Assembly: GCF_003034845.1 (NCBI RefSeq)
Contig: NZ_PZKC01000009.1
Location: 62,001-126,000 of the forward strand
Direction of reading: 5' to 3'
Length of the DNA stretch: 64,000 nt
DNA from: Pseudothauera lacus
GTDB taxonomy: Bacteria > Pseudomonadota > Gammaproteobacteria > Burkholderiales > Rhodocyclaceae
Part shown: positions 1 through 64,000 of the stretch, piece after piece
Numbering within the stretch: position 1 is the stretch's first letter
Layout: each line of letters opens with the position of its first letter
Notes under the pieces: model-generated
Told to the model about the DNA's origin: nothing
Database searches by the model: none
What the model saw: the letters and a program-made list of their open reading frames with translations, nothing else
Translations under genes and position numbers: made by a program

Positions 1-457
<457 letters not shown>

Positions 458-573
458 TTAGCCCAATCACTGATGGAAACCGCAGGAAAGGCCGCCCCCC
501 AAAGACGACCCGCGGCCGCAAGCCCCGTTTCCGGACCCTGCTGCACCGCCCCCCTGCACGAGAAAACCGCAGA

Positions 574-602
574 ATTATAGAAGACCTGCGCCGCCCTGGC
601 AC
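574..602 (-). promoter_or_regulatory. putative nqrA promoter
   Basis: On the minus strand a perfect TATAAT lies at 579..574. With a 17-bp spacer it is preceded by GTGCCA at 602..597 (4 of 6 matches to TTGACA). The resulting leader to the nqrA ATG at 454 would be about 110 nt. Assigned from sequence match only. Confidence 0.45.
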
Positions 603-679
603 ACGGCGAACACCGATTTTCGCCTGCCAGCGGTTTCCAGAATGACCCGCAGACGCTACATAAGAATCTGATTAATAAC

Positions 680-711
680 GCCGGAACCCAACGCCGGCGA
701 GAGCTTCCGGC
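680..711 (-). terminator. possible terminator hairpin after the fadD-fadB-fadA-DUF4442 unit
   Basis: A 7-bp inverted repeat (GCCGGAA at 680-686, TTCCGGC at 705-711) overlaps the stop of the DUF4442 gene and contains the inner palindrome CGCCGGCG. On the minus strand it is followed by the T-rich GTTATTAATC. This is weaker than a classical intrinsic terminator because the T-run is broken. Confidence 0.4.
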
Positions 712-1226
712 TAGGGCGCGGGGGTTCTGGCGAGCTTCTCGCGGTAGTGCGCCCGGGTTGCGCAATAGACTGTCTTTTCCAGCTCGACGTGCACCCGGCC
801 GTGGCCGTCGCGCAGTTCGACGCGGAAGACGCGCTCGGCCTCGCCACGCTCGCGCAGTTCCTCACGCACGCCGGCAACGGTGGTCTCGTCGATGTGGAAG
901 TCGGCGTAGAGGTGGCTGCGCCCGGGGCGGCGGTGGCGGATCTGCCCGGCCTTGTCCCACACCACCACGTCGTGGTCGAGCTGAAGGGCAAGAAGCATCG
1001 CGAACATCGGGTCGGTGGCGGCGTACATCGCCCCGCCGAAGATCGCCCCGGCGGGATTCACCGTACGCCAGGAGTGGCGCAGCATCACCCGGATGCTGCG
1101 CAGGTCGCGCGCCACATGCACCACCCGCCCGCCGCTGGCGCGGTAGGACGGATAGAGATTGAAGCCGACACGCAGTACCGCCGCGCGCAGGCGCGGCGGT
1201 ACGCGGTCGAGCAGTTTCGGCCGCAC
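711..1226 (-). CDS. DUF4442 / PaaI-like hotdog-fold protein (probable acyl-CoA thioesterase)
   Basis: This 171-residue protein belongs to the DUF4442 hotdog-fold group, relatives of acyl-CoA thioesterases. The family signature region NPAGAIFGGAMYAATDPM sits in the first half, followed by a VVVWDKAG strand and a conserved basic stretch. It is the last gene of the fadD-fadB-fadA unit. The GTG at 1226 is chosen because it starts 7 bp after the thiolase stop; an in-frame GTG at 1262 would add 12 residues inside fadA. A likely role is to hydrolyse acyl-CoA and recycle CoA during beta-oxidation (inference; the substrate is unknown). Confidence 0.8.
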   Translation of the reverse strand: MRPKLLDRVPPRLRAAVLRVGFNLYPSYRASGGRVVHVARDLRSIRVMLRHSWRTVNPAGAIFGGAMYAATDPMFAMLLALQLDHDVVVWDKAGQIRHRRPGRSHLYADFHIDETTVAGVREELRERGEAERVFRVELRDGHGRVHVELEKTVYCATRAHYREKLARTPAP

Positions 1227-1233
1227 GGACGGC

Positions 1234-2433
1234 TCAGACGCGCTCGAACACCCCGGCCGCACCCATCCCGGTGCCGATGCACATGCTGATCAGGCCGTAG
1301 CGCAGGCCCGGGTCGCGCTGCATGGCGGCCATCAGCGTGGCGGCACGGATCGCCCCGGTGGCTCCGAGCGGGTGACCGAGCGCAATCGCGCCACCGAGCG
1401 GGTTCACCCGCGCCGGGTCCATGTCGAGCTGGCGCATCACCGCCAGCGCTTGCGCGGCGAAGGCTTCGTTGAGCTCACTCCAGCCGATGTCGCCGAGCTG
1501 CACGCCGGCCGCGGCGAGCGCGCGCGGGATGGCCTCCACCGGACCGATGCCCATCACCTCGGGCGGCACACCGGCCACCGCGAAGGACGCGAAACGCGCG
1601 ATCGGCGTGGCCTTGTAGCGCTTCAGCGCGGCTTCCGACATCAGCAGCACGGCGCCGGCGCCGTCGGACATCTGCGAGCTGTTGCCGGCGGTCACCGAAC
1701 CGCGCGCGGCGAACACCGGGCGCAGCTTGGCGAGACTCTCCGGTGTGGCGTCGGCGCGCGGCCCCTCGTCGTGCTCACAGAGGCGCTCGACCACCCGCAC
1801 CGTGCCGCCTTCGCCGGGCAGGTGGACGCGCACGCTGTAGGGCGTGATCTCATCGGCAAACTGCCCGCTGGCGATCGCCGCGCAGGCGCGGCGGTGCGAC
1901 TCCAGCGCGAAGGCGTCCTGATCGTCGCGGCTGACCTGCCATTTCGCCGCCACCTTCTCGGCGGTCAGGCCCATGCCGTAGGCGATGGCGACGTTCTCGG
2001 CCTTGTCGAAGATCGCCGGGTTGAGGCTGACCTTGTTGCCCATGATCTGCGGCATCGCGCTCATCGACTCGGTGCCGGCGGCGATCATCACGTCGGCCTC
2101 GCCAAGGCGGATGCGGTTGGCGGCATCGGCCACCGCCTGCAGCCCGGAGGCGCAGAAGCGGTTGATGGTGATCCCCGGCACACGGTCCGGCAGACCGGCC
2201 AGCAAGAGGCCGATGCGCGCCACGTTCATGCCCTGCTCGGCTTCCGGCATGGCGCAGCCGACCACCACGTCGCCAATCTCGGCGGCGTCCAGCCCCGGCA
2301 CCTTGCCGACCACCGCGCGCAGCACGTGGGCCAGCATGTCGTCCGGGCGTACGTGGCGGAACATGCCGTTGCGCTTGGACACCGGCGTGCGGGTGGCGGC
2401 AACGATGTAGGCGTCCTGAATCTGCTTGCTCAT
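1234..2433 (-). CDS. fadA: acetyl-CoA acyltransferase (3-ketoacyl-CoA thiolase)
   Basis: Thiolase of 399 residues, normal for FadA. It catalyses CoA-dependent cleavage of 3-ketoacyl-CoA, the last step of beta-oxidation, in the cytoplasm. The acylated cysteine is Cys94 in NRFCASGLQAV. The ELNEAFAAQ segment, the GHPLGATGA histidine motif and the second catalytic cysteine in MCIGTGMGAAG are all present. The ATG at 2433 is preceded by a strong AAAGGAGA ribosome site. The gene follows the FadN-type dehydrogenase/hydratase by 30 bp and precedes the DUF4442 gene, in the same unit as the acyl-CoA ligase. Confidence 0.95.
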   Translation of the reverse strand: MSKQIQDAYIVAATRTPVSKRNGMFRHVRPDDMLAHVLRAVVGKVPGLDAAEIGDVVVGCAMPEAEQGMNVARIGLLLAGLPDRVPGITINRFCASGLQAVADAANRIRLGEADVMIAAGTESMSAMPQIMGNKVSLNPAIFDKAENVAIAYGMGLTAEKVAAKWQVSRDDQDAFALESHRRACAAIASGQFADEITPYSVRVHLPGEGGTVRVVERLCEHDEGPRADATPESLAKLRPVFAARGSVTAGNSSQMSDGAGAVLLMSEAALKRYKATPIARFASFAVAGVPPEVMGIGPVEAIPRALAAAGVQLGDIGWSELNEAFAAQALAVMRQLDMDPARVNPLGGAIALGHPLGATGAIRAATLMAAMQRDPGLRYGLISMCIGTGMGAAGVFERV

Positions 2434-2463
2434 CTGTGTTGTCTCCTTTCAGGCAGCGCGCGC

Positions 2464-4845
2464 TCAGTTGCGCAGCGGCTTGCCGGTTTCCAGCATGTGC
2501 ACGATGCGCTGCTGGGTCTTGTCGTTCTTCAGCAGCTCGACGAACTGCGCGCGCTCGACGTCGAGGATCCACTGCTCGGAGACCCGCGCATTGGTGTCCA
2601 CCTCGCCGCCGCACAGCGCGATGGCGGCGGCCTTGGCGACACGGTAGTCGTGCGCCGAGATGAAACCGCCTTCCATCATGTTCACCAGCATCATTTCGCA
2701 GGTGGCCACGCCGTTGCGCCCGGCCACCACGACCTGGCGCTCAACCAGCGGCGCTCGCCAGCCGGCCTCGGCCAGGGCGCGGGCGCGGCGGATCGCCACG
2801 TAGAGCAGTTCGTGGGCGTTGAACAGCACGTCGTCCCCCGCTTTGGCAAAGCCGAGCTGCACGGCCTCCAGCGCGCTCTTCGCCACGGTAGCCATGGCAA
2901 TGGTCTGGAAGGCGGTCTGCACGTAGGGGAAGGCGTCGCCGCCGGCCGCGCGCTGCGCCAGGCGATGGGCCTGCAGGGCGAACTCCTTGCTGCCGCCGCC
3001 GGCCGGGATAAGGCCGACACCCACTTCCACCAGGCCGATGTAGCTCTCCAGCGCCATCACGCGGTGCGCCGCATGCATGGCGAACTCGCAGCCGCCGCCC
3101 AGCGCCATGCCCTGCACTGCCGCAACCACCGGCACCTGGGCGTGCTTGAGGGTCATCGAGGCCTGCTGGAACTTGGCCACCGTCTTCTCCAGCATGTCGA
3201 ACTGGCCGGCCTGGCAGGCCGCGGCCACCTGCTGCAGATTGGCGCCCACGGCAAAGGGCGCCTCGTGCCACAGCACCACGCCGTCCAGATCGCGCTCGGC
3301 GCGCGCCACGGCCTCGATCAGGCCGTCGAGCACCTCGTCGCCGATGGCATGCATCTTCGACTTGAAGGACAGGATGCCGATGCGGGCATCCTGGTCAGGA
3401 CGCACCCACAGGCGCACCCCGTCGTTCTCCCACAGGGTGTCACCGCGTGCGCGCGGCGCCTCACCCATGACCTGCTCGGGGTAGAGCTGGCGCTCATACA
3501 CCGGCAACGCGGAGCGCGCCTTCAGCGCATCGTCCGCGGCGCTGTAGGAGCCGGCGGCCTCATGCACGCCGGCACGCTGGAACACCCAGGCCGGCAGCGG
3601 CGCAGTGGCCATTGCGCGCCCGGCATCGATGTCCGCGCGCACCATTTCGGCGACCTCGCGCCAACCGGCGGCCTGCCAGGTCTCGAACGGCCCCTGCGCC
3701 CAGCCGAAGCCCCAGCGCATTGCCAGATCGAGGTCGCGGGCGTTGTCGGCGATCGCCCCCAGATGCACCGCGCAGTAGTGGAAGACGTCGCGGAAGATGG
3801 ACCACAGGAACTGCGCCTGCGGATGCGGGCTGGCGGCCAGACGGGCGAACTTCTCCCGCGGGTCGCGCAGCTTGAGGATCTCGTCCACCTCGGGCGCCAC
3901 CTCACCAGCGCTGGCGCGGTAGTCCTGCTGCGCCAGGTCGAGCACCATGATCTGCTTGCCTTCCTTGCGGAAGATGCCGGCGCGGGTTTTCTGACCCAGC
4001 GCGCCCTTGGCGATCAGCGCCTGCAACCACGCGGGCGTTGCGAAATGCGCATGCCAGGGATCGTCCGGCAGGGTGGCCTGCATGGTGCCGACCACGTGCG
4101 CCAGGGTGTCCAGGCCGACCACGTCGGCGGTGCGGTAGGTGGCGCTCTTGGGGCGGCCGATGCGCGGCCCGGTGAGCGCGTCCACCTCGTCGAAGCCCAG
4201 CCCGAGGCGGGCGGTGTGGTGCATCACGGCGAGGATGGAGAACACGCCGACGCGGTTGGCGACGAAGTTGGGGGTGTCCTTGGCGCGCACGATGCCCTTG
4301 CCCAGGCGACTGGTGAGCCAGGTCTCCAGCGCATCGAGCATGGACGCATCGCTGTCGCGGGTAGCGATCAGCTCGACCAGCGGCATGTAGCGCGGCGGGT
4401 TGAAGAAGTGGATGCCGCAGAAGCGCCCGCGCAGTGCCGCCGGCATGCCTTCGGCGAGCGCGTTGATCGACAGCCCCGAGGTGTTGGAGGCGAAGATCGC
4501 GTCCGCACGGATGTAGGGCGCGACCTTGGCGTAGAGGTCGAGCTTCCACTCCATCTTCTCGGCGATGGCCTCGATGATCAGGTCGCAGTCGCGCAACTGT
4601 TCGAGGTCGCTGCCGTAGTTGGCCGCATCGATGAAGGCCAGGCGGTCGCGGGTGGCGAGCGGGGCGGGGTCGAGCTTCTTCAGCGCGGCGAGCGCGCGGT
4701 CGACCACGGCATTGGGCTTGCCGTCCTGCGCCGGCAGGTCGAAGAGCACCACCGGCACGTCGGCACTGGCGCAATGGGCGGCGATCTGCGCGCCCATGAC
4801 GCCGGCGCCAAGCACGGCGACCTTGCGGATATTCAGTCTGTTCAC
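2464..4845 (-). CDS. 3-hydroxyacyl-CoA dehydrogenase / enoyl-CoA hydratase, FadN-type domain order
   Basis: Bifunctional beta-oxidation enzyme of 793 residues. The dehydrogenase part comes first: a Rossmann motif GAGVMG at about 13-18, IHFFNPPRYMPLVE near 150, then the C-terminal dehydrogenase domain. The enoyl-CoA hydratase (crotonase) part is C-terminal, with GMALGGGCEFAMHA and LVEVGVGLIPAGGG. This order (dehydrogenase, then hydratase) is that of Bacillus FadN-like proteins and is the reverse of E. coli FadB/FadJ. The GTG at 4845 is the start because GAGGAGG lies 5 bp upstream; a longer reading from 4875 would place that ribosome site inside the protein. It sits between the acyl-CoA ligase and thiolase genes, completing one activation-to-cleavage cassette. 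Confidence 0.93.
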   Translation of the reverse strand: MNRLNIRKVAVLGAGVMGAQIAAHCASADVPVVLFDLPAQDGKPNAVVDRALAALKKLDPAPLATRDRLAFIDAANYGSDLEQLRDCDLIIEAIAEKMEWKLDLYAKVAPYIRADAIFASNTSGLSINALAEGMPAALRGRFCGIHFFNPPRYMPLVELIATRDSDASMLDALETWLTSRLGKGIVRAKDTPNFVANRVGVFSILAVMHHTARLGLGFDEVDALTGPRIGRPKSATYRTADVVGLDTLAHVVGTMQATLPDDPWHAHFATPAWLQALIAKGALGQKTRAGIFRKEGKQIMVLDLAQQDYRASAGEVAPEVDEILKLRDPREKFARLAASPHPQAQFLWSIFRDVFHYCAVHLGAIADNARDLDLAMRWGFGWAQGPFETWQAAGWREVAEMVRADIDAGRAMATAPLPAWVFQRAGVHEAAGSYSAADDALKARSALPVYERQLYPEQVMGEAPRARGDTLWENDGVRLWVRPDQDARIGILSFKSKMHAIGDEVLDGLIEAVARAERDLDGVVLWHEAPFAVGANLQQVAAACQAGQFDMLEKTVAKFQQASMTLKHAQVPVVAAVQGMALGGGCEFAMHAAHRVMALESYIGLVEVGVGLIPAGGGSKEFALQAHRLAQRAAGGDAFPYVQTAFQTIAMATVAKSALEAVQLGFAKAGDDVLFNAHELLYVAIRRARALAEAGWRAPLVERQVVVAGRNGVATCEMMLVNMMEGGFISAHDYRVAKAAAIALCGGEVDTNARVSEQWILDVERAQFVELLKNDKTQQRIVHMLETGKPLRN

Positions 4846-4866
4846 GAACTCCTCCTCATTTAATGG

Positions 4867-4891
4867 GGGGCGCACTGCGGTGGCGCGCCCC
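4867..4891 (-). other. intercistronic hairpin between the acyl-CoA ligase and FadN-type genes
   Basis: The inverted repeat GGGGCGC (4867-4873) / GCGCCCC (4885-4891) has an 11-nt loop. It lies in the 72-bp gap just upstream of the ribosome site of the dehydrogenase/hydratase gene. It has no T-run of terminator quality. It may modulate expression within the operon. Confidence 0.35.
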
Positions 4892-4917
4892 GTTCAGGCC
4901 AATCGACAGCCCACCGT

Positions 4918-6546
4918 TCACGCGAAGCGCTCACGCAGCGCGCGCTTGTTGATCTTGCCGACGCTGGTGCGGTCCAGTGCGTCGATGAAAAGCACCTTCT
5001 CCGGCACCGCAAACTTGGACAGATGGCCGGCCGCCACCGAACGCGTGACGTGTTCGCACACCGCGGCCGCATCGAGCGTCGCACCGGGCTTGACGACCAC
5101 CAGCGCGGCAGGACGCTCGCCCCACTTCTCGTCGGCGATGCCGATCACCGCCACCTCGGCGACGCCCGGGCAACGCGCGATGACATCCTCGATCTCCAGC
5201 GACGACACCCACTCACCGCCAGTCTTGATCACGTCCTTGATGCGGTCGGTGACCTGCAGGTAACCACGCGCATCGATGTGGCCGATGTCCTGGGTGTGCA
5301 GCCAGCCCTGCTCCCAGAGGTGCTCGGAAGCCTCGGGATTGTTGAGGTAGCCCTGCGTCAGCCAGGGCGCGCGCACCACCACTTCACCCACGGCACGGCC
5401 GTCGCGCGGCTGTGGCTGCATGTTGCCATCCACGGTGCGCAGATCGACGAGGGGGATGGGCCGGCCGGTCTTGGTACGCAGATCGACGTTGGGCGCACTG
5501 AGGTCGGCGTCGACGGGCAACTGGGCGAGGGTGAGGATGGGGCAGGTCTCCGACATCCCGTAGCCGGTGAATACATCGATGCCGCGCGCCAGCGCGGCTT
5601 CGGCGAGGCTGCCGGGAAGGGCCGAGCCGCCGATGATCATCTTCCAACCCGAGAGGTCGACCTCGCGCCCGGCCGGCGCATGCAGGAGCATCATCAGGAT
5701 GGTCGGCACGCAGTGCGACAGGGTGACGCCCTCGGCGACCTTCAGGCGCAGCAGATGGTCGGGGATGTAACGCCCCGGATAGACCTGCTTGACCCCGGCC
5801 ATGGTCGCCACATAGGGCACGCCCCAGGCGTGAACGTGGAACATCGGCGTGATCGGCATGTAGACGTCACCGCGGTGCAGGCGCCCCTGCACCGGGGACA
5901 GTCCCAGCGCGGCACTGACCGCGAGGGTATGCAGGACAAGCTGGCGGTGGCTGAAGTACACGCCCTTGGGCAAGCCGGTGGTGCCGGTGGTGTAGAAGGT
6001 GGTGGCGCGGGTGTTCTCGTCGAAATCGGGGAAGTCGAAATCGGCACTGCAGCCCGCGAGCAAGGCTTCGTACTCGCCGGCAAAGCCTTCCGGTAGCGCC
6101 TGCGCATCGTCGCTCAAGAGCACCAGGCAGCGCACGCCATCGAGCTGATCGCGGATCTGTGCGAGCAGCGGCAGGAACTCGGCGTTCACCAGCAGCACGC
6201 TGGCGCCGGCGTGGTTGAGGGTATAGACGATCTGCTCGGGTGAGAGGCGGATGTTCACCGTCTGCAGCACCGCGCCGTACATCGGTACCGCAAAGAAGGC
6301 TTCGAGATAGCGGTGGCTGTCCCAGTCCATCACCGCCACGGTATCACCCTGCGCCACGCCCAGTTCGCCGAGCAGGCTGCCGAAGCGGCCGATGCGCTCG
6401 AACAGATCCGCGTAGCGCATGCGCAGGCGGTCGGAATAGACGATCTCCTGCTCCAGCGCGAACGCCTTCGGGGCGTGCAGCAACTGCTTGATGAGCAACG
6501 GATAGCTGTAGGCGGACGGCGTGACGGCGATGTTGTGGCTCTTCAT
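4918..6546 (-). CDS. fadD: AMP-forming fatty-acid--CoA ligase (AlkK/FadD family)
   Basis: ANL-superfamily acyl-CoA synthetase of 542 residues. It activates a fatty acid to acyl-CoA via an acyl-adenylate in the cytoplasm. The phosphate-binding loop TTFYTTGTTGLPKGV is at about 182-196, the YGMSETCP motif at 329-336, the TGD-type region near TQDIGHIDARGYLQVTDR, and the catalytic lysine in SVGKINKRAL at about 531. Length and motifs fit the AlkK-like medium/long-chain ligases rather than the longer eukaryotic-like forms. The ATG at 6546 is chosen for its AAGGGAG ribosome site. It is the first gene of a four-gene unit. A TetR-type operator and a TATAAT lie about 100-130 bp upstream, so derepression by acyl-CoA is likely. 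Confidence 0.92.
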   Translation of the reverse strand: MKSHNIAVTPSAYSYPLLIKQLLHAPKAFALEQEIVYSDRLRMRYADLFERIGRFGSLLGELGVAQGDTVAVMDWDSHRYLEAFFAVPMYGAVLQTVNIRLSPEQIVYTLNHAGASVLLVNAEFLPLLAQIRDQLDGVRCLVLLSDDAQALPEGFAGEYEALLAGCSADFDFPDFDENTRATTFYTTGTTGLPKGVYFSHRQLVLHTLAVSAALGLSPVQGRLHRGDVYMPITPMFHVHAWGVPYVATMAGVKQVYPGRYIPDHLLRLKVAEGVTLSHCVPTILMMLLHAPAGREVDLSGWKMIIGGSALPGSLAEAALARGIDVFTGYGMSETCPILTLAQLPVDADLSAPNVDLRTKTGRPIPLVDLRTVDGNMQPQPRDGRAVGEVVVRAPWLTQGYLNNPEASEHLWEQGWLHTQDIGHIDARGYLQVTDRIKDVIKTGGEWVSSLEIEDVIARCPGVAEVAVIGIADEKWGERPAALVVVKPGATLDAAAVCEHVTRSVAAGHLSKFAVPEKVLFIDALDRTSVGKINKRALRERFA

Positions 6547-6641
6547 GGCGCTCCCTTTCATTGTCCAGTGCATGGTGGCAGAGCCCTCGGCGCGCACCCT
6601 GCACGCGACACCCGTACAGCGGACGGGGACGGTCGAGGCCC

Positions 6642-6665
6642 GGATTTGAACAGTCGTTCAAATCC
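6642..6665. promoter_or_regulatory. operator A (TetR/PsrA-type) for the fadD unit
   Basis: Perfect inverted repeat GGATTTGAAC-agtc-GTTCAAATCC. Its 20-bp core at 6644-6663 (ATTTGAACAGTCGTTCAAAT) aligns base for base with similar sites at 14507-14526 and 21367-21386. It lies immediately downstream of a -10 element, a position suited to repression. Confidence 0.8.
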
Positions 6666-6672
6666 GTCCGCG

Positions 6673-6703
6673 ATTATAGCCCCGTATCCATTTCTCATGT
6701 CAG
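6673..6703 (-). promoter_or_regulatory. fadD: promoter of the fadD unit
   Basis: A perfect TATAAT lies at 6678..6673 on the minus strand, just past the second TetR gene. CTGACA at 6703..6698 (5 of 6 matches to TTGACA) gives a rather long 19-bp spacer. The predicted start point falls at the edge of operator A. Confidence 0.55.
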
Positions 6704-6710
6704 CGCCTCC

Positions 6711-7391
6711 TCAGCCCGCCGGCGGCGCCTTGAAGCCGGCAACGATGAAGGGGGTCAGCCGGCGCAGCACGGCTTCGGCGTCGCCCGCTTCCTTGAGGTC
6801 GCAGATCTCCGTCATGCGCATCACGTCCTTGCCGGCCATGGCGTAGGCGACGATGCCGACGAAGAAGTACATCCGCCAGACCACATCGGCTTCCGGCAGC
6901 GCCGGCAGGGCGCGCATGAAAGCCTGCCGATAGCGGTCGATGACCTCGGCGTACTCGGCCGGAAAGAAGGCTTCGGTGCCCGGACCGGGCTCGTAGAAGG
7001 CGCGCCCGATGAGCTGCTTGAACACCGCACCGGGAATGCCGTCACTGCGCGTCAGGCGCAGTGCCGAGGTGATGAAGGCCTCCACCAGCACCTCGATCGA
7101 CAGCGCCGCACCGGCGCTTTCGGCTTCCAGACGGTCGAGGTAGTTCACCCGGGCATTGCCGGGCTGGCCGAGCGCGCGCTGGTAGACGGCCTCCATCAGC
7201 CCCTGCTTGGAGCCGAAGTGGTAATGCGCCAGCGCCACCGGCACGCCCGCCCGCCCGGTGATCATGCGGATCGAGGTGGCGGCATAACCGCGCTCGGTAA
7301 ACAGGTGCTCGGCGGCGTCAAGGATGCGGGTCCGCGCATCGCTGCGCTCGACGCCTGCGGCCGCTGCGGCCTGCGCTGAAGAGGCGCTCAT
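6711..7391 (-). CDS. TetR/AcrR-family regulator 1
   Basis: Regulator of 226 residues with an N-terminal TetR helix-turn-helix (about 18-65; RILDAAEHLFTERGYAATS, then the YHFGSK end of the recognition helix at 57-62) and an effector-binding C-terminal half. It is the last gene of the fadE unit and overlaps the thioesterase stop by ATGA (7388-7391). It directly precedes the promoter and operator of the fadD unit. By position it may sense acyl-CoA and repress beta-oxidation genes (inference). It resembles regulator 2 (13759-14457) in length and in the helix-turn-helix but is divergent elsewhere, so the two may share the operators found here. Confidence 0.88.
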   Translation of the reverse strand: MSASSAQAAAAAGVERSDARTRILDAAEHLFTERGYAATSIRMITGRAGVPVALAHYHFGSKQGLMEAVYQRALGQPGNARVNYLDRLEAESAGAALSIEVLVEAFITSALRLTRSDGIPGAVFKQLIGRAFYEPGPGTEAFFPAEYAEVIDRYRQAFMRALPALPEADVVWRMYFFVGIVAYAMAGKDVMRMTEICDLKEAGDAEAVLRRLTPFIVAGFKAPPAG

Positions 7392-7792
7392 GGCTCACCG
7401 AGGACGCGCTTGCGCCCCTTGTCGTCGACCGCCACGTAGGTCAGGCGGGCCTCGGTGACCTTCACCACCACCGGGTTCTCGGGGTCGCGCTCGGCATACA
7501 CCTCGACATCCACGGTCACCGAGGTGCGCCCCACGGACGCCACCTCGGCGTAGAAGCTGACCAGATCGCCCACCGACACCGGCTGCTTGAACAGGAAGGA
7601 ATTCACCGCGATGGTGGCCACCCGGCACTTGGCACGGCGGCGGGCGGGAATGGCGCCGGCAATGTCGACCATCGCCATGATCCAGCCGCCGAAGACATCC
7701 CCGGCAGGATTGAGGTCGGCGGGCATGGGCATCACGCGCAGCGCGGGTTGCTTGTGTTCGGGCAGACGGGTGGGGTCGGGGGTGGTGCTCAT
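7388..7792 (-). CDS. acyl-CoA thioesterase, YciA/BFIT-like hotdog protein
   Basis: Single-hotdog thioesterase of 134 residues. The signature MPADLNPAGDVFGGWIMAMVDIAG carries the conserved Asn-Pro and the acidic residue used by the YciA family. The TIAVNSFLFKQPVSVGDLV strand and the C-terminal RKRVLGEP tail fit too. It hydrolyses acyl-CoA to free acid plus CoA. The ATG at 7792 begins the conserved part and lies 22 bp after the FadJ-like gene; an earlier start at 7849 would run into that gene. In this operon it could relieve CoA sequestration or lower the acyl-CoA signal read by the regulators (inference). Confidence 0.9.
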   Translation of the reverse strand: MSTTPDPTRLPEHKQPALRVMPMPADLNPAGDVFGGWIMAMVDIAGAIPARRRAKCRVATIAVNSFLFKQPVSVGDLVSFYAEVASVGRTSVTVDVEVYAERDPENPVVVKVTEARLTYVAVDDKGRKRVLGEP

Positions 7793-7814
7793 GCGGATCT
7801 CCGGGGTGGCAGGG

Positions 7815-9809
7815 TCAACGGACGGCCGCCGCCTCCACCAGCGCTGCACTGCCGCCGCTGCGGCGGGCGAAGCCGCCGTGGCGCAGGAAGTTCAGCGGTC
7901 CGCCGGTGAACGGCGCGAAGCCGGTACCGAATATAACCCCGGCATCGGCCAGATCGGCATCCTCGACCACGCCCTGGTCCACACAGCGCTGCACGGCGGC
8001 CAGCAGCGGAGCGAGAATACGCTCGGCGAGTCCGTCGGGGACGCTGCCCGGCGCCGCCTTGACAGCCTTGCCGTGCTCCCAGCGGTAGTAGCCCTGCCCG
8101 CTCTTGCGCCCCAGATGGCCGGCGGCGACGAGATCGAGCAGGCGCTGCGGCGCGCGCGCGGCGGCATCCCCGGCAAGCGCCTTGCCGGCCGCCACGGCGA
8201 TGTCGAGACCGACGCTGTCGACCAGTTCGACCGGGCCCATGGGCATGCCGAAGGCCAGCAAGGCTTCGTCCACCGTGGCCGGGGCAATGCCCTCCTCGAC
8301 GCAGCGCAGGGCCTCCAGCATGTAGGGGCCGAGCACTGCATTGACGAGGAAGCCGGGCGCCGAATTCACCGCCAGCGGCAGCTTGTCGAGGGCACGTACG
8401 AAGGCCGCGGCACGGGTCAGGGCGTCGCCGGCAGTGTCCGCCCCGCGGACCACCTCGACCAGCGGCATCATCGTCACCGGGTTGAAGAAGTGGATGCCGA
8501 GCAGGCGCTCGGGGGCCTGCAGCGCACTGGCGATGTCCTCGATGCGCAGGCTGGAGGTGTTGGTGGCCAGCAGCGCGCCGGGCGGCGCGCGGCGTTCGAC
8601 CTCGGCGAAGAGGGCGCGCTTGGCGTCGAGGTCCTCGAAGATCGCCTCGATGACCAGATCGGCACGGCCGACGCCGTCGCCGCGGGGGTCGGCAATCAGG
8701 CGGTCGAGGGCGAAGCGCACGGCCTTCCCGTCACCGCGCAGCTTGCGCTGATAGAACTTCGCCGCCCGCGCGATGGCCGGCGCGATGCGTTCCACCGACT
8801 GATCCTGCAGGGTCACGGTGAGGCCGCGCAGCGCACACAGCGCGGCAATGTCGCCCCCCATCACCCCGGCGCCGACGACGTGCACGTGGCGCACCGGCTG
8901 CGCGGCCTGCTTGCCCCAGGCCTTGAGGCGCTCCTGGAGGAAGAACACGCGGACCAGGTTTTTCGCCGTCGGCGAGCGGAAGATGCTCTCCAGCGACGAT
9001 GGGCTCGACGCCGGCACGGCCAGCGCATTGCCGCCGTGGCGCGCCCAGATGTCGATGATGGCGTAAGGTGCGGGATAGTGCTCGCGGCGCGCACGCGCGG
9101 CGACCTGCTTGCGCGCGCGCGCCGCCACCACGGCCTTCAGCGGACCATTGAGGAGGCGCGCGAGGAAGGGCGGACGCCGCAACGGCGGCGGCGAGAGGGC
9201 GAGCATGCGCGCGGCGCTGTCCATCACCCGCGGCGGCACGCACTCGTCGGCGAGCCCGATGCGGCGCGCCTTGCGTGCATCCACGCCCTTGCCGGTAAGC
9301 ATCAGGTCGAGCGCCAGCGCCGGACCGATCAGCGCCGGCAGACGCAGCATGCCGCCCCAGGCCGGGACGATGCCCAGCATCACCTCCGGCAGGGCCAGAC
9401 GGGTGCCCGGCTCATCGACGACGACGCGGTAGCGGCAGGCCAGCGCGAGCTCCAGTCCGCCCCCCATGCAGTGGCCGCGAACCAGCGCCACGGTGGGATA
9501 CTTCTGCGCCGCCAGACGGTTGAACAGCGCCCATCCACGGCCGACCAGTTCGCGCACCGCCTGTTCGCTGCCCAGGGTGGTGAACTCCTCGATGTCGGCA
9601 CCGGCGATGAACCCGGCCTCCTTGCCCGAGGCGATCACCAGCCCGGCAGGCGGCGCCGACTCCAGCGCCGCGAGGATGCCGTCGAATTCGTTCATGACCT
9701 CGCGCGCCAGCGTGTTGGTGGCCGCACCGGCCTTGTCCAGGCGCAGCCAGGCGAGGCCATCGGCCTCGCGGCTCAGCGTCCAGTGCTTGTACTTCATGCT
9801 CATGTGCAT
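7815..9809 (-). CDS. FadJ/FadB-type multifunctional enoyl-CoA hydratase / 3-hydroxyacyl-CoA dehydrogenase
   Basis: Protein of 664 residues with the crotonase domain first (GFIAGADIEEF at about 67-77, GHCMGGGLELALAC near 110, then LPEVMLGIVPAWGG) and the dehydrogenase second (VVGAGVMGGDIAAL near 310, IHFFNPVTMMPLVE near 440). It catalyses hydration of enoyl-CoA and NAD+-dependent oxidation of 3-hydroxyacyl-CoA. At 664 residues it is somewhat shorter than E. coli FadB/FadJ (about 715-730). The ATG at 9809 has GGGAG 4-5 nt upstream; ATGs at 9803 and 9797 are alternatives. The domain order is opposite to the enzyme at 2464-4845, so the window encodes two non-orthologous beta-oxidation cores. Confidence 0.92.
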   Translation of the reverse strand: MHMSMKYKHWTLSREADGLAWLRLDKAGAATNTLAREVMNEFDGILAALESAPPAGLVIASGKEAGFIAGADIEEFTTLGSEQAVRELVGRGWALFNRLAAQKYPTVALVRGHCMGGGLELALACRYRVVVDEPGTRLALPEVMLGIVPAWGGMLRLPALIGPALALDLMLTGKGVDARKARRIGLADECVPPRVMDSAARMLALSPPPLRRPPFLARLLNGPLKAVVAARARKQVAARARREHYPAPYAIIDIWARHGGNALAVPASSPSSLESIFRSPTAKNLVRVFFLQERLKAWGKQAAQPVRHVHVVGAGVMGGDIAALCALRGLTVTLQDQSVERIAPAIARAAKFYQRKLRGDGKAVRFALDRLIADPRGDGVGRADLVIEAIFEDLDAKRALFAEVERRAPPGALLATNTSSLRIEDIASALQAPERLLGIHFFNPVTMMPLVEVVRGADTAGDALTRAAAFVRALDKLPLAVNSAPGFLVNAVLGPYMLEALRCVEEGIAPATVDEALLAFGMPMGPVELVDSVGLDIAVAAGKALAGDAAARAPQRLLDLVAAGHLGRKSGQGYYRWEHGKAVKAAPGSVPDGLAERILAPLLAAVQRCVDQGVVEDADLADAGVIFGTGFAPFTGGPLNFLRHGGFARRSGGSAALVEAAAVR

Positions 9810-9821
9810 TCTTCTCCCAGG

Positions 9822-9890
9822 TTACGGCAGGGCACGGGCCTTGGCGGGTTGCAGGGGAGAGACCCCGCCGCCGCCCGTGCCACGCCGTAA
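9822..9890 (-). other. long intercistronic stem-loop between thiolase and FadJ-like genes
   Basis: The pairing blocks are TTACGGC (9822-9828) with GCCGTAA (9884-9890), GGCACGGGC (9831-9839) with GCCCGTGCC (9873-9881), and GGCGGG (9843-9848) with CCCGCC (9864-9869). They are separated by symmetric internal loops of 2/2 and 3/3 nt, giving 22 base pairs. It lies 11 nt past the thiolase stop and directly abuts the ribosome site of the next gene. There is no T-run, so it is more likely an mRNA structure than a terminator. Confidence 0.75.
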
Positions 9891-9901
9891 GCGGATGTGA
9901 C

Positions 9902-11185
9902 TCAGCAGGCCTCGACCAGCATCGCGCCGCCCTGGCCGCCACCGATGCAGATCGCCGCAACACCGCGCCGGCCGCCATCACGGCGCAGGCGGTGGAGGAG
10001 GTGGAGGACGATGCGCGCGCCGCTGGCACCCACCGGGTGCCCCTGGGCGACGGCGCCACCGTCAACATTCAGGCGTTCCTCGTCGATGGCACCGGGCGCA
10101 CCGGGCAGACCGAGCTCGCCGCGGCAGTAATCGATGTCGGCAAGCGCACGCTGGCAGGCGATGACCTGCGCGGCGAAGGCCTCGTTGATCTCCCAGGCAT
10201 CGAGCTCATTGGGGCGCAGGCCGTGGCGCTGCAGGATGGGCAGGGCCGCATGCACCGGCCCGAGGCCCATCTGCGCCGGATCGAGGCCGGCCCACTGGCT
10301 GTCCACGATGCGTCCGAGCGGCGTCAGGCCATGGCGCTCCACAGCTTCTTCGGAAGCCAGCAGCAGCCACGCCGCACCATCGGTGATCTGCGAGCTGTTG
10401 CCCGCGGTGACACGCCCGTACTTGCGGTCGAAAAAGGGTTTGAGCTTTGCCAGCCCGGCCATCGAAGCGTCGCGGCGCAGCCCGTCGTCGTGGCGCCAGA
10501 CCGTGCCGTCGTGATCGATCAGCGCCACCACCTCGTCGTCGAAGTGGCCGGCGTCCTGCGCCGCAGCGACCCGCAGGTGGCTGCGCACGGAATAGGCATC
10601 CATCTCCTCGCGGCTGATCGCAAAGCGGTGAGCGAGGTTCTCCGCGGTCTGCCCCATCAGCTGGCCGACGATGGGGTCGGTGAGGCCCTTCATGATGCCG
10701 ATCACCGGCGCCAGATAGCCGGGCCTGAACTTCCTCAGCGCGGCGAGCTTCTGCCCGGTGGTCTTGGCGCCGTACCAGCCCGACAGCCAGCGCACCATGG
10801 CGTCGGAGAACAGCAGCGGCGCGCGCGACAGCGCATCCACGCCGCCGGCCAGCACCAGTCCGGAACGCCCGGCGTGGATGTTGGCGATCGCCGAATCGAG
10901 CGCCTGCATGCCGCTGGCGCAGTTGCGCATCACCGTCCACCCCGGCACCTTCTGCCCGCAACCCATGCGCAGCGCCACCACACGGCCGATATTGACCTCG
11001 TCGGGCGAGGGGCTGGCGCAACCCAGGATGACCTCGTCGAGCTGGTCGGGGGCAAAGCGCTGGCGCGCCAGCAGTGCGCTGCCGGCGGCGGTGGCCAGAT
11101 CGGCGGCGGCGAACGGCCCCGGGGCGTTGCGCGCCTTCAGGAAGGGCGTGCGCGCGCCATCGACGACATACACCGGGGCGTTCAT
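9902..11185 (-). CDS. acetyl-CoA C-acyltransferase, FadI-like thiolase
   Basis: Thiolase of 427 residues, the size of FadI-type enzymes. The nucleophilic cysteine is Cys89 in MRNCASGMQALDSA. NEAFAAQVIACQRA, the VDGGAVAQGHPVGASGARI histidine region and the CIGGGQGGAML cysteine motif follow. It removes acetyl-CoA from 3-ketoacyl-CoA. Its ATG overlaps the fadE stop (ATGA at 11182-11185), indicating translational coupling. Together with the downstream FadJ-like enzyme it would form the alpha/beta complex of a second beta-oxidation set. It is clearly a different thiolase subfamily from the one at 1234-2433. Confidence 0.93.
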   Translation of the reverse strand: MNAPVYVVDGARTPFLKARNAPGPFAAADLATAAGSALLARQRFAPDQLDEVILGCASPSPDEVNIGRVVALRMGCGQKVPGWTVMRNCASGMQALDSAIANIHAGRSGLVLAGGVDALSRAPLLFSDAMVRWLSGWYGAKTTGQKLAALRKFRPGYLAPVIGIMKGLTDPIVGQLMGQTAENLAHRFAISREEMDAYSVRSHLRVAAAQDAGHFDDEVVALIDHDGTVWRHDDGLRRDASMAGLAKLKPFFDRKYGRVTAGNSSQITDGAAWLLLASEEAVERHGLTPLGRIVDSQWAGLDPAQMGLGPVHAALPILQRHGLRPNELDAWEINEAFAAQVIACQRALADIDYCRGELGLPGAPGAIDEERLNVDGGAVAQGHPVGASGARIVLHLLHRLRRDGGRRGVAAICIGGGQGGAMLVEAC

Positions 11186-13680
11186 GCCGCCACCTTCTCC
11201 GCCACTGCGGCAGCGCCCGCAGCGCCGGGTACCACCTGCAAGGCCGCACGCAGGTCGAAATCGTAGGGGAAGTCATCGACACGGATGACCTTGTCGCGCA
11301 GGCGATTGCGGCGTTCGACCACTTCGTACTCCGCGGCGCTGATGACACCAGCCTCCAGCGCCTTGCGCCACACCGCATCGACCCCGCCGCCGACCAGCAG
11401 GCCGGGCTTGAAGCGCCCGTCCTTCTGCGCCTTCTTGAGCTTGGCCTCGATGGGCTCGGCTTCCACGGTGGCGAGCAGCGCGGCCTCCAGCGCACCCACC
11501 GCTTCCTCGACGTCGGTCGGCAGATAGACGTCGGCGGTGAGGCGGTCGCGGGTGGCGCCCGGCTCGATCAGCAGGCGGGCAACCTCGTGGCCGAGACGGT
11601 CGGAAGGCACCACATAGGGGCGGCCGAGCGGGAACACCACCAGGCGGCGCAGGATCAGCGCGAAGAAGCGGTTGGGGAAGTTGGCGATCACGCCTTCGAA
11701 GGCGTTCTGCGCCTTGAACATGCAGTCCCAGATCGCCCAGTGCATCAGCGGCGCGTCCGCCGCCTGGCGCCCTTCGGCCTCGTAGCGGCGCAGCGTGGCG
11801 CTGGCCAGATACATCAGCGAGAGGATGTCGCCGAGACGCGCGGAGAGCTTCTCCTTGCGCTTCAGCGCACCGCCCATGGTGCCCATGGAGATGTCGGCGA
11901 GGAAGGCGAAGGCCGCCGAAAAACGCGTCAGCTGCTGGTAGTAGCGCCGCGTCTCGGGGGCGACGTCGGCGGGCACGCCGACGAAGTGCGAGCCGGTCAG
12001 CCCCATCACCAGGGCGCGCGCAGCGCTCGACACGGTGTAGCCGATATGGCCCCAGAAGGCGTCGTCAAAGGCGGCGAGATCATTGTCCTGCGCCGCGTGC
12101 ATTTCCTTCAGCACGTAAGGATGGCAGCGGATCGCGCCCTGGCCGAAGAGGATCAGGCTGCGGGTGAGGATGTTGGCGCCTTCCACGGTGATGCCGACCG
12201 GAATCTGCTGGTAGGCGCGACCGAGGAAGTTCTGCGGCCCCAGGCAGATGCCCTTGCCGCCGATCACGTCCATGCCGTCATTCACCGTCTGACGGGCGCG
12301 CTCGGTGACGTGGTACTTGACGATGGCCGACACCACCGAGGGCTTCTCGCCGAGGTCGATGGAGCCGGCGGTGAGAATGCGCGCCGAGTCCGACAGATAG
12401 GTATTGGCGCCGATGCGGGTGAGCGCTTCTTCCACGCCCTCGAAGCGGCCGATGGCAGTCTTGAACTGGTAGCGCACGCGGGCGTAGGCCCCCACCGCAC
12501 GCGCGGTGAGCTTCTGCATGCCGGTGTTGGAGCCGGGCAGCGAGATGCTGCGCCCGGCCGCCAGGCACTCCATCAGCATGCGCCAGCCCTGGCCGGCCAT
12601 CTTCGGCCCGCCGATGATGAACTCCAGCGGCATGAAGACGTCGGTGCCGCGCACCGGGCCGTTCATCCACACCGCGTTGAGCGGCAGGTGGCGGCGGCCG
12701 ATGTCCACGCCCGGGTGGTCGTGCGGCACCAGCGCGCAGGTGATGCCGAGGTCCTGGTTCTTGCCGAGCAGGCCGTCCGGATCGAAAAGGCGGAAGGCGA
12801 GACCGAACACCGTGCACACCGGTGCCAGGGTGATGTAGCGCTTGTCGAAGGAGACCCGCATGCCGAGCACTTCCTTGCCCTGCCACATGCCCTTGCACAC
12901 CACCCCGGCGTCGGGGATGGAGGCGGCGTCCGAACCGGCCCACGGACTGGTCAGCGCGAAGGCGGGAATGGCCTCGCCACGCGCCAGGCGCGGCAGGTAG
13001 AACTGCTTCTGTTCCGGTGTGCCGTAGTGCAGCAGCAGTTCGGCCGGGCCGAGCGAATTGGGCACCATCACGGTGACCGCGGGCGCCGACGAACGGGTGG
13101 ACAGCTTGGTCACCACCTGGGAGTGGGCGAAGGCCGAGAAGCCCTTGCCGCCGTACTCCCTGGGGATGATCATGCCGAGGAAGCCCTTGTCCTTGATGTA
13201 CTGCCAGACATGCGGCGGCAGGTCCTGCTTCTGCGTGCTCTCCCAGTCATCGGTGAGGCGGCACAGCTCCTCGGTCTCGTTGTCGAGAAAGGCCTGCTCT
13301 TCGGCCGACAGTTTGGGCCAGGGATAGGACTGCAGCTTCTTCCAGTCCGGGCGGCCGGCGAACAGATCGCCTTCCCACCACACCGTGCCGGCTTCCAGCG
13401 CATCCTTCTCGGTCTGCGACATCGACGGCAGGGCCTTGCGGAAGGCGCGGAAGATCGGCGCGCTGACCAGGCTGCGGCGCAGCGGACGGATCAGGAACAG
13501 TGCCGAGAAGACCAACCACGAACCGAGCACCACGGCCGTGGTGAGCGGCGCGAACCCCGCCGCCCAGGAAAGTCCGGCCAACCAGGCCAGACCGATGCCC
13601 GCCCAGGCAAAAAATGGCGCTCGCCCGAAGGCGAGCGCGCCTGCCAAGGGAGGGAGGGAACCGATGAACCACCAGATCAT
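11182..13680 (-). CDS. fadE: FadE-type acyl-CoA dehydrogenase
   Basis: Large FAD-dependent acyl-CoA dehydrogenase of 832 residues (E. coli FadE is 814). It catalyses the first oxidation of beta-oxidation and passes electrons to ETF. Two hydrophobic segments cover about residues 3-70, as in FadE, so membrane association is likely. The acyl-CoA dehydrogenase core has WQYIKDKGFLGMIIPREYGG, SLGPAELLLHYGTPEQK and VEGANILTRSLILFGQGAIR, the last nearly identical to the FadE signature. A C-terminal FadE-specific domain follows. The ATG at 13680 has an AAAGGAGA ribosome site. It is the second gene of the unit headed by TetR regulator 2, with a 78-bp gap, so it could also have its own promoter. Confidence 0.95.
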   Translation of the reverse strand: MIWWFIGSLPPLAGALAFGRAPFFAWAGIGLAWLAGLSWAAGFAPLTTAVVLGSWLVFSALFLIRPLRRSLVSAPIFRAFRKALPSMSQTEKDALEAGTVWWEGDLFAGRPDWKKLQSYPWPKLSAEEQAFLDNETEELCRLTDDWESTQKQDLPPHVWQYIKDKGFLGMIIPREYGGKGFSAFAHSQVVTKLSTRSSAPAVTVMVPNSLGPAELLLHYGTPEQKQFYLPRLARGEAIPAFALTSPWAGSDAASIPDAGVVCKGMWQGKEVLGMRVSFDKRYITLAPVCTVFGLAFRLFDPDGLLGKNQDLGITCALVPHDHPGVDIGRRHLPLNAVWMNGPVRGTDVFMPLEFIIGGPKMAGQGWRMLMECLAAGRSISLPGSNTGMQKLTARAVGAYARVRYQFKTAIGRFEGVEEALTRIGANTYLSDSARILTAGSIDLGEKPSVVSAIVKYHVTERARQTVNDGMDVIGGKGICLGPQNFLGRAYQQIPVGITVEGANILTRSLILFGQGAIRCHPYVLKEMHAAQDNDLAAFDDAFWGHIGYTVSSAARALVMGLTGSHFVGVPADVAPETRRYYQQLTRFSAAFAFLADISMGTMGGALKRKEKLSARLGDILSLMYLASATLRRYEAEGRQAADAPLMHWAIWDCMFKAQNAFEGVIANFPNRFFALILRRLVVFPLGRPYVVPSDRLGHEVARLLIEPGATRDRLTADVYLPTDVEEAVGALEAALLATVEAEPIEAKLKKAQKDGRFKPGLLVGGGVDAVWRKALEAGVISAAEYEVVERRNRLRDKVIRVDDFPYDFDLRAALQVVPGAAGAAAVAEKVAA

Positions 13681-13758
13681 TGCTGTCTCCTTTTACCCGG
13701 TGCCGCAGTCTTGCCGCCGCGGTCCGCCGTCTGATCAGTACATTGTGTGCATCAACAT

Positions 13759-14457
13759 CTAGGCCGCTGCGCTGCGCCCGCGCCGCCCTGCCGGACGCGC
13801 GGCGTACTCCGCCAGCGGCGCGCGCAGGCCGCCGAGCAGGAAGGACATCAGGCGTGGCAGCAGGCGTGCGGGGTCGGCATCGTCGAACTTTCCGGCGAAC
13901 AGCTGCAGCGCGTCGGTGCCGGCAATGGCGTAGGACATTGCCCCCATCATGAAATGGAAGCGCCAGAGGATCTCCTCGCGCGGTACGTCAGGCAGCGAGC
14001 GGTACAGCGCGCCGAGAAAACGCTCCAGCACCTCGGCGTATTCCTCGGCGAGGAACTGGCGCACGAAGGCATTGGGCTCGGTGTAGGTGCGCCCGAGCAG
14101 GCGCATGAAGGTATGCCCGCCGTGCTCGGTGTCGGCAGCGAGGACCAGCGCGGTACCGAAGAAGGCTTCGACGATGCGGCTGGGCTTGAGCGGCGCGCCG
14201 CCGGCATCCGCCTCCAGCTTGTCGAGCATGGCCAGGCGCTGGCGGTTGAGTTCGGTGAGGCGGCGGCGGAAGACTTCCTGGATGAGCGCATCCTTGCTGC
14301 CGAAGTGGTAGTTGATCGCCGCCAGATTGACTCCCGCCTGGCTGGTGATCATGCGCATCGAAGTGGCCTCGAAGCCGTGCTCGACGAACAGCTCCTCGGC
14401 CGCATCGAGGATGCGGCTGCGGGTTTCCGGCGTGTGTCGTGGAGTGGGTGCGCTCAT
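13759..14457 (-). CDS. TetR-family regulator 2, PsrA-like
   Basis: Regulator of 232 residues. The N-terminal helix-turn-helix (about 12-58) reads RILDAAEELFVEHGFEATS, then ITSQAGVNLAAINYHFGSKDALIQEVF, strikingly like Pseudomonas PsrA, a TetR repressor of fadBA-type genes that responds to long-chain fatty acids. It heads the fadE unit and has an AAGGAAGAG ribosome site. The two operator copies around its own promoter suggest autoregulation. The operators (CAAAC-N4-GTTT type) agree with the PsrA consensus as I recall it. It is the best candidate for master regulator of the three fatty-acid units here; the exact ligand is unknown. Confidence 0.9.
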   Translation of the reverse strand: MSAPTPRHTPETRSRILDAAEELFVEHGFEATSMRMITSQAGVNLAAINYHFGSKDALIQEVFRRRLTELNRQRLAMLDKLEADAGGAPLKPSRIVEAFFGTALVLAADTEHGGHTFMRLLGRTYTEPNAFVRQFLAEEYAEVLERFLGALYRSLPDVPREEILWRFHFMMGAMSYAIAGTDALQLFAGKFDDADPARLLPRLMSFLLGGLRAPLAEYAARPAGRRGRSAAA

Positions 14458-14475
14458 GCTCTTCCTTTCTGGTTC

Positions 14476-14510
14476 GAATCATTCCGGGACTGCATTCCCG
14501 GGAATGATTC
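14476..14510 (-). other. leader stem-loop ahead of TetR regulator 2
   Basis: GAATCATTCC (14476-14485) pairs with GGAATGATTC (14501-14510), and inner GGGA/TCCC pairs extend the stem to about 14 bp with one bulged base and a 6-nt loop. It lies between the promoter and the ribosome site of regulator 2 and abuts operator B. It could be a further protein-binding palindrome or an mRNA leader structure. Confidence 0.65.
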
Positions 14511-14539
14511 AAACGTTCGTTTTAATTGTACGTTTGAAT
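14507..14539. promoter_or_regulatory. operators B and B2 (TetR/PsrA-type), overlapping pair
   Basis: Site B is ATTCAAACGTTCGTTTTAAT (14507-14526). A second, poorer copy at 14520-14539 matches the shared consensus at 15 of 20 positions and ends in CGTTTGAAT. The two are offset by 13 bp and straddle the -10 of the promoter for TetR regulator 2, as expected for negative autoregulation. Confidence 0.78.
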
Positions 14540-14552
14540 TGCTGCCCGTCAA
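14525..14552 (-). promoter_or_regulatory. promoter of the TetR2-fadE unit
   Basis: TTGACG (14552..14547), a 16-bp spacer and TACAAT (14530..14525) on the minus strand. The -35 overlaps the stop codon of the MMPL transporter gene. The -10 is flanked on both sides by operator sequence. Confidence 0.65.
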
Positions 14553-16894
14553 GCCTTTTTTGCATGCTTGTGCCGACGATCCTGCGGCGCCAGCATGGTC
14601 GACGCCAGCGCCGGCAGCAGCATCACGGCGCCAAGCATGTTGGCGAGGAACACGAAGGCCAGCAGCACCCCCATGTCGGCCTGGAACTTGAGTGCGGAAA
14701 ACGCCCAGGTACCGACGCCGATACTCATCGTCAGGGCTGTGAACATGGTCGCCGTGCCGCGCTGGCGCAGCGCCTCCAGATAGGCTTCGACCAGACCGGC
14801 ACCGCGGCGCAGCTCGTGCTGCATGCGCTCGTAGATGTAGATGCCGTAGTCCACACCCACCCCGACGCCAAGCGCGATCACCGGCAGCGTGGGCACCTTC
14901 AGGCCAATGCCGAGGGTGGCCATCAGGGCGTTGCACAGCACCGCAACGATGGACAGCGGCAGCACGATGCACAGCGTGGCGGTGTGCGAGCGGAACTCCA
15001 TGTAGCACAGCAGGCCGATGGCGAAGAAGAGCAGCACGAGGATCTTCAGCTCGGCGGCGTCGACGGCCTCGTTGGTCGCCGCCATCACGCCGACGTTGCC
15101 GGAAGCCAGACGCAGCTCCAGATGCTCGGAAGCGTTGGCGGCGGCGAAGCGCTTTACCTCCTCGATGACGTGGGCAATGGTGTGGCCCTGGTGGTCACGA
15201 GTGAAGATGAGGATCTGCATCGCACTGCAGTCGGTGTTGAGCAGCCCGGTGCTGGTATCGATCGGCGTCACCGACTGTGCCAGCACACTGGGGTCGCGCG
15301 ACAGCACGCGCCAGCGCGGGCTGCCTTCGTTCCAGCCGGCGTTGATCACCTTGGCCATCCCCGGCAGCGAGAGCACGCCCTGCACGCCGTGGGTGTTGCG
15401 CATGTGGGTCTCGAAGCGGTCCAGGGTGTCCATGATGTCGAAATCGGTACATGCACCATCGACGCCGTGCGACTGCGCGATCACCGACAGCACGTCCACG
15501 CCGATCGAGAACGACTCGACGATGGCAGCGGTGTCGAGGTTGTAGCGCGAGTCGTCGTGCAGTTCCGGAATGCCGGCACCGAGATCGCCGGTCTGCAGAT
15601 GGCGCGCCTGCAGCGCGGACACCCCCAGCAGCACCGCCGCGCCGGCCAGCACCCACACCGCACGGCGCGGTTCGGCGAAGCGCTTGAGACGCTGCCACAG
15701 CCACTCGCCGGCCGGTTTCGCGGCATCGCCACCCTTGCCGGCGGCGCTGCGCGGCATCCACGACAGCAGGATGGTGAGCAGCATCTTGTTGGTGATGACG
15801 ATCAGCGCCACGCCGATGGCGGCGGTGATGGCCAGTTCCTGCACCATGGCGATGTCGATGAAGAGGATCACCAGGAAGCCCAGCGCGGTGGTCAGCAGCG
15901 CGGTGGCTCCGGGCATGAAGAGCTTCAGGAAGGCGTTGTTGGCCGCGGTGAGGCCGTCGGCACCGTGATGCACCTCGATCTTCCAGCCGTTGATCATCTG
16001 CACGGCGTGGCTGACGCCGATGGAGAAGATCAGGAAAGGCACCAGGATGGACATCGGGTCGATGCCGTAGCCGACCAGCGGCAGCACGCCGAGTTGCCAC
16101 ACCACCGGCACCAGCGCGCACACCAGACCCAGGCCGGCGAGCTTCGCGGAACCGAGATAGAGGTGGAGCAGCAGCGCAGTGATCACGAAGGTGACGGCAA
16201 AGAACAGCAACACGCCACGCGCGCCTTCGGTGATGTCGCCCACCGCCTTGGCGAAGCCGATGATGTTGACCTCGAAACCCTGGGCCTGATAGCGCTCGCG
16301 CAGGGTCTCGAGCTGCGCGGCGACGGCCAGGTAGTCGAGCTGGGCACCGGTATTGGGATCGATTTCGAGCAGCTCGGCGCTGACCAGCGCAGCGCTGTGG
16401 TCATTGGCCACCAGGCGGCCGACGCGACCCGACTTGAGGACGTTCTCGCGCACCTCGGCGAGATCGTCGGCAGTGCCGGCGAAGTCCGCCGGGATGACGT
16501 TGCCGCCGGCGAAGCCCTCCTCGACCACCTCGATGTAGCGCACGTTGGGGGTGAACAGCGAGGTCACCGTGGCGCGGTCGACCCCGGGAAGGAAGAATAC
16601 GTCATCGGTGAGCGACTTCAGCGCAGCGAAGAAGGGCTCGTTGTAGATGTCCCCGTCACGCGCGCGCAGCACCACCAGCACACGGTTGGCCCCACCGAAG
16701 GTGCTGCGGTAGTCCACGAAGGTTTTCATGTAAGGATGTTCGAGCGGGATCATCTTCTCGAACCCGGCATCCACGCGCAGCTGCGTCGCCGACCAGCCGA
16801 GCAGCACGGTGATGAGCGCGAACAGCGCCAGGAAGGCGCGGCGCTGACGGAACAGCACATGGCCGAGGGCCTGCACCAGACGGTTGGTCTTCAT
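14549..16894 (-). CDS. MMPL/RND-family inner-membrane transporter
   Basis: RND-superfamily protein of 781 residues in the MMPL/HpnN-like group. One transmembrane helix near residue 20 is followed by a large periplasmic domain, a five-helix membrane block (VFLIFSIGVSHAVQM-like region at about 285-400), a second periplasmic domain, and a last block with the hallmark ALGVGVGVDYGIYIYERM. Such proteins move lipids or hydrophobic molecules using the proton gradient. The ATG at 16894 overlaps the YCF48 gene stop (ATGA). No periplasmic adaptor of the usual RND kind is nearby; instead it is the last gene of the DUF1302-DUF1329-YCF48 set, which could supply the periplasmic and outer-membrane parts. The substrate is unknown; lipid or fatty-acid ester is inferred from the beta-oxidation context. 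Confidence 0.88.
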   Translation of the reverse strand: MKTNRLVQALGHVLFRQRRAFLALFALITVLLGWSATQLRVDAGFEKMIPLEHPYMKTFVDYRSTFGGANRVLVVLRARDGDIYNEPFFAALKSLTDDVFFLPGVDRATVTSLFTPNVRYIEVVEEGFAGGNVIPADFAGTADDLAEVRENVLKSGRVGRLVANDHSAALVSAELLEIDPNTGAQLDYLAVAAQLETLRERYQAQGFEVNIIGFAKAVGDITEGARGVLLFFAVTFVITALLLHLYLGSAKLAGLGLVCALVPVVWQLGVLPLVGYGIDPMSILVPFLIFSIGVSHAVQMINGWKIEVHHGADGLTAANNAFLKLFMPGATALLTTALGFLVILFIDIAMVQELAITAAIGVALIVITNKMLLTILLSWMPRSAAGKGGDAAKPAGEWLWQRLKRFAEPRRAVWVLAGAAVLLGVSALQARHLQTGDLGAGIPELHDDSRYNLDTAAIVESFSIGVDVLSVIAQSHGVDGACTDFDIMDTLDRFETHMRNTHGVQGVLSLPGMAKVINAGWNEGSPRWRVLSRDPSVLAQSVTPIDTSTGLLNTDCSAMQILIFTRDHQGHTIAHVIEEVKRFAAANASEHLELRLASGNVGVMAATNEAVDAAELKILVLLFFAIGLLCYMEFRSHTATLCIVLPLSIVAVLCNALMATLGIGLKVPTLPVIALGVGVGVDYGIYIYERMQHELRRGAGLVEAYLEALRQRGTATMFTALTMSIGVGTWAFSALKFQADMGVLLAFVFLANMLGAVMLLPALASTMLAPQDRRHKHAKKA

Positions 16895-17853
16895 TGCGCA
16901 CCCTCCCCGCCCATCGCCAGCCGGCTCACCCCACCCTCGCCGAACAGCAGCACCGCATCGCCTTGCGCCAGCAGCGCGGCATGCACCCCGGTGCCGCCGC
17001 TGTCGACGGCGCGGAAGACGCGCCCCGCGGCATCGCCGAGCAGCACCGTACCGCCCTGCCCGGTGAGCACCACACGTCCGTCGGCAAGCATGGCGGAGGC
17101 GAACAGCGCCGCCTCCGTGGTGCTGTCGACCTCTTCCCAGCTCTCCCCGCGGTCTGCGGAGCGGAAGATGTGGCCACGCATGCCGTAGGCCAGCAAGACC
17201 TCGTCGGCAAGGATCTGCAAACCGAAGAAGGAACCGTTGTAGGGCGAGTCGAGCTCTTCCCAGTGCGCGCCGCCGTCGTCCGAGCGCAACAGCAGGCCGG
17301 CCTCGCCGGCCAGCACCAGGGTATCGTCGGTAAATACGGCGATGGCGTTGAGGTGGCGGTCGTCGGCACTGGCCACAGCCTCCTCCCAGCTCTCACCGCC
17401 ATCATGACTGGTCATCATGCTGCCGTAGGCGCCGAGCGCGAAGCCGCGCCCATCGGCGAGCAGGCGCACGGCCAGCAGCGGCGCTCCGGCCTCCGGCGCG
17501 CTGGACACCTCGCGCCAGCTCACACCGCCATCGCTACTGAGCAGGATCACCGCGTCGTGGCCGACCGCAACGCCGCGCCGGTGGTCGGCAAAGGACAGCG
17601 CGGTAAGGGTGGCGGCGACTGGCGTCGCCACCACCTGCCAGTGCCGGCCGCCATCGGCGGAAGCAAACACCTGGCCGCGCTCGCCGGCGGCGACCAGGCG
17701 CTCGCCGGCCTGCGCGGCAGCAAGGGTGAGCATCTGCTCGATGCGGATCTCGGTGGCCGGCAGCGGTGCCGCGCGCCGTGGCGAGAAGGCGTAGCTGAGC
17801 ATCGCGGCGACAAAGGCCACGAACAACAGGCCAAGCGCTCTGTGTCTGTTCAT
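16891..17853 (-). CDS. YCF48/Hcf136-like beta-propeller protein, periplasmic
   Basis: Protein of 320 residues. A hydrophobic N-terminus (MNRHRALGLLFVAFVAAMLSYAF) acts as signal anchor and points to the periplasm. The rest is a repeat of propeller blades, each with an Asp-box-like SxDGGxxW element: SADGGRHWQ, SSDGGVSWRE, SHDGGESWEE, SDDGGAHWEE and SADRGESWEE. This is the YCF48/BNR type. In plants and cyanobacteria the related Hcf136 is an assembly factor; here the role is unknown. It lies between the DUF1329 gene and the transporter, whose start overlaps its stop, so an accessory or assembly role for the transporter is likely. The ATG at 17853 gives a normal signal anchor; a longer reading from 18018 has no such sequence. 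Confidence 0.85.
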   Translation of the reverse strand: MNRHRALGLLFVAFVAAMLSYAFSPRRAAPLPATEIRIEQMLTLAAAQAGERLVAAGERGQVFASADGGRHWQVVATPVAATLTALSFADHRRGVAVGHDAVILLSSDGGVSWREVSSAPEAGAPLLAVRLLADGRGFALGAYGSMMTSHDGGESWEEAVASADDRHLNAIAVFTDDTLVLAGEAGLLLRSDDGGAHWEELDSPYNGSFFGLQILADEVLLAYGMRGHIFRSADRGESWEEVDSTTEAALFASAMLADGRVVLTGQGGTVLLGDAAGRVFRAVDSGGTGVHAALLAQGDAVLLFGEGGVSRLAMGGEGAQ

Positions 17854-17958
17854 GAAGGACCGTCGGGGAAGGTTGCGGCCGTCCGCGCTCCCCCCCGGGG
17901 CGCGTTCGGCATGTCGGAAACGCCGGGTGCCTGCAATGCCCTGCACCGCAGGCGCGGC

Positions 17959-17986
17959 GCGCAGCCGGGCACCCGCCCGGCTGCGC
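17959..17986 (-). other. strong intercistronic hairpin between DUF1329 and YCF48 genes
   Basis: Perfect 11-bp inverted repeat (17959-17969 with 17976-17986; arm GCGCAGCCGGG) around a 6-nt loop, 40 nt after the DUF1329 stop. A second small stem (GCCTGC 17929-17934 / GCAGGC 17948-17953) follows. No T-run. It probably protects or partly terminates the upstream transcript, which would lower expression of the propeller and transporter relative to DUF1302/DUF1329. Confidence 0.65.
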
Positions 17987-18026
17987 TGATCGGCCCGCTC
18001 CGGCTTGCGGGCACGCATCGCTCAGC

Positions 18027-19373
18027 TCACCGCGTACCCAGCCCGCGCAGGCCGGCCGGGGTGAAGCGTGCCGAACGTCCCTGGGTGACCTGATAGACCT
18101 GCGCCTCGTCGTTGCGCAGGCCCATCGCCAGGTAGCGCCCGGACTGCAGGTCGTGGTGCACTTCGAGATTCGGATACACCATCGGGATGTCGTACCAGTT
18201 GATCGTGTGCAGCTCGGAGACCCGCCACAGCTGGTCGCGCGCATCGTACTTGTCGACCGCGAGGATGGACCACGAGTCCTCGTCGAGGTAGAAGGTGCGG
18301 CGCTTGTAGATATGGCTGGTGCCGTCCTTCAGGCGCGCATCGACCACCCACACGCGGTGCAGCTCATAACGCGCGTGCTCCGGATTGATGTGCCCGGCGT
18401 GCAGCACGTCGGCCATCGAAACGGTGTTGCCGACCAGCTTGTAGGCGTTGTAGGGCACGTAGATCTCACGCTTGCCGACGAGGGTCCACTCGTAACGGTC
18501 GATGGCGCCATTGAACATGTCGAAGTCGTCGTTGGTGCGCAGACCGTCGGCAGCCGTGCCGGGGTTGTCGTAGGCGACGTTGGGCGCCAGGCGCACACGG
18601 CGCTGGCCGGGGTTGTAGGTCCACGCCTGACGGGAATCGAGGAACTCGTGCACGAGCAGGATCTGCCCCGCCAGGCGCGCCGGTGCGGTCACCGTCTGCA
18701 GGAAGTTGAAGAGCTTGCCGGCTTCGATCTGATCGGCGCTCTTGCTCAGGCTGCCATAGTGGAAGTCGTACTCGTACTCGAAGCGCACCGGCGTATAGCT
18801 GCCATTGCGCGTCACCGCCGCCTGGCTCCAGTTCATCGCATACGACTCGCCGCGATAGCGCGCCAGATGGTTCCAGATCGCCTCCATGCCGTTCTGCGGA
18901 ATGGGGAAGGGAATGCCTCCGCTCGTGCCGCTGATGCTGCGCCCGCCATCGACCAGCTTCGCCCGCGTGGCGTTGGCGACGGTCTGGTCGTAATGGCCCT
19001 GCGGGAAGGCTGCGCTGCGCCGGGTCGGGTAGACCTTCATCTTCCAGCTCGGGTAGGTGTTGAGCAGGGCAAGCTGGCCGGGGGTGAGCTTGTCCTGGTA
19101 CTGCGCGGCATTGGCGGCGCTGATCTCGAACAGCGGGCGGTCGGCGGCAAAGGGGTCGGCATAGTGGCCGCCAGCGCTGTGCGCGCCCGGCGGTTTTGCC
19201 AGGCCACCGTCCCAGGCCGGGATGGTGCCTGCGGCATTGCCGGCGCGTTCAGCCCCCAGCGGGGTCAGGCTCTTGCCCAGTTCGGCGGCCTGCGCCGCGC
19301 TCACCTCGGCGTGGGCAGCGGGAACGAAGGCCAGCGCCAGCGCGGCGCCGAGGATGGATAGGGTGTTACGCAT
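18027..19373 (-). CDS. DUF1329 family periplasmic protein
   Basis: Protein of 448 residues with a clear signal peptide (MRNTLSILGAALALAFVPAAHA, cut before EVSAAQ). The mature part is a full-length DUF1329 domain, including YPTRRSAAFPQGHYDQT, the LVHEFLDSRQAWTYNPGQRRVR strand pair, and KRRTFYLDEDSWSILAVDKYDARDQLWR. To my knowledge DUF1329 is grouped with LolA/LolB-like lipoprotein or lipid carriers and nearly always sits next to DUF1302. Here it follows the DUF1302 gene by 30 bp with a CAGGAGA ribosome site. A role as periplasmic lipid-binding partner of the outer-membrane barrel is inferred; no biochemical function is established. Confidence 0.87.
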   Translation of the reverse strand: MRNTLSILGAALALAFVPAAHAEVSAAQAAELGKSLTPLGAERAGNAAGTIPAWDGGLAKPPGAHSAGGHYADPFAADRPLFEISAANAAQYQDKLTPGQLALLNTYPSWKMKVYPTRRSAAFPQGHYDQTVANATRAKLVDGGRSISGTSGGIPFPIPQNGMEAIWNHLARYRGESYAMNWSQAAVTRNGSYTPVRFEYEYDFHYGSLSKSADQIEAGKLFNFLQTVTAPARLAGQILLVHEFLDSRQAWTYNPGQRRVRLAPNVAYDNPGTAADGLRTNDDFDMFNGAIDRYEWTLVGKREIYVPYNAYKLVGNTVSMADVLHAGHINPEHARYELHRVWVVDARLKDGTSHIYKRRTFYLDEDSWSILAVDKYDARDQLWRVSELHTINWYDIPMVYPNLEVHHDLQSGRYLAMGLRNDEAQVYQVTQGRSARFTPAGLRGLGTR

Positions 19374-19403
19374 GGTTCCTGTCTCCTGGTGTCCGGTGGT
19401 AGG

Positions 19404-21248
19404 TCAGAACGAGTAGCTCACGCTCACCGAGAGGAAGTCGCGGTCTTTCAGCGGGTTGGTATGGCTGGAATAAGACGGCGTCTGTCCAGCAGGTAGGAGT
19501 CCAACAAATGCAGAATCCATCCCTTTGATCTTCTTTCCTCCAAAGAAATTGGTGTAAGCGATATCCGCTTGCCAACGCTGCTGGTAGTTGAAACCTAATC
19601 CTAAGGTAATTGCCTTGGCCCCTTCGTTGAAGGTCGGGCTACGCCCCTTGACGTCATGCGAAAAGGCGAAGCGCGGCGACACAGTCGCCCCACCAATCAT
19701 ATTCGGATAGTCCGCCCTCGCCACAAGGCGGTAGCCCCATGAATTCTTGGTAGCGAAGTAAGGCTGTGTTGATCCGAATGACGTGGCTGTCGCAGACCCC
19801 GAAGCGGGGAGAAATACACCCTGAGCGTTGAAAGGAATACCTGAAGGCAGAGTGAGGCGGGTATAGCCAACCTCTCCAACCATGACCAACTGATCGGCAC
19901 CCAGCACTCGCGGCACGGCCTTTGTTCCACTTAACTGGAACTGCTGCATCTTGACCCGCTCGTACCCCCGGATCTCAACACTTCCATCCGATCGAACAAT
20001 GAGATTGGAGGCTGGAATCTGGCTCGACTGTCCCAGCGCTGCAAGAAGCAGTTCGGGAGCTGCGATCTGCAGTGGCTGATTTGACCGGTAGGAGTACTCG
20101 CCCTGCAAGGCTATCCCCCATGGGCCAAGGGTATTGAAGCTCAAACCCCAAAGCTTGATGTCTTCAGGAAACTCTGCGAAGTAGCGCGCCGTTCCTGGGA
20201 CTAAACCAATCACTGGGTTTGGATGAAGAAAGGTAGGCGTTCCTGCGACCCCGGATGCCACAGGCGTCCGACTGTGGTACTTGACGTGATAGAGGCCAAA
20301 CTCCGTGCCATTTAGCTGGTCTGCGAAGTAGCGCAAAGCAATGCCGTATTGGCCGCTATTACGTGCGTTCCGATCTTTGGCGCGCGGAGCCCAAGCAGGA
20401 CCGTCATCATTCAAAACAGCGGGATTCGCCGGTACGACTCCGTCTCTGAGGTCATTTCGGCGGCCAAAACCAATAAAGACCGTTTGCCCCCCTGGGCTCA
20501 GGAAATCGTTACTGCTGAAGAATGTCCCGGCCGGATCAATTTTTGTTTTTTCCCACTCCAGCATCAATGTCGCCTCGACAGACAGACGGTCAGTGACATC
20601 CTGCGACAGCCAAAACATGTTGGTCGGCATCAGTCCCTCACGCAACTCCGAGCCAGGAATACGCAACCGACTTACGTTGACCGGATTGAGAACATTGATG
20701 CCATTTTGAATAAATGTGCTTTCGCCCCAATTCACAACTTGGCGCCCAAGGCGAACGTTCAGGTCACGCCCACCGACATCGAAACGCCCGCGGACGTAGA
20801 CGTCAAGGAACTCGAAGTCCTTTCCGGTCTGACTTTTTGCCTTAGAGCTGAGACCACTCTTGCTCATCACTGCGTCATCGTAAAAGTACGAAGCACGCAC
20901 AAACGCGCCAAAGTTCCGGTAGTTGATCTCTAGATCGTGAGTAGCTTTGGCAGTTAGTGAAACAAGGCTCCCTCGGCTGTAATTGAGGTTGCCATCATCC
21001 TCATTAACCGATCGCGCAGTGCCTCCATTTGCGATCCCGACCAACGACCTATCGCGATCCTGCATGCGCCACAGCCCGCCGAGCGAGATGGTGGTGTCGA
21101 AACTGCCGGTGAGTTCGCCGTCGGCGCTGGAGAACTCGAAGGCGTGCACGGGCACGCTGCCGCCAGCGGCCAGCCCGAGGGCGATGGCGCAGACGACGGG
21201 GCGCAGGGTCGGCCGCGGAACGGCCAGGTACTTCCGGTTCCGGAACAT
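19404..21248 (-). CDS. DUF1302 family outer-membrane beta-barrel protein
   Basis: Protein of 614 residues with a long signal peptide (cut after VPVHA near residue 36) and a C-terminus ending SVSVSYSF, a final phenylalanine after alternating residues as in outer-membrane barrels. The N-terminal FEFSSADGELTGSFDTTISLGG and the RLGRQVVNWGESTFIQNGIN segment are typical of DUF1302. It is probably a channel or receptor in the outer membrane for hydrophobic compounds (inference). The ATG at 21248 has CAGGAGGAG upstream. It heads the DUF1329/YCF48/MMPL unit and is preceded by a well-formed promoter with operator C. Residues from about 63 to 593 are encoded by DNA of clearly lower GC than the rest, so the gene looks mosaic. 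Confidence 0.88.
   Translation of the reverse strand: MFRNRKYLAVPRPTLRPVVCAIALGLAAGGSVPVHAFEFSSADGELTGSFDTTISLGGLWRMQDRDRSLVGIANGGTARSVNEDDGNLNYSRGSLVSLTAKATHDLEINYRNFGAFVRASYFYDDAVMSKSGLSSKAKSQTGKDFEFLDVYVRGRFDVGGRDLNVRLGRQVVNWGESTFIQNGINVLNPVNVSRLRIPGSELREGLMPTNMFWLSQDVTDRLSVEATLMLEWEKTKIDPAGTFFSSNDFLSPGGQTVFIGFGRRNDLRDGVVPANPAVLNDDGPAWAPRAKDRNARNSGQYGIALRYFADQLNGTEFGLYHVKYHSRTPVASGVAGTPTFLHPNPVIGLVPGTARYFAEFPEDIKLWGLSFNTLGPWGIALQGEYSYRSNQPLQIAAPELLLAALGQSSQIPASNLIVRSDGSVEIRGYERVKMQQFQLSGTKAVPRVLGADQLVMVGEVGYTRLTLPSGIPFNAQGVFLPASGSATATSFGSTQPYFATKNSWGYRLVARADYPNMIGGATVSPRFAFSHDVKGRSPTFNEGAKAITLGLGFNYQQRWQADIAYTNFFGGKKIKGMDSAFVGLLPAGQTPSYSSHTNPLKDRDFLSVSVSYSF
19450..21060. other. low-GC segment inside the DUF1302 gene
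   Basis: Composition changes abruptly within one intact reading frame. The 60-base stretches starting at 19561 and 20521 each have 29 G+C of 60, against 39 of 60 at 18061 in the neighbouring DUF1329 gene. The signal peptide/N-terminal end and the last 20 or so codons keep the high GC of the region. The borders are approximate. This looks like an internal segment replaced by homologous recombination. Confidence 0.7.
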
Positions 21249-21366
21249 GTGTCTCCTCCTGATCGGCCGGCTGCTGCCGGCTCAAGGTAGGTATTTGTGG
21301 GTCTTGTAGGTATGGGTGCTGCTTACGCTCCCCGCCGCTCGCCGGTACGCGCACGACCGCCGGGTA

Positions 21367-21386
21367 ATTCGAACGTTCGTTTGAAT
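21367..21386. promoter_or_regulatory. operator C (TetR/PsrA-type) for the DUF1302 unit
   Basis: ATTCGAACGTTCGTTTGAAT, a 20-bp near-palindrome of the same form as operators A and B. It overlaps the -10 of the DUF1302 promoter, so a bound repressor would block RNA polymerase. Confidence 0.8.
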
Positions 21387-21412
21387 ATGGCGTGATGATG
21401 CGCCGATGTCAA
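21384..21412 (-). promoter_or_regulatory. promoter of the DUF1302-DUF1329-YCF48-MMPL unit
   Basis: A perfect TTGACA (21412..21407), an ideal 17-bp spacer and CATATT (21389..21384, 4 of 6) on the minus strand. The -10 overlaps operator C by three bases. Confidence 0.7.
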
Positions 21413-21563
21413 GCAAGGGATAACCCGCAATTTCTTGCGCAATGCAGCAATGGCGCCGTGGCGGTGGACGCGCGCCTGATCCAAAGGCAATATTCACCTT
21501 CTTGCCCCGACGCATTTCCACTCTCCTCTCCCCGCGCATGGCGCGGATTCGCGGAGCTCACCG

Positions 21564-23609
21564 GTGACCGACCGCACTACGCCACAGGCCACAGCGCACG
21601 CCAGCGCGTTCCGCTCGTTCGCGGAACTGCTGCTGGCCTGTCGCGAGCTCTTCGCCAGTCGCCTCGGGGCGGCGCTGGCGAATACTGCCGCAGAGGTGGA
21701 CGCGACCTTCCAGCAACGCCGCAAGGCCGCCGAGGATCTTGGCGAGTCGCTGAAACTGCTGGAAGCGCAGTACCAGTTGCGCGCCCTCGCCCGTGATCTG
21801 CCGCGCAAGTTCGCCACCGCCTTCGAGGCCGCCTATCTGCGCCGTACCGAAGCGCAGCAGGACGCCACCGCGACCCACACCGGCGAAGAGTGCCTGCTGC
21901 CGGCCTTCAACCTCTTCGCCACCCATGAGGTGGAGATCAGCGACGAAGTGCGCACCTTCTGCGCGCCGGCGGAAGCCAGCGCCAGTGCCGAACTCGCCGC
22001 CTGGCGTCCGCGCCTGGCCCTGCTGCTGGGACGCGAGCAGGTCGATGCGGCCGCCGACCCCTTTGGCCCGGCAGCCGTGTGCGAGGCCGTGCTGGCCAGC
22101 TGCGCCGACCTCGCCGCCACACTGGCCCACCGCGAGGAGATCGTCGCTGCCCTGATCAACAGTGCCCTCGGCGAACTGCCGGAGCTGCTGCGCAACGCCA
22201 CCGCCCTGCTTGCCTCACATGGCGTCGCCACACCGACGACGGCGCTGCAGGGCAGCGCCGGGCGCGGCGACAGCATCGTCGTCACCGACGAGGGCGCGGG
22301 TGGCGCTGCGGCACTGCCCGCGGCGCACAGCAGCGCCACTCTCGGCGCCGCGCTCGCCGAGTTGCAGCGCGGCGCACCGGCCCTGCGCCTGGGGCCACGC
22401 AGCTTTGCCCTGGTGGGGGTGGCCGGTGACCCGCCCAACGTCCTGCGCCATCTGCTCGCCAACGGCCTCGGCGAGGTTCTCGAACACGCCGACCGCATCG
22501 TCGTGGACGTCGTCGCCGCGCTCTTCGAGCACCTCTTCAACAGCGCCAGCATCCCCGCGGCGATGAAGAACCTGATCGCCGAGCTGCAGCTGCCGGTGCT
22601 GCGCGTGGCGCTGGCCGACCACAGCTTTTTTTCCGACCGTTCCCACCCGGCGCGCCGCCTGCTCAACCTGCTGTCGCTCGCCGCGGCGACCTGGGACGGC
22701 GAGTTCGGTCCCGACAGCGCCCTCTACCGCAAGGCGGTGGAACTCATCGACGCCATCCGCCGCAATCCGGACCAGGATCGCGAGCATTTCGAGGCCGGGC
22801 GCGCTGCCCTGGAGAACTGGCTCAACGAGCAGGAGCGCCATGCCGACGCCCGCGCTGCGGCGCTCACCGAGCGCCTCGAAGCGCGCGAACGCCAGCACCT
22901 GGCACGGCAGGAGGCGCGCGCTGCAGTGGCGGCGACGCTGGCCGACGAGAGTCTGCCGGCATCGCTGCGCGAGTTCGTCGGCGAGACCTGGGTAAAGGTA
23001 CTCGCCGCCGCCCAGCTCGACGGCGGCAGCAGCGGGCTGCGCTGGCGCATGGCGATGGCGACGCTGGAGGACCTGTGCTGGAGCGTGCGCCCCAAGCATG
23101 GCAGCGAGGAACGCGAGCGTCTCGCCCGCCTGCTGTCCACACTGCTCGGCAGCCTGCGCGAGGGGATGGATGCGGTGGGCAGCCCGGCACCGCTGCGCGA
23201 CGCCTTCCAGGCCGAACTGGTCCGCCTGCATGCCGCGGCGGTAAAGGCCGGCATGAATCAGCCCTCGCCGCCGCCCCCCGCCGCCGAGGCGCGCCAGCCG
23301 GCCTACCGCGGTGACGCCGAGCCGGAGCCCGACCGCAGCGGCGAGTTCGAGGTCGACCTGCTCAGCCGCGGCGAATGGGTGGAACTGCGCGAGCCTGCGG
23401 GCAGCGTGCGCCGGGTTCGCCTGACCTGGGTCAGCCCCGCACGCACCCTCTATCTCTTTGCCAACCGCCAGGGACAGCGTGCGGTGGCGCTCACCCGCGA
23501 GGAGCTGATCCGCCGCTACGCCAGCGGCGAAGCGGTCACCGCGGGCGAGGACGACCTGCTCGACCACATCGTCGACCAGGCCCTCGACAGTCACGAGAAC
23601 AAGGCATGA
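21564..23609 (+). CDS. DUF1631 family protein
   Basis: Protein of 681 residues, full-length DUF1631, a cytoplasmic helical protein family common in beta- and gammaproteobacteria and of unknown function. Recognisable parts are the N-terminal helical region (FRSFAELLLACRELFASRL...), the DHSFFSDRSHPARRLLNLLS segment typical of the family, and a C-terminal small beta domain (VDLLSRGEWVELREPAGSVRRVRLTWVSPARTLYLF) that recalls PilZ-like or RNA-binding barrels; I cannot settle which. The start is the GTG at 21564 with GGAG upstream. The stop overlaps the HDOD gene start (ATGATG), so the two are translationally coupled and probably act together in signalling. Confidence 0.85.
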   Translation: MTDRTTPQATAHASAFRSFAELLLACRELFASRLGAALANTAAEVDATFQQRRKAAEDLGESLKLLEAQYQLRALARDLPRKFATAFEAAYLRRTEAQQDATATHTGEECLLPAFNLFATHEVEISDEVRTFCAPAEASASAELAAWRPRLALLLGREQVDAAADPFGPAAVCEAVLASCADLAATLAHREEIVAALINSALGELPELLRNATALLASHGVATPTTALQGSAGRGDSIVVTDEGAGGAAALPAAHSSATLGAALAELQRGAPALRLGPRSFALVGVAGDPPNVLRHLLANGLGEVLEHADRIVVDVVAALFEHLFNSASIPAAMKNLIAELQLPVLRVALADHSFFSDRSHPARRLLNLLSLAAATWDGEFGPDSALYRKAVELIDAIRRNPDQDREHFEAGRAALENWLNEQERHADARAAALTERLEARERQHLARQEARAAVAATLADESLPASLREFVGETWVKVLAAAQLDGGSSGLRWRMAMATLEDLCWSVRPKHGSEERERLARLLSTLLGSLREGMDAVGSPAPLRDAFQAELVRLHAAAVKAGMNQPSPPPPAAEARQPAYRGDAEPEPDRSGEFEVDLLSRGEWVELREPAGSVRRVRLTWVSPARTLYLFANRQGQRAVALTREELIRRYASGEAVTAGEDDLLDHIVDQALDSHENKA

Positions 23610-24535
23610 TGGAAACCCCCGCCCATTCCGCCGCGCCCCGCGATCCCGAGCAGACCCGCGGCAGCATCCGCCGCTTCATCGTCGACGCCGAGGCCCTGCC
23701 CAGCCCCAAGGGTGCGGCGCTGCGCCTGATCGACCTTGCCCGCGACCCCAATGCCAGCATCGACGAAACGGTGCGGGTGATCCAGACCGACCCGGCACTC
23801 ACCGGCTTCGTCGTGCGCGCCGCCAACGCTGCGCGTTTCGGCGGCATCGAGCGCACCCTCGACCTCAAGCGCGCGGTGGTGCGCGTGGGCATGCAGATGG
23901 TACGCGCCCACGCGCTGGCCCTGTCGATGATCCGCGAACACCGCCAGACACGCTGCAAGCGTTTCGACTACAACCGCTTCTGGACCGAGTCGCTGTACAC
24001 CGCGGTACTGATGGATGAACTGGCCGTACGCTACCGCGAGTTCCGCCCCGGCGAGGCCTTCGTGCTCGGCCTGCTGGCCAGCATCGGCCGCCTCGCCTTC
24101 GCCACCGCAGCGCCCGACGAGTATGCCCAGGTGCTCGAACGCGCCGCCGAAGGCCGGGTGCCGCTGCAACTGCTCGAACAGCAGGCCTTCGGCTTCGATC
24201 ACCACGAGCTCTCCTCGGTGCTGCTGGCCGACTGGGGCGTACCCACCGAGCTCGCCGAAGTGGTGTACTGGCAGCACGATCCGGAAGGGGGCGGTTTCGA
24301 ACCCGAATCGCGCCCCTACCGGCTCGCCGGCATCCTCCAGCTCGCCGGCGGCATCGCCGCCGACAGCCTCGCACCGGCAGCGGAACAAGGCGGCAGCGGC
24401 ATTGTCTATCTGCGCGCTGCCCTCCTCGAACTGGACGACGACGATATCGCCGAACTGACGCGCGAGGGTCTCAAGGAACTGCGCGAATGGCTGAGCATGA
24501 TCGGCCTCCCGCCCCTGCCCACCAAGGCGCACTGA
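23606..24535 (+). CDS. HDOD-domain signalling protein
   Basis: Protein of 309 residues dominated by an HDOD domain (about 20-220; FIVDAEALPSPKGAALRLIDLARDPNASIDETVRVIQTDPALTGFVVRAAN opens it). HDOD domains are catalytically silent relatives of HD phosphohydrolases and serve as scaffolds in second-messenger and stress signalling. The HD metal pair is not conserved. The ATG at 23606 (MMETP) is chosen because it overlaps the DUF1631 stop; longer in-frame readings run through that gene. No output domain is attached, so it probably works through a partner, possibly the coupled DUF1631 protein. Confidence 0.87.
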   Translation: MMETPAHSAAPRDPEQTRGSIRRFIVDAEALPSPKGAALRLIDLARDPNASIDETVRVIQTDPALTGFVVRAANAARFGGIERTLDLKRAVVRVGMQMVRAHALALSMIREHRQTRCKRFDYNRFWTESLYTAVLMDELAVRYREFRPGEAFVLGLLASIGRLAFATAAPDEYAQVLERAAEGRVPLQLLEQQAFGFDHHELSSVLLADWGVPTELAEVVYWQHDPEGGGFEPESRPYRLAGILQLAGGIAADSLAPAAEQGGSGIVYLRAALLELDDDDIAELTREGLKELREWLSMIGLPPLPTKAH

Positions 24536-24554
24536 CCCTCTCCCTGCCCGTATC

Positions 24555-25127
24555 GTGATCCAGCAGAACATCGTCAAGGCCATCGTCGCCCTGGTCCTCT
24601 TCGTGTTCGCCATCGGCGCGCTGGGCATGGTCTTCGAAGAGGAGATGGCCGCGGCCACCAACTGGATCATCGGGCGCATCGGCTTTGCCGGGATGTGCCT
24701 GATCCTGCTCGTCACCGACACCTTCGTCACCCCCTTCCCGCCCGACATCCTGCTGGTGCTGATCGCCAAGAGCGAACTCGCCGAGCACTGGCCGCGCTAC
24801 GTCCTGGTGCTCGGCATGGTGTCGGTATGCGGCGGCATGCTGGGCTGGGGCATCGGCCGCTGGCTGGGCCATCTGCCGCAGGTCACGCGGCTGTTCGGGG
24901 AGTTCAAGGACGAGCACCGCGACTTCATCCGCAAGTACGGTTTCTGGGCCGTGGTGCTGGGCTCGATCACTCCGCTGCCCTTCTCGGTGACCTGCTGGGC
25001 TGCCGGCATCATGGCGCTGCGCTGGCAGACCGTGCTTGCCGCCGCCACCCTGTTCCGCATCCCGCGCTTCTTCCTCTACTACCAGCTCATCGCCTACAGC
25101 GGGGAGATCGGCCGCCTGTTCGGCTGA
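24555..25127 (+). CDS. VTT-domain (DedA/YqaA-like) membrane protein
   Basis: Inner-membrane protein of 190 residues with about five hydrophobic segments (for example IVKAIVALVLFVFAIGALGMVF, AGMCLILLVTDTFVTPFPPDILLVLI, and VLVLGMVSVCGGMLGWGIG). The middle region RKYGFWAVVLGSITPLPFSVTCWAAGIM corresponds to the VTT/SNARE-associated core, with its conserved glycine-proline positions and preceding FGEFKDEHRDF amphipathic stretch. Related DedA proteins act in lipid scrambling or proton-linked envelope homeostasis; its own function is unknown. The GTG at 24555 is the only good start, 19 bp after the HDOD gene. Confidence 0.8.
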   Translation: MIQQNIVKAIVALVLFVFAIGALGMVFEEEMAAATNWIIGRIGFAGMCLILLVTDTFVTPFPPDILLVLIAKSELAEHWPRYVLVLGMVSVCGGMLGWGIGRWLGHLPQVTRLFGEFKDEHRDFIRKYGFWAVVLGSITPLPFSVTCWAAGIMALRWQTVLAAATLFRIPRFFLYYQLIAYSGEIGRLFG

Positions 25128-25169
25128 ACAGCCGCCGGCAGCGGCGTGCGGCAGAGTAGAATCGCCGCC

Positions 25170-26975
25170 ATGCGACAAGCCGCCTCCGCCCCCCTGCCCG
25201 CCCCCGAACCGGCCGAACGCCGCGACTGGCAGACCCTCAAGAGCCTCCTTCCCTATCTGTGGGCCTACAAGGGCCGGGTGATCTTCGCGCTGTGCTGCCT
25301 GGTGGCGGCCAAGGGCGCGAACGTCTCCGTACCCATCGTCTTCAAGCACCTCATCGACACCCTCGGGCTGACCACCACGCAGGCCTACGTGGTGGTCCCT
25401 GCGGCACTGCTGCTGGCCTACGGGGTGCTGCGCTTTTCCACCTCACTGTTTACCGAGCTGCGCGAGTTCATCTTCGTGCGCGTCACCCAGCAGGCAGTGC
25501 GGCAGATTTCCCTGCAGGTCTTCCGCCACCTCCACGCGCTGAGCCTGCGCTTCCACCTCGAACGCCAGACCGGCGGGCTGACCCGCGACATCGAACGCGG
25601 CACGCGCTCGATCAACTCGCTGATCAGCTACACCCTGTACTCCATCCTGCCCACGCTGGTGGAGATCGGTCTGGTGATCGGCATCCTGCTGTACAGCTAC
25701 GACAGCATCTTTGCCCTCATCACCACGCTGACGCTGCTGGCCTACATCACCTTCACGGTGAAGGTCACCAACTGGCGCAACGCCCTGCGCCGCCGCGCCA
25801 ACGAACTGGACTCCGCCGCCAACGCACGCGCCATCGACAGCCTGCTCAACTACGAGACGGTGAAGTACTTCAACAACGAGGGCTTCGAAGCCGCGCGCTA
25901 CGACGAGCAGCTGCAGAAGTGGATCCACGCGCAGACCGTGAACCAGCAGTCACTCGCCCTGCTCAACCTTGGCCAGGCGGTGATCATCGCCCTCGGCGTC
26001 ACCGCGATGATGTGGCAGGCAGCGATCCGCGTTGCCGACGGCAGCATGACCATCGGCGACATCGTGCTGGTCAATGCCTTCATGCTGCAGCTCTCCATCC
26101 CGCTCAACTTCCTCGGCGTGATGTACCGCGAACTGCGTCAGGCGCTCACCGACATCGAACGCATGTTCGGCCTCCTGCACGTCAATCAGGAAGTCGCCGA
26201 CGCCCCCTCTGCCAGCGCGCTGCCGCCCGGCGCGGCGACCCTGCGCTTCGACGCGGTGCGCTTCGCCTACGACCCCAAGCGCCCCATCCTGCGCGGCATC
26301 AGCTTCGAAGTGCCGGCCGGGCACACGGTTGCGGTGGTCGGCCACTCGGGGGCCGGCAAGTCCACCCTGGCGCGCCTGCTGTACCGCTTCTACGACGTCA
26401 GCGACGGCGCCATCCGCATCAACGGCATGGATATCCGCGGCCTCACCCAGAGCAGCCTGCGCGCCGCCATCGGCATCGTCCCCCAGGACACCGTGCTGTT
26501 CAACGACACCCTCTACTACAACATCCACTACGGCCGTCCCGACGCCAGCCGCGAGGAAGTCGAAGCCGCCGCTGCGGCCGCCCAGCTCGGTGACTTCGTC
26601 GCCCGCCTCCCGGACGGCTACGACACCCGTGTCGGCGAGCGCGGCCTGAAGCTCTCCGGGGGCGAGAAGCAGCGCGTCGCCATCGCCCGCGCCTTGCTCA
26701 AGAACCCCGCCATCCTGATCTTCGACGAGGCCACATCGGCGCTCGACTCGAAGACCGAAAAAGCCATCCAGGCCCAGCTCGAACAGGCCGCCGCCGGCCG
26801 CACCGCGCTGGTCATCGCCCATCGCCTGTCCACGGTGATGAAGGCCGACGAGATCATCGTCCTCGACCAGGGCGAGATCGTCGAACGCGGCAGCCACGCC
26901 GCACTGCTGGCCGCCGGCGGGCACTACGCACGCATGTGGGCGCTGCAGCAGCAGGAAGCCCACGACGACCGGTGA
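25170..26975 (+). CDS. ATM1/HMT1-type ABC half-transporter (permease-ATPase fusion)
   Basis: ABC exporter half-molecule of 601 residues. A six-helix membrane domain covers about 30-330, with the conserved RALDSAANARAIDSLLNYETVKYFNNE stretch that marks ATM1/HMT1-like transporters. The nucleotide-binding domain has Walker A GHSGAGKST (about 391-399), signature LSGGEKQRVAIARALL (about 495-510) and Walker B ILIFDEATSALDS. Members export glutathione-linked compounds or metals and work as homodimers in the inner membrane. The ATG at 25170 is preferred over an in-frame GTG at 25146, which adds a non-conserved stretch. It is convergent with the diguanylate cyclase gene, only 7 bp away. Confidence 0.9.
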   Translation: MRQAASAPLPAPEPAERRDWQTLKSLLPYLWAYKGRVIFALCCLVAAKGANVSVPIVFKHLIDTLGLTTTQAYVVVPAALLLAYGVLRFSTSLFTELREFIFVRVTQQAVRQISLQVFRHLHALSLRFHLERQTGGLTRDIERGTRSINSLISYTLYSILPTLVEIGLVIGILLYSYDSIFALITTLTLLAYITFTVKVTNWRNALRRRANELDSAANARAIDSLLNYETVKYFNNEGFEAARYDEQLQKWIHAQTVNQQSLALLNLGQAVIIALGVTAMMWQAAIRVADGSMTIGDIVLVNAFMLQLSIPLNFLGVMYRELRQALTDIERMFGLLHVNQEVADAPSASALPPGAATLRFDAVRFAYDPKRPILRGISFEVPAGHTVAVVGHSGAGKSTLARLLYRFYDVSDGAIRINGMDIRGLTQSSLRAAIGIVPQDTVLFNDTLYYNIHYGRPDASREEVEAAAAAAQLGDFVARLPDGYDTRVGERGLKLSGGEKQRVAIARALLKNPAILIFDEATSALDSKTEKAIQAQLEQAAAGRTALVIAHRLSTVMKADEIIVLDQGEIVERGSHAALLAAGGHYARMWALQQQEAHDDR

Positions 26976-26982
26976 GGCGCGC

Positions 26983-29163
26983 TCAGGGCAATTCGGCAAC
27001 CCACCAGCCGCCGCGACCGCGGGCCTTGACCTGATACATGGCGCGATCGGCCACCCGCATCAGCTCGTCCAGGGTAGTGCCATGCGCGGGGAAGAGAGCG
27101 ATGCCGATGCTCGCACCGATGCGCAGCTCGCCGCCGCCGTGACGCATCGGCGCATTGAGCGCCTCCACCACCTTGGCCGCCACGGTGCGCGCGCCTTCCG
27201 GCGTGTCGACGCGGCTCAGCAGGATGGCAAACTCATCTCCACCGACCCGTGCCACCACATCGCTGTCGCGCACCGCATCACGCAGGCGCAGGGCGACGTG
27301 ACAAAGCATGCGGTCGCCGGCCTCGTGGCCGTGATGGTCATTGAGCGGCTTGAAGCCATCCAGATCGAAGTACAACAGGGCCATGCCGTGCCCGGCGCGG
27401 CGGGCCTGCGCCGCACCCTGCTCGAAACGGCTGCCGAGCTGGACGCGGTTGGCCAGCCCGGTCAGGCTGTCGTGCAAGGCAAGGTACTCCACCGCGCGCT
27501 CCTTTTCCTTGCGCTCGGAGATGTCGGCGAGGATCAGCAGGCACTGCAGCAGGTGGCCATCGGCGTCGCGCACTGCAGTGGCGGACAGCGCCACCGGATA
27601 GCTCTCGCCGCTGGCGCGGCGGGCCTCGGACTCGCCCTGCCAGGCATCGCCGTCGCGCATCGCCCGCCATAGCGTTGCCAGGGTGGGCTCGCCAGTCTGC
27701 GCCGCGAAGGGGTCGAAAACCGTGCCCACCACCGCCGCCGCGCGAAAGCCGGTGATGCGGCTGAAAGCCGGATTGACGGCCTGCACGACGCCATCGGCGT
27801 CGAACACCACGATGGCCTCACCGCTGCGCTCGAACAGGCTGCTTGCCACCGCAAGTCGGGTTTCCATCTGGCGACGCTCGGTGACGTCGATGATCAGGCC
27901 CACCGTTCCCACCACCTCGGCACGCGCATTGCGGTGCAGGCCGGCACGCACGACCACCTCGCGCACCTTGCCGGCAGCGTCGATGACGCGGAAGGCCTCG
28001 TCGTACTCGCCTCCGCGCGCGGCAATGAACTCGGTGCAGCGCCCGCGCGCGCGCTGACGGTCGTCTGGGTGGAGGAGCTCGGACCACGGCAGGCCGAGGC
28101 ATGCGCTTACCGGACGGCCGCTGAGCTGGGTCCACGCCGGGTTGAGGTAATTCACCCGCTGGCTGGCATCGGTCTGGAACAGCACGTCCTGCATCTGCTC
28201 GGCAAGTTCGCGGTGCAACTGTTCGGATTCGGCCAGCCGGCGACCGACGCGCAGCAGATGGGCGACCACGCTGATCGTCATCAGCGCCAGCAGCAAGGCC
28301 AGCGCACGGGAGCCCAGCAGCAGCCAGGCGTGGGAGGGTGGTTCGCCGAGCGGCAGCGCGGCCATGCGCCACGAGCCCTCTAGCACATGCACATCGAGCA
28401 GAAAGGCGTCGGGGGCCTCGAACACGCTGGCATCACCCCAGAACACCGGCCCGCGGTCGCCCTGGCCGTCGATACCCCGCAAGGCAACGCGGTAGGGCAA
28501 GGCCGGATCACCCAGGCCCACTGCGACAATCAGGCGGTCGAAGTCGATCGGCGTGCTCATCAGCCCCCAGTAGCGCCCGCGCGTGCCATTGTCGTCGCCA
28601 TTGAGATAGATCGGCACGCGATGGATCAGCGCCTGACCGCCCTGCGCCAGCGTCACCGGCCCGGCGAGCACCGGCCGCCCGCTGGCCAGCATCAGCCTGG
28701 TCGCCGCGCCCTGCGTGGGGTGATTGAGGAGATCCAGCCCCAGCGCGGCCTCGTTGCCGGCGAGCGGGTGCACCATGGCGATGACGTTGCCCGGGGCCAG
28801 GGTGATGTTGCGCAGCAGGGAGCGCTCGCGCATCAGCTCGCGCGCGTGACGGTCGAAATGCAGGGGATCGATCCCCTCATTGAGCACCACCTCGGCGATC
28901 AGCCCGGCAGTGAGATTGGCGGCACCGTTGATCTCTCCCTCCAGCGTCGCGCGCAGGCCACCCAGCTCGCCCTGGCGTTCGGCACGCCAGCGTTCGCGCA
29001 GGCTGGCATCGGCAAGCGTGCCGACCAGCACCACCAGCGCGGCGGCTGCCAGCCCGACGACGAGCAGCACCACCAGTCCGAGAGATTTGCGCGACGTGCC
29101 CTGCATGAACGCCAGTATGAAACGCTTTGATGGAATTTTGGAGTCCGTGACGCCCGCGCCCAT
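26983..29163 (-). CDS. CHASE-PAS-PAS-GGDEF diguanylate cyclase
   Basis: Membrane sensor of 726 residues that makes cyclic di-GMP. Order: a transmembrane helix (about 27-50), a periplasmic CHASE-type sensor (about 75-265), a second helix (LLGSRALALLLALMTISVVAHLL, about 280-305), PAS 1 (about 320-430, QTDASQRVNYLNPAWTQLSG), PAS 2 (about 440-560, VFDADGVVQAVNPAFSRITGF) and GGDEF (about 570-720). The active-site motif is intact (RVGGDEFAILL, near 640). No RxxD inhibitory site was looked for in detail, and there is no EAL domain. The ATG at 29163 has GGAAG upstream; an ATG at 29106 is an alternative closer to the first helix. It is divergent from aspA. Confidence 0.9.
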   Translation of the reverse strand: MGAGVTDSKIPSKRFILAFMQGTSRKSLGLVVLLVVGLAAAALVVLVGTLADASLRERWRAERQGELGGLRATLEGEINGAANLTAGLIAEVVLNEGIDPLHFDRHARELMRERSLLRNITLAPGNVIAMVHPLAGNEAALGLDLLNHPTQGAATRLMLASGRPVLAGPVTLAQGGQALIHRVPIYLNGDDNGTRGRYWGLMSTPIDFDRLIVAVGLGDPALPYRVALRGIDGQGDRGPVFWGDASVFEAPDAFLLDVHVLEGSWRMAALPLGEPPSHAWLLLGSRALALLLALMTISVVAHLLRVGRRLAESEQLHRELAEQMQDVLFQTDASQRVNYLNPAWTQLSGRPVSACLGLPWSELLHPDDRQRARGRCTEFIAARGGEYDEAFRVIDAAGKVREVVVRAGLHRNARAEVVGTVGLIIDVTERRQMETRLAVASSLFERSGEAIVVFDADGVVQAVNPAFSRITGFRAAAVVGTVFDPFAAQTGEPTLATLWRAMRDGDAWQGESEARRASGESYPVALSATAVRDADGHLLQCLLILADISERKEKERAVEYLALHDSLTGLANRVQLGSRFEQGAAQARRAGHGMALLYFDLDGFKPLNDHHGHEAGDRMLCHVALRLRDAVRDSDVVARVGGDEFAILLSRVDTPEGARTVAAKVVEALNAPMRHGGGELRIGASIGIALFPAHGTTLDELMRVADRAMYQVKARGRGGWWVAELP

Positions 29164-29178
29164 GCCCGCGGCTTCCGT

Positions 29179-29216
29179 TACACTGCCCCCGGGACGCCCG
29201 CAAACGCACGGGCGTC
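29179..29216 (+). promoter_or_regulatory. aspA leader: possible -10 and perfect 8-bp hairpin
   Basis: TACACT at 29179-29184 could be a -10; no good -35 is visible. GACGCCCG (29193-29200) and CGGGCGTC (29209-29216) form a perfect 8-bp inverted repeat with an 8-nt loop, between that -10 and the AAGGAGG ribosome site of aspA. It could be an operator or an mRNA leader hairpin. Confidence 0.5.
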
Positions 29217-29250
29217 AGCCGCCGTACCCACCCACAAGGAGGCCCGCACG

Positions 29251-30654
29251 ATGAACCGACCCACCCGCGCCGAGCACGACCTGCTCGGCGACCGCGAAGT
29301 CCCTGCCGACGTCTATTGGGGTATCCACACCCTGCGCGCGCTGGAGAACTACCCCATCACCGGCAAGACCATCGGCTCCTATCCCGAGCTGGTGCGCGCC
29401 CTGGCGCTGGTCAAGCAGGCCGCCGCACGCGCCAACAACAAGCTCGGCCAGCTCGACGCCACCCGCCACCAGGCCATCGAGGCAGCCTGCCGCGAGATTG
29501 CCGAAGGCCGCCTGCACAACCAGTTCGTCGTCGACGTGATCCAGGGCGGCGCCGGCACCTCGACCAACATGAACGCCAACGAGGTCATCGCCAACCTCGC
29601 CCTGGAGAAGCTCGGCTGGCCCAAGGGCCACTACAAGGAGCTGCACCCGATCAACCACGTCAACATGAGCCAGAGCACCAATGACGTGTACCCCACCGCA
29701 CTGAAGCTGGCGGTGGTGTTTGCCATCCAGGGCCTGCTGGATGCCATGGAGACCCTGCGCGAAGCCTTCGCGGCGAAGGCCGCCGAGTTTGCCGACGTGC
29801 TCAAGATCGGCCGCACCCAGCTGCAGGACGCGGTGCCGATGACGCTCGGCCAGGAGTTCTCCACCTACGCGGTGATGATGGGCGAGGACACCGCCCGCCT
29901 GCGCGAGGCCATCGCGCTGATCCAGGAGATCAACCTCGGCGCCACCGCCATCGGCACCGGCATCAACACCGACATCCGCTACGCCAAGATGGCCACCGAG
30001 TTCCTCGCCGAACTCTCCGGCGTCAAGCTCGTACCCGCCGAGAACCTCATCGAGGCCACCCAGGACACCGGCTCCTTCGTGCAGCTCTCGGGCGTGCTCA
30101 AGCGCATCGCCTGCAAGCTCTCCAAGGTCTGCAATGACCTGCGCCTGCTGTCCTCCGGTCCGCAGGCCGGCTTCAACGAGATCAACCTGCCCGAGCGCGC
30201 CGCCGGGTCGAGCATCATGCCGGGCAAGGTCAACCCCATCATCCCGGAGGTGGTGAACCAGATCGCCTTCGAGGTCATCGGCAACGACATCACCATCACC
30301 ATGGCCTCGGAAGGCGGCCAGCTGCAGCTCAACGCCTTCGAACCGATCATCGGCCACTCGCTGTTCAAGAGCATCGAACACCTCGAGGCCGGCTGCCGCA
30401 CCCTCACCGAAAACTGCGTGCGCGGCATCACCGCCAACCGCGAGATGCTCGCCGAACGGGTGCGCACCTCGGCCGGGCTGGCCACCGCGCTCAACCCGCA
30501 CATCGGCTACGAAAACTCCACCTGGGCGGCGCGCGAGGCGCTGCGCAGCGGGCGCAGCGTCGCCGAGCTGGTGCTGGAGAAGGGCCTGATGGACAAGGAG
30601 GCGCTCGAACAGGTGCTGCGCCCGGACGTGCTCACCGCGCCACGCCGCGAATGA
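29251..30654 (+). CDS. aspA: aspartate ammonia-lyase
   Basis: Aspartase of 467 residues, the normal length. It converts L-aspartate reversibly to fumarate and ammonia in the cytoplasm. The fumarase/aspartase superfamily signature GSSIMPGKVNP is at about 320-330, with MSQSTNDVYPTA and GGAGTSTNMNANEVIAN in the substrate-binding regions. The latter two fit aspartase rather than class II fumarase (inference from the overall match). The ATG at 29251 has an AAGGAGG ribosome site. Its stop overlaps the asparaginase start (ATGA), so the pair would degrade asparagine to aspartate and then to fumarate. Confidence 0.94.
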   Translation: MNRPTRAEHDLLGDREVPADVYWGIHTLRALENYPITGKTIGSYPELVRALALVKQAAARANNKLGQLDATRHQAIEAACREIAEGRLHNQFVVDVIQGGAGTSTNMNANEVIANLALEKLGWPKGHYKELHPINHVNMSQSTNDVYPTALKLAVVFAIQGLLDAMETLREAFAAKAAEFADVLKIGRTQLQDAVPMTLGQEFSTYAVMMGEDTARLREAIALIQEINLGATAIGTGINTDIRYAKMATEFLAELSGVKLVPAENLIEATQDTGSFVQLSGVLKRIACKLSKVCNDLRLLSSGPQAGFNEINLPERAAGSSIMPGKVNPIIPEVVNQIAFEVIGNDITITMASEGGQLQLNAFEPIIGHSLFKSIEHLEAGCRTLTENCVRGITANREMLAERVRTSAGLATALNPHIGYENSTWAAREALRSGRSVAELVLEKGLMDKEALEQVLRPDVLTAPRRE

Positions 30655-31646
30655 CGCCCGCCATGCGCCGCACCCCCGTCATCACCCTGCTCGCCACCGG
30701 CGGTACCATCGCCGGGGCCGCCGCCTCGGCCACCGACACCACCGGCTACGCCGCCGGCAGCCTGGGCGCAGCGGCGCTCCTCGCCGCCGTCCCGCAACTC
30801 GCCGAGGTGGCCGAGGTGCGCGCTGAACAGCCCTTCAACATCGACAGCAAGGACATCACCCCGGCGCACTGGCTGCAGCTTGCGCGGCGCGTGCAGGCGC
30901 TGCGCGACAACCCGGCAATCGACGGCATCGTCATCACCCACGGCACCGACACGCTGGAAGAAACCGCCTGGTTCCTTCACCTCACCGTGCATGGCGACAA
31001 GCCGGTGGTGATGACTGCGGCAATGCGCCCGGCCACCGCCCTGTCCGCCGACGGCCCGATGAACCTCTGGGAAGCCGTCGGCGTGGCGGCCGGTGCCGCA
31101 TTCCACGGCCCCGGCGTGCTGCTCGCACTCGGTGGCGAGGTGTACGGCGCCGACGACTTCAGCAAGGCCCACACCGTCCGCCCGGCCGCCTTCCGCGCCC
31201 CGCAGGCCGGCCCGCTGGGCCTCGCCGCACCGCCCACGCGCCTGCGCAACGCCACCTCCGGCAGCGCCGCGAGCCTGCCACGCGGCACGCTCGACGGCCT
31301 GCAGACCCTGCCCTGGGTGGAAGTCGTGCACGTCGCCGGCGGCGCCGACCCGCGCCTGCTCGATCTGCTGCGCGAGGCCGGCGCCGCCGGCGCCGTGCTC
31401 GCCCTGCCCGGCAACGGCAGCCTGCCGGACGCCTGGTTGCCCGCCATCGAACGCGCTGCCGCCGCGGGCCTGCGCCTGGTGCGCGCCAGCCGCGTCGCCG
31501 CCGGCCCGGTCACCCGCCACCACGCCCACCCGGCCGTGCGCCCCGCTGGCTGGTGCAACGCCCTGCAGGCGCGCGTGCTGCTGATGCTGGAGATTGCCGG
31601 CGGCGCCCCCGCCCTGTTCGAGCGCGTCGCCCGCGCGCCGGATTGA
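30651..31646 (+). CDS. L-asparaginase
   Basis: Asparaginase of 331 residues in the bacterial AnsA/AnsB superfamily. It hydrolyses L-asparagine to aspartate and ammonia. The first catalytic threonine is in LLATGGTIAG; the second triad motif is VITHGTDTLEETAWFL. TTGYAAGSLG resembles the flexible active-site loop of the type II enzymes, but I see no convincing signal peptide, so a cytoplasmic location is more likely. The start overlaps the aspA stop. It is convergent with the Fe-S protein gene. Confidence 0.92.
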   Translation: MTPAMRRTPVITLLATGGTIAGAAASATDTTGYAAGSLGAAALLAAVPQLAEVAEVRAEQPFNIDSKDITPAHWLQLARRVQALRDNPAIDGIVITHGTDTLEETAWFLHLTVHGDKPVVMTAAMRPATALSADGPMNLWEAVGVAAGAAFHGPGVLLALGGEVYGADDFSKAHTVRPAAFRAPQAGPLGLAAPPTRLRNATSGSAASLPRGTLDGLQTLPWVEVVHVAGGADPRLLDLLREAGAAGAVLALPGNGSLPDAWLPAIERAAAAGLRLVRASRVAAGPVTRHHAHPAVRPAGWCNALQARVLLMLEIAGGAPALFERVARAPD

Positions 31647-31658
31647 CGCCGCTGCGCG

Positions 31659-32348
31659 TCAGCGCTGGCGCATGATCATGCGCAGCGACTGCTCATAGGT
31701 ATGGCGCATGTGGTCCTCGTCGTAGCGCTGCGCGCGCCCCACCGGACAGGCATCGCGCGCCAGGCAACGCGCCCGGCACGGTGAAGCCGGCTGGCGGCGC
31801 CAGGCCAGGCATTTCTCCAGCGCAAAGCCGCCCGCACCCATCGCCTGCGCCGGACAGGCAGCGACACAGGGCTGCGCCGTGCACGCACGGCAGGGCGATT
31901 CCACCTGCAGGGGCGGCGTCACGGGCAGGTCCGTATCCGCCCACAACACCACCCGGTAGCCAAACCAGCTCCCCCACTGCGGCAGGATGCCGACCATGAA
32001 GGGCGTCGCGTGGTGCCAGCCAAGCAGCCGCCCCAGCGCCTGCAGCCCGAGCGGGCTGCCGCCCGGATACAGCACCCGATGACGGCGGCCGGGAAACTGC
32101 CGCGCGAACCACTGCACCACCGCATCTACGCTGAAGTCGTCGATCGGATCAGCCGACGCCAGCCCCGCCGCCTTCACCGCGCGCCACAGCAGCGGACCGG
32201 CGTTGGCAACGACGATGAGCTGCCCGCCCCGGCATGCTCGCGGCAAGTCTGGAGACAGCGACGCCGGCAGCGCGGCGACGTCGACGACGGCGTGAAGGTT
32301 GAGTCCAACCGCGGTGAGCGCGGAGAAGTCCGGATCCGGGGCGGCCAT
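31659..32348 (-). CDS. small iron-sulfur protein, QueG-like C-terminus
   Basis: Protein of 229 residues; not assigned to a characterised family. The C-terminal part holds two cysteine clusters: CRACTAQPCVAACP (Cx2Cx4Cx3CP, a 4Fe-4S motif) and, after KCLAWRRQPASPC, the motif CLARDACPVG. The spacing recalls the ferredoxin-like end of epoxyqueuosine reductase (QueG) and related proteins. The N-terminal 140 residues have no motif I recognise, and the large QueG cobalamin-binding region is not evident. It stands alone between asparaginase (convergent) and the NAGGN operon (same strand, 38 bp downstream of its last gene). An electron-transfer role is inferred only from the cysteines. Confidence 0.65.
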   Translation of the reverse strand: MAAPDPDFSALTAVGLNLHAVVDVAALPASLSPDLPRACRGGQLIVVANAGPLLWRAVKAAGLASADPIDDFSVDAVVQWFARQFPGRRHRVLYPGGSPLGLQALGRLLGWHHATPFMVGILPQWGSWFGYRVVLWADTDLPVTPPLQVESPCRACTAQPCVAACPAQAMGAGGFALEKCLAWRRQPASPCRARCLARDACPVGRAQRYDEDHMRHTYEQSLRMIMRQR

Positions 32349-32386
32349 CAGGCGCTCCCAACTGGCTAGGGGTGCCGGATCTTAGC

Positions 32387-33619
32387 TCAGGTGCCGTGCC
32401 CGGAGGCAGTCCGGCAAGACGGCAGTTCGCTGTCGAGGAATTCCTCCGGCGCCGGCAGCGGCGTGCTCGGCAGCACCATGTCCTGCGGCCGCAGCTGTTC
32501 GGTGAAGCCTTCCAGCGAGCCCATGCTGCGGCAGTCGCGGCGCGCCACCGGTGCGCTGGTCATGTAGGCGATCACCAGCTGGGTGAGGGCCACCAGCGCC
32601 TCGCGATGGGTGCGCTCCTGGGCGTGCGAGGCATCGGCGCCGAAGCCGATCAGCGCGGTGCGGATGTCGTTGCCGGCTTCCACCGCGGCGGCGGAATCGG
32701 AACGGTAGTAGCGGAACACGTCGCGACGGTGGGCGATGCCGTGTTCCTGCGCGAGGCCGATGAGCTTGTGGGTGAGGTGGTAGTCGAAGGGGCCGGACAT
32801 GTCCTGCACGCAGATGGTGGCGGCATGCTCGGAGGTGTTCTGCCCGGGTGCGGCGATGGAGATGTCCAGGCTGACCATCTCGGCGATCTCGCCGTGCAGC
32901 GCCGCCGAGGCGCCGGAGCCGACCTCCTCGGTGATGGTGAGCAAGGGATGGACGTCCACCGGCAGGGGCAGGCGATGGTCGCGTACCGCCTTGCAGGCGG
33001 TGAGCAGCGCGGCCACCGCGGCCTTGTCGTCGAGATAGCGCGAGTTGATGTAGCCGTCGGGCTGGATCTCGGGCAGCGGGTCGAAGGCGATCCAGTCGCC
33101 GACATGGATGCCGGCCGCCTCCAGCTCGGCGCGGCTGGACACCGGCAGGTCCACGCGCACCTCGACATGCTCCCAGCCCACCGGCTGGCTGTCGATCTCG
33201 GGGCCGAAGGCATGCCCCGAGGTCTTCAACGGCAGACAGGTGCCGCGCACCTGGCCGTGGTCGGTGAAGATGGTCAGGCGGAAGCCCTCGGCGAAGCGCG
33301 CCGACCAGTGGCCGATGGGCACGATGGCCAGGCGGCCGTTGGGCTTGAGCTCGCGCACCATCGCCCCCAGGGTGTCGAGGTGGGCGACGATGGCGCGCGC
33401 CGGCTGGGCTTCGCGCCCGCGCAGGGTGGCGCGGATGGCGCCGCGCCGGGTCATCTCGTAGGGAATCTCGAGCGCTTCCAGGCGGCCTGCGGCGTAGCGC
33501 ACCGCGCCGTCGGTGAGGCCCACCGGGCTGGGGATGGCGAGCAGCTGCAGCAGGGTCTCTTCGAGGTAGGCGTAATCGATCTCGGGCAGGGCAACCCGGG
33601 GCAGGGCGGCTTCGTTCAT
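32387..33619 (-). CDS. NAGGN-system M42-family peptidase
   Basis: Metallopeptidase of 410 residues, the third gene of the N-acetylglutaminylglutamine amide operon. M42/M20-type metal ligands are visible: AHLDTLGAM (His-x-Asp) near 80, LDDKAAVAALL (the bridging Asp), ITEEVGSG (catalytic Glu pair) and VSLDISIA. In other bacteria a peptidase of this type accompanies asnO and ngg, and is thought to degrade or turn over the osmolyte dipeptide. The start overlaps the synthetase stop (ATGA at 33616-33619), so expression is coupled. The metal is not determinable from the sequence. Confidence 0.88.
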   Translation of the reverse strand: MNEAALPRVALPEIDYAYLEETLLQLLAIPSPVGLTDGAVRYAAGRLEALEIPYEMTRRGAIRATLRGREAQPARAIVAHLDTLGAMVRELKPNGRLAIVPIGHWSARFAEGFRLTIFTDHGQVRGTCLPLKTSGHAFGPEIDSQPVGWEHVEVRVDLPVSSRAELEAAGIHVGDWIAFDPLPEIQPDGYINSRYLDDKAAVAALLTACKAVRDHRLPLPVDVHPLLTITEEVGSGASAALHGEIAEMVSLDISIAAPGQNTSEHAATICVQDMSGPFDYHLTHKLIGLAQEHGIAHRRDVFRYYRSDSAAAVEAGNDIRTALIGFGADASHAQERTHREALVALTQLVIAYMTSAPVARRDCRSMGSLEGFTEQLRPQDMVLPSTPLPAPEEFLDSELPSCRTASGHGT

Positions 33620-35364
33620 GCGCCGTCTCCTCCGTGGTGGGCGCGCGAGCGCGGGAACAGCAGGTCGACGAAGCGCTCGGCGGTGGGCTGGGGTTCGTGG
33701 TTGGCCAGCCCGGGGCGTTCGTTGGCCTCGATGATCACGTACTCCTGGCCGTCGACCGCCGGCACCAGGAAGTCCAGCCCGGTGACCGGAATGTCCAGCT
33801 CGCGCGCGGCCTTCTCCGCCGCCACACGCAGTGCCGGGTGCAGTTCGGCGGTGACGTCGTGGATGGTGCCCCCGGTGTGCAGGTTGGCGGTGTTGCGCAC
33901 GGTGAGGCGCTGTTCGGCCTCCGGCACAGTGTCCAGCGCATGGCCCTGGGCACGCACGCAGCGTTCGGTTTCGGCGTCCAGCGGGATGCGCGACTCACCG
34001 CCGGTGGCCGCCGCGCGGCGCCGGCTCTGTTTCTCGATCAGCTCGCGCACCGTGCTGCGGCCGTCGCCCACCACCATCGGCGGACGGCGCACGGCGGCGG
34101 CCACCACGCGGTAGTCGATGACCACGATGCGCAGGTCCTGGCCGCTGCAGTACTGCTCGACGATGACCCGCTCGCAGAACTGGCGCGCGCGCTCGATGGC
34201 GGCGCGCACCTCGTCGGCGCTACCGAGGTTCACGCTGATGCCCTTGCCCTGCTCGCCTTCCACCGGCTTCACCACCACCGCGCCGTGCGCGGCCAGCAGC
34301 GCCTGCCAGGCGGCCTCGTCCGCCGCATCGGCCTGCGCCGGCACCGCCAGCCCGGCGCCACCGAGCAGCCTGAGGGTGACGCGCTTGTCCTGGCAGCGAC
34401 TCATCGCCACCGCGCTGGTGAGTTCGGAGAGCGACTCTCGGCAGACGATGCTGCGCCCGCCCAGGGTGAGGCGGAAGTAGCCGTTCTCCGCATCCAGCAC
34501 CTCGGCGTGGATGCCGCGGCGCACGGCCTCGTCGACGATCAGCCGGGCATAGGGGTTGAGCCCGGCCAGCTCCTCGGCCGAGCCGGTGAACAGCGGCTCG
34601 TTGATCGCATTGCGGCGTTTCACCGCGAAGGCCGGGATGCGCTGGAAGCCGAGCTTGTCGTAGAGCGCAATGGCCTGGGCGTTGTCATGCATCACCGAGA
34701 CGTCCATCCACGCACGCCCGCGCGCCAGGTAGTGCTCGGCAAGATAGCGCACCAGGGCTTCGCCGACACCGGGATGGGCGGCCTGCGGGGCCACCGCCAG
34801 CGCCCACAGACTGGCGCCGTGCTGGGCGTCGGCAAAGGCCTCGACATGGTCCAGGCCCATCGCCACGCCGATCACCTCGCCGCTCGCGCGGTCCTCGGCG
34901 AGCGCGTAGGTGATGGCCCGGCTGGCGCGTTCGCGCCACACCCGCTGCGGGTCCACCGGCACCATGCGGCGCGCACGGTAGAGGGCGTTGATCGCCGCCA
35001 CGTCGGCCCGCGTGCGCAGGCGGCGCAGGGTGAAGCCGTGGCGGCTGGCGCGCTGCGCGCGGTAGGCGGCCAGTTGCAGACGGAAGGCGTCCGAGGGGTC
35101 GAGAAAGAGCTGCTGCGGTGCGCTGGCCACCACCACCTGCGGTTTCTCGACGTAGAAGGCGATGTCGCGCTGCCCGGGGCGCTCCTGCAGCAGTTCGGCG
35201 GCCAGTTGCGCCGGGTCGCGCCAGGTCTGCGCCGGCAGCCAGCGCCCCCAGCCGCATTCGACGATGACGTTCTCGGGCATCGCCACCGCCTCGGGCTGCC
35301 CGGCGGGCAGGTGCAGGGGCTGGTGGCCGGCGCGCAGCGCGCGGGCGATCTGCTTGCGGATCAT
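33616..35364 (-). CDS. ngg: N-acetylglutaminylglutamine synthetase (GNAT + ATP-grasp)
   Basis: Protein of 582 residues that joins glutamine units and acetylates the product to give N-acetylglutaminylglutamine, the precursor of the osmolyte NAGGN. An N-terminal GNAT acetyltransferase domain lies at about 105-260 (ALAVAPQAAHPGVGEALVRYLAEHYL, then DNAQAIALYDKLGF). A C-terminal ATP-grasp ligase follows at about 300-575 (VVVKPVEGEQGKGISVNL, VIVEQYCSGQDLRIVVIDYRVVAA, GLDFLVPAVDGQEYVIIEANERPG), like that of cyanophycin synthetase and GshF. The ATG at 35364 lies 10 bp after the asnO stop with GAGG upstream; the ATG at 35385 overlaps asnO and is an alternative. Confidence 0.9.
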   Translation of the reverse strand: MIRKQIARALRAGHQPLHLPAGQPEAVAMPENVIVECGWGRWLPAQTWRDPAQLAAELLQERPGQRDIAFYVEKPQVVVASAPQQLFLDPSDAFRLQLAAYRAQRASRHGFTLRRLRTRADVAAINALYRARRMVPVDPQRVWRERASRAITYALAEDRASGEVIGVAMGLDHVEAFADAQHGASLWALAVAPQAAHPGVGEALVRYLAEHYLARGRAWMDVSVMHDNAQAIALYDKLGFQRIPAFAVKRRNAINEPLFTGSAEELAGLNPYARLIVDEAVRRGIHAEVLDAENGYFRLTLGGRSIVCRESLSELTSAVAMSRCQDKRVTLRLLGGAGLAVPAQADAADEAAWQALLAAHGAVVVKPVEGEQGKGISVNLGSADEVRAAIERARQFCERVIVEQYCSGQDLRIVVIDYRVVAAAVRRPPMVVGDGRSTVRELIEKQSRRRAAATGGESRIPLDAETERCVRAQGHALDTVPEAEQRLTVRNTANLHTGGTIHDVTAELHPALRVAAEKAARELDIPVTGLDFLVPAVDGQEYVIIEANERPGLANHEPQPTAERFVDLLFPRSRAHHGGDGA

Positions 35365-35374
35365 CGGGCGGGCC

Positions 35375-37147
35375 TCAGGCAGCATGGCTCTGCAGCCACC
35401 ATTCGAGCAGGCCGAGCTGCCACAGCTTGGAGCCGCGCAGCGGCGTGATGTGGGCGGAGGGGTCGGCCAGCAGGGTGTCGACATAGTCCTGGCGGAACAG
35501 CCCGCGCCCGCGCGCGGCGCGGCTGCAGAGCGCATCGCGCACGCGTTCGAGCACCGGACCCTGCAGGTACTTGAGCGCCGGCACCGGGAAGTAGCCTTTG
35601 GGGCGGTCGATGACCGCGGACGGAATCAGCTTGCGCGCGGCCTCCTTGAGCACACCCTTGCCTCCGTGCGCGAGCTTGTGGCGCGCCGGGATGCGCGCGG
35701 CCAACTCGACCAGTTCGTGATCGAGGAAGGGCACCCGCGCTTCCAGGCCGAAGGCCATGGTCATGTTGTCGACGCGCTTCACCGGGTCGTCCACCAGCAT
35801 GATGGTGGTGTCCAGGCGCAGCGCCTTGTCCACCGGGTCGTCGGCGCCCGGGGCGTTGAAGCTGGCGGAAACGAAGGCCGCGCTGGCGTCCACGCCGTGC
35901 CAGGCGGGGTTCACGGTGCGAAGGTATTCGTCGTAATCGCGGTCGCGGAAGGCCGCCAGGTAGTCGCCCACCGGGTCGGCGCTGCCGGCGAGCCTGGGAT
36001 ACCAGTGGTAGCCGCCGAACACCTCGTCCGCACCCTGGCCGCTCTGCACCACCTTGCTGTGGCGCGAGACCGCCTCGGAGAGCAGGTAGAAGCCGATGCA
36101 GTCATGGCTCACCATCGGCTCGCTCATCGCCTCGACCGCTTCGGGCAGGCGGGTGAGCAGTTCGGCCTCGGGCACGAAGATGCGCTCGTGGTGGGTGCCG
36201 AACTCGCGCGCGACGATCTCGGCGTACTCGAACTCGTTGCCCTTCTCGCCGCCGACGTCCTCGAAACCGACGTTGTAGGTGCGCAGGTCTCGCACCCCGG
36301 TCTCGCTCATCAGGCCGACGATGAGACTGGAATCCACCCCGCCGGAGAGCAGCGCGCCCACCGGCACGTCGGCCACCAGGCGGCGACGGACCGCGGCGCG
36401 CAGGCCGTCGAGCAGGATCTCGGTCCATTCCTCGAAGCTGCGCGCCTCGTCGGCGGGGTCCTGCGGATACATCAGCGTCCAGAAGCTGCGTTCGCGGCGG
36501 CTGCCGTCGGGCTCGATGTGCATCAGCGTGCCGGGCGGCAGCTTGCGCACCCCGGCATAGATGGTGTGCGGCGCCGGCACCACGGCGTGGAAGGAGAGGT
36601 AGAAATTGAGCGCGGCCGGGTCCACCGTGGTGTCCACCCCGCCGGCTTCGAGCAGCGCAGGCAGGCTGGAAGCGAAGCGCAAGCCGCCGGGGATCTCCGC
36701 GTAGTACAGCGGCTTGATGCCCAGGCGGTCGCGGCCGAGCAGCACGCGGCCGCTGTCGCGCTCCCAGATGGCGAAGGCGAACATGCCGTTGAGGCGCTGG
36801 ACGAAGTCCGGCCCCCAGGCGTGGTAGGCCTTGAGCAGCACCTCGGTGTCGCCGTGCGAATAGAAGCGGTAGCCCTTGCCTTCCAGCTCGCGGCGCAGCT
36901 CAGGGTGGTTGTACACCGCGCCGTTGAACACGATGCCGAGCCCCAGCTCGGGATCCACCATGGGCTGCTGGGCGGATTCGGAGAGATCCATGATCTTCAG
37001 GCGCCTGTGGCCCCAGGCCTGGGAGCCCTGGGCGAACACCCCGCCATTGTCCGGGCCGCGCCGCTGCTGGCGCTGGTTCATGCGTGCAATCGCACCCAGG
37101 TCGGGGGTCTGTCCGTCGAATCTGATCTCACCGGCAATGCCGCACAT
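35375..37147 (-). CDS. asnO: N-acetylglutaminylglutamine amidotransferase (AsnB-like)
   Basis: Class II glutamine amidotransferase of 590 residues that amidates N-acetylglutaminylglutamine to the osmoprotectant NAGGN. Cys2 (MCGIAGEIRF) is the glutaminase nucleophile; RRGPDNGGVF and GIVFNGAVYNHPELR complete that domain. The synthetase domain has the ATP loop LLSGGVDSSLIVGL (about 268) and SGQGADEVFGGYHWYP. The overall match, plus the neighbouring ngg and M42 genes, separates it from asparagine synthetase. The ATG at 37147 has a GAAGGA ribosome site. It heads the operon. A -10 (TACAAT) and a palindrome lie just upstream, where osmotic control would be expected. Confidence 0.92.
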   Translation of the reverse strand: MCGIAGEIRFDGQTPDLGAIARMNQRQQRRGPDNGGVFAQGSQAWGHRRLKIMDLSESAQQPMVDPELGLGIVFNGAVYNHPELRRELEGKGYRFYSHGDTEVLLKAYHAWGPDFVQRLNGMFAFAIWERDSGRVLLGRDRLGIKPLYYAEIPGGLRFASSLPALLEAGGVDTTVDPAALNFYLSFHAVVPAPHTIYAGVRKLPPGTLMHIEPDGSRRERSFWTLMYPQDPADEARSFEEWTEILLDGLRAAVRRRLVADVPVGALLSGGVDSSLIVGLMSETGVRDLRTYNVGFEDVGGEKGNEFEYAEIVAREFGTHHERIFVPEAELLTRLPEAVEAMSEPMVSHDCIGFYLLSEAVSRHSKVVQSGQGADEVFGGYHWYPRLAGSADPVGDYLAAFRDRDYDEYLRTVNPAWHGVDASAAFVSASFNAPGADDPVDKALRLDTTIMLVDDPVKRVDNMTMAFGLEARVPFLDHELVELAARIPARHKLAHGGKGVLKEAARKLIPSAVIDRPKGYFPVPALKYLQGPVLERVRDALCSRAARGRGLFRQDYVDTLLADPSAHITPLRGSKLWQLGLLEWWLQSHAA

Positions 37148-37177
37148 AGGTCTTCCTTCTGTTGTTGGAACATGCCT

Positions 37178-37204
37178 ATTGTAGCAAATTGATTTTGCGC
37201 AAAA
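37178..37204 (-). promoter_or_regulatory. NAGGN operon promoter with palindrome
   Basis: TACAAT at 37183..37178, preceded by GC as in CTACAAT, fits a -10 and would also suit sigma-S. No good -35 is found. Fifteen bases... upstream (9 bp gap) lies the perfect 12-bp palindrome TTTTGCGCAAAA (37193-37204), in an unusually AT-rich patch. Osmotic control is inferred from the genes only. Confidence 0.45.
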
Positions 37205-37270
37205 GTTTTAGAGGTCAAACACGCGCTGCGGTAAGCTCTTGAGCCGATTTGAAATCCGCCCCGCTCCGCC

Positions 37271-38233
37271 ATGCCAGGTGAATTCGACCTGATCCGCCGC
37301 CACTTCACCCGTCCCGCGTCGCACACCGCGCTTGCGGCGGGCGACGACGCCGCCCTGCTCGCCCCGCGCGCCGGCATGCAACTGGCCGTATCCACCGACA
37401 TGCTGGTCGCCGGCACGCACTTCTTCGCCGACACCGAACCCACCGATCTGGGCTGGAAGACGCTGGCGGTGAATGTCTCCGACCTTGCGGCAATGGGCGC
37501 CGAGCCGCGCTGGGCCTTTCTCGCACTGGCCCTGCCGACGGCCGACGATGCCTGGCTGGCGGCCTTCGCCGACGGGCTGTTCGCCTGCGCGGAGAACTTC
37601 GGCCTCGACCTGGCCGGCGGCGACACCACACGCGGCCCGCTCAACCTGTGCGCGACGGTGATCGGTGAAGTTCCCGCCGGCACCGCACTGACCCGCGCCG
37701 GTGCACGTCCGGGGGACCTGCTGTGGGTCTCCGGCCAGCCCGGACGCGCGGCACTGGGTCTGCAGGCGCTGCGCGACGGGCTTGCACTGAGTGCCGCCGG
37801 GCGCACGGCATGCCTCGCCGCGTTGCACCACCCGCAACCACGGGTGGCCCTGGGTCTGGCCCTGCGCGGCATCGCCAGCGCGGCGCTGGACGTCTCCGAC
37901 GGCCTCCTCGGCGACCTGCGCCATCTGCTTGCCGCATCGCGCTGCGGCGCGCTGATCGAGCATGCCGCGCTGCCGCTCGGCGCCCTGCTCGCCGACGGCG
38001 CCCCGCCGGCGATCGCCGAAGCCGCGTTGCTCGGCGGCGGCGATGATTACGAACTGCTGTTCACCGCCCCCCCGGCTCAGCGCGACACCCTCGCGGCGAT
38101 GGCGGGAGAGCTCGCTCTGCCCTTACACTGCATCGGTCAACTCAATGCCGACAGCGGTCAGGTGCTGCTGCGCGCGCCCGACGGCAGCGTGCACCTGCCC
38201 ACCACCGGGGGCTACGACCATTTCGCCTGCTGA
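37271..38233 (+). CDS. thiL: thiamine-monophosphate kinase
   Basis: ThiL of 320 residues, the usual length. It phosphorylates thiamine monophosphate to thiamine diphosphate with ATP in the cytoplasm. Typical motifs are the N-terminal GDDAALL, STDMLVAGTHF, WKTLAVNVSDLAAMGAEPRW (metal and nucleotide binding), LAGGDTTRG and ALDVSDGLLGDL. The ATG at 37271 begins MPGEFDLIRRHF, matching the family start. It is divergent from asnO and is followed within 1 bp by pgpA, as in many beta- and gammaproteobacteria. Confidence 0.95.
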   Translation: MPGEFDLIRRHFTRPASHTALAAGDDAALLAPRAGMQLAVSTDMLVAGTHFFADTEPTDLGWKTLAVNVSDLAAMGAEPRWAFLALALPTADDAWLAAFADGLFACAENFGLDLAGGDTTRGPLNLCATVIGEVPAGTALTRAGARPGDLLWVSGQPGRAALGLQALRDGLALSAAGRTACLAALHHPQPRVALGLALRGIASAALDVSDGLLGDLRHLLAASRCGALIEHAALPLGALLADGAPPAIAEAALLGGGDDYELLFTAPPAQRDTLAAMAGELALPLHCIGQLNADSGQVLLRAPDGSVHLPTTGGYDHFAC

Positions 38234-38234
38234 C

Positions 38235-38720
38235 ATGACCACCACCCCGAACCTCCGCTTCCTGCTCAGCCACCCCGCCCACTTCATCTCGCTGGGCTTC
38301 GGCGCCGGGCTGTCGCCGAAGGCCCCGGGCACGGTCGGCACCCTGCTGGGCTGGCTGCTCTATCCGCTGATCCGCACTCCGGTGAACGAGGCGGTGTTCC
38401 TCGCCTTCCTGGCCAGCCTGTTCATCGCCGGAGTGATCGCCGCCGAGCGCACCGGACGCGCGCTGGGCGTACCCGACCACGGCGCCATCGTCTGGGACGA
38501 GATGGTGGCGATCTGGCTGGTGCTGCTGTTCACCCCCGCCACCCTGCTGTGGCAAGCCACCGCAGTGGTAATCTTCCGCTTCTTCGACATCGTCAAGCCG
38601 CCGCCCATCCGCATGGCGGACCAGAAGCTGAAGGGGGGCTTCGGGGTGATGTTCGACGACCTCATCGCCGCCGCCTACACCCTGCTGGTGATCGCCGTCC
38701 TCGTACATCTGCTGGGCTGA
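38235..38720 (+). CDS. pgpA: phosphatidylglycerophosphatase A
   Basis: Inner-membrane enzyme of 161 residues that dephosphorylates phosphatidylglycerol phosphate to phosphatidylglycerol. The PgpA family pattern is clear: GFGAGLSPKAPGTVGTLLG near the N-terminus, DHGAIVWDEMVAIWLVLLF (catalytic acidic cluster), FRFFDIVKPPPIRMADQKLKGGFGVMFDDLIAA, and a final hydrophobic helix. The ATG at 38235 starts one base after the thiL stop. Length and helices are as expected. Confidence 0.95.
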   Translation: MTTTPNLRFLLSHPAHFISLGFGAGLSPKAPGTVGTLLGWLLYPLIRTPVNEAVFLAFLASLFIAGVIAAERTGRALGVPDHGAIVWDEMVAIWLVLLFTPATLLWQATAVVIFRFFDIVKPPPIRMADQKLKGGFGVMFDDLIAAAYTLLVIAVLVHLLG

Positions 38721-38725
38721 ACGCC

Positions 38726-39226
38726 ATGGACATCGAACTCGCCACCCTCTCCCGCGAACTCGGCGACGCCCTGGCGGCGCGCGGCTGGCGACTGAGCGCC
38801 GCGGAGTCGTGCACCGGCGGCTGGATCGCCGCCACGGTGACGGACACGCCCGGCAGCTCGGCCTGGTTCGACCGCGGCTTCGTGACCTACTCCAACGCCG
38901 CCAAGTGCGAGATGCTCGAAGTCTGCCCGCTGACCGTGGACAGTCACGGTGCGGTGAGCGAGGAGACCGTGCGCGAGATGGTCGCCGGTGCGCTCGCGCA
39001 CAGCCTCGCCGACATCGCCGTGGCGGTCTCCGGCATCGCCGGCCCGGACGGCGGCAGCGCCGCCAAGCCGGTGGGCACGGTATGCATCGGCTGGGGGGTA
39101 TATGGCGACCTGCCGCGGATCGCAACCTGCCATTTCAGCGGCGACCGCGAGGCGGTGCGGCGGCAGACGGTGATCGCCGCGCTGCGCGGCGTCATCGCCC
39201 TCGCCAGAGGCGATGCTGACCTGTAA
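38726..39226 (+). CDS. pncC: nicotinamide-nucleotide amidohydrolase (CinA C-terminal family)
   Basis: Protein of 166 residues corresponding to the stand-alone CinA C-terminal domain. PncC deamidates nicotinamide mononucleotide to nicotinate mononucleotide in NAD recycling. Motifs are SAAESCTGGWIAATVTDTPGSSAWFDRGFVTYSNAAK (with the catalytic serine region), GAVSEETVREMVAGA and AVSGIAGPDGGSAAKPVGTV. It lies 5 bp after pgpA and directly before recA, the same arrangement as in many proteobacteria. Confidence 0.94.
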   Translation: MDIELATLSRELGDALAARGWRLSAAESCTGGWIAATVTDTPGSSAWFDRGFVTYSNAAKCEMLEVCPLTVDSHGAVSEETVREMVAGALAHSLADIAVAVSGIAGPDGGSAAKPVGTVCIGWGVYGDLPRIATCHFSGDREAVRRQTVIAALRGVIALARGDADL

Positions 39227-39232
39227 TGGTTG

Positions 39233-39248
39233 CTGTAAATACATTCAG
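39233..39248 (+). promoter_or_regulatory. LexA (SOS) box upstream of recA
   Basis: CTGTAAATACATTCAG matches CTGT-N8-ACAG at 7 of 8 defined positions and, with its flanks, resembles the extended SOS consensus TACTGTATATATATACAGTA. It is the expected site for LexA repression of recA, 74 bp upstream of the start codon. Confidence 0.8.
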
Positions 39249-39289
39249 GCACTAGACTGGGGGCTGGCACATTCCAGCAAACTCTGTGC

Positions 39290-39295
39290 CATAAT
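39290..39295 (+). promoter_or_regulatory. possible recA -10
   Basis: CATAAT (5 of 6 matches to TATAAT), 27 bp before the recA start. No convincing -35 at 16-18 bp; GGCACA at 39266-39271 is the closest. Confidence 0.4.
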
Positions 39296-39321
39296 CCGCC
39301 AACCACTCAGGAATACTTCTT

Positions 39322-40353
<1,032 letters not shown>

Positions 40354-40361
40354 TCAACACC

Positions 40362-40814
40362 ATGGAGGGAAGCGCCCTGCGCGAACGAGCGTTGCGTTAT
40401 CTGGCGCAGCGTGAACACAGCCGCGCAGAGCTCGAGCGCAAGCTCGCCCCCCACGGCACCGCCGAGGACATCGCCAGCGTGCTCAACCGTCTCACCGAAC
40501 TCGAACTGCTCTCCGATGCCCGCTTCGCGCAGGCCTGGGTGCGGGGCAAGGGCGCGCGCTTCGGCACCGCCCGCCTGCGCCACGACCTCGCCAGCCGCGG
40601 TGTGGATGCAGAGCTGATCGCGGCGGCGCTGGCCGGCGACGGCGACGACGAGGAACAGCGCGCACGCTCCGTGTGGGCCGGCAAATTCGGCCGTGCCCCG
40701 GGGGATGCACGCGAATGGGCACGCCAGGCGCGCTTCCTGCAGGGGCGTGGCTTCGGCAGCGCGTTGATCCGCAAGGTGTTGAAAGAGATCCCCGATGAGT
40801 CTGCTCAAGGTTGA
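40362..40814 (+). CDS. recX: RecA regulatory protein RecX
   Basis: RecX of 150 residues, which modulates (mostly limits) RecA filaments. The family pattern is [24 protein letters not shown], then [39 protein letters not shown], a series of three-helix repeats. The ATG at 40362 follows recA by 8 bp. Its last 20 bp overlap the start of lptB in another frame, an unusual coupling between DNA-repair and lipopolysaccharide-transport genes. Confidence 0.95.
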
Positions 40815-41517
40815 AGGCCTGCAGAAGCGCTACAAGGCGCGCACGGTGGTGCACGACGTCGGCTTCGCCGTCGGCAGCGGCGAGGTCGTCGGCCTGCTCG
40901 GCCCCAACGGGGCCGGCAAGACCACCTGTTTCTACATGATCGTCGGCCTCGTACGTGCCGACGGTGGCGAGATCATCCTCGACGAGGAGCGCCTCACCCA
41001 CCTTCCCATCCACGCCCGTGCCCGCCTCGGCCTCTCCTACCTGCCGCAGGAGATGAGCGTCTTCCGCAAGCTCACGGTAGCCGAGAACATCCGTGCGGTA
41101 CTCGAGCTGCAAGGCCTTGACGACGCCCAGGCCAGCGCGCGCCTGGACGAACTGCTGCAGGAACTGGGCATTACCCACCTGCGCGACAACATGGCGGTGT
41201 CGCTCTCCGGCGGCGAACGCCGACGCTGCGAGATCGCCCGCGCACTGGCCACCAACCCGCGCCTGATCCTGCTCGACGAACCCTTTGCCGGCGTCGACCC
41301 GATCGCCGTCATCGACATCCAGAAGATCATCCGCTTCCTCAAGGAGCGCGGCATCGGTGTGCTGATCACCGACCACAACGTGCGTGAGACGCTGGGCATC
41401 TGCGACCGCGCCTACATCATCAGCGAGGGGCGGGTGCTGGCCAGCGGCACGCCCGCCAACATCGTCGACAACGAGAAGGTGCGCCAGGTCTACCTCGGCG
41501 AACACTTCCGCCTCTGA
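40795..41517 (+). CDS. lptB: lipopolysaccharide export ABC ATPase LptB
   Basis: ATP-binding protein of 240 residues that powers LptB2FG, extracting lipopolysaccharide from the inner membrane. Walker [10 protein letters not shown] is at 36-44, the LptB-typical [18 protein letters not shown] (Q-loop), signature [15 protein letters not shown], Walker [17 protein letters not shown], and the switch His in [10 protein letters not shown]. The length matches E. coli LptB (241). It starts inside recX and is followed by rpoN after 19 bp, the usual lptB-rpoN-hpf order; lptA and lptC would normally lie upstream, but here recX does. Confidence 0.97.
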
Positions 41518-41536
41518 CCGCGATGGCCCGATCCGC

Positions 41537-42994
41537 ATGAAGCCCACCCTCCAGCTCAAGCTCTCCCAGCACCTTACGCTGACCCCGCAGCTGCAGCAGT
41601 CGATCAAGCTGCTGCAGCTGTCGACCATCGAGCTCAACCAGGAGATCGAGCGCTTCCTGCTGGAAAACCCCATGCTCGAACGCGAGGACGGCGACGGCAG
41701 CGATTTCGGCCCCGGCAGCGGCGCAGCCACCGCCACCAGCGAACGCAGCAGCGAGCAGGGCAGCAGTGACGGTGCTCAGGACGGCGAGCGCGGCGAAGAA
41801 CGTGCCGAGCACGAGGCCGGCGCCAGCGACGAGGCCGGCGAATGGCTGAGTGCCGGCAGCGGCAGCACCCGCCGCGACGATGACGACGACGTCGATTACC
41901 AGGAATTCCAGGCCGCCGAGACCTCGCTGCGCGACCACCTCGACCAGCAGGTGGCACTCTCCCCGCTCTCCGACCGCGACCGCGCGCTGGTGCGCTTCGT
42001 CATCGAGGCCCTCGACGACGACGGCTATCTCCACCAGGAGCTCGAAGACCTCCTGCCGCTGCTCCCCGAAGAGCTCGACATCGACCTCGACGACCTCGGC
42101 ATCGCCCTGCGCCATGTGCAGCACCTCGAACCCGCCGGCATCGGCGCGCGCACCGTGCAGGAATGCCTGAGCCTGCAACTGCGTGCGATGGCCGCCGGCG
42201 ATGAGCGCGACCTCGCGCTGCGCATCGTCGACGGGCACCTCGAACTGCTCGCCGAGCGCAACTTCGTCAAGCTCAAGCGCCTGCTGTCGTGCGACGACGA
42301 CGCCCTGCGCGCCGCCCACGCACTGATCTGCCGCCTCGATCCCCATCCGGGCTCGCGCTACGCCGCGCAGGAAACCCGCTACGTGATCCCCGACGTCGTG
42401 GTGCGCAAGCTGCGCGGGCGCTGGCAGGTCAACCTCAACCCCGAGGCCATGCCGAAGCTGCGCATCAATGCCCTCTACGCCCAGCTGCTGCAGCAGAACC
42501 GCGGCAATGGCGGCGGCCTCACCGGACAATTGCAGGAAGCACGCTGGCTGATCAAGAACGTGCAGCAGCGCTTCGACACCATCCTGCGCGTTTCCCAGGC
42601 CATCGTTGACCAGCAGCGGCAGTTCTTCGATCATGGGGAGGTGGCGATGCGCCCGTTGACCCTGCGCGAGATCGCCGATCAGCTCGAACTGCACGAATCG
42701 ACGGTGTCACGGGTCACCACGCAGAAGTTCATGGCCACCCCGCGCGGGGTGTTCGAGTTGAAGTATTTCTTCGGCAGTCACGTCGCCACCGATACCGGTG
42801 GAGCGGCATCCTCCACTGCGATTCGCGCGCTGATTCGCCAGCTGGTGGATGCCGAAGACAGAAAGAAGCCCCTGTCCGACGCCAAGATTGCCGATTTGTT
42901 GGGCCAGCAGGGTATCGTCGTCGCGCGGCGCACTATCGCCAAATACCGCGAATCGCTCAATATCCCGCCGGTCAGTATGCGCAAGACGATCTGA
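41537..42994 (+). CDS. rpoN: RNA polymerase sigma-54 factor
   Basis: Sigma-54 of 485 residues. Region I at the N-terminus is glutamine/leucine rich (QLKLSQHLTLTPQLQQSIKLLQLSTIELNQEI). The variable region II (about 50-115) is strongly acidic with a DDDDDVDYQEF run. Region III carries core binding, the helix-turn-helix (LTLREIADQLELHESTVSRVTTQKFM) and the RpoN box ARRTIAKYRE at 463-472. It directs transcription from -24/-12 promoters with bacterial enhancer-binding proteins. The ATG at 41537 matches the family start. Confidence 0.98.
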   Translation: MKPTLQLKLSQHLTLTPQLQQSIKLLQLSTIELNQEIERFLLENPMLEREDGDGSDFGPGSGAATATSERSSEQGSSDGAQDGERGEERAEHEAGASDEAGEWLSAGSGSTRRDDDDDVDYQEFQAAETSLRDHLDQQVALSPLSDRDRALVRFVIEALDDDGYLHQELEDLLPLLPEELDIDLDDLGIALRHVQHLEPAGIGARTVQECLSLQLRAMAAGDERDLALRIVDGHLELLAERNFVKLKRLLSCDDDALRAAHALICRLDPHPGSRYAAQETRYVIPDVVVRKLRGRWQVNLNPEAMPKLRINALYAQLLQQNRGNGGGLTGQLQEARWLIKNVQQRFDTILRVSQAIVDQQRQFFDHGEVAMRPLTLREIADQLELHESTVSRVTTQKFMATPRGVFELKYFFGSHVATDTGGAASSTAIRALIRQLVDAEDRKKPLSDAKIADLLGQQGIVVARRTIAKYRESLNIPPVSMRKTI

Positions 42995-43015
42995 ACCGAA
43001 ACAAGAGGAGTCATC

Positions 43016-43339
43016 ATGAATCTCACCATCACCGGGCATCACGTGGAAGTCACCGCCGCCCTCCGCGACTACGTGACGTCGAAGCTCGACCGCGTCATCC
43101 GTCACTTCGACAACGTCACCAGCGTCGGCGTGATCCTGTCGGTGGAAAAGCTCGACCAGAAGGCCGAAGTGACCCTGCATGTGCGCGGCAAGGACATCTT
43201 CGTCGAAGCCCACAACGGCGACATGTACGCCGCCATCGACGCGATGACCGACAAGCTCGAACGCCAGGTGCAGAAGCACAAGCAGAAGCTGCAGGACCAC
43301 CACCACGACGCGCTCAAGCACCAGGCCACCGAAGAGTGA
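43016..43339 (+). CDS. hpf: ribosome hibernation promoting factor, short form
   Basis: Protein of 107 residues in the HPF/RaiA family, which binds the 30S decoding region and stores ribosomes inactive in stationary phase. The N-terminal MNLTITGHHVEVTAALRDYVTSKLDRVIRHFDN and the VTLHVRGKDIFVEAHNGDMYAAIDAMTDKLERQVQKHKQK segment are the domain. The long-form C-terminal dimerisation domain is absent. The ribosome site is GAGGAG. It stands in the conserved rpoN-hpf-ptsN order. Confidence 0.95.
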   Translation: MNLTITGHHVEVTAALRDYVTSKLDRVIRHFDNVTSVGVILSVEKLDQKAEVTLHVRGKDIFVEAHNGDMYAAIDAMTDKLERQVQKHKQKLQDHHHDALKHQATEE

Positions 43340-43373
43340 GCCACTCCTTACCGCTTTCGGTTTAGGGTGCGGG

Positions 43374-43379
43374 TATAAT
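43374..43379 (+). promoter_or_regulatory. -10 element upstream of ptsN
   Basis: Perfect TATAAT in the 132-bp hpf-ptsN gap, 92 bp before the ptsN start. No recognisable -35. It suggests that ptsN-hprK can be transcribed separately from rpoN-hpf. Confidence 0.5.
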
Positions 43380-43471
43380 GCGCGCGTTTTCCGTCAGCCC
43401 ATTGCCTCCCGGCACCCGACCGAACCTTCCCCGCACGGCCCCCAGGCGGGCGCCGTGCGTGGCATGACCGC

Positions 43472-43957
43472 ATGAGCCTGATCGCCCAACTCCTTCCCCC
43501 CGCCAACGTCGTCATCGACCTCGACGCCAGCAGCAAGAAGCGCGTCTTCGAACAGGCCGGCCTGCTGTTCGAAAACCAGCAGAACATTGCCCGCAGCGTG
43601 GTCTTCGACAGCCTGTTCTCGCGCGAGCGGCTCGGTTCCACCGGCCTGGGGCAAGGCATCGCCATCCCCCACGGGCGCATCAAGGGCCTTGCCGAAGCCA
43701 CCGGTGCCTTCTTCCGCCTCGCCACCCCGGTACAGTTCGACGCTCCCGACAACCGTCCGGTGGACATGCTGTTCGTGCTGCTGGTCCCCGAACAGGCCAA
43801 CGAGACCCACCTGCAACTGCTCTCCGAGCTGGCGCAGATGTTCAGCGACCGCAACTTCCGCGACACCCTCCACCAGGCGCCCGACGCCGCTTCCATTCAC
43901 GCCCTGTTCGCCAACTGGGGCCCGCATGCGGCAGACGAGCGTAGCGCAACTGCATGA
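43472..43957 (+). CDS. ptsN: PTS IIA-like nitrogen regulatory protein
   Basis: EIIA-Ntr of 161 residues, the last phosphoacceptor of the PTS-Ntr phosphorelay. The phosphorylated histidine is His67 in LGQGIAIPHGRI. The VDMLFVLLVPEQANETHLQLLSELAQMF stretch completes the EIIA fold. It regulates rather than transports. The ATG at 43472 is in frame and its end overlaps hprK by 32 bp. Confidence 0.96.
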   Translation: MSLIAQLLPPANVVIDLDASSKKRVFEQAGLLFENQQNIARSVVFDSLFSRERLGSTGLGQGIAIPHGRIKGLAEATGAFFRLATPVQFDAPDNRPVDMLFVLLVPEQANETHLQLLSELAQMFSDRNFRDTLHQAPDAASIHALFANWGPHAADERSATA

Positions 43958-44864
43958 GGCCTTGCATCGGCGCCTGGCGCTGACGCATGTCTGCGGCCGC
44001 CTGGAAGCCGTCATCCGGGTCAGCGAGGAGCGCATCTGGCCAGCCGATCTGGTCGGCCACCTCAACCTCATCCATCCGCAGCGCCTGCAGATCCTCGGCG
44101 CCGCAGAACTGGCCTGGGCACGCCGTCAGTCGCGCGAGAAGATTGCCCACCATCTCAACGAGATCCTTGCCGCCCGCCCGCCCGCGATCATCGTTGCCGA
44201 CGGCTGCGAGACCCCCAACCTGCTGCGCGGGCTGTGCGAAAACTTCGGCGTTGCGCTGTTCACCACCACCCAGCCTTCCGCCGGCGTGGTGGACCAGTTG
44301 CGCCTCTACCTCTCCCGTCAGCTCGCCGAAAAGATCTCCCTCCACGGCGTCTTCATGGACGTGCTCGGCCTCGGCGTGTTCATCACCGGCACCTCCGGCG
44401 CCGGCAAGTCCGAGCTGGCGCTGGAACTGATCTCACGCGGCCACGGCCTGGTCGCCGACGACATCGTCGAGTTCTCGCGCATCGCCCCCACGGTACTGGA
44501 AGGGCGCTGCCCGGAACTGCTGCAGGACTACATCGAGGTCCGCGGCCTCGGCCTGCTCAACATCCGCACCATCTTCGGCGAGACCGCCTGCCGGCGGAAG
44601 ATGCGCCTGCGTCTGGTCTGCCACCTCGAACGCCGTCAGCCCGGCGAGGACGACCCCTCGCGCCTGCCGATGGCCCAGGAGATGCAGGACGTGCTCGGCG
44701 TGCAGGTACCGCGCGTCATCCTGCCGGTGGCCGCCGGGCGCAACCTCGCCGTGCTGCTCGAGGCCGCGGTGCGCTCGACCATCCTGCAGCTGCGCGGCGT
44801 GGACTCCACCCAGGACTTCATCGACCGCCAGGCGCGCGCCCTCGCCAGCGCTGAAACAAGCTGA
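43926..44864 (+). CDS. hprK: HPr kinase/phosphorylase
   Basis: HprK of 312 residues, which phosphorylates and dephosphorylates a regulatory serine of HPr. The P-loop GTSGAGKS is at 155-162, the catalytic-domain signature EVRGLGLLNIRTIFG at about 203-217, and the His/Asp pair region includes HGLVADDIVEF. In betaproteobacteria the gene accompanies ptsN. The ATG at 43926 (MRQTSVAQLHEAL) overlaps the end of ptsN, indicating coupling. Confidence 0.96.
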   Translation: MRQTSVAQLHEALHRRLALTHVCGRLEAVIRVSEERIWPADLVGHLNLIHPQRLQILGAAELAWARRQSREKIAHHLNEILAARPPAIIVADGCETPNLLRGLCENFGVALFTTTQPSAGVVDQLRLYLSRQLAEKISLHGVFMDVLGLGVFITGTSGAGKSELALELISRGHGLVADDIVEFSRIAPTVLEGRCPELLQDYIEVRGLGLLNIRTIFGETACRRKMRLRLVCHLERRQPGEDDPSRLPMAQEMQDVLGVQVPRVILPVAAGRNLAVLLEAAVRSTILQLRGVDSTQDFIDRQARALASAETS

Positions 44865-44870
44865 AAGCCG

Positions 44871-44885
44871 CCCCCCGCAGGGGGG
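44871..44885. other. GC hairpin after hprK
   Basis: CCCCCC (44871-44876), a GCA loop and GGGGGG (44880-44885), 6 bp past the hprK stop. It is followed by AAAAC on the plus strand rather than Ts, so terminator function is uncertain. A TATCAT at 44894-44899 could be a -10 for the next gene. Confidence 0.4.
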
Positions 44886-45035
44886 AAAACGCCGTATCAT
44901 GACGGCGGCACAAACGAGACCAACCGCAGCTTTGCCCGCCCCAATCCTCCCGGTGCGCTCCACGAACACCGAGCCGCACACCCCCTCCGCCGCCCTTGCG
45001 CCTCCCGCGCAGGACCTGCCGGCGGCGCTCGCCCG

Positions 45036-46649
45036 ATGAACAAGCTCCCCCAGCACTTCTTCGAAGATCGCCTGCACATCCTGCGCACACGCTGGGAGCA
45101 ATATCTGGCCGGCGGCTGCCACGAGCAGTTCATCGAGTTCGTTGTCGCCGTCAACAGCCTCGCCGAGCACTTCAGCCGCCTGCGCCTGCCCGGTCTGGTG
45201 CGTCTCTGCGAAGGGCTGGAGAACGCGGTGCTCACCCACATCGGCGAGCGCCACTGCCATCCCCTGCCTGCTTCCGACGTCGCCGCCCTGCAGCGCCAGC
45301 TCGACACCCTGATCGGTGCCGTGGGCACCACCACGCGCCCCGCTCCCGGCATCGAGCGGCGCGCCGAACCGCCACCGCCGGCAGCAGACATCGACTGGGT
45401 CAAGCCGCGCGTGGTCGGTCTGGTGTCGGCCATCGGTCGCGAGGAACTCACCGACGGCCTCGAGCGCCAGCTGCGCTTCTTCGGCTTCGAGGTCATCCGC
45501 AGCAACTGGGCTTCACCACCGGCCTCCCTCGACGAGCCGCTGGCGGTGCTGTTCGTGCCCGCAGGGGCCGACGCCACCGACATCGAGCTGGCCCTCATCG
45601 GTCGTTACCGCCAGGCCTGCCCGGCCAGCCAGCTCTTCTATCTCGGCGTCAACGCGCGCATCGAACCCATCGTCGCGCTGATGCGTGCCGGCGTGGACGT
45701 CGCCGTACCTGTCGCGGAGCCGCCATCGACGGTGGTCAACCGCCTCCTCGACCTCGTCCAGACCCACGAACAGGAACGCTACCGCGTGCTGGTGGTGGAG
45801 GACTCGCGGGTCGCCGCCACGCTGATCCGCCGCACCCTTGCCGAGCACGGCATCGACAGCGAGAGCATCGGCGACCCCGGCACCCTGCTCGAAGCGCTCC
45901 ACGACTACCGCCCCGACCTCATCCTGATGGACATGTACATGCCGCGCTTCACCGGCGTGGAGGCCACCCGGGTGCTGCGCCAGATGTCGGCCTACCAGTC
46001 GCTGCCGATCATCTACCTGTCGGGTGAATCCGACGTCGGCATGCAGGTCGAGGCTCTGCGCCTGGGCGGCGACCAGTTCCTCATCAAGCCTTTCAACCCG
46101 GTGTTGCTGCCCGCGGTGGTGAAGACCCAGATTGCCCGCTTCCGCGAGATGCAGCGCTCCAGCCAGGTGGACGGTCTCACCGGACTGCTCAACCACTCCA
46201 CCGTCAAGGCCCGCCTGAAGGCGATGGTCGAAGCCGCCGCCCCCGGCGCCCGCTTCACCGTCACCATGCTCGACATCGACCACTTCAAGGCCATCAACGA
46301 CACCTACGGCCACCCTGTCGGCGACCAGGTCATCCGCGGCCTCGCCTGGCTGCTCAAGGCCCGGCTGCGCGACACCGACCTCATCGGCCGCTACGGCGGC
46401 GAGGAGTTTCTCATCGCCCTCGCGGATGCCGACCTGACGCTGACCCACACCGTCATCGACCGCATCCGCGCAGACTTTGCCGCACTGCCGCACACCCATC
46501 CCGGCGGCGCCCTGCACGCCACCTTCAGTGCCGGGATGAGCGCCTTCCCGGCCGTCGACAGCGCCGCCGCACTCACCGAGTTCGCCGACGCCGCCCTGCT
46601 CAACGCCAAACGCCTGGGACGCAACCGGGTGGAAAGCAGCCCCGGCTGA
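45036..46649 (+). CDS. response-regulator diguanylate cyclase with Hpt-like and receiver-like N-terminus
   Basis: Protein of 537 residues. Four parts can be seen. (1) Residues 1-85 look like a degenerate Hpt domain: VNSLAEHFSRLRLPGLVRLCEGLE aligns with the usual AHxLKG motif but has Asn40 where the phosphoacceptor His should be. (2) About 125-240 is a receiver-like fold without the acidic pocket. (3) About 248-368 is a normal receiver (VVEDSRVAAT, phosphoacceptor Asp near 299 in LILMDMYMPRFTG, Lys in LIKPF). (4) About 380-535 is a GGDEF cyclase with an intact GGEEF (near 454). It should make cyclic di-GMP when the third domain is phosphorylated. No partner kinase is adjacent. Confidence 0.9.
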   Translation: MNKLPQHFFEDRLHILRTRWEQYLAGGCHEQFIEFVVAVNSLAEHFSRLRLPGLVRLCEGLENAVLTHIGERHCHPLPASDVAALQRQLDTLIGAVGTTTRPAPGIERRAEPPPPAADIDWVKPRVVGLVSAIGREELTDGLERQLRFFGFEVIRSNWASPPASLDEPLAVLFVPAGADATDIELALIGRYRQACPASQLFYLGVNARIEPIVALMRAGVDVAVPVAEPPSTVVNRLLDLVQTHEQERYRVLVVEDSRVAATLIRRTLAEHGIDSESIGDPGTLLEALHDYRPDLILMDMYMPRFTGVEATRVLRQMSAYQSLPIIYLSGESDVGMQVEALRLGGDQFLIKPFNPVLLPAVVKTQIARFREMQRSSQVDGLTGLLNHSTVKARLKAMVEAAAPGARFTVTMLDIDHFKAINDTYGHPVGDQVIRGLAWLLKARLRDTDLIGRYGGEEFLIALADADLTLTHTVIDRIRADFAALPHTHPGGALHATFSAGMSAFPAVDSAAALTEFADAALLNAKRLGRNRVESSPG

Positions 46650-46736
46650 ACGCCACCCGCGCCGCGCCAGCCTTGCCGCAGTGCGGCATGGGCTGCTACG
46701 CTCGATCCCTTTCGCGCCCTCTGCCCGCCCCCCATC

Positions 46737-48257
46737 ATGACCCAAGCCCCCCCGGACTACCTGGAACGCGTGCTCAACGCCCAGGTCTATGACGTTGCCG
46801 TCGAAACCCCGCTCGACCTCGCCAGCAATCTGTCCGCGCGCCTGCACAACCGCATCTACTTCAAGCGCGAGGACATGCAGCCGGTGTTCAGCTTCAAGCT
46901 GCGCGGCGCCTACAACAAGATGGCCCAGCTCTCGCCGCAGGCCCTCAAGCGCGGGGTGATCTGCGCCTCGGCGGGCAACCACGCCCAGGGCGTCGCGCTC
47001 TCCGCGCAGAAGCTCGGCGTACGCGCGGTGATCGTCATGCCCACCTCCACGCCGCAGATCAAGATCGACGCGGTCAAGGCGCGCGGCGGCGAGGTGGTGC
47101 TGGCCGGCGACTCCTATTCCGACGCCTATACCCACGCGCTGGAACTGGAGAAGGCGGAGAAGCTGACCTTCGTCCACCCCTTCGACGACCCCGACGTAAT
47201 CGCCGGCCAGGGCACCATCGGCATGGAGATCCTGCGCGCCCACCCCAAGCCCATCCACGCCATCTTCTGTTGCGTGGGCGGCGGCGGCCTGATCGCCGGG
47301 GTGGCGGCCTACGTCAAGCGCCTGCGCCCGGAGACCCGCATCATCGGGGTCGAGGCGGTGGACGCCGACGCCATGACGCGCTCTCTGGCCGCCGGCAAGC
47401 GCGTGGTGCTCGATCAGGTCGGCCTGTTCGCCGACGGCGCCGCGGTGAAGGAGGTCGGCAGCGAGACCTTCCGCCTCTGCCAGCAGTACGTCGATGAGAT
47501 GATCCTGGTGGACAACGACGCCATCTGCGCGGCGATCAAGGACGTCTTCGAGGACACCCGCTCCATCCTCGAGCCGGCCGGCGCGCTCGCCGTGGCCGGC
47601 GCCAAGGAATACGCCAAGCGCCACAAGCTGCGCGACAAGAGCCTGGTGGCGGTGGCCTCCGGCGCCAACATGAACTTCGACCGCCTGCGCTTCGTCGCCG
47701 AGCGCGCCGAACTCGGCGAACAGCGCGAAGCCGTGCTGGCGGTGACCATCCCGGAAAAACCCGGCTCCTTCCGCAAGTTCATCGGCGTGCTCGGCAGCCG
47801 CAACATCACCGAGTTCAACTACCGCTACGCCGACGCCACGCGCGCCCACATCTTCGTCGGCGTCACCGTGCACAACCGCGCCGATGTCGGCCGCCTGGTG
47901 GAACTGCTGGCGCGCCACGAACTGCCGGCAGTGGACCTGACCGACGACGAGATGGCCAAGACCCATGTGCGCTACATGGTGGGTGGGCGCGCGCCGCAGG
48001 TGGACAACGAACTGATCTACCGCTTCACCTTCCCAGAGCGTCCCGGCGCGCTGATGAACTTCCTCTCCAACCTGCATTCGGACTGGAACATCAGCCTCTT
48101 CCACTACCGCAACCATGGTTCCGACTTCGGCCGCGTGCTGGTCGGCATGCAGGTACCGCCGGGCGACCGCGGCGCCTTCCAGGACTTCCTCGACCGCCTC
48201 GGCTACGCCTACGTGGACGAAAGCGCCAACCCCGCCTACCGCCTCTTCCTCGGCTGA
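46737..48257 (+). CDS. ilvA: threonine ammonia-lyase, biosynthetic
   Basis: Threonine deaminase of 506 residues, the first enzyme of isoleucine synthesis (threonine to 2-oxobutanoate). PLP-binding Lys54 lies in FSFKLRGAYNKM; SAGNHAQGVALSAQKLG, the glycine-rich loop VGGGGLIAGVAAYVKRL and the SGANMNFDRL serine region follow. Two C-terminal ACT-like regulatory domains (about 325-415 and 420-505) are present, consistent with isoleucine feedback, so this is the biosynthetic and not the short catabolic form. Confidence 0.96.
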   Translation: MTQAPPDYLERVLNAQVYDVAVETPLDLASNLSARLHNRIYFKREDMQPVFSFKLRGAYNKMAQLSPQALKRGVICASAGNHAQGVALSAQKLGVRAVIVMPTSTPQIKIDAVKARGGEVVLAGDSYSDAYTHALELEKAEKLTFVHPFDDPDVIAGQGTIGMEILRAHPKPIHAIFCCVGGGGLIAGVAAYVKRLRPETRIIGVEAVDADAMTRSLAAGKRVVLDQVGLFADGAAVKEVGSETFRLCQQYVDEMILVDNDAICAAIKDVFEDTRSILEPAGALAVAGAKEYAKRHKLRDKSLVAVASGANMNFDRLRFVAERAELGEQREAVLAVTIPEKPGSFRKFIGVLGSRNITEFNYRYADATRAHIFVGVTVHNRADVGRLVELLARHELPAVDLTDDEMAKTHVRYMVGGRAPQVDNELIYRFTFPERPGALMNFLSNLHSDWNISLFHYRNHGSDFGRVLVGMQVPPGDRGAFQDFLDRLGYAYVDESANPAYRLFLG

Positions 48258-48273
48258 AGCCGCAGCGCGGCGC

Positions 48274-48876
48274 TCACCGCGCCGCCCGCGGCGCGAACAC
48301 GCCGGCCTCGGTGACCAACCAGTCCATCGGACGGTCATGAGGCTGCGGAAACACCGTCCCGGTGCGCCCGCACTCGAAGCCCACGCCCACCGCCACGGTG
48401 TCGAGCACTGCCAGCGTGCGGTCGAAATATCCCCCGCCGTAGCCCAGACGGTAGCCCTCGCCATCAAAGGCATTCAGGGGCACCAGCACGACGTCCGGAC
48501 GCACCGCCGGCCCCTGCGCCGGATAGGGGATGCCGTGGCAATCCACGGCCAGCTCCATGCCCGGCCGCCAGCCACGGAACGTCAGCGGCGCATTCTTGTC
48601 CAGTACCGCGGGGAGCGCCGCGCTGCGCTCCGCCGCCGCATCCAGCCAGGCCGCCAGCCAGGCGCGCAGGTCGGCCTCACCGCGCCACGGCCAGCAGAAG
48701 GCCACGCAAGCCGGCCGGAGGTCGTCGAAGAGGCGCTCCAGGTGTGCGACAAGGCGCCCGGTGAGCACCTCCCGCGTCTCTTCGGGCAGGGCTTCACGGG
48801 CGGCGATGGCCGTCGCACGCAGAGTGCGGCGGGCTGCGGCGGGGTCAGATGTAACAGGCGCGGCGATGGATTTCAT
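48274..48876 (-). CDS. 5-formyltetrahydrofolate cyclo-ligase
   Basis: Protein of 200 residues (methenyltetrahydrofolate synthetase family) that converts 5-formyltetrahydrofolate to 5,10-methenyltetrahydrofolate with ATP. Signature features are the basic N-terminus (RRTLRATAIAAREAL), VLVPLNAFDGEGYRLGYGGGYFDRTLA and VGVGFECG. The ATG at 48876 is chosen; upstream in-frame starts run into the divergent slt gene. It is convergent with ilvA, 16 bp apart. Confidence 0.93.
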   Translation of the reverse strand: MKSIAAPVTSDPAAARRTLRATAIAAREALPEETREVLTGRLVAHLERLFDDLRPACVAFCWPWRGEADLRAWLAAWLDAAAERSAALPAVLDKNAPLTFRGWRPGMELAVDCHGIPYPAQGPAVRPDVVLVPLNAFDGEGYRLGYGGGYFDRTLAVLDTVAVGVGFECGRTGTVFPQPHDRPMDWLVTEAGVFAPRAAR

Positions 48877-48916
48877 TGTGGTAACTTGCGCGGCTTCTCG
48901 GGGAGGATGGTAAGCG

Positions 48917-50845
48917 ATGGGCAACTGGGTGTGGGGGTTCGTGCTCGCCTGCAGCGTATTGCTCGGCGGGCCGGCACAGGCGCAGAGCGGCGACGCGCGC
49001 ATCCTCGCTGCCCGCGAGGCGCTGCGCACCGGCGACCGCGCCACCCTGGAACGTCTGGCCAGCCAGCGCGAACCGCATGAGCTTGATGCCTACGTGCATT
49101 ACTGGCTGCTGTTCAACAAGCTCGCCCGTCCCGACCCACCACCGGTGGCGGAGCTCGAAGCCTTCCTCCGCCTCCACCCCGGCACCCTGCTCGCCGAGCG
49201 CCTGCGCGGCGACTGGCTGCGTCGGCTGGCGAAGGACGAGCAGTGGCCCGCCTACCTGCGCCTCTACGCCGCGCTGGAGCGCCCCGACGCCGAACTGCGC
49301 TGCCATGCCTGGCATGCCCGCCTGCGCACCGGAGACGCCACCGTCAGCGCGGAAACCGCAGCCCTGTGGACCGAAGAGGTCGGCAACCACGCCACCTGCA
49401 ACCCCGTCCTGCAGGCCCTGGCGCGCAGCGGCGCGGTAAGCAGCGAGCAGGTATGGTGGCGTATCCGCCGCCAGGTCGAACTGCGCGACCCCGCCCCTGC
49501 GCGCACCACCCTGCAATGGCTGCCGGCCAGCGAGGCGCCGGCGCTGGCCAGCTTCAACCGCGCCCTCGACAACCCCGGCCCCTTTCTCGACCGCCTGCCT
49601 GCGGGCCTCACCGCGCGCCGCGAAGGACGCGAACTGGTACTGGTGGCGCTAGCCCGGCTGGCGCGCGAAAACCCCGAGGCGGCCTACGTCAACCTGATGC
49701 GTCTGCGCGCCCAACTCGATGCCGACCAGATCGCCTACGCCCATGCCGCACTCGCCCTGCGTGCCGCCTACCGGCAATCCCGCCAGGCCCTCGACTGGTT
49801 CGACGCCGCCGGCACCATCCCGCTCAGCGCCGAGCAGCGCGCCTGGCGCATCCGCGCCGCGCTCCGCCACGGCGACTGGGGGCGTGTGCGCCTGGGCATC
49901 GAGGCCCTGCCCGCCACGGAGCGCGACTCCGCGGAGTGGATCTACTGGCTCGGCCGCGCCCACCAGGCCCAGGGCAATGGCGCTCTCGCCAATGAACTCT
50001 ATGAGCGCATCGCCGGCGAGCATCACTTCTACGGCATGCTTGCCGGCGAGGAACTCGGCCGCCTGTTCACCCTGCCGCCACGCCAGGGTGCCGGCCAGAC
50101 CCCGCGCGGGGGCGCCGACAACGACCCGGCGCTGCGCCGCGCGCTCGCCCTCTACCGCCTCGACATGCGCTTCGACGCCCAGCGCGAGTGGAACTGGGCA
50201 CTGCGCGGGCGCGATGAAGCCTTCCTCGTCGCCGCCGCCGAGCTCGCCCTGCGCCACGACATCTACGACCGCGCGATCAACACCGCCGAACTGGCCAGCA
50301 ACCGCGACCACTTCGAACTGCGCTTCATCACGCCCTACCGCCAGGTCATCGAGCCGCAGGTGCAGCGCCAGGGGCTGGAAATGAGCTGGGTGTACGGGCT
50401 GATGCGCCAGGAGAGCCGCTTCATCGCCCCCGCACGCTCCAGCGCCGGCGCCCAGGGCCTGATGCAGGTGATGCCTGCCACCGGCCAGTGGGTGGCCCGC
50501 AAGATCGGCCTGCCCAACTACAGCCAGCGCATGCTCACCGACCCCGACACCAATGTCCTGCTCGGCACCAGCTACATGCGCATCATCCTCGACGACCTCG
50601 ACAACCACCCGGTACTGGCTTCCGCCGGCTACAACGCCGGCCCCGGCCGCGCGTGGCGCTGGCGCGACGAACGCCCGCTGGAGGGGGCGATCTACACCGA
50701 GACCATCCCCTTCGACGAAACCCGCGACTACGTCAAGAAGGTGATGGCCAACACAGTGATCTACGCCGCCCTGCTCGACGGCCGCCCGCAGTCGCTGAAG
50801 ACCCGCCTGGGCACCATCGCGCCGCGCACCGACGGCGGCAGCTGA
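48917..50845 (+). CDS. slt: soluble lytic murein transglycosylase
   Basis: Slt70-type transglycosylase of 642 residues, the normal size. It cleaves the glycan strands of peptidoglycan, forming 1,6-anhydro-MurNAc ends, in the periplasm. A signal peptide MGNWVWGFVLACSVLLGGPAQA is followed by a long alpha-superhelical U/L domain (about 25-460) and the C-terminal SLT domain. The catalytic Glu (near 499) lies in GLMRQESRFIAPARSSAGAQGLMQVMPATG, with the NVLLGTSYMRIIL and ASAGYNAGPGRAWRW motifs. The gene is divergent from the cyclo-ligase gene. Confidence 0.95.
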   Translation: MGNWVWGFVLACSVLLGGPAQAQSGDARILAAREALRTGDRATLERLASQREPHELDAYVHYWLLFNKLARPDPPPVAELEAFLRLHPGTLLAERLRGDWLRRLAKDEQWPAYLRLYAALERPDAELRCHAWHARLRTGDATVSAETAALWTEEVGNHATCNPVLQALARSGAVSSEQVWWRIRRQVELRDPAPARTTLQWLPASEAPALASFNRALDNPGPFLDRLPAGLTARREGRELVLVALARLARENPEAAYVNLMRLRAQLDADQIAYAHAALALRAAYRQSRQALDWFDAAGTIPLSAEQRAWRIRAALRHGDWGRVRLGIEALPATERDSAEWIYWLGRAHQAQGNGALANELYERIAGEHHFYGMLAGEELGRLFTLPPRQGAGQTPRGGADNDPALRRALALYRLDMRFDAQREWNWALRGRDEAFLVAAAELALRHDIYDRAINTAELASNRDHFELRFITPYRQVIEPQVQRQGLEMSWVYGLMRQESRFIAPARSSAGAQGLMQVMPATGQWVARKIGLPNYSQRMLTDPDTNVLLGTSYMRIILDDLDNHPVLASAGYNAGPGRAWRWRDERPLEGAIYTETIPFDETRDYVKKVMANTVIYAALLDGRPQSLKTRLGTIAPRTDGGS

Positions 50846-50855
50846 GGCCCAGCGC

Positions 50856-52409
50856 TCACTGCGGCCGACAGCCGGCGCGCAGGCCGTTGAGCCAGGCGTC
50901 GAGCTGCTGCCTGCCGCCATCGTCGAGATGGCCCCGCATGGCCGCATACCACGCCACAACCTCGTCCTCGCCCATCGCCGCACGCACGAACGGCAGGCTC
51001 TTGTCGAAGAACGACTGCAGGAATGGCAGCCGCTGCATGAACAGGAAGGTGTCGTCGGTACTCTGGCTGCACTCATAGAGCTGGCGCAGTTTCACCAGGT
51101 AAGGCAATCCGGCCCGCCACTGCGCCGTGCTGGCAAAGGCGGAAAGGATGCTGATCAGCATGTCCGCCCAGGGCACGGCGTTCTCAGCACGATTGAGCGC
51201 CTCCGCCGTGACGAACCACTGCTCCCCGCGTGCCACCTCCCCGCACATCACCGCGGTGGTTGCCAGCTGCAGGGCAGTGTGCGCATCAGGGTGGCGCTCA
51301 AAGAGCACCCGGTAGGCGTCGTACGCGCGGCTCCACTGCCCCGTGCGTGACAGGCACAGGGCGCTGAGACGCCACGCATCGGCCTGCATTGCAGCGTTGT
51401 CGCTGGCCAGCAGGCCTTCCACGCGCAGCAAGGCGCTTTCGAAGGCATCGTTCTCGAAGTCGGCCAGCGCGGTGGCGAACTCGCCCTCCTCCTCGCCCCC
51501 GGCGGACGGCTCCGCATCGGCCGACGGGGCCGGAGCACCGAGATGGGCGCTCAGCCGCGCGTAGTCCTCCGCACTCACGCACCAGTCGGCGAGCACTGCG
51601 GTGCGCTCGGTGGCGATCCTGCCGTTGTCGCGGCGCTGGTGGGTGAGAACGAAGACGCTGACCCAACGTGCGTCCGGATCCTCCTCGACCGCCGAACATT
51701 CGAGCAGGATCGTCCACCAGCACGATGCCGCCGGCGCGCCATGCTCGACGGCCCGCGGATGGGAGAGCAGAAACCCGACCCCCTCCTCGGCGAGGCGCGT
51801 GCCAAGCATCGCGGACAAGCCGCCAGCCCACCACAACTCACCGGTGCACGTCTTCTCCGCCCAGCGGTGCGCCGTCTCGCTGTACGGCTCGGTGGCCGCA
51901 AGCCGGCTCAGGGAGGCAGGGATGGACAGCAGGAGGAAGGCTTCCACGGCCCACACCGCAGGCAGCCACCCGGCCATGAAGCGCTGTGGGCTGGCCTGCA
52001 CGGCAACCTCCGCCAGCGCATCGAAAAACACCCACCAGCCATGCGGCCCCGAGCGCACAAGATGCAAGGCCAGCGCCTTGCCATGCTGGAACTCCAGATA
52101 GGCAAAGACACACCAGTGCACCCACAGACCGAAGGCTGCAAGCGCCAGCCCGGCCCAGAATGCAAAACGCGGCGAGCGTACATGTCCTCGCCACACGGTC
52201 AGCCAGCACACCACACCGGTGAAGACACTGCAGAAGATCAGCCCCAGCACCGCAACCACGGCGGCAGGGCTGTAATGCAGGCACAGCGCGTAGAGGCCCC
52301 CACAGAGCGCCACCCCGGGGATACCGACGATCGCCAACTGCCCCAGCACACGCGAGGACACCCGTCCCGACGGACTGTAAACGGAAATCGCAGCAGCGGC
52401 AGGTGTCAC
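50856..52409 (-). CDS. membrane protein with TPR-like C-terminus, unknown function
   Basis: Protein of 517 residues, not recognised. The first 190 residues hold about four or five hydrophobic segments (for example LGQLAIVGIPGVALCGGLYALCL, VAVLGLIFCSVFTGVVCWLTV, FAFWAGLALAAFGLWVHWCVF, and WLPAVWAVEAFLLLSI). A soluble middle region follows, then an acidic linker (PSADAEPSAGGEEEGE) and a C-terminal helical-repeat part (about 320-510, ADAWRLSALCLSRTGQWSRAYDAYRVLFERHPDAHTALQLATTAVMCGEV) that reads like TPRs. Its start overlaps the App1-like phosphatase stop (ATGA-type, 52406-52409), so it is in one unit with that gene and the glycosyltransferase. Confidence 0.7.
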   Translation of the reverse strand: MTPAAAAISVYSPSGRVSSRVLGQLAIVGIPGVALCGGLYALCLHYSPAAVVAVLGLIFCSVFTGVVCWLTVWRGHVRSPRFAFWAGLALAAFGLWVHWCVFAYLEFQHGKALALHLVRSGPHGWWVFFDALAEVAVQASPQRFMAGWLPAVWAVEAFLLLSIPASLSRLAATEPYSETAHRWAEKTCTGELWWAGGLSAMLGTRLAEEGVGFLLSHPRAVEHGAPAASCWWTILLECSAVEEDPDARWVSVFVLTHQRRDNGRIATERTAVLADWCVSAEDYARLSAHLGAPAPSADAEPSAGGEEEGEFATALADFENDAFESALLRVEGLLASDNAAMQADAWRLSALCLSRTGQWSRAYDAYRVLFERHPDAHTALQLATTAVMCGEVARGEQWFVTAEALNRAENAVPWADMLISILSAFASTAQWRAGLPYLVKLRQLYECSQSTDDTFLFMQRLPFLQSFFDKSLPFVRAAMGEDEVVAWYAAMRGHLDDGGRQQLDAWLNGLRAGCRPQ

Positions 52410-53377
52410 GGCGCCGGCTCCATGTCCACGCCGCCGAGCAAGGCGGCAAGATCCTGCTGGGCATCATGCAAGGGCATGTCGTCGGCACCCGGAGAGACGC
52501 GACGGATCCACACTGCGGCGATGCGCTCGGGGTAGTGGCGCTGCAACCACTCATAGACCTCCGGATCGCGCTCGCCGTCGTCACCGACGAGGATGAAGCG
52601 GACCCAGGGCAGGCGCGCGAGGATGTCCTCGATGTGGCGGATCTTGTATGCGAACTGGTCGAACAGGGGCTCGCTGCTGCGGTCATTGGTGACCCGCTTG
52701 GTGATCAGCACCCCGGCAGGAAAGCCGTTGCGCGCGACGAAATCGCTGATCGGCTCGTGGAGCTGGCGCGGCGACGCCGACAGGTAGAACAGCGGCGCGC
52801 TGGACGGATCGGCATTGGTCGCCAGGGTCTGCGCGTACAGCACCGCCATCCCCGCCACCGCCTCGCGCTGGGCAGCGTTGGCGAGCAGGCTGTTGGCGAG
52901 CAGGCGGGCCTTGCGGGTGACCTCGGAGACCAGGATGGTGTCGTCGACGTCGGAGATCAGCCCCAGGGCGTTCTCGCGCGACACCACCAGCAGCGTACCG
53001 GCGCCTTCACCCGCGGCGCTGCGCGCACGCACTTCATGCCAGCCCGGCAGCAGCGCCAGCCGCGCATCGACGCGGAAGTAGCCTTCACGGTCACTCCGCG
53101 TCTGCAGGCGGTGCCCGCCAAGCTCCACTTCGACGGCCACGCCCTTGCGCTCATCGTTGATCAGCCAGCCGAGGTTGCGGCGCAGGTTGCGCAGCCGGCC
53201 GTCGTCGTCGCCGACCTCGGCGTACTCGCGCGTGGCGATCACGCGCCCCTCGACGATGCAGGTGTCGCCATCGCCATACGCCGGATAGAGGACGATGCGG
53301 TCGCCCTCGCCGGCAGACAGCGGCAACACTGCGGCGGCCGCCACGGCCAGCAGGGCGGGCGCCAACCAGCGCTTCAT
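52406..53377 (-). CDS. App1-like phosphatidate phosphatase (DUF2183), exported
   Basis: Protein of 323 residues. A signal peptide (MKRWLAPALLAVAAAAVLPLSAG) suggests periplasmic or membrane-anchored location. The DUF2183/App1 core contains the HAD-type DxDxT motif as GLISDVDDTILVSEVT, then FYLSASPRQLHEPISDFVARNGFP and RFILVGDDGERDPEVYEWLQRHYPERI. Yeast App1 dephosphorylates phosphatidate to diacylglycerol; the bacterial activity is inferred. The ATG at 53377 shares one base with the stop of the upstream glycosyltransferase gene. Diacylglycerol from this enzyme could be a substrate for that glycosyltransferase. Confidence 0.83.
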   Translation of the reverse strand: MKRWLAPALLAVAAAAVLPLSAGEGDRIVLYPAYGDGDTCIVEGRVIATREYAEVGDDDGRLRNLRRNLGWLINDERKGVAVEVELGGHRLQTRSDREGYFRVDARLALLPGWHEVRARSAAGEGAGTLLVVSRENALGLISDVDDTILVSEVTRKARLLANSLLANAAQREAVAGMAVLYAQTLATNADPSSAPLFYLSASPRQLHEPISDFVARNGFPAGVLITKRVTNDRSSEPLFDQFAYKIRHIEDILARLPWVRFILVGDDGERDPEVYEWLQRHYPERIAAVWIRRVSPGADDMPLHDAQQDLAALLGGVDMEPAP

Positions 53378-54483
53378 CACGCCCCCAGCGCGGCGAGAAC
53401 GTCCGCGGCGGCCTGCGGACGCGCCACGGCGCGCTGGCACTCGCGCATCGCCGCCAGGCGTCCGGGCTGCTCGATCAGACGTCCGAGCTTGTAGGCCAGT
53501 GCGGCTTCATCGACCGCCTTCAGCGCGCAACCGGACTCCAGCAGCATGTCGGCATTGCGCTCTTCCTGACCCGGAATCGGCGACACCACGATCATCGGCA
53601 GCTGCATCGCCAGACATTCCGAAGTCGTCAGCCCGCCTGGCTTGGTAATGGCCAGATCGGCTGCCGCCATGACGCGTTCGATGGTGGTGGTGAAGCCCAG
53701 CGGCAGGATCTGCCCGGGATAGCGCGCGGCGAGTCTGCCGAGGCGTGCCAGCAGCTCGTCGTTGCGGCCCGCGAGAGCAATGAGCTGCAGCGCCGGAAAG
53801 CGCCCCGCGATGACCTCGACCAGGCGCTCCATGCCGCCGACGCCGGCCCCTCCGGCCATCATCAGCACCGTCGTGCGTGCGCCGTCGATACCCAGTTCCG
53901 CCGCGGCAACACTGCGCGCGGGCGGCGTGCCGAAACAGGGCATCACCGGAATGCCGGTGACGTGGATGCGCGCCGCCGGCACCCCACGCGCGGCGAGGCG
54001 CGCCGCGACCTCCTCGGTGGCCACGCAATAGCCGGCGAGATGGGGATGGATCCACAGGCCATGAACGTCGAAATCGGTCACCACCACCCACACTGGCGGC
54101 GTTGGCAGCCCGGCGGCAATCCGCCGCGAGAGCAGCTCGGCGGGGAGAAAATGCGTGCAAACGATGGCATCCGGTGCGGCCGCGGCGATCTCGCCGTCGA
54201 GCTTGCGGGTGTTGAGGCGCTCGACATGACGGCGCAGGGCATCGAACCACGACTCGGTGCGCGGATGGTCGGTACGGTCGTAGAGATAGGCCCACAACTG
54301 CGGTGCCTTCTCGATCAGCCTGATGTAGCCGCTGCCATAGACCTTGCGGAAGCCCGCCGGCACGAGATCGAGGACGTCGATGTGGGTCGCCGAAACCCCC
54401 GCCAGCGGCGCCTGCGCGCAGAGGGCGTGGGCCGCACGCACATGGCCGGCACCGGCGGAGACGCTGAGAACGAGAACACGCAT
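53377..54483 (-). CDS. MGDG-synthase-like / GT28 glycosyltransferase
   Basis: Glycosyltransferase of 368 residues, similar to monogalactosyldiacylglycerol synthases and processive diglucosyl-diacylglycerol synthases. The N-terminal domain opens with RVLVLSVSAGAGHVRAA and includes DLVPAGFRKVYGSGYIRLIE and VVTDFDVHGLWIHP. The C-terminal GT28-type nucleotide-sugar domain includes VLMMAGGAGVGGMERLVEVI, LPLGFTTTIERVMAAADLAITKPGGLTTSECLAMQLPMIVV and PIPGQEERNADMLLESG. The ATG at 54483 is the first good start. It is the first gene of a unit with the phosphatase and the membrane/TPR protein, so a role in glycolipid synthesis is likely (inference). Confidence 0.85.
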   Translation of the reverse strand: MRVLVLSVSAGAGHVRAAHALCAQAPLAGVSATHIDVLDLVPAGFRKVYGSGYIRLIEKAPQLWAYLYDRTDHPRTESWFDALRRHVERLNTRKLDGEIAAAAPDAIVCTHFLPAELLSRRIAAGLPTPPVWVVVTDFDVHGLWIHPHLAGYCVATEEVAARLAARGVPAARIHVTGIPVMPCFGTPPARSVAAAELGIDGARTTVLMMAGGAGVGGMERLVEVIAGRFPALQLIALAGRNDELLARLGRLAARYPGQILPLGFTTTIERVMAAADLAITKPGGLTTSECLAMQLPMIVVSPIPGQEERNADMLLESGCALKAVDEAALAYKLGRLIEQPGRLAAMRECQRAVARPQAAADVLAALGA

Positions 54484-54733
54484 GCTGCAGATCACCGCAG
54501 GAAGGAAAGGGAAGCGACAAGGCAGGAAGTCTGTCAGCCGCTCCCGGCAGTGTCAATGTCATGCATATACGTCATACCGCCCCACATTGCCGGTTCCCGG
54601 CGCCGGCAATGCCCCGGGACAGGTAACGCTGCGCACGCCACACGGCGACGCCCCCGCATCGATGTACAGCCACCGGCGGGCGCGATTTGCGATAATCACC
54701 CATTAACTCACCAGCGATCGTCACGGAGTCCAG

Positions 54734-55690
54734 ATGAATCCCCAGCGCGTTGTCCTTGTAGGCGGGTCCGGCTTCGTCGGCAGCGCCATCGCCAACCGTC
54801 TCAGCGCCGCCGGCGTGCGCGTGGTGGTGCCGACACGGCGGCGCAGCCGCAGCGGCCACCTGCTGCTGCTGCCCACCGTCGAGGTGGTGGAGATGGACGT
54901 CTTCGACCGCGGCGCCCTCGGCACCCTGGTGGACGGCGCCGACGCCGTGGTCAACCTCGTCGGCGTCCTCCATTCGCGCCCTGGCTCGCCGTGGGGAGCG
55001 GACTTCCAGCGCGCCCATGTCGACCTCCCCAAGGCGCTCGTCACCGCCTGCACACTTGCCGGAGTGGCTCGACTGGTGCACATCAGTGCGCTCGGCGCCG
55101 ATGCCCATGCCCCCTCCGAATACCAGCGCTCCAAGGCTGCCGGCGAAGACGCCATCCGCACTGCCGCGGCGGCGTGGACCATCCTGCGCCCCTCGGTGAT
55201 CTTCGGTCGCGGCGACAGCTTCCTCAACCTCTTCGCCGATCTCGCCCGCGTATTCCCGGTGCTGCCGCTGGCCGGTGCCGGTACGCGCTTCCAGCCGGTA
55301 TGGGTTGAGGACGTCGCCGACGTGGTGTGGCGCTGCCTGTGCGAGCGCGACGCCCACGGCCAGGTCTTCGAGCTCGCCGGCCCGCAGTCCTACACCCTGC
55401 GCGAGCTCGTCGAATACGTCTCCGAGCTGGTCGGCAAGCCGCGCCCCGTCATCCCGCTGCCGGAGGGTCTGGCAATGCTGCAGGCGCGCCTCATGGAGCT
55501 GGCGCCAACGCCGCTGATGAGCCGCGACAATGTCCGCTCGATGCGCGTCGACAACGTCGCCAGTGGCGCGCCACTGCCCTTCGCCATGCAGCCCACGGCG
55601 CTCGAAGCGGTGGCGCCGGGCTGGCTTGGCCAGGCCGCCCTGCGCAGCCACTACTACCCCTTCCGCGACCACGCCCGCCGCGCGCGCTGA
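54734..55690 (+). CDS. NDUFA9-like NAD(P)-binding protein
   Basis: Extended short-chain dehydrogenase/epimerase-like protein of 318 residues. The N-terminal Rossmann motif is [60 protein letters not shown] (Tyr-x-x-x-Lys-type pattern modified to YQRSK) and [20 protein letters not shown] follow. It fits the complex I NDUFA9 subunit group of bacterial homologues, whose role is not settled. Its stop shares one base with the start of cca. Confidence 0.88.
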
Positions 55691-56907
55691 TGCGCTGCTA
55701 CGTAGTCGGCGGCGCGGTCCGCGACGAACTGCTCGGCCTGCCGGTGAAGGACCGCGACTGGGTGGTGGTCGGCGCCAGCGCCGCGGAGCTCACTGCGCAG
55801 GGCTTCCTGCCGGTGGGCAAGGACTTTCCCGTCTTCCTCCATCCCGAGACGCGCGAGGAGTACGCCCTCGCCCGTACCGAGCGCAAGAGCGGGCACGGCT
55901 ACAAGGGCTTCGTTGTCCACGCCGCACCCGAAGTGACGCTGGAGGAAGACCTGCTGCGCCGCGACCTGACCATCAACGCCATCGCCCGCGACCGCGACGG
56001 CACCCTCATCGACCCTTACGGCGGGCAGGCTGATCTCGCCGCGCGCCGCTTCCGCCACGTCAGCCCGGCCTTCGCCGAGGACCCCCTGCGCATCCTCCGC
56101 GTGGCCCGCTTCGCGGCCCGTTTCACGACCTTCACGGTAGCCGAGGAAACCCAGGCGCTGATGCGCCGGATGGTCGAGGCGGGCGAGGTCGATCACCTGG
56201 TCGCGGAGCGCGTCTGGCAGGAGCTCGCCCGCGGACTGATGGAACAACGCCCGTCACGGATGATCCGCGTACTGCGCCAGTGCGGCGCGCTGGCGCGCCT
56301 GCTGCCCGAGCTCGACCGCCTCTTCGGCGTCCCCCAGCCGCCGCGCCACCACCCCGAGATCGATACCGGCGACCACGTCCTGCGCGTCATCGACATCGCT
56401 GCCGCCAGCGCCCAGCCGCTGGCGGTACGCTGGGCCTGCCTGCTGCACGACCTCGGCAAGGGCGACACCCCCGCCGGCATCCTGCCCCACCACTATGGTC
56501 ACGAAGCGCGCAGCGCACGGCGCGCGCGTGAAGTCTCGGAACGTCTCAAGGCCCCTGCGGAATGTCGCGAACTGGCCGAACTGGTCGCCCGCGAGCACGG
56601 CATCATCCCGCGCATCGACGAGTTGCGCGCCGAAACGATCGTCAAGATCCTTGAACGCAGCGACGCCCTGCGCCGCCCGCAGCGCTTCGAACAGCTGCTT
56701 GCCGCCTGCGCCTGCGACGCCCGTGGCCGCCTCGGCCACGAACAGCAGGACTACCCCGCCACGGCGGCCTGGCTGAACGCGCTGGACCGCGTCCGCAGCG
56801 TCGATGCGGGCGCCATCGCGCGCCAGTGCGCAGACCGCAGCGGCATCGCCGCGGCGGTCCACGCCGCCCGCGTGGCAGCCTTAAGGACACTGCCGGGCAA
56901 GTGCTGA
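55690..56907 (+). CDS. cca: multifunctional CCA tRNA nucleotidyltransferase
   Basis: Protein of 405 residues that adds or repairs the 3' CCA of tRNAs. The polymerase motif [26 protein letters not shown] (with the metal-binding Asp-x-Asp as DRD) opens the protein, then [32 protein letters not shown]-terminal HD phosphohydrolase domain ([13 protein letters not shown] and LLHDLGKG) makes it the longer, multifunctional E. coli-type enzyme. The ATG at 55690 overlaps the previous stop by one base (TGATG). Confidence 0.96.
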
Positions 56908-56974
56908 ACAGCGCCACTTGATGCCCGGCGCGTGCTGGCGCACGATGACCCTTTACGGACCCGCCCGCACTGCC

Positions 56975-59095
56975 ATGACCCGCGACCTCTTCCCCCGCAC
57001 CCCGCGCCTCGACGGCACCGACCCGGAAGCGAAGCGCGCCGAGATCCTGCGCTACTTCCACGCCACCTTCGAGCGCTACGAGTCGCTGTTCGGCCTCCTC
57101 GCCGAAGACGAGGCCTATTACCGCAAGCCGATCAGCCTGCGCCACCCGCTGATCTTCTACCTCGGCCATACCGCCACCTTCTTCACCAACAAGTTCGTGC
57201 TCGCCGGCCTGCTCGAACAGCGCATCGACCCGAAGCTGGAATCGATGTTCGCGGTCGGTGTGGACGAGATGAGCTGGGACGATCTCGACGACGCCAACTA
57301 CGACTGGCCGCCGGTGCAGGCCGTGTGGGACTACCGCCGCAAGGTGCGCGCGATGGTCGACCGGGTGATCCGCGAGACCCCGCTGGCGCTGCCCATCGGC
57401 TGGGACCATCCCTTCTGGGCGGTGCAGATGGGCATCGAGCACGAACGCATCCACCTGGAAACCTCCTCGGTGCTGATGCGCCAGCACGCGCTGCGCTACG
57501 TCCGCCCGCAGGCCGACTGGGCGCCCTGCCGCGAGCACGGCGCGGCGCCGGAAAACACCCTGGTGGACATTCCCGCCGGGCGTGTGCGGCTGGGACGCGG
57601 GTTCGACGATCCCTGGTACGGCTGGGACAACGAGTACGGCCGCCACGAGGCCGACATTCCCGCCTTCCGCGCGGCCAAGTACCTGACCAGCAACGCCGAG
57701 TTCCTGAGCTTTGTGGACGCCGGCGGCTACACCGACGACAGCCTGTGGGACGAGGAAGGCCTCGCCTGGCGGCGCTACGCGCGCGCCGGGCATCCCACTT
57801 TCTGGGTGCCCGACGGCGCCGGCTGGCGGCTGCGCCTGGTGGCCGAGGAAGTGCCCATGCCGTGGGACTGGCCGGTGGAGACCAACTGCCACGAGGCGCG
57901 CGCCTTCTGCCGCTGGAAAGCACGCCAGAGCGGCCTGCCGGTGCGCCTGCCGGGCGAGGACGAGTGGCACCGCCTGTACAACCACGCCGGCCTCGCCGAC
58001 CTACCGCCCGACGCCCCGGCCGCGGCCAACCTGCATCTCGACCACTGGGCCTCGTCCTGCCCGGTGACCCGCTTTGCCCACGGCGAGCTGTTCGACGTGG
58101 TGGGCAACGTCTGGCAGTGGTGCGAGACCCCCACCTACCCCTTCGACGGCTTCCGCGTGCACCCGCTGTACGACGACTTCACCACCCCCACCTTCGACAA
58201 CCGCCACAACATGATCAAGGGCGGGGCGTGGATCTCCGCCGGCAACGAGGCGCGCCACCTGTCGCGCTACGCCTTCCGCCGCCACTTCTTCCAGCACGCG
58301 GGTTTCCGCTACATCGTCAGCGACGCGCCGGTGGAGCAGCCCGGCTCGCTCTACGAGACCGACACCCTGCTCGCACAGTACGCCGAGTTCCACTACGGCG
58401 ACGAGTACTTCGGCGTGCCCAACTTCCCGCAGGCGGTGGCGCGCATCGCCATCGACGCCTTCGAGCGCCACCATGGTGGCAGGGCCGGGCGCGCGCTCGA
58501 CCTCGGTTGTGCGACCGGGCGGGCGAGCTTCGAACTGGCGCGCCGCTTCGACGAGGTCGAAGGGGTGGACTTCTCTGCGCGCTTCATCAACGCCGGCGTG
58601 CACCTCAAGGAGCACGGCGTGCTGCGCTACACCCTCCCCGACGAAGGCGAGCTGGTGTTCTACCTGGAACGCCGGCTGGATGCGCTGGACCTGAACGAAG
58701 TTGCTCCCAAGGTGGCCTTCTGGCAGGGCGACGCCTGCAACCTGAAGCCGGTGTTCGCCGGCTACGACCTCATCCTCGCCGTCAACCTGATCGACCGCCT
58801 GTACGCCCCGCGCCGCTTCCTCAGCCAGGTGCATCAACGCCTCAACCCGGGTGGACTGCTGGTGCTGGCCTCGCCCTGTACCTGGCTGGAAGAACACACC
58901 AAGCGGGAAGAGTGGGTGGGCGGGTTCAAGAAGGACGGTGAGTCATACACCACGCTGGACGGCCTGAAGGACGCGCTGGGCGCGCACTTCGAGCTGGTCG
59001 AGGGTCCGCTTGAGGTGCCTTTCGTCATCCGCGAAACGCGGCGCAAGTTCCAGCACACGCTGTCTGAACTGACCGTGTGGCGGCGGCGGGATTGA
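56975..59095 (+). CDS. ovoA: OvoA: 5-histidylcysteine sulfoxide synthase / methyltransferase (ovothiol)
   Basis: Fusion protein of 706 residues. The N-terminal DinB-like helical domain carries the iron-binding HX3HXE motif (HERIHLE, about 155-161). The middle part is a formylglycine-generating-enzyme-like sulfatase-modifying domain (about 190-440, GNVWQWCETPTYPFDGF and KGGAWISAGNEARH). The C-terminal part is a SAM methyltransferase (about 460-700, ALDLGCATGRASFEL). OvoA links cysteine to histidine C5 with oxygen, and the C-terminal domain methylates the mercaptohistidine to ovothiol A. The ATG at 56975 is preferred; an ATG at 56945 is possible. No other ovothiol gene is next to it. Confidence 0.94.
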   Translation: MTRDLFPRTPRLDGTDPEAKRAEILRYFHATFERYESLFGLLAEDEAYYRKPISLRHPLIFYLGHTATFFTNKFVLAGLLEQRIDPKLESMFAVGVDEMSWDDLDDANYDWPPVQAVWDYRRKVRAMVDRVIRETPLALPIGWDHPFWAVQMGIEHERIHLETSSVLMRQHALRYVRPQADWAPCREHGAAPENTLVDIPAGRVRLGRGFDDPWYGWDNEYGRHEADIPAFRAAKYLTSNAEFLSFVDAGGYTDDSLWDEEGLAWRRYARAGHPTFWVPDGAGWRLRLVAEEVPMPWDWPVETNCHEARAFCRWKARQSGLPVRLPGEDEWHRLYNHAGLADLPPDAPAAANLHLDHWASSCPVTRFAHGELFDVVGNVWQWCETPTYPFDGFRVHPLYDDFTTPTFDNRHNMIKGGAWISAGNEARHLSRYAFRRHFFQHAGFRYIVSDAPVEQPGSLYETDTLLAQYAEFHYGDEYFGVPNFPQAVARIAIDAFERHHGGRAGRALDLGCATGRASFELARRFDEVEGVDFSARFINAGVHLKEHGVLRYTLPDEGELVFYLERRLDALDLNEVAPKVAFWQGDACNLKPVFAGYDLILAVNLIDRLYAPRRFLSQVHQRLNPGGLLVLASPCTWLEEHTKREEWVGGFKKDGESYTTLDGLKDALGAHFELVEGPLEVPFVIRETRRKFQHTLSELTVWRRRD

Positions 59096-59285
59096 GACGG
59101 CAGCGGCTCTGGACACGGGCCACGCCCGGATTCGGCGGATTCGTCGACGCGTAACGGTCCGGGGTGGCCTGGAGCGGGGTGTGGGCAGCGGCGATTTCGG
59201 CACGCATGAGGCGCCGGCCGCGTACCTCGCACGGCCGCCACGAACCCGCGCCCCCCAGCGACCCGCATCGCGGGCAAGCCAGCGC
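59096..59285. other. convergent gap, ovoA / RND permease
   Basis: 190 bp between two convergent genes. The only structure I see is a 5-bp stem CCCGC (59262-59266) / GCGGG (59270-59274) with a 3-nt loop just past the permease stop, without a T-run. No gene. Confidence 0.6.
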
Positions 59286-62200
59286 CTACCGCAAGCGCAA
59301 CCCCACCCCCGCGACCGACAGGCGGCGCGCCGTCCACCCCTTGAAGCTCTCCAGCAGCGACAGCAGGGCGGGGATGAAGAACAGCACCAGCACCGCAGAG
59401 AAGGCCAGCCCGAAGGCGATCGAGGTCGCCATCGGGATGAGGAACTGGGCCTGCAGCGAGGATTCGAAGAGCAGCGGGGTGAGACCGCCAATGGTGGTCA
59501 GCGAGGTCAGCAGCACGGCGCGCAGGCGGCCACAGGAAGCGCCCACCAGAGCCTCGTCGAGTGCGGCGCCCTTGTGGCGCAACTCCTTGAACAGGGTAAC
59601 CAGGATGATGGAGTTGTTGACCACGATGCCAGCGAGCGCGAAGAGACCGAACATCGACAGGATGGTGAGGTTGATACCCATCACCCAGTGGCCGAAGATG
59701 GCCCCCGCCAGTCCCAGGGGGATGGCGGCCATGACCACCAGCGGCCAGCTCCACGACGCGAACGACCACACCAGGACGAGGTAGATCAGCGCCAGACCGA
59801 GCACCAGCCCGGCCTGCATGTCGGCCATCGTTTCGCGCTGATCGGCAGCGCGCCCCTCGAAGCTGTAGGCCACGCCGTAGCGCTGGGCAAGCGCGGGCAG
59901 GACCTCACGCGCGAGTTCGGCGCGAATGGCGTTGGCGTCGTGGCGGGCGGTATCGATCTCGCCGCTGACTTCCACCGCCAGACGGCCGTCGGCATGGCGC
60001 AGGGCCTCGAAGCCGCGTCGCGACTCCCAGCTCACCACCGTGCCGAGGGGCACGAACTCGCCATTGGGGGCGCGGATCACCAGGCGCTCGAAAACGTCGA
60101 GGCGGCTGCGTTCCTCGCGCGGCAGCAGCACGCGCACTTCCAGCTCGTCGCGACCGACCTGCACCAGCTGTGCCAGATGGCCGTCGAAGGCGGCGCGCAA
60201 CTGGCCGCCGAGTGACTCGGTGGTCAGCCCCAGGGCCTCGCCCGCGGGGGTGAGACGGTAGATGAGCTGTTCGCGGCCGAAGGGCATGTCATCCTCGGTG
60301 TCGGTGACACCGGGAATGGCACGCAGGGTCTCGGCCAGCGCCAGCGCCGCGGCCTTCAGCGCCTCGGCGTCGTCGCCGGCCAGGCGCACGGTCAGGTCGC
60401 GCCCCGGCGGGCCGGACTGGCGCACGGTCAGGGTGAGCCCTTCAAGGCCGCTGGTGGGGGGCAGCTTGGCCCGCCAGGCGGCAAGGAAGTGCTCGTTGCG
60501 CACGTCGCGGAAGTCCGGCGGCACCAGTTCGACCACCATCGAGGCGAGTTGGTCGCCGCTGGCGCCGCCACCGCCGGCGCCCAGGGTGCCGCCGAGGCGG
60601 GTCAGCGCCGTCTGCACCAGAGCGCCACCGAGTTCGCTTTCGGCCTCGTAGAGGGCACGCTCCATCGCCGCCAGATAGGCCGCGGTGTGCTCGCGCGGGG
60701 TGCCGGCGACGAAGGTGGCGTTGGCGTACAGCACCTGCCCTTCCGGCGTGGGGAAGAAGGTGAAGCCGATGCGCCCGCCGGCAAGCAGGCCGACGGCAAG
60801 AATCATCACCGCCGCAGTGATCGCCACCGTGGTGCCGCGCCAGGCCAGCGCCAGCGTCACCAGCGGGCGGAAACGCTGCTCGCGGAAGCGCTCGAAGGCC
60901 TCGTCGAGGCGCTGACGCAGCGCCGAGGTCTGACGCGCGGCAGCGCCGGAGAGCGCCCCCTTGAGATGGGCGGGGAGGATCAGGAAGCTCTCCAGCAGCG
61001 CCGCGCTGACCACCATGATCATCACGAAGGGGATGTCGCCGAGGATGTTGCCGATCACCCCGCCGACCATCATCAGCGGCACGAAGGCGGCGATGGTGGT
61101 CAGCGAAGCCGCCACCACCGGCCAGAACATCCGCCGCGCGCCGCCCAGCGCGGCCTGTTCCGGCCCCTCACCCATGCGGCGGTGGGTATCGGCATCCTCA
61201 CTGACGACGATGGCGTCGTCGACGATGATGCCCAGCGCCATGATCAGCGCGAACAGGCTCATCATGTTGATGCTGCCGCCGAACACCAGCATCAGCCCGA
61301 GGGTGGCGAGAAAGGCGGTGGGGATGCCGACCATCACCCAGAAGGCCACGCGCGCAGGCAGGAAGAGGTAGAGCACGGCGACCACCAGCAGCAGGCCGGA
61401 GAGGCCGTTCTTGATGAGCAGCTCGATGCGGTCGCGGATCAGCTCCCACTGGGTGTCATAGACCTCCAGCGTGATGCTCGGCGGCAAGGTCGGGCGGGTG
61501 CGCTCCAGCCAGCCCTCGAGCACCTTCGCGGCCCTCAGCGAATGGCCCGTTTCGGCACGCTGGAGGATCATCTCCACTACCGCGTCACCGCGCTCGGCGA
61601 GCGCCAGGCTGCCCGGGCGCGGTTCGCGGACGATGTGTGCGACCTCGCCCAGCCGCACCAGGCCCTGGGCATCGCTGAGCAGGGGAAGGACGGCAAAACC
61701 GTCGCTGTCGCGGCGCTGTTCGAGGCCGCGGATCTCGCGTGCTCCGTCGGCCTCGCCGGCCACCCCGGCAGGCACGTCGCGGGCCAGCCCGGCGATCCGC
61801 TCGCCGGCCTCGACCAGCGACAGACCGAGCGTTTCCAGCGCCGCGGAGGGAATCTCGATGGCGATGCGTTCGTCGGGCAGGCCGCTGAGAGTGACGCGGT
61901 CGACCCCGGCGGCGAGCAGTTCGCGCTCGAACTGACGCACCCACGGGCGCAGCGCATCGACGCTGTCGCCGCGCACCAGCACCCGCGCGATCGGCTCGTA
62001 GCGCGACACCCGGCTGACCTGCGGGGTCTCGGCGTCGCGCGGCAGGTTGCGGAACTCGTCGACACGCTGGCGCACCTGGTCGAGAGCAAGCAGCGGGTCG
62101 GTACCTTCGACCAGCTCGACGGTGATGCTGGCAATGCCCTGGGCAGAGGTGGAGGTGAGCTTCTTCAGGCCGTCGACGGTCTTCAGACGCTCCTCCAGCG

Positions 62201-62402
62201 GGGTGGTGATGCCGGCCTCGACATCCTCGGCGGCAGCCCCGCTCCACACCACCCGCACGCTGATGATGTCGAGCTCGAAGCTGGGGAAGAACTGCACGTT
62301 CATCCGCGTCACGCCGATCACGCCGACAACGAAGGCGAGCAGCATCAGCACGTTGGCCGCCACGCGATGGCGGATCAGCAGTTGCAGGGTGCCGGATCTC
62401 AT
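59286..62402 (-). CDS. RND multidrug efflux permease (AcrB/HAE1 family)
   Basis: Inner-membrane RND pump of 1038 residues, the size of AcrB-family permeases. TM1 opens the protein (NVLMLLAFVVGVIGVTRMNVQFFP). Two large periplasmic loops (about 35-330 and 550-860) are separated by a six-helix block with the proton-relay region GIIVDDAIVVSEDADTHRRMGEGP; a second block contains GLALIYLVLVWSFASWSWPLVVM and LFALAGIVVNNSIILV. It would export hydrophobic or cationic compounds with a proton gradient. The start overlaps the adaptor stop (ATGA at 62399-62402). No outer-membrane TolC-type gene is in view. Confidence 0.94.
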   Translation of the reverse strand: MRSGTLQLLIRHRVAANVLMLLAFVVGVIGVTRMNVQFFPSFELDIISVRVVWSGAAAEDVEAGITTPLEERLKTVDGLKKLTSTSAQGIASITVELVEGTDPLLALDQVRQRVDEFRNLPRDAETPQVSRVSRYEPIARVLVRGDSVDALRPWVRQFERELLAAGVDRVTLSGLPDERIAIEIPSAALETLGLSLVEAGERIAGLARDVPAGVAGEADGAREIRGLEQRRDSDGFAVLPLLSDAQGLVRLGEVAHIVREPRPGSLALAERGDAVVEMILQRAETGHSLRAAKVLEGWLERTRPTLPPSITLEVYDTQWELIRDRIELLIKNGLSGLLLVVAVLYLFLPARVAFWVMVGIPTAFLATLGLMLVFGGSINMMSLFALIMALGIIVDDAIVVSEDADTHRRMGEGPEQAALGGARRMFWPVVAASLTTIAAFVPLMMVGGVIGNILGDIPFVMIMVVSAALLESFLILPAHLKGALSGAAARQTSALRQRLDEAFERFREQRFRPLVTLALAWRGTTVAITAAVMILAVGLLAGGRIGFTFFPTPEGQVLYANATFVAGTPREHTAAYLAAMERALYEAESELGGALVQTALTRLGGTLGAGGGGASGDQLASMVVELVPPDFRDVRNEHFLAAWRAKLPPTSGLEGLTLTVRQSGPPGRDLTVRLAGDDAEALKAAALALAETLRAIPGVTDTEDDMPFGREQLIYRLTPAGEALGLTTESLGGQLRAAFDGHLAQLVQVGRDELEVRVLLPREERSRLDVFERLVIRAPNGEFVPLGTVVSWESRRGFEALRHADGRLAVEVSGEIDTARHDANAIRAELAREVLPALAQRYGVAYSFEGRAADQRETMADMQAGLVLGLALIYLVLVWSFASWSWPLVVMAAIPLGLAGAIFGHWVMGINLTILSMFGLFALAGIVVNNSIILVTLFKELRHKGAALDEALVGASCGRLRAVLLTSLTTIGGLTPLLFESSLQAQFLIPMATSIAFGLAFSAVLVLFFIPALLSLLESFKGWTARRLSVAGVGLRLR

Positions 62403-63598
62403 TGCGCGCCCACCGCGCCACCAACCACTTCCACCGCCAGGCCGTCGATGGCATTGGGCAGGTGGGTGCTCATTACCGTCTCCCCGGCGCTCAATCCGGC
62501 CGCACGGACCAGCACGCTCACCGACCCGCCGTCACGGCGCTCGCCGACGCGGTGCACACGCACGCTGACAAGGCGGCCATCGCGCACCGCGTAAATGCGG
62601 TCGCCGCCGTGGACGGCAGTCGGCGGCAGCGCATACACGCCGTCCGCTGCCGGACGTTCGAGCACGGCATTGACGAAGGCACCCACCGGCACCTGTGCCG
62701 GCGCCTCGACGCGCAGCAGCACGTCCACACCGCGCGCATCGGCCTCGCCGGAAATGCGCTCCAGTGTTGCCTGAAGGGGGCTGGCGCCGAAATCGGCGCT
62801 GGCCTGCAGACGTTCGCCGGCAGCCAGCGCCGCGCGCAGTTCCTCCGCATGCACCACCGGCACGCGCGCGCGCAGGTAGAGGGCATCGGAGGAGTACAGG
62901 GTCAGCAGGGTCTGTCCGGCCTGCACCTGATCGCCGGCAGCGACCTCGACGCGGCCAATGCGCGCCGCAAACGGTGCGCTGAGTTCGCCACGCTGGGCGT
63001 CGCGCTCGGCCTCGGCGAGTTTGGCGCGCAGTTGCGCCAGGCGCGCCGGATGTTCGGCGATGGCCTGTTCGCGCTGGGTCAGGGTAAGGCGGACGCGGGC
63101 GAGTTCCTCACGGGCCTGGTCATAGGCCGCCTCGGCGCTGAAGCGCGCCTCGCGCAGGCGCTCGAAACGCGCCACCTTGGCCTCCGCCAGTTCGAGCAGG
63201 GCCCGCTCCTGCACCACCGCGGCAAGATCGCCTTGCTGGCGCACGCGCTCGCGTTCGAGATCGGCGCGGGCCTGATCGACGCGCGGCTGCAGATCGCGCG
63301 GATCGAGGCGGGCAAGTACTGCGCCGGCATCGACGCGCTCGCCGTCGCGCACGCGCAGTTCAAGCACGCGGGCGCTCACCGGGGCCGCGGCGCGCACCTG
63401 GTCGGGGGCCTCGATGCGGCCATAGAGGGTCAGCGTGGGGCGGGCGCTGAGCGGGGTGACCACCTCGGCAGCGACCCGCCAGACGCGTTCGCGCGCCTCC
63501 ACCGGCGGCGCTACCGGGCGGGAGGCCTTGAGCACCATGAAGCCCGCCACCGCGAGCACGAGTACCGCCACCGCCACCAGACGCCGCCGCATGTTCAT
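62399..63598 (-). CDS. RND efflux periplasmic adaptor (membrane-fusion protein)
   Basis: Adaptor of 399 residues that bridges the RND pump to an outer-membrane channel. An N-terminal membrane anchor (MNMRRRLVAVAVLVLAVAGFMVLKAS) is followed by a lipoyl-like half (APDQVRAAAPVSARVLELRVRDGERVDAGAVLARLDPRD), a helical hairpin (about 105-190) and the second lipoyl half (LSAPFAARIGRVEVAAGDQVQAGQTLLTLY), then a beta-barrel and membrane-proximal part. The ATG at 63598 is chosen; an ATG at 63592 is close. A GATAAT that could serve as a -10 lies about 20 bp upstream. Confidence 0.92.
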   Translation of the reverse strand: MNMRRRLVAVAVLVLAVAGFMVLKASRPVAPPVEARERVWRVAAEVVTPLSARPTLTLYGRIEAPDQVRAAAPVSARVLELRVRDGERVDAGAVLARLDPRDLQPRVDQARADLERERVRQQGDLAAVVQERALLELAEAKVARFERLREARFSAEAAYDQAREELARVRLTLTQREQAIAEHPARLAQLRAKLAEAERDAQRGELSAPFAARIGRVEVAAGDQVQAGQTLLTLYSSDALYLRARVPVVHAEELRAALAAGERLQASADFGASPLQATLERISGEADARGVDVLLRVEAPAQVPVGAFVNAVLERPAADGVYALPPTAVHGGDRIYAVRDGRLVSVRVHRVGERRDGGSVSVLVRAAGLSAGETVMSTHLPNAIDGLAVEVVGGAVGAQ

Positions 63599-63629
63599 TC
63601 CGTATCCAGATTATCAGCAAGTGCTTATT

Positions 63630-64000
63630 CTACTCCGCCTGCAGCCAGCGCCTGCCCTCTGCGGACAGCCCGTACAGCCGCCAGCCGCCCTCGCCAATGG
63701 CGCACAGGCCATAGCGGAAAGGCTGGCGCTGGCGTTGCGGAATGTCGAAACGCAGGTCGCGGAAGCCGGCGCACTGCAGCCCATCCGGGCGATCGATCTC
63801 GACATGGTCGAGCACCGGGAACATCGAGAACCAGCGGAAGAACGCAAACGACTCGCTCTGCCAGACCTGTTGCGCCAGTACCGCCGCCTCTTCACTGCCG
63901 AACCGCGGCAGGCGTTGCCACTGTGCCAGATGCAGGGGCAGATAGGGTGCCGAGAAGCGCCGGATGAAGTGATCGTCCGGGCGCACATGGAGGACTTCGC
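63630..64000 (-). CDS. 3' end of a gene, probable membrane-bound metal-dependent hydrolase, partial
   Basis: The frame is open to the right edge, so only the C-terminal 122 residues are in the window. Text such as FAFFRWFSMFPVLDHVEIDRPDGLQCAGFRDLRFDIP, then FRYGLCAIGEGGWRLYGL, resembles the C-terminal soluble part of YdjM/YbcI-type membrane-bound metal-dependent hydrolases, but the helices and metal motifs lie outside. The GTG at 63986 is only an internal possibility, because the reading continues upstream of it. It ends 31 bp before the adaptor gene on the same strand. Assignment is tentative. Confidence 0.6.
   Translation of the reverse strand, partial: EVLHVRPDDHFIRRFSAPYLPLHLAQWQRLPRFGSEEAAVLAQQVWQSESFAFFRWFSMFPVLDHVEIDRPDGLQCAGFRDLRFDIPQRQRQPFRYGLCAIGEGGWRLYGLSAEGRRWLQAE

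What the first reader, a model, noticed from the sequence alone, without database searches (positions are those of the whole stretch)
14549..21248. Candidate trans-envelope lipid system: DUF1302 barrel + DUF1329 + YCF48 propeller + MMPL pump
Four co-directional genes encode an outer-membrane barrel, a periplasmic LolA/LolB-like carrier candidate, a periplasmic propeller and an inner-membrane RND/MMPL transporter. Together these are one component for every layer of the envelope, without a classical RND adaptor. The unit is followed by two beta-oxidation units and shares their operator. It may import or export long-chain lipids or esters. None of the first three families has an established biochemical role as far as I know.
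Basis: partly seen in the sequence, partly recalled or inferred. Interest (0 to 1): 0.78.

Follow-up and report, generated by a model that had tools for sequence, protein, structure and literature searches.

The report
Four-gene envelope pump beside fat-burning genes
A four-protein machine that spans both membranes of this bacterium belongs to a kind already known from solvent- and detergent-degrading bacteria, but this branch of it sits in the fatty-acid-burning operon under a shared switch and tends to occur where the usual fatty-acid gate FadL is missing, so it may be another way of taking up fats.

Summary
In detail: four co-directional genes encode a DUF1302 outer-membrane barrel (A), a DUF1329 LolA-fold protein (B), a YCF48 propeller (C) and an HAE3/MMPL-type RND pump (D), with no MFP. 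The kind is known: AmeABCD of Castellaniella defragrans (deletion harms growth on monoterpenes); P. putida homologues are needed on Tween 20. It is common: 71 of 80 named loci hold all four genes.

This sub-lineage is what is new. Of 395 family genomes, 18 have a D at least 68% identical; in all 18 it lies beside psrA and/or fad genes. In the window's genome the operator TTCRAACGNNCGTTYGAA (0-1 mismatch) occurs only before A and before psrA. FadL (PF03349) is missing from 11 of these 18 genomes against 68 of 377 others (p=1e-4; within genera p=4e-4; genomes outside the first survey p=0.01). Cassettes at 50-55% identity show no such link.

Best reading: an AmeABCD-type, PsrA-controlled system tied to beta-oxidation that moves long-chain acyl substrates across the envelope, probably inward in place of FadL. 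Direction is inferred, not shown. Export for detoxification is the main rival.

The parts
19404..21248 (-). A: DUF1302 outer-membrane barrel (AmeA-like), 614 aa, signal-peptide-like N terminus (read by eye)
   Evidence: PF06980 E=1.3e-172; AF2 model pLDDT 82.1, beta-barrel; closest PDB folds OprD/Occ porins (4fsp Z 23.1, rmsd 3.3, 304 aligned) and AlgE (4afk Z 21.5, rmsd 4.8, 351 aligned)
18027..19373 (-). B: DUF1329 periplasmic LolA-fold protein (AmeB-like), 448 aa, signal-peptide-like N terminus (read by eye)
   Evidence: PF07044 E=4.9e-147, LolA_like E=1e-9; AF2 model pLDDT 88.5; LolA3 9tp6 Z 19.9, rmsd 2.8, 234 aligned; DUF1329 4z48 Z 18.1, rmsd 3.5, 233 aligned
16891..17853 (-). C: YCF48/BNR propeller (AmeC-like), 320 aa with corrected start (listed ORF runs to 18018)
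   Evidence: PF14870 E=1.1e-19; Ycf48 2xbg E=1.7e-17; start from sequence and three orthologue lengths
14549..16894 (-). D: HAE3/MMPL-type RND inner-membrane pump (AmeD-like), 781 aa
   Evidence: PF03176 E=5.5e-25; best NCBIfam model TIGR00921 HAE3 E=1e-49, below its cut-off; S295, H296, Q299 in 92, 89, 92 and D682, Y683, Y686 in 92 each of 92 aligned proteins, window included
21368..21385 (.). Operator TTCAAACGAACGTTCGAA overlapping the end of the -10 box of the cassette promoter (TTGACA 21412, CATATT to 21384)
   Evidence: the promoter matches alone are not more than chance: 2 found, 1.2 expected
14508..14525 (.). Second copy of the operator, overlapping the end of the -10 box of the psrA promoter (TTGACG 14552, TACAAT to 14525)
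13759..14457 (-). PsrA-like TetR repressor
   Evidence: PF17939 E=2.4e-36, PF00440 E=5.3e-18; NF053516 PsrA E=9.9e-49, 166 bits, below cut-off 300
11182..13680 (-). FadE-type acyl-CoA dehydrogenase
   Evidence: NF007000 1161.6 bits over cut-off 600; ACDH_C E=1.9e-115
9902..11185 (-). Thiolase (acetyl-CoA C-acyltransferase type)
   Evidence: NF006030 763 bits over cut-off 593
7815..9809 (-). FadJ/FadB-type hydratase/3-hydroxyacyl-CoA dehydrogenase
   Evidence: PF02737 E=8.5e-49, PF00378 E=2.2e-29
711..7849 (-). Second beta-oxidation unit: 4HBT thioesterase 7388-7849, PsrA-like TetR 6711-7391, AMP-binding ligase (FadD-type) 4918-6597, FadB-type 2464-4875, thiolase 1234-2433, DUF4442 711-1262; own palindrome 6641-6666
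   Evidence: the second TetR matches the PsrA-built profile

Best explanation
It is an AmeABCD-type tetrapartite envelope transport system of a sub-lineage dedicated to long-chain fatty acids or related acyl compounds. Proposed path: the DUF1302 barrel admits the substrate at the outer membrane; the LolA-fold DUF1329 protein shields it in the periplasm; the YCF48 propeller docks that carrier to the pump; the RND protein D, with a conserved Asp-Tyr in TM10 and Ser-His-x-x-Gln in TM4, uses proton motive force to release or transfer it at the inner membrane, where FadD-type ligases and the co-regulated FadE/thiolase/FadJ consume it. A PsrA-like repressor on two matching operators opens both transport and oxidation when acyl compounds are present. 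In the species that carry this sub-lineage it probably stands in for FadL. Shown here by computation: the gene set, folds, co-occurrence, operator and promoter geometry, conserved psrA/fad linkage, and the association with FadL absence. Inferred: the substrate, the inward direction, the proton coupling, the binding of PsrA to these sites and the order of hand-over.
For: Linkage: of 395 family genomes 18 have D >=68% identical (one, G332, over a partial match). I read the locus in all 18: each has psrA and/or fad genes beside the cassette, or beside its D where the contig is cut (L174, L178), although gene order differs. psrA is seen in 16 of 18 and a fad-type enzyme gene in 17 of 18; the misses are at contig ends (L169, L171; L176) (window). 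The operator is present with <=2 mismatches in 15 of 18 loci (<=1 in 10) and in 0 of 6 sampled cassettes at 50-55% identity (window). It follows a TTGAC promoter at the same spacing at both A and psrA in the window, L033, L034, L036, L166, L172 and L173. In the own genome only these two sites match with 0-1 mismatch. FadL: the own genome (99.99% complete) has no PF03349. PF03349 is missing in 11 of 18 carriers against 68 of 377 others, p=1.0e-4, within-genus permutation p=3.9e-4; no strong FadL in 15 of 18 against 135 of 377, p=7.6e-5. Without the genomes of the first survey, p=0.010 and 0.003. In the window's genus the 3 carriers lack FadL and the 3 others have it; in genus g73, 3 of 3 lack it against 2 of 18. 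The window's D falls in a 12-row clade, SH-aLRT 100; further members have fad genes around the cassette: Azonexus hydrophilus L082, L085, L086, and L035 from another family; the genomes of L035 and L086 have no PF03349, that of L085 only a weak one. B has the LolA fold.
Against: The RND pumps described in the paper read move substrates outwards, and AmeABCD itself was read as an exporter from Nile Red and tolerance data. 7 of 18 carriers still have a PF03349 protein, 3 of them a strong one. Azonexus hydrophilus keeps a divergent, shorter FadL-like protein at E=1.1e-67. The looser class (D 50-55% identical) shows no FadL loss: 2 of 34 lack it, and strong FadL is lacking in 5 of 34 against 130 of 343, the reverse trend. 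In the 12-row clade, L083/L084 (Perlucidibaca group) have 3-4 PF03349 proteins per genome and no psrA, fadE or thiolase beside the cassette (an opposite-strand ligase, and in L084 a FadL gene, lie nearby); L110 has ligase-type and DUF4442 genes only, L041 none of the fad or psrA probes. 68 genomes lack FadL without this cassette. 5 of the 15 operator-bearing loci have it only with 2 mismatches, the level at which the own genome has 2 further sites and a reversed control pattern 7. Absence of FadL does not prove replacement.
Confidence: 0.45

Rival explanations
1. Export for detoxification. The same machine pumps toxic free fatty acids or other amphiphiles out of the envelope, and the PsrA-like repressor induces it together with beta-oxidation so that the cell survives fatty-acid stress.
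For: The authors' reading of AmeABCD: the mutant is less tolerant of limonene and accumulates slightly more Nile Red under CCCP. [quoted passage not shown] Co-induction with catabolism is equally expected.
Against: An exporter gives no reason for FadL to be missing in carriers. In the AmeABCD study real-time Nile Red efflux was almost identical in mutant and wild type. P. [quoted passage not shown]
Confidence: 0.3
2. General import route for very hydrophobic or bulky substrates (esters, waxes, hydrocarbons) whose specificity is set by the neighbouring catabolic genes. Here the substrate is an acyl ester or a branched or hydroxylated acid rather than ordinary long-chain fatty acid, and FadL loss is a by-product of lifestyle.
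For: Homologous cassettes lie beside quite different genes: on plasmids, aldehyde dehydrogenase, VOC-family and aldolase-family genes in Massilia sp. WG5, aldolase, acetaldehyde dehydrogenase and hydrolase genes in Vibrio alfacsensis, sterol-desaturase-family and SDR genes in P. aeruginosa; monoterpene genes in Castellaniella; a benzene degrader.
Against: In this sub-lineage the neighbours are beta-oxidation-type genes and, in 16 of 18 loci, a PsrA-like regulator (the other two are cut by contig ends). The window genes scanned from 711 to 26975 show no lipase, esterase or hydroxylase domain apart from the thioesterase-fold proteins.
Confidence: 0.15
3. Envelope lipid maintenance or vesicle (nanopod) formation. 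The system moves the cell's own lipids between membranes, as HpnN or BstABC do, and the fad genes recycle them.
For: LolA fold of B; DUF1302 and DUF1329 proteins listed in Delftia nanopods (passage); a DUF1329/YCF48/MMPL cluster was named 'Nanopod' in a benzene degrader (passages).
Against: Patchy presence even within one genus and presence on plasmids do not fit a housekeeping role; NCBIfam HpnN and BstA models score far below cut-off (78.6 of 751.85; 24.5 of 1400).
Confidence: 0.08

Closest known systems
AmeABCD of Castellaniella defragrans 65Phen (PMC6394551; abstract, methods, results and conclusion read)
   Same: Same four families in the same order (DUF1302 605 aa, DUF1329/LolA 451 aa, COG4447/YCF48-type 316 aa, HAE3 RND 787 aa against 614/448/320/781 here); no classical MFP gene (the authors suggest AmeB and AmeC take that part); catabolic island.
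   Different: Monoterpene island there, PsrA-type operator and beta-oxidation here; read as exporter there. AmeABCD sequences were not fetched, so identity and clade were not measured.
P. putida PP_0765/PP_0766 with PP_2018/PP_2019 (PMC10866462, section 12 read)
   Same: [quoted passage not shown] AlphaFold contacts predicted between some of them; a transport system proposed.
   Different: The two gene pairs have distant locus tags; no PsrA operator or FadL loss is mentioned in the section read.
'Nanopod' gene cluster of the benzene degrader ORM2a (PMC13101534; passages)
   Same: Porin-like protein, DUF1329, YCF48-related and MMPL proteins, two of them among the most detected; transport proposed, direction left open.
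   Different: Desulfobacterota; extra proteins such as a universal stress protein; anaerobic benzene rather than fatty acids.
HpnN and other HAE3/MmpL pumps
   Same: D aligns to HpnN and MmpL5 chains at low identity.
   Different: In the alignment HpnN has Asp where D has Ser295 (TM4) and none where D has Asp682 (TM10); MmpL5 aligns to D's C-terminal half and shows Asp-Tyr there in both of its own halves. HpnN is described as working without partner proteins.
FadL/TodX (PF03349)
   Same: Outer-membrane barrel for hydrophobic substrates; the role proposed here.
   Different: A matches only PF06980 at E<=0.001 in Pfam; its best fold matches are OprD/AlgE-like.

Membership tests
AmeABCD-type tetrapartite RND system | DUF1302 + DUF1329 + YCF48 + RND genes in one co-directional cassette, in that order | tested here: met
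   same order in 69 of the 71 complete cassettes among 80 named loci
AmeABCD-type tetrapartite RND system | Inner-membrane pump in the AmeD lineage of HAE3 | tested here: inconclusive
   Best NCBIfam model is HAE3 TIGR00921 (E=1e-49) but 169.3 bits is below the 351.9 cut-off; AmeD itself was not available for a tree
AmeABCD-type tetrapartite RND system | No classical membrane-fusion protein gene in the cassette | tested here: met
   No HlyD/MFP domain among the 17 genes scanned between 711 and 26975, at E<=0.001 or 1e-6
AmeABCD-type tetrapartite RND system | Needed for growth on or tolerance to a hydrophobic substrate | not testable with these tools
   needs a deletion strain
LolA superfamily (B) | LolA-like fold | tested here: met
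   Z 19.9 to LolA3 9tp6 (model 160-446), 18.1 to DUF1329 4z48 (158-443)
LolA superfamily (B) | Carries lipid or lipoprotein | not testable with these tools
   no ligand data
FadL (PF03349) | A matches the Toluene_X/FadL profile | tested here: not met
   only PF06980 reported at E<=0.001; no PF03349 match anywhere in the own genome
Classical HAE1 tripartite RND pump | Periplasmic adaptor plus TolC-type channel encoded with the pump | tested here: not met
   partners are DUF1329, YCF48 and a DUF1302 protein
PsrA regulon | PsrA-family TetR regulator | tested here: inconclusive
   TetR_C_30 E=2.4e-36; PsrA model NF053516 (named for Vibrio) 166 bits, below cut-off 300
PsrA regulon | Operator of the form [GC]AAAC-N2-4-GTTT[GC] (recalled, from no call) | tested here: inconclusive
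   Core AAAC-N4-GTTT found once in the window, at 14511-14522, with T instead of G/C on one flank; the copy before A has a GAAC/GTTC half
HpnN / BstA lipid exporters | Equivalog score | tested here: not met
   78.6 of 751.85 bits and 24.5 of 1400 bits

The most novel reading that the evidence does not exclude
In a group of betaproteobacteria the outer-membrane fatty-acid gate FadL has been displaced by an unrelated four-protein trans-envelope route in which an RND pump works as part of fatty-acid uptake. The whole pathway, from outer-membrane barrel to thiolase, is switched by one PsrA-like repressor.
Probability: 0.35. Interest if true: 0.82.

Novelty: new variant of a known kind. Interest (0 to 1): 0.62.

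Why it matters
FadL is the textbook way for long-chain fatty acids to cross the outer membrane, and how they reach the inner membrane afterwards is unclear (recalled). A machine with one part for each layer, wired to beta-oxidation and enriched where FadL is missing, would give a second, testable route. It would also assign a substrate class to DUF1302 and DUF1329 proteins, whose cassettes are found in at least five phyla (labels), and bear on whether RND pumps can serve uptake.

Tried and rejected
Sequence search of A and B against PDB chains gave nothing at a convincing E-value. The short PsrA-like pattern alone found one site; the full palindrome found both. A shared operator for the second beta-oxidation unit was tested and rejected. 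No TolC-type or FadL chain is among the 50 rows shown for A; this excludes nothing.

The FadL association was first seen in 61 genomes (own plus 60) with D >=50% identical: 7 of 8 lacking against 7 of 53. It did not hold for the 50-55% class in 395 genomes (2 of 34 lacking), so only the >=68% class is claimed. That boundary was set after seeing the data, at a gap in the list (68% to 55%). The genomes share ancestry, hence the within-genus test over 8 genera; four of them (g58, g62, g10, and in effect g32) give little or no contrast. Genomes with neither match are not listed with their genus; from the order of the handles I took it that none belongs to these 8 genera.

Of the 80 named loci, 9 lack a full cassette: 7 are cut by contig ends; L117 (no recognisable D) and L142 (no A upstream) are not explained. 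In the 61 genomes 5 of 39 D loci have no B within 12 kb, and 25 of 61 B loci have no D near, some at contig ends. Four second fragments of B genes and three short A fragments were left out of that count. Of four plasmid records read, three show the full cassette and one (Comamonas) shows D without annotated A-C; the gene table is incomplete. Uniqueness of the asymmetric Asp site in D was considered, but HpnN is also asymmetric, the other way round. L035 and L082 do not show the TTGAC box before the operator. The statement in PMC13101534 that a Delftia DUF1329 deletion impaired growth on phenanthrene was not found in the cited paper by term search. Library searches for FadL with RND/MMPL uptake, or FadL-independent uptake, listed nothing on this cassette beyond the papers named (listings only). 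The four-protein complex was not predicted (single chains only).
Full report
WHAT IS THERE. On the minus strand, 21248 to 14549, four genes follow each other: A (DUF1302, 614 aa), B (DUF1329, 448 aa), C (YCF48/BNR, about 320 aa with the start at 17853) and D (RND/MMPL, 781 aa). C and D overlap by 4 nt. Directly downstream lie a PsrA-like TetR gene, FadE, a thiolase and a FadJ/B-type gene, then a second unit with a thioesterase, another PsrA-like gene, a FadD-type ligase, a FadB-type gene, a thiolase and a DUF4442 gene. Upstream is a divergent DUF1631 gene. The window lies in a 3.66 Mb, 41-contig genome that is 99.99% complete. Its closest named relative for B is Azonexus hydrophilus (72%; that search may leave out records of the window's own or very near genomes), so the host is probably a betaproteobacterium of that neighbourhood; this is an inference.

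FOLDS. B, modelled from 47 sequences (pLDDT 88.5), has the LolA fold over residues 158-446: LolA3 of Porphyromonas Z 19.9 (rmsd 2.8, 234 aligned), a solved DUF1329 protein Z 18.1. A, modelled from 43 sequences (pLDDT 82.1), is a large barrel nearest OprD/Occ porins (Z 23.1, rmsd 3.3, 304 aligned) and AlgE (Z 21.5, rmsd 4.8, 351 aligned). D has S295, H296 and Q299 in TM4 (92, 89 and 92 of 92 aligned proteins, window included) and D682, Y683 and Y686 in TM10 (92 of 92 each). HpnN has Asp at the TM4 site and none at the TM10 site; MmpL5, aligned to D's C-terminal half, has Asp-Tyr there in both of its halves.

THE KIND IS KNOWN. AmeABCD of Castellaniella defragrans is the same set in the same order, with a deletion that hurts growth on monoterpene hydrocarbons (PMC6394551, parts 1-3 of 5 read). 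P. putida DUF1302, DUF1329, a periplasmic protein and an efflux-type pump are reported as essential on Tween 20 (PMC10866462, section 12). A benzene degrader expresses a related cluster (PMC13101534, passages). Here, 71 of 80 named loci carry all four genes, 69 of the 71 in the order ABCD; the D proteins come from at least five phyla (labels). In 61 genomes (own plus 60 relatives), D (E<=2e-27) and B (E<=0.001) co-occur in 24; none has D alone and 1 has B alone (p=4e-16). 40 plasmid records have a D homologue at E<=1e-30; of four read, three hold the full cassette beside varied catabolic genes and one shows D only.

WHAT IS SPECIAL HERE. In a tree of 92 D proteins the window falls in a 12-row clade with SH-aLRT 100. 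Over 395 genomes of the family, 18 have a D at least 68% identical to the window's (one over a partial match). I read the locus in all 18: every one has psrA and/or fad genes beside it (psrA in 16, a fad-type enzyme gene in 17, the misses at contig ends), although the arrangement changes: cassette before psrA; cassette between fadJ and fadB; cassette divergent from fadB. A palindrome TTCRAACGNNCGTTYGAA with at most 2 mismatches is present in 15 of the 18 loci (at most 1 in 10) and in none of 6 sampled cassettes at 50-55% identity. In the window's own genome only two sites match with at most 1 mismatch, one before A and one before psrA; two more match at 2 mismatches, and a reversed control pattern gave 7 at that level. 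In the window and in L033, L034, L036, L166, L172 and L173 both sites follow a TTGAC box at the same spacing; L035 and L082 do not show the box.

FADL. The own genome has no PF03349 protein. In the 395 genomes PF03349 is missing from 11 of the 18 carriers and from 68 of 377 others (p=1.0e-4); a strong FadL is missing from 15 of 18 against 135 of 377 (p=7.6e-5); shuffling within the 8 genera concerned gives 3.9e-4 and 1e-5. Leaving out the genomes in which the pattern was first seen, p is 0.010 and 0.003. In the window's genus the three carriers lack FadL and the three others have it (two of those three hold a distant cassette, 41-43% identical); in genus g73, 3 of 3 lack it against 2 of 18. 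Exceptions: G316, G263 and G118 keep a strong PF03349 hit, and Azonexus hydrophilus has a divergent, short one. Cassettes at 50-55% identity are not linked to FadL loss (2 of 34 lack it; strong FadL lacking in 5 of 34 against 130 of 343). Two lines were fixed after seeing data: the 68% boundary and the 1e-60 line.

READING. The parts fit an envelope-spanning path for a hydrophobic acyl substrate, switched together with its oxidation. The FadL pattern makes uptake the better guess, against the exporter reading of AmeABCD. The published Tween 20 phenotype fits uptake; the Nile Red data fit export weakly, since real-time efflux was almost identical in mutant and wild type. I put uptake of long-chain acyl substrates at 0.45 and export for tolerance at 0.3.

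SIDE RESULT. The barrel A evolves unlike its partners. The window's A is 79% identical to that of another genus (G014) but 61% to its congener G004, while B and D are 87% and 93% identical to G004. In g73, A of G357 is 49-69% identical to the other two and to the window although B is 94-98% and D 90-97% identical within g73; the pair L082/G316 shows A 78-79%, B 96%, D 97% (local alignments, both directions). Third-position GC of the window's A is 0.62 against 0.85 in the two congeners. This suggests replacement or fast change of the surface-exposed part alone; attack at the cell surface is a guess at the cause.

NOVELTY. A new variant of a known kind: the AmeABCD type is in print; its psrA-fad sub-lineage and the FadL association were not found in the searches made (open-licence PMC papers only).

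Noticed in passing
window 19404-21248 (A) and loci L033, L034, L036, L172, L173, L175, L082, L167: The outer-membrane barrel gene appears to be swapped or fast-evolving: window A is 79% identical to another genus but 61% to its congener, while B and D follow the congener (87%, 93%); GC3 0.62 against 0.85 in two congeners.
   Followed up: partly
window 6641-6666: Perfect 11-bp palindrome CGGATTTGAAC-N4-GTTCAAATCCG between a second PsrA-like gene and a FadD-type gene; its core occurs once in the genome, perhaps the operator of the second regulator.
   Followed up: partly
L077 (own genome, contig C37, match at 179794-180567): A lone, distant DUF1302 protein with none of the probe genes within the 20 kb read; seven relatives have a DUF1302 match but no DUF1329 match at all.
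   Followed up: no
window 59286-63598: A separate AcrB-type RND pump with a HlyD-type adaptor gene.
   Followed up: no
D protein, TM4 and TM10 (window 14549-16894): Conserved Ser-His-x-x-Gln in TM4 where HpnN has Asp, with Asp-Tyr kept in TM10: an asymmetric proton-relay candidate for the whole lineage.
   Followed up: partly
L061, L063 to L068, L070, L072, L073: A second, distant branch of D (27-30% identical; 10 rows in the tree) also travels with DUF1329, mostly with YCF48 and sometimes with very divergent DUF1302 proteins, in other gene orders.
   Followed up: no
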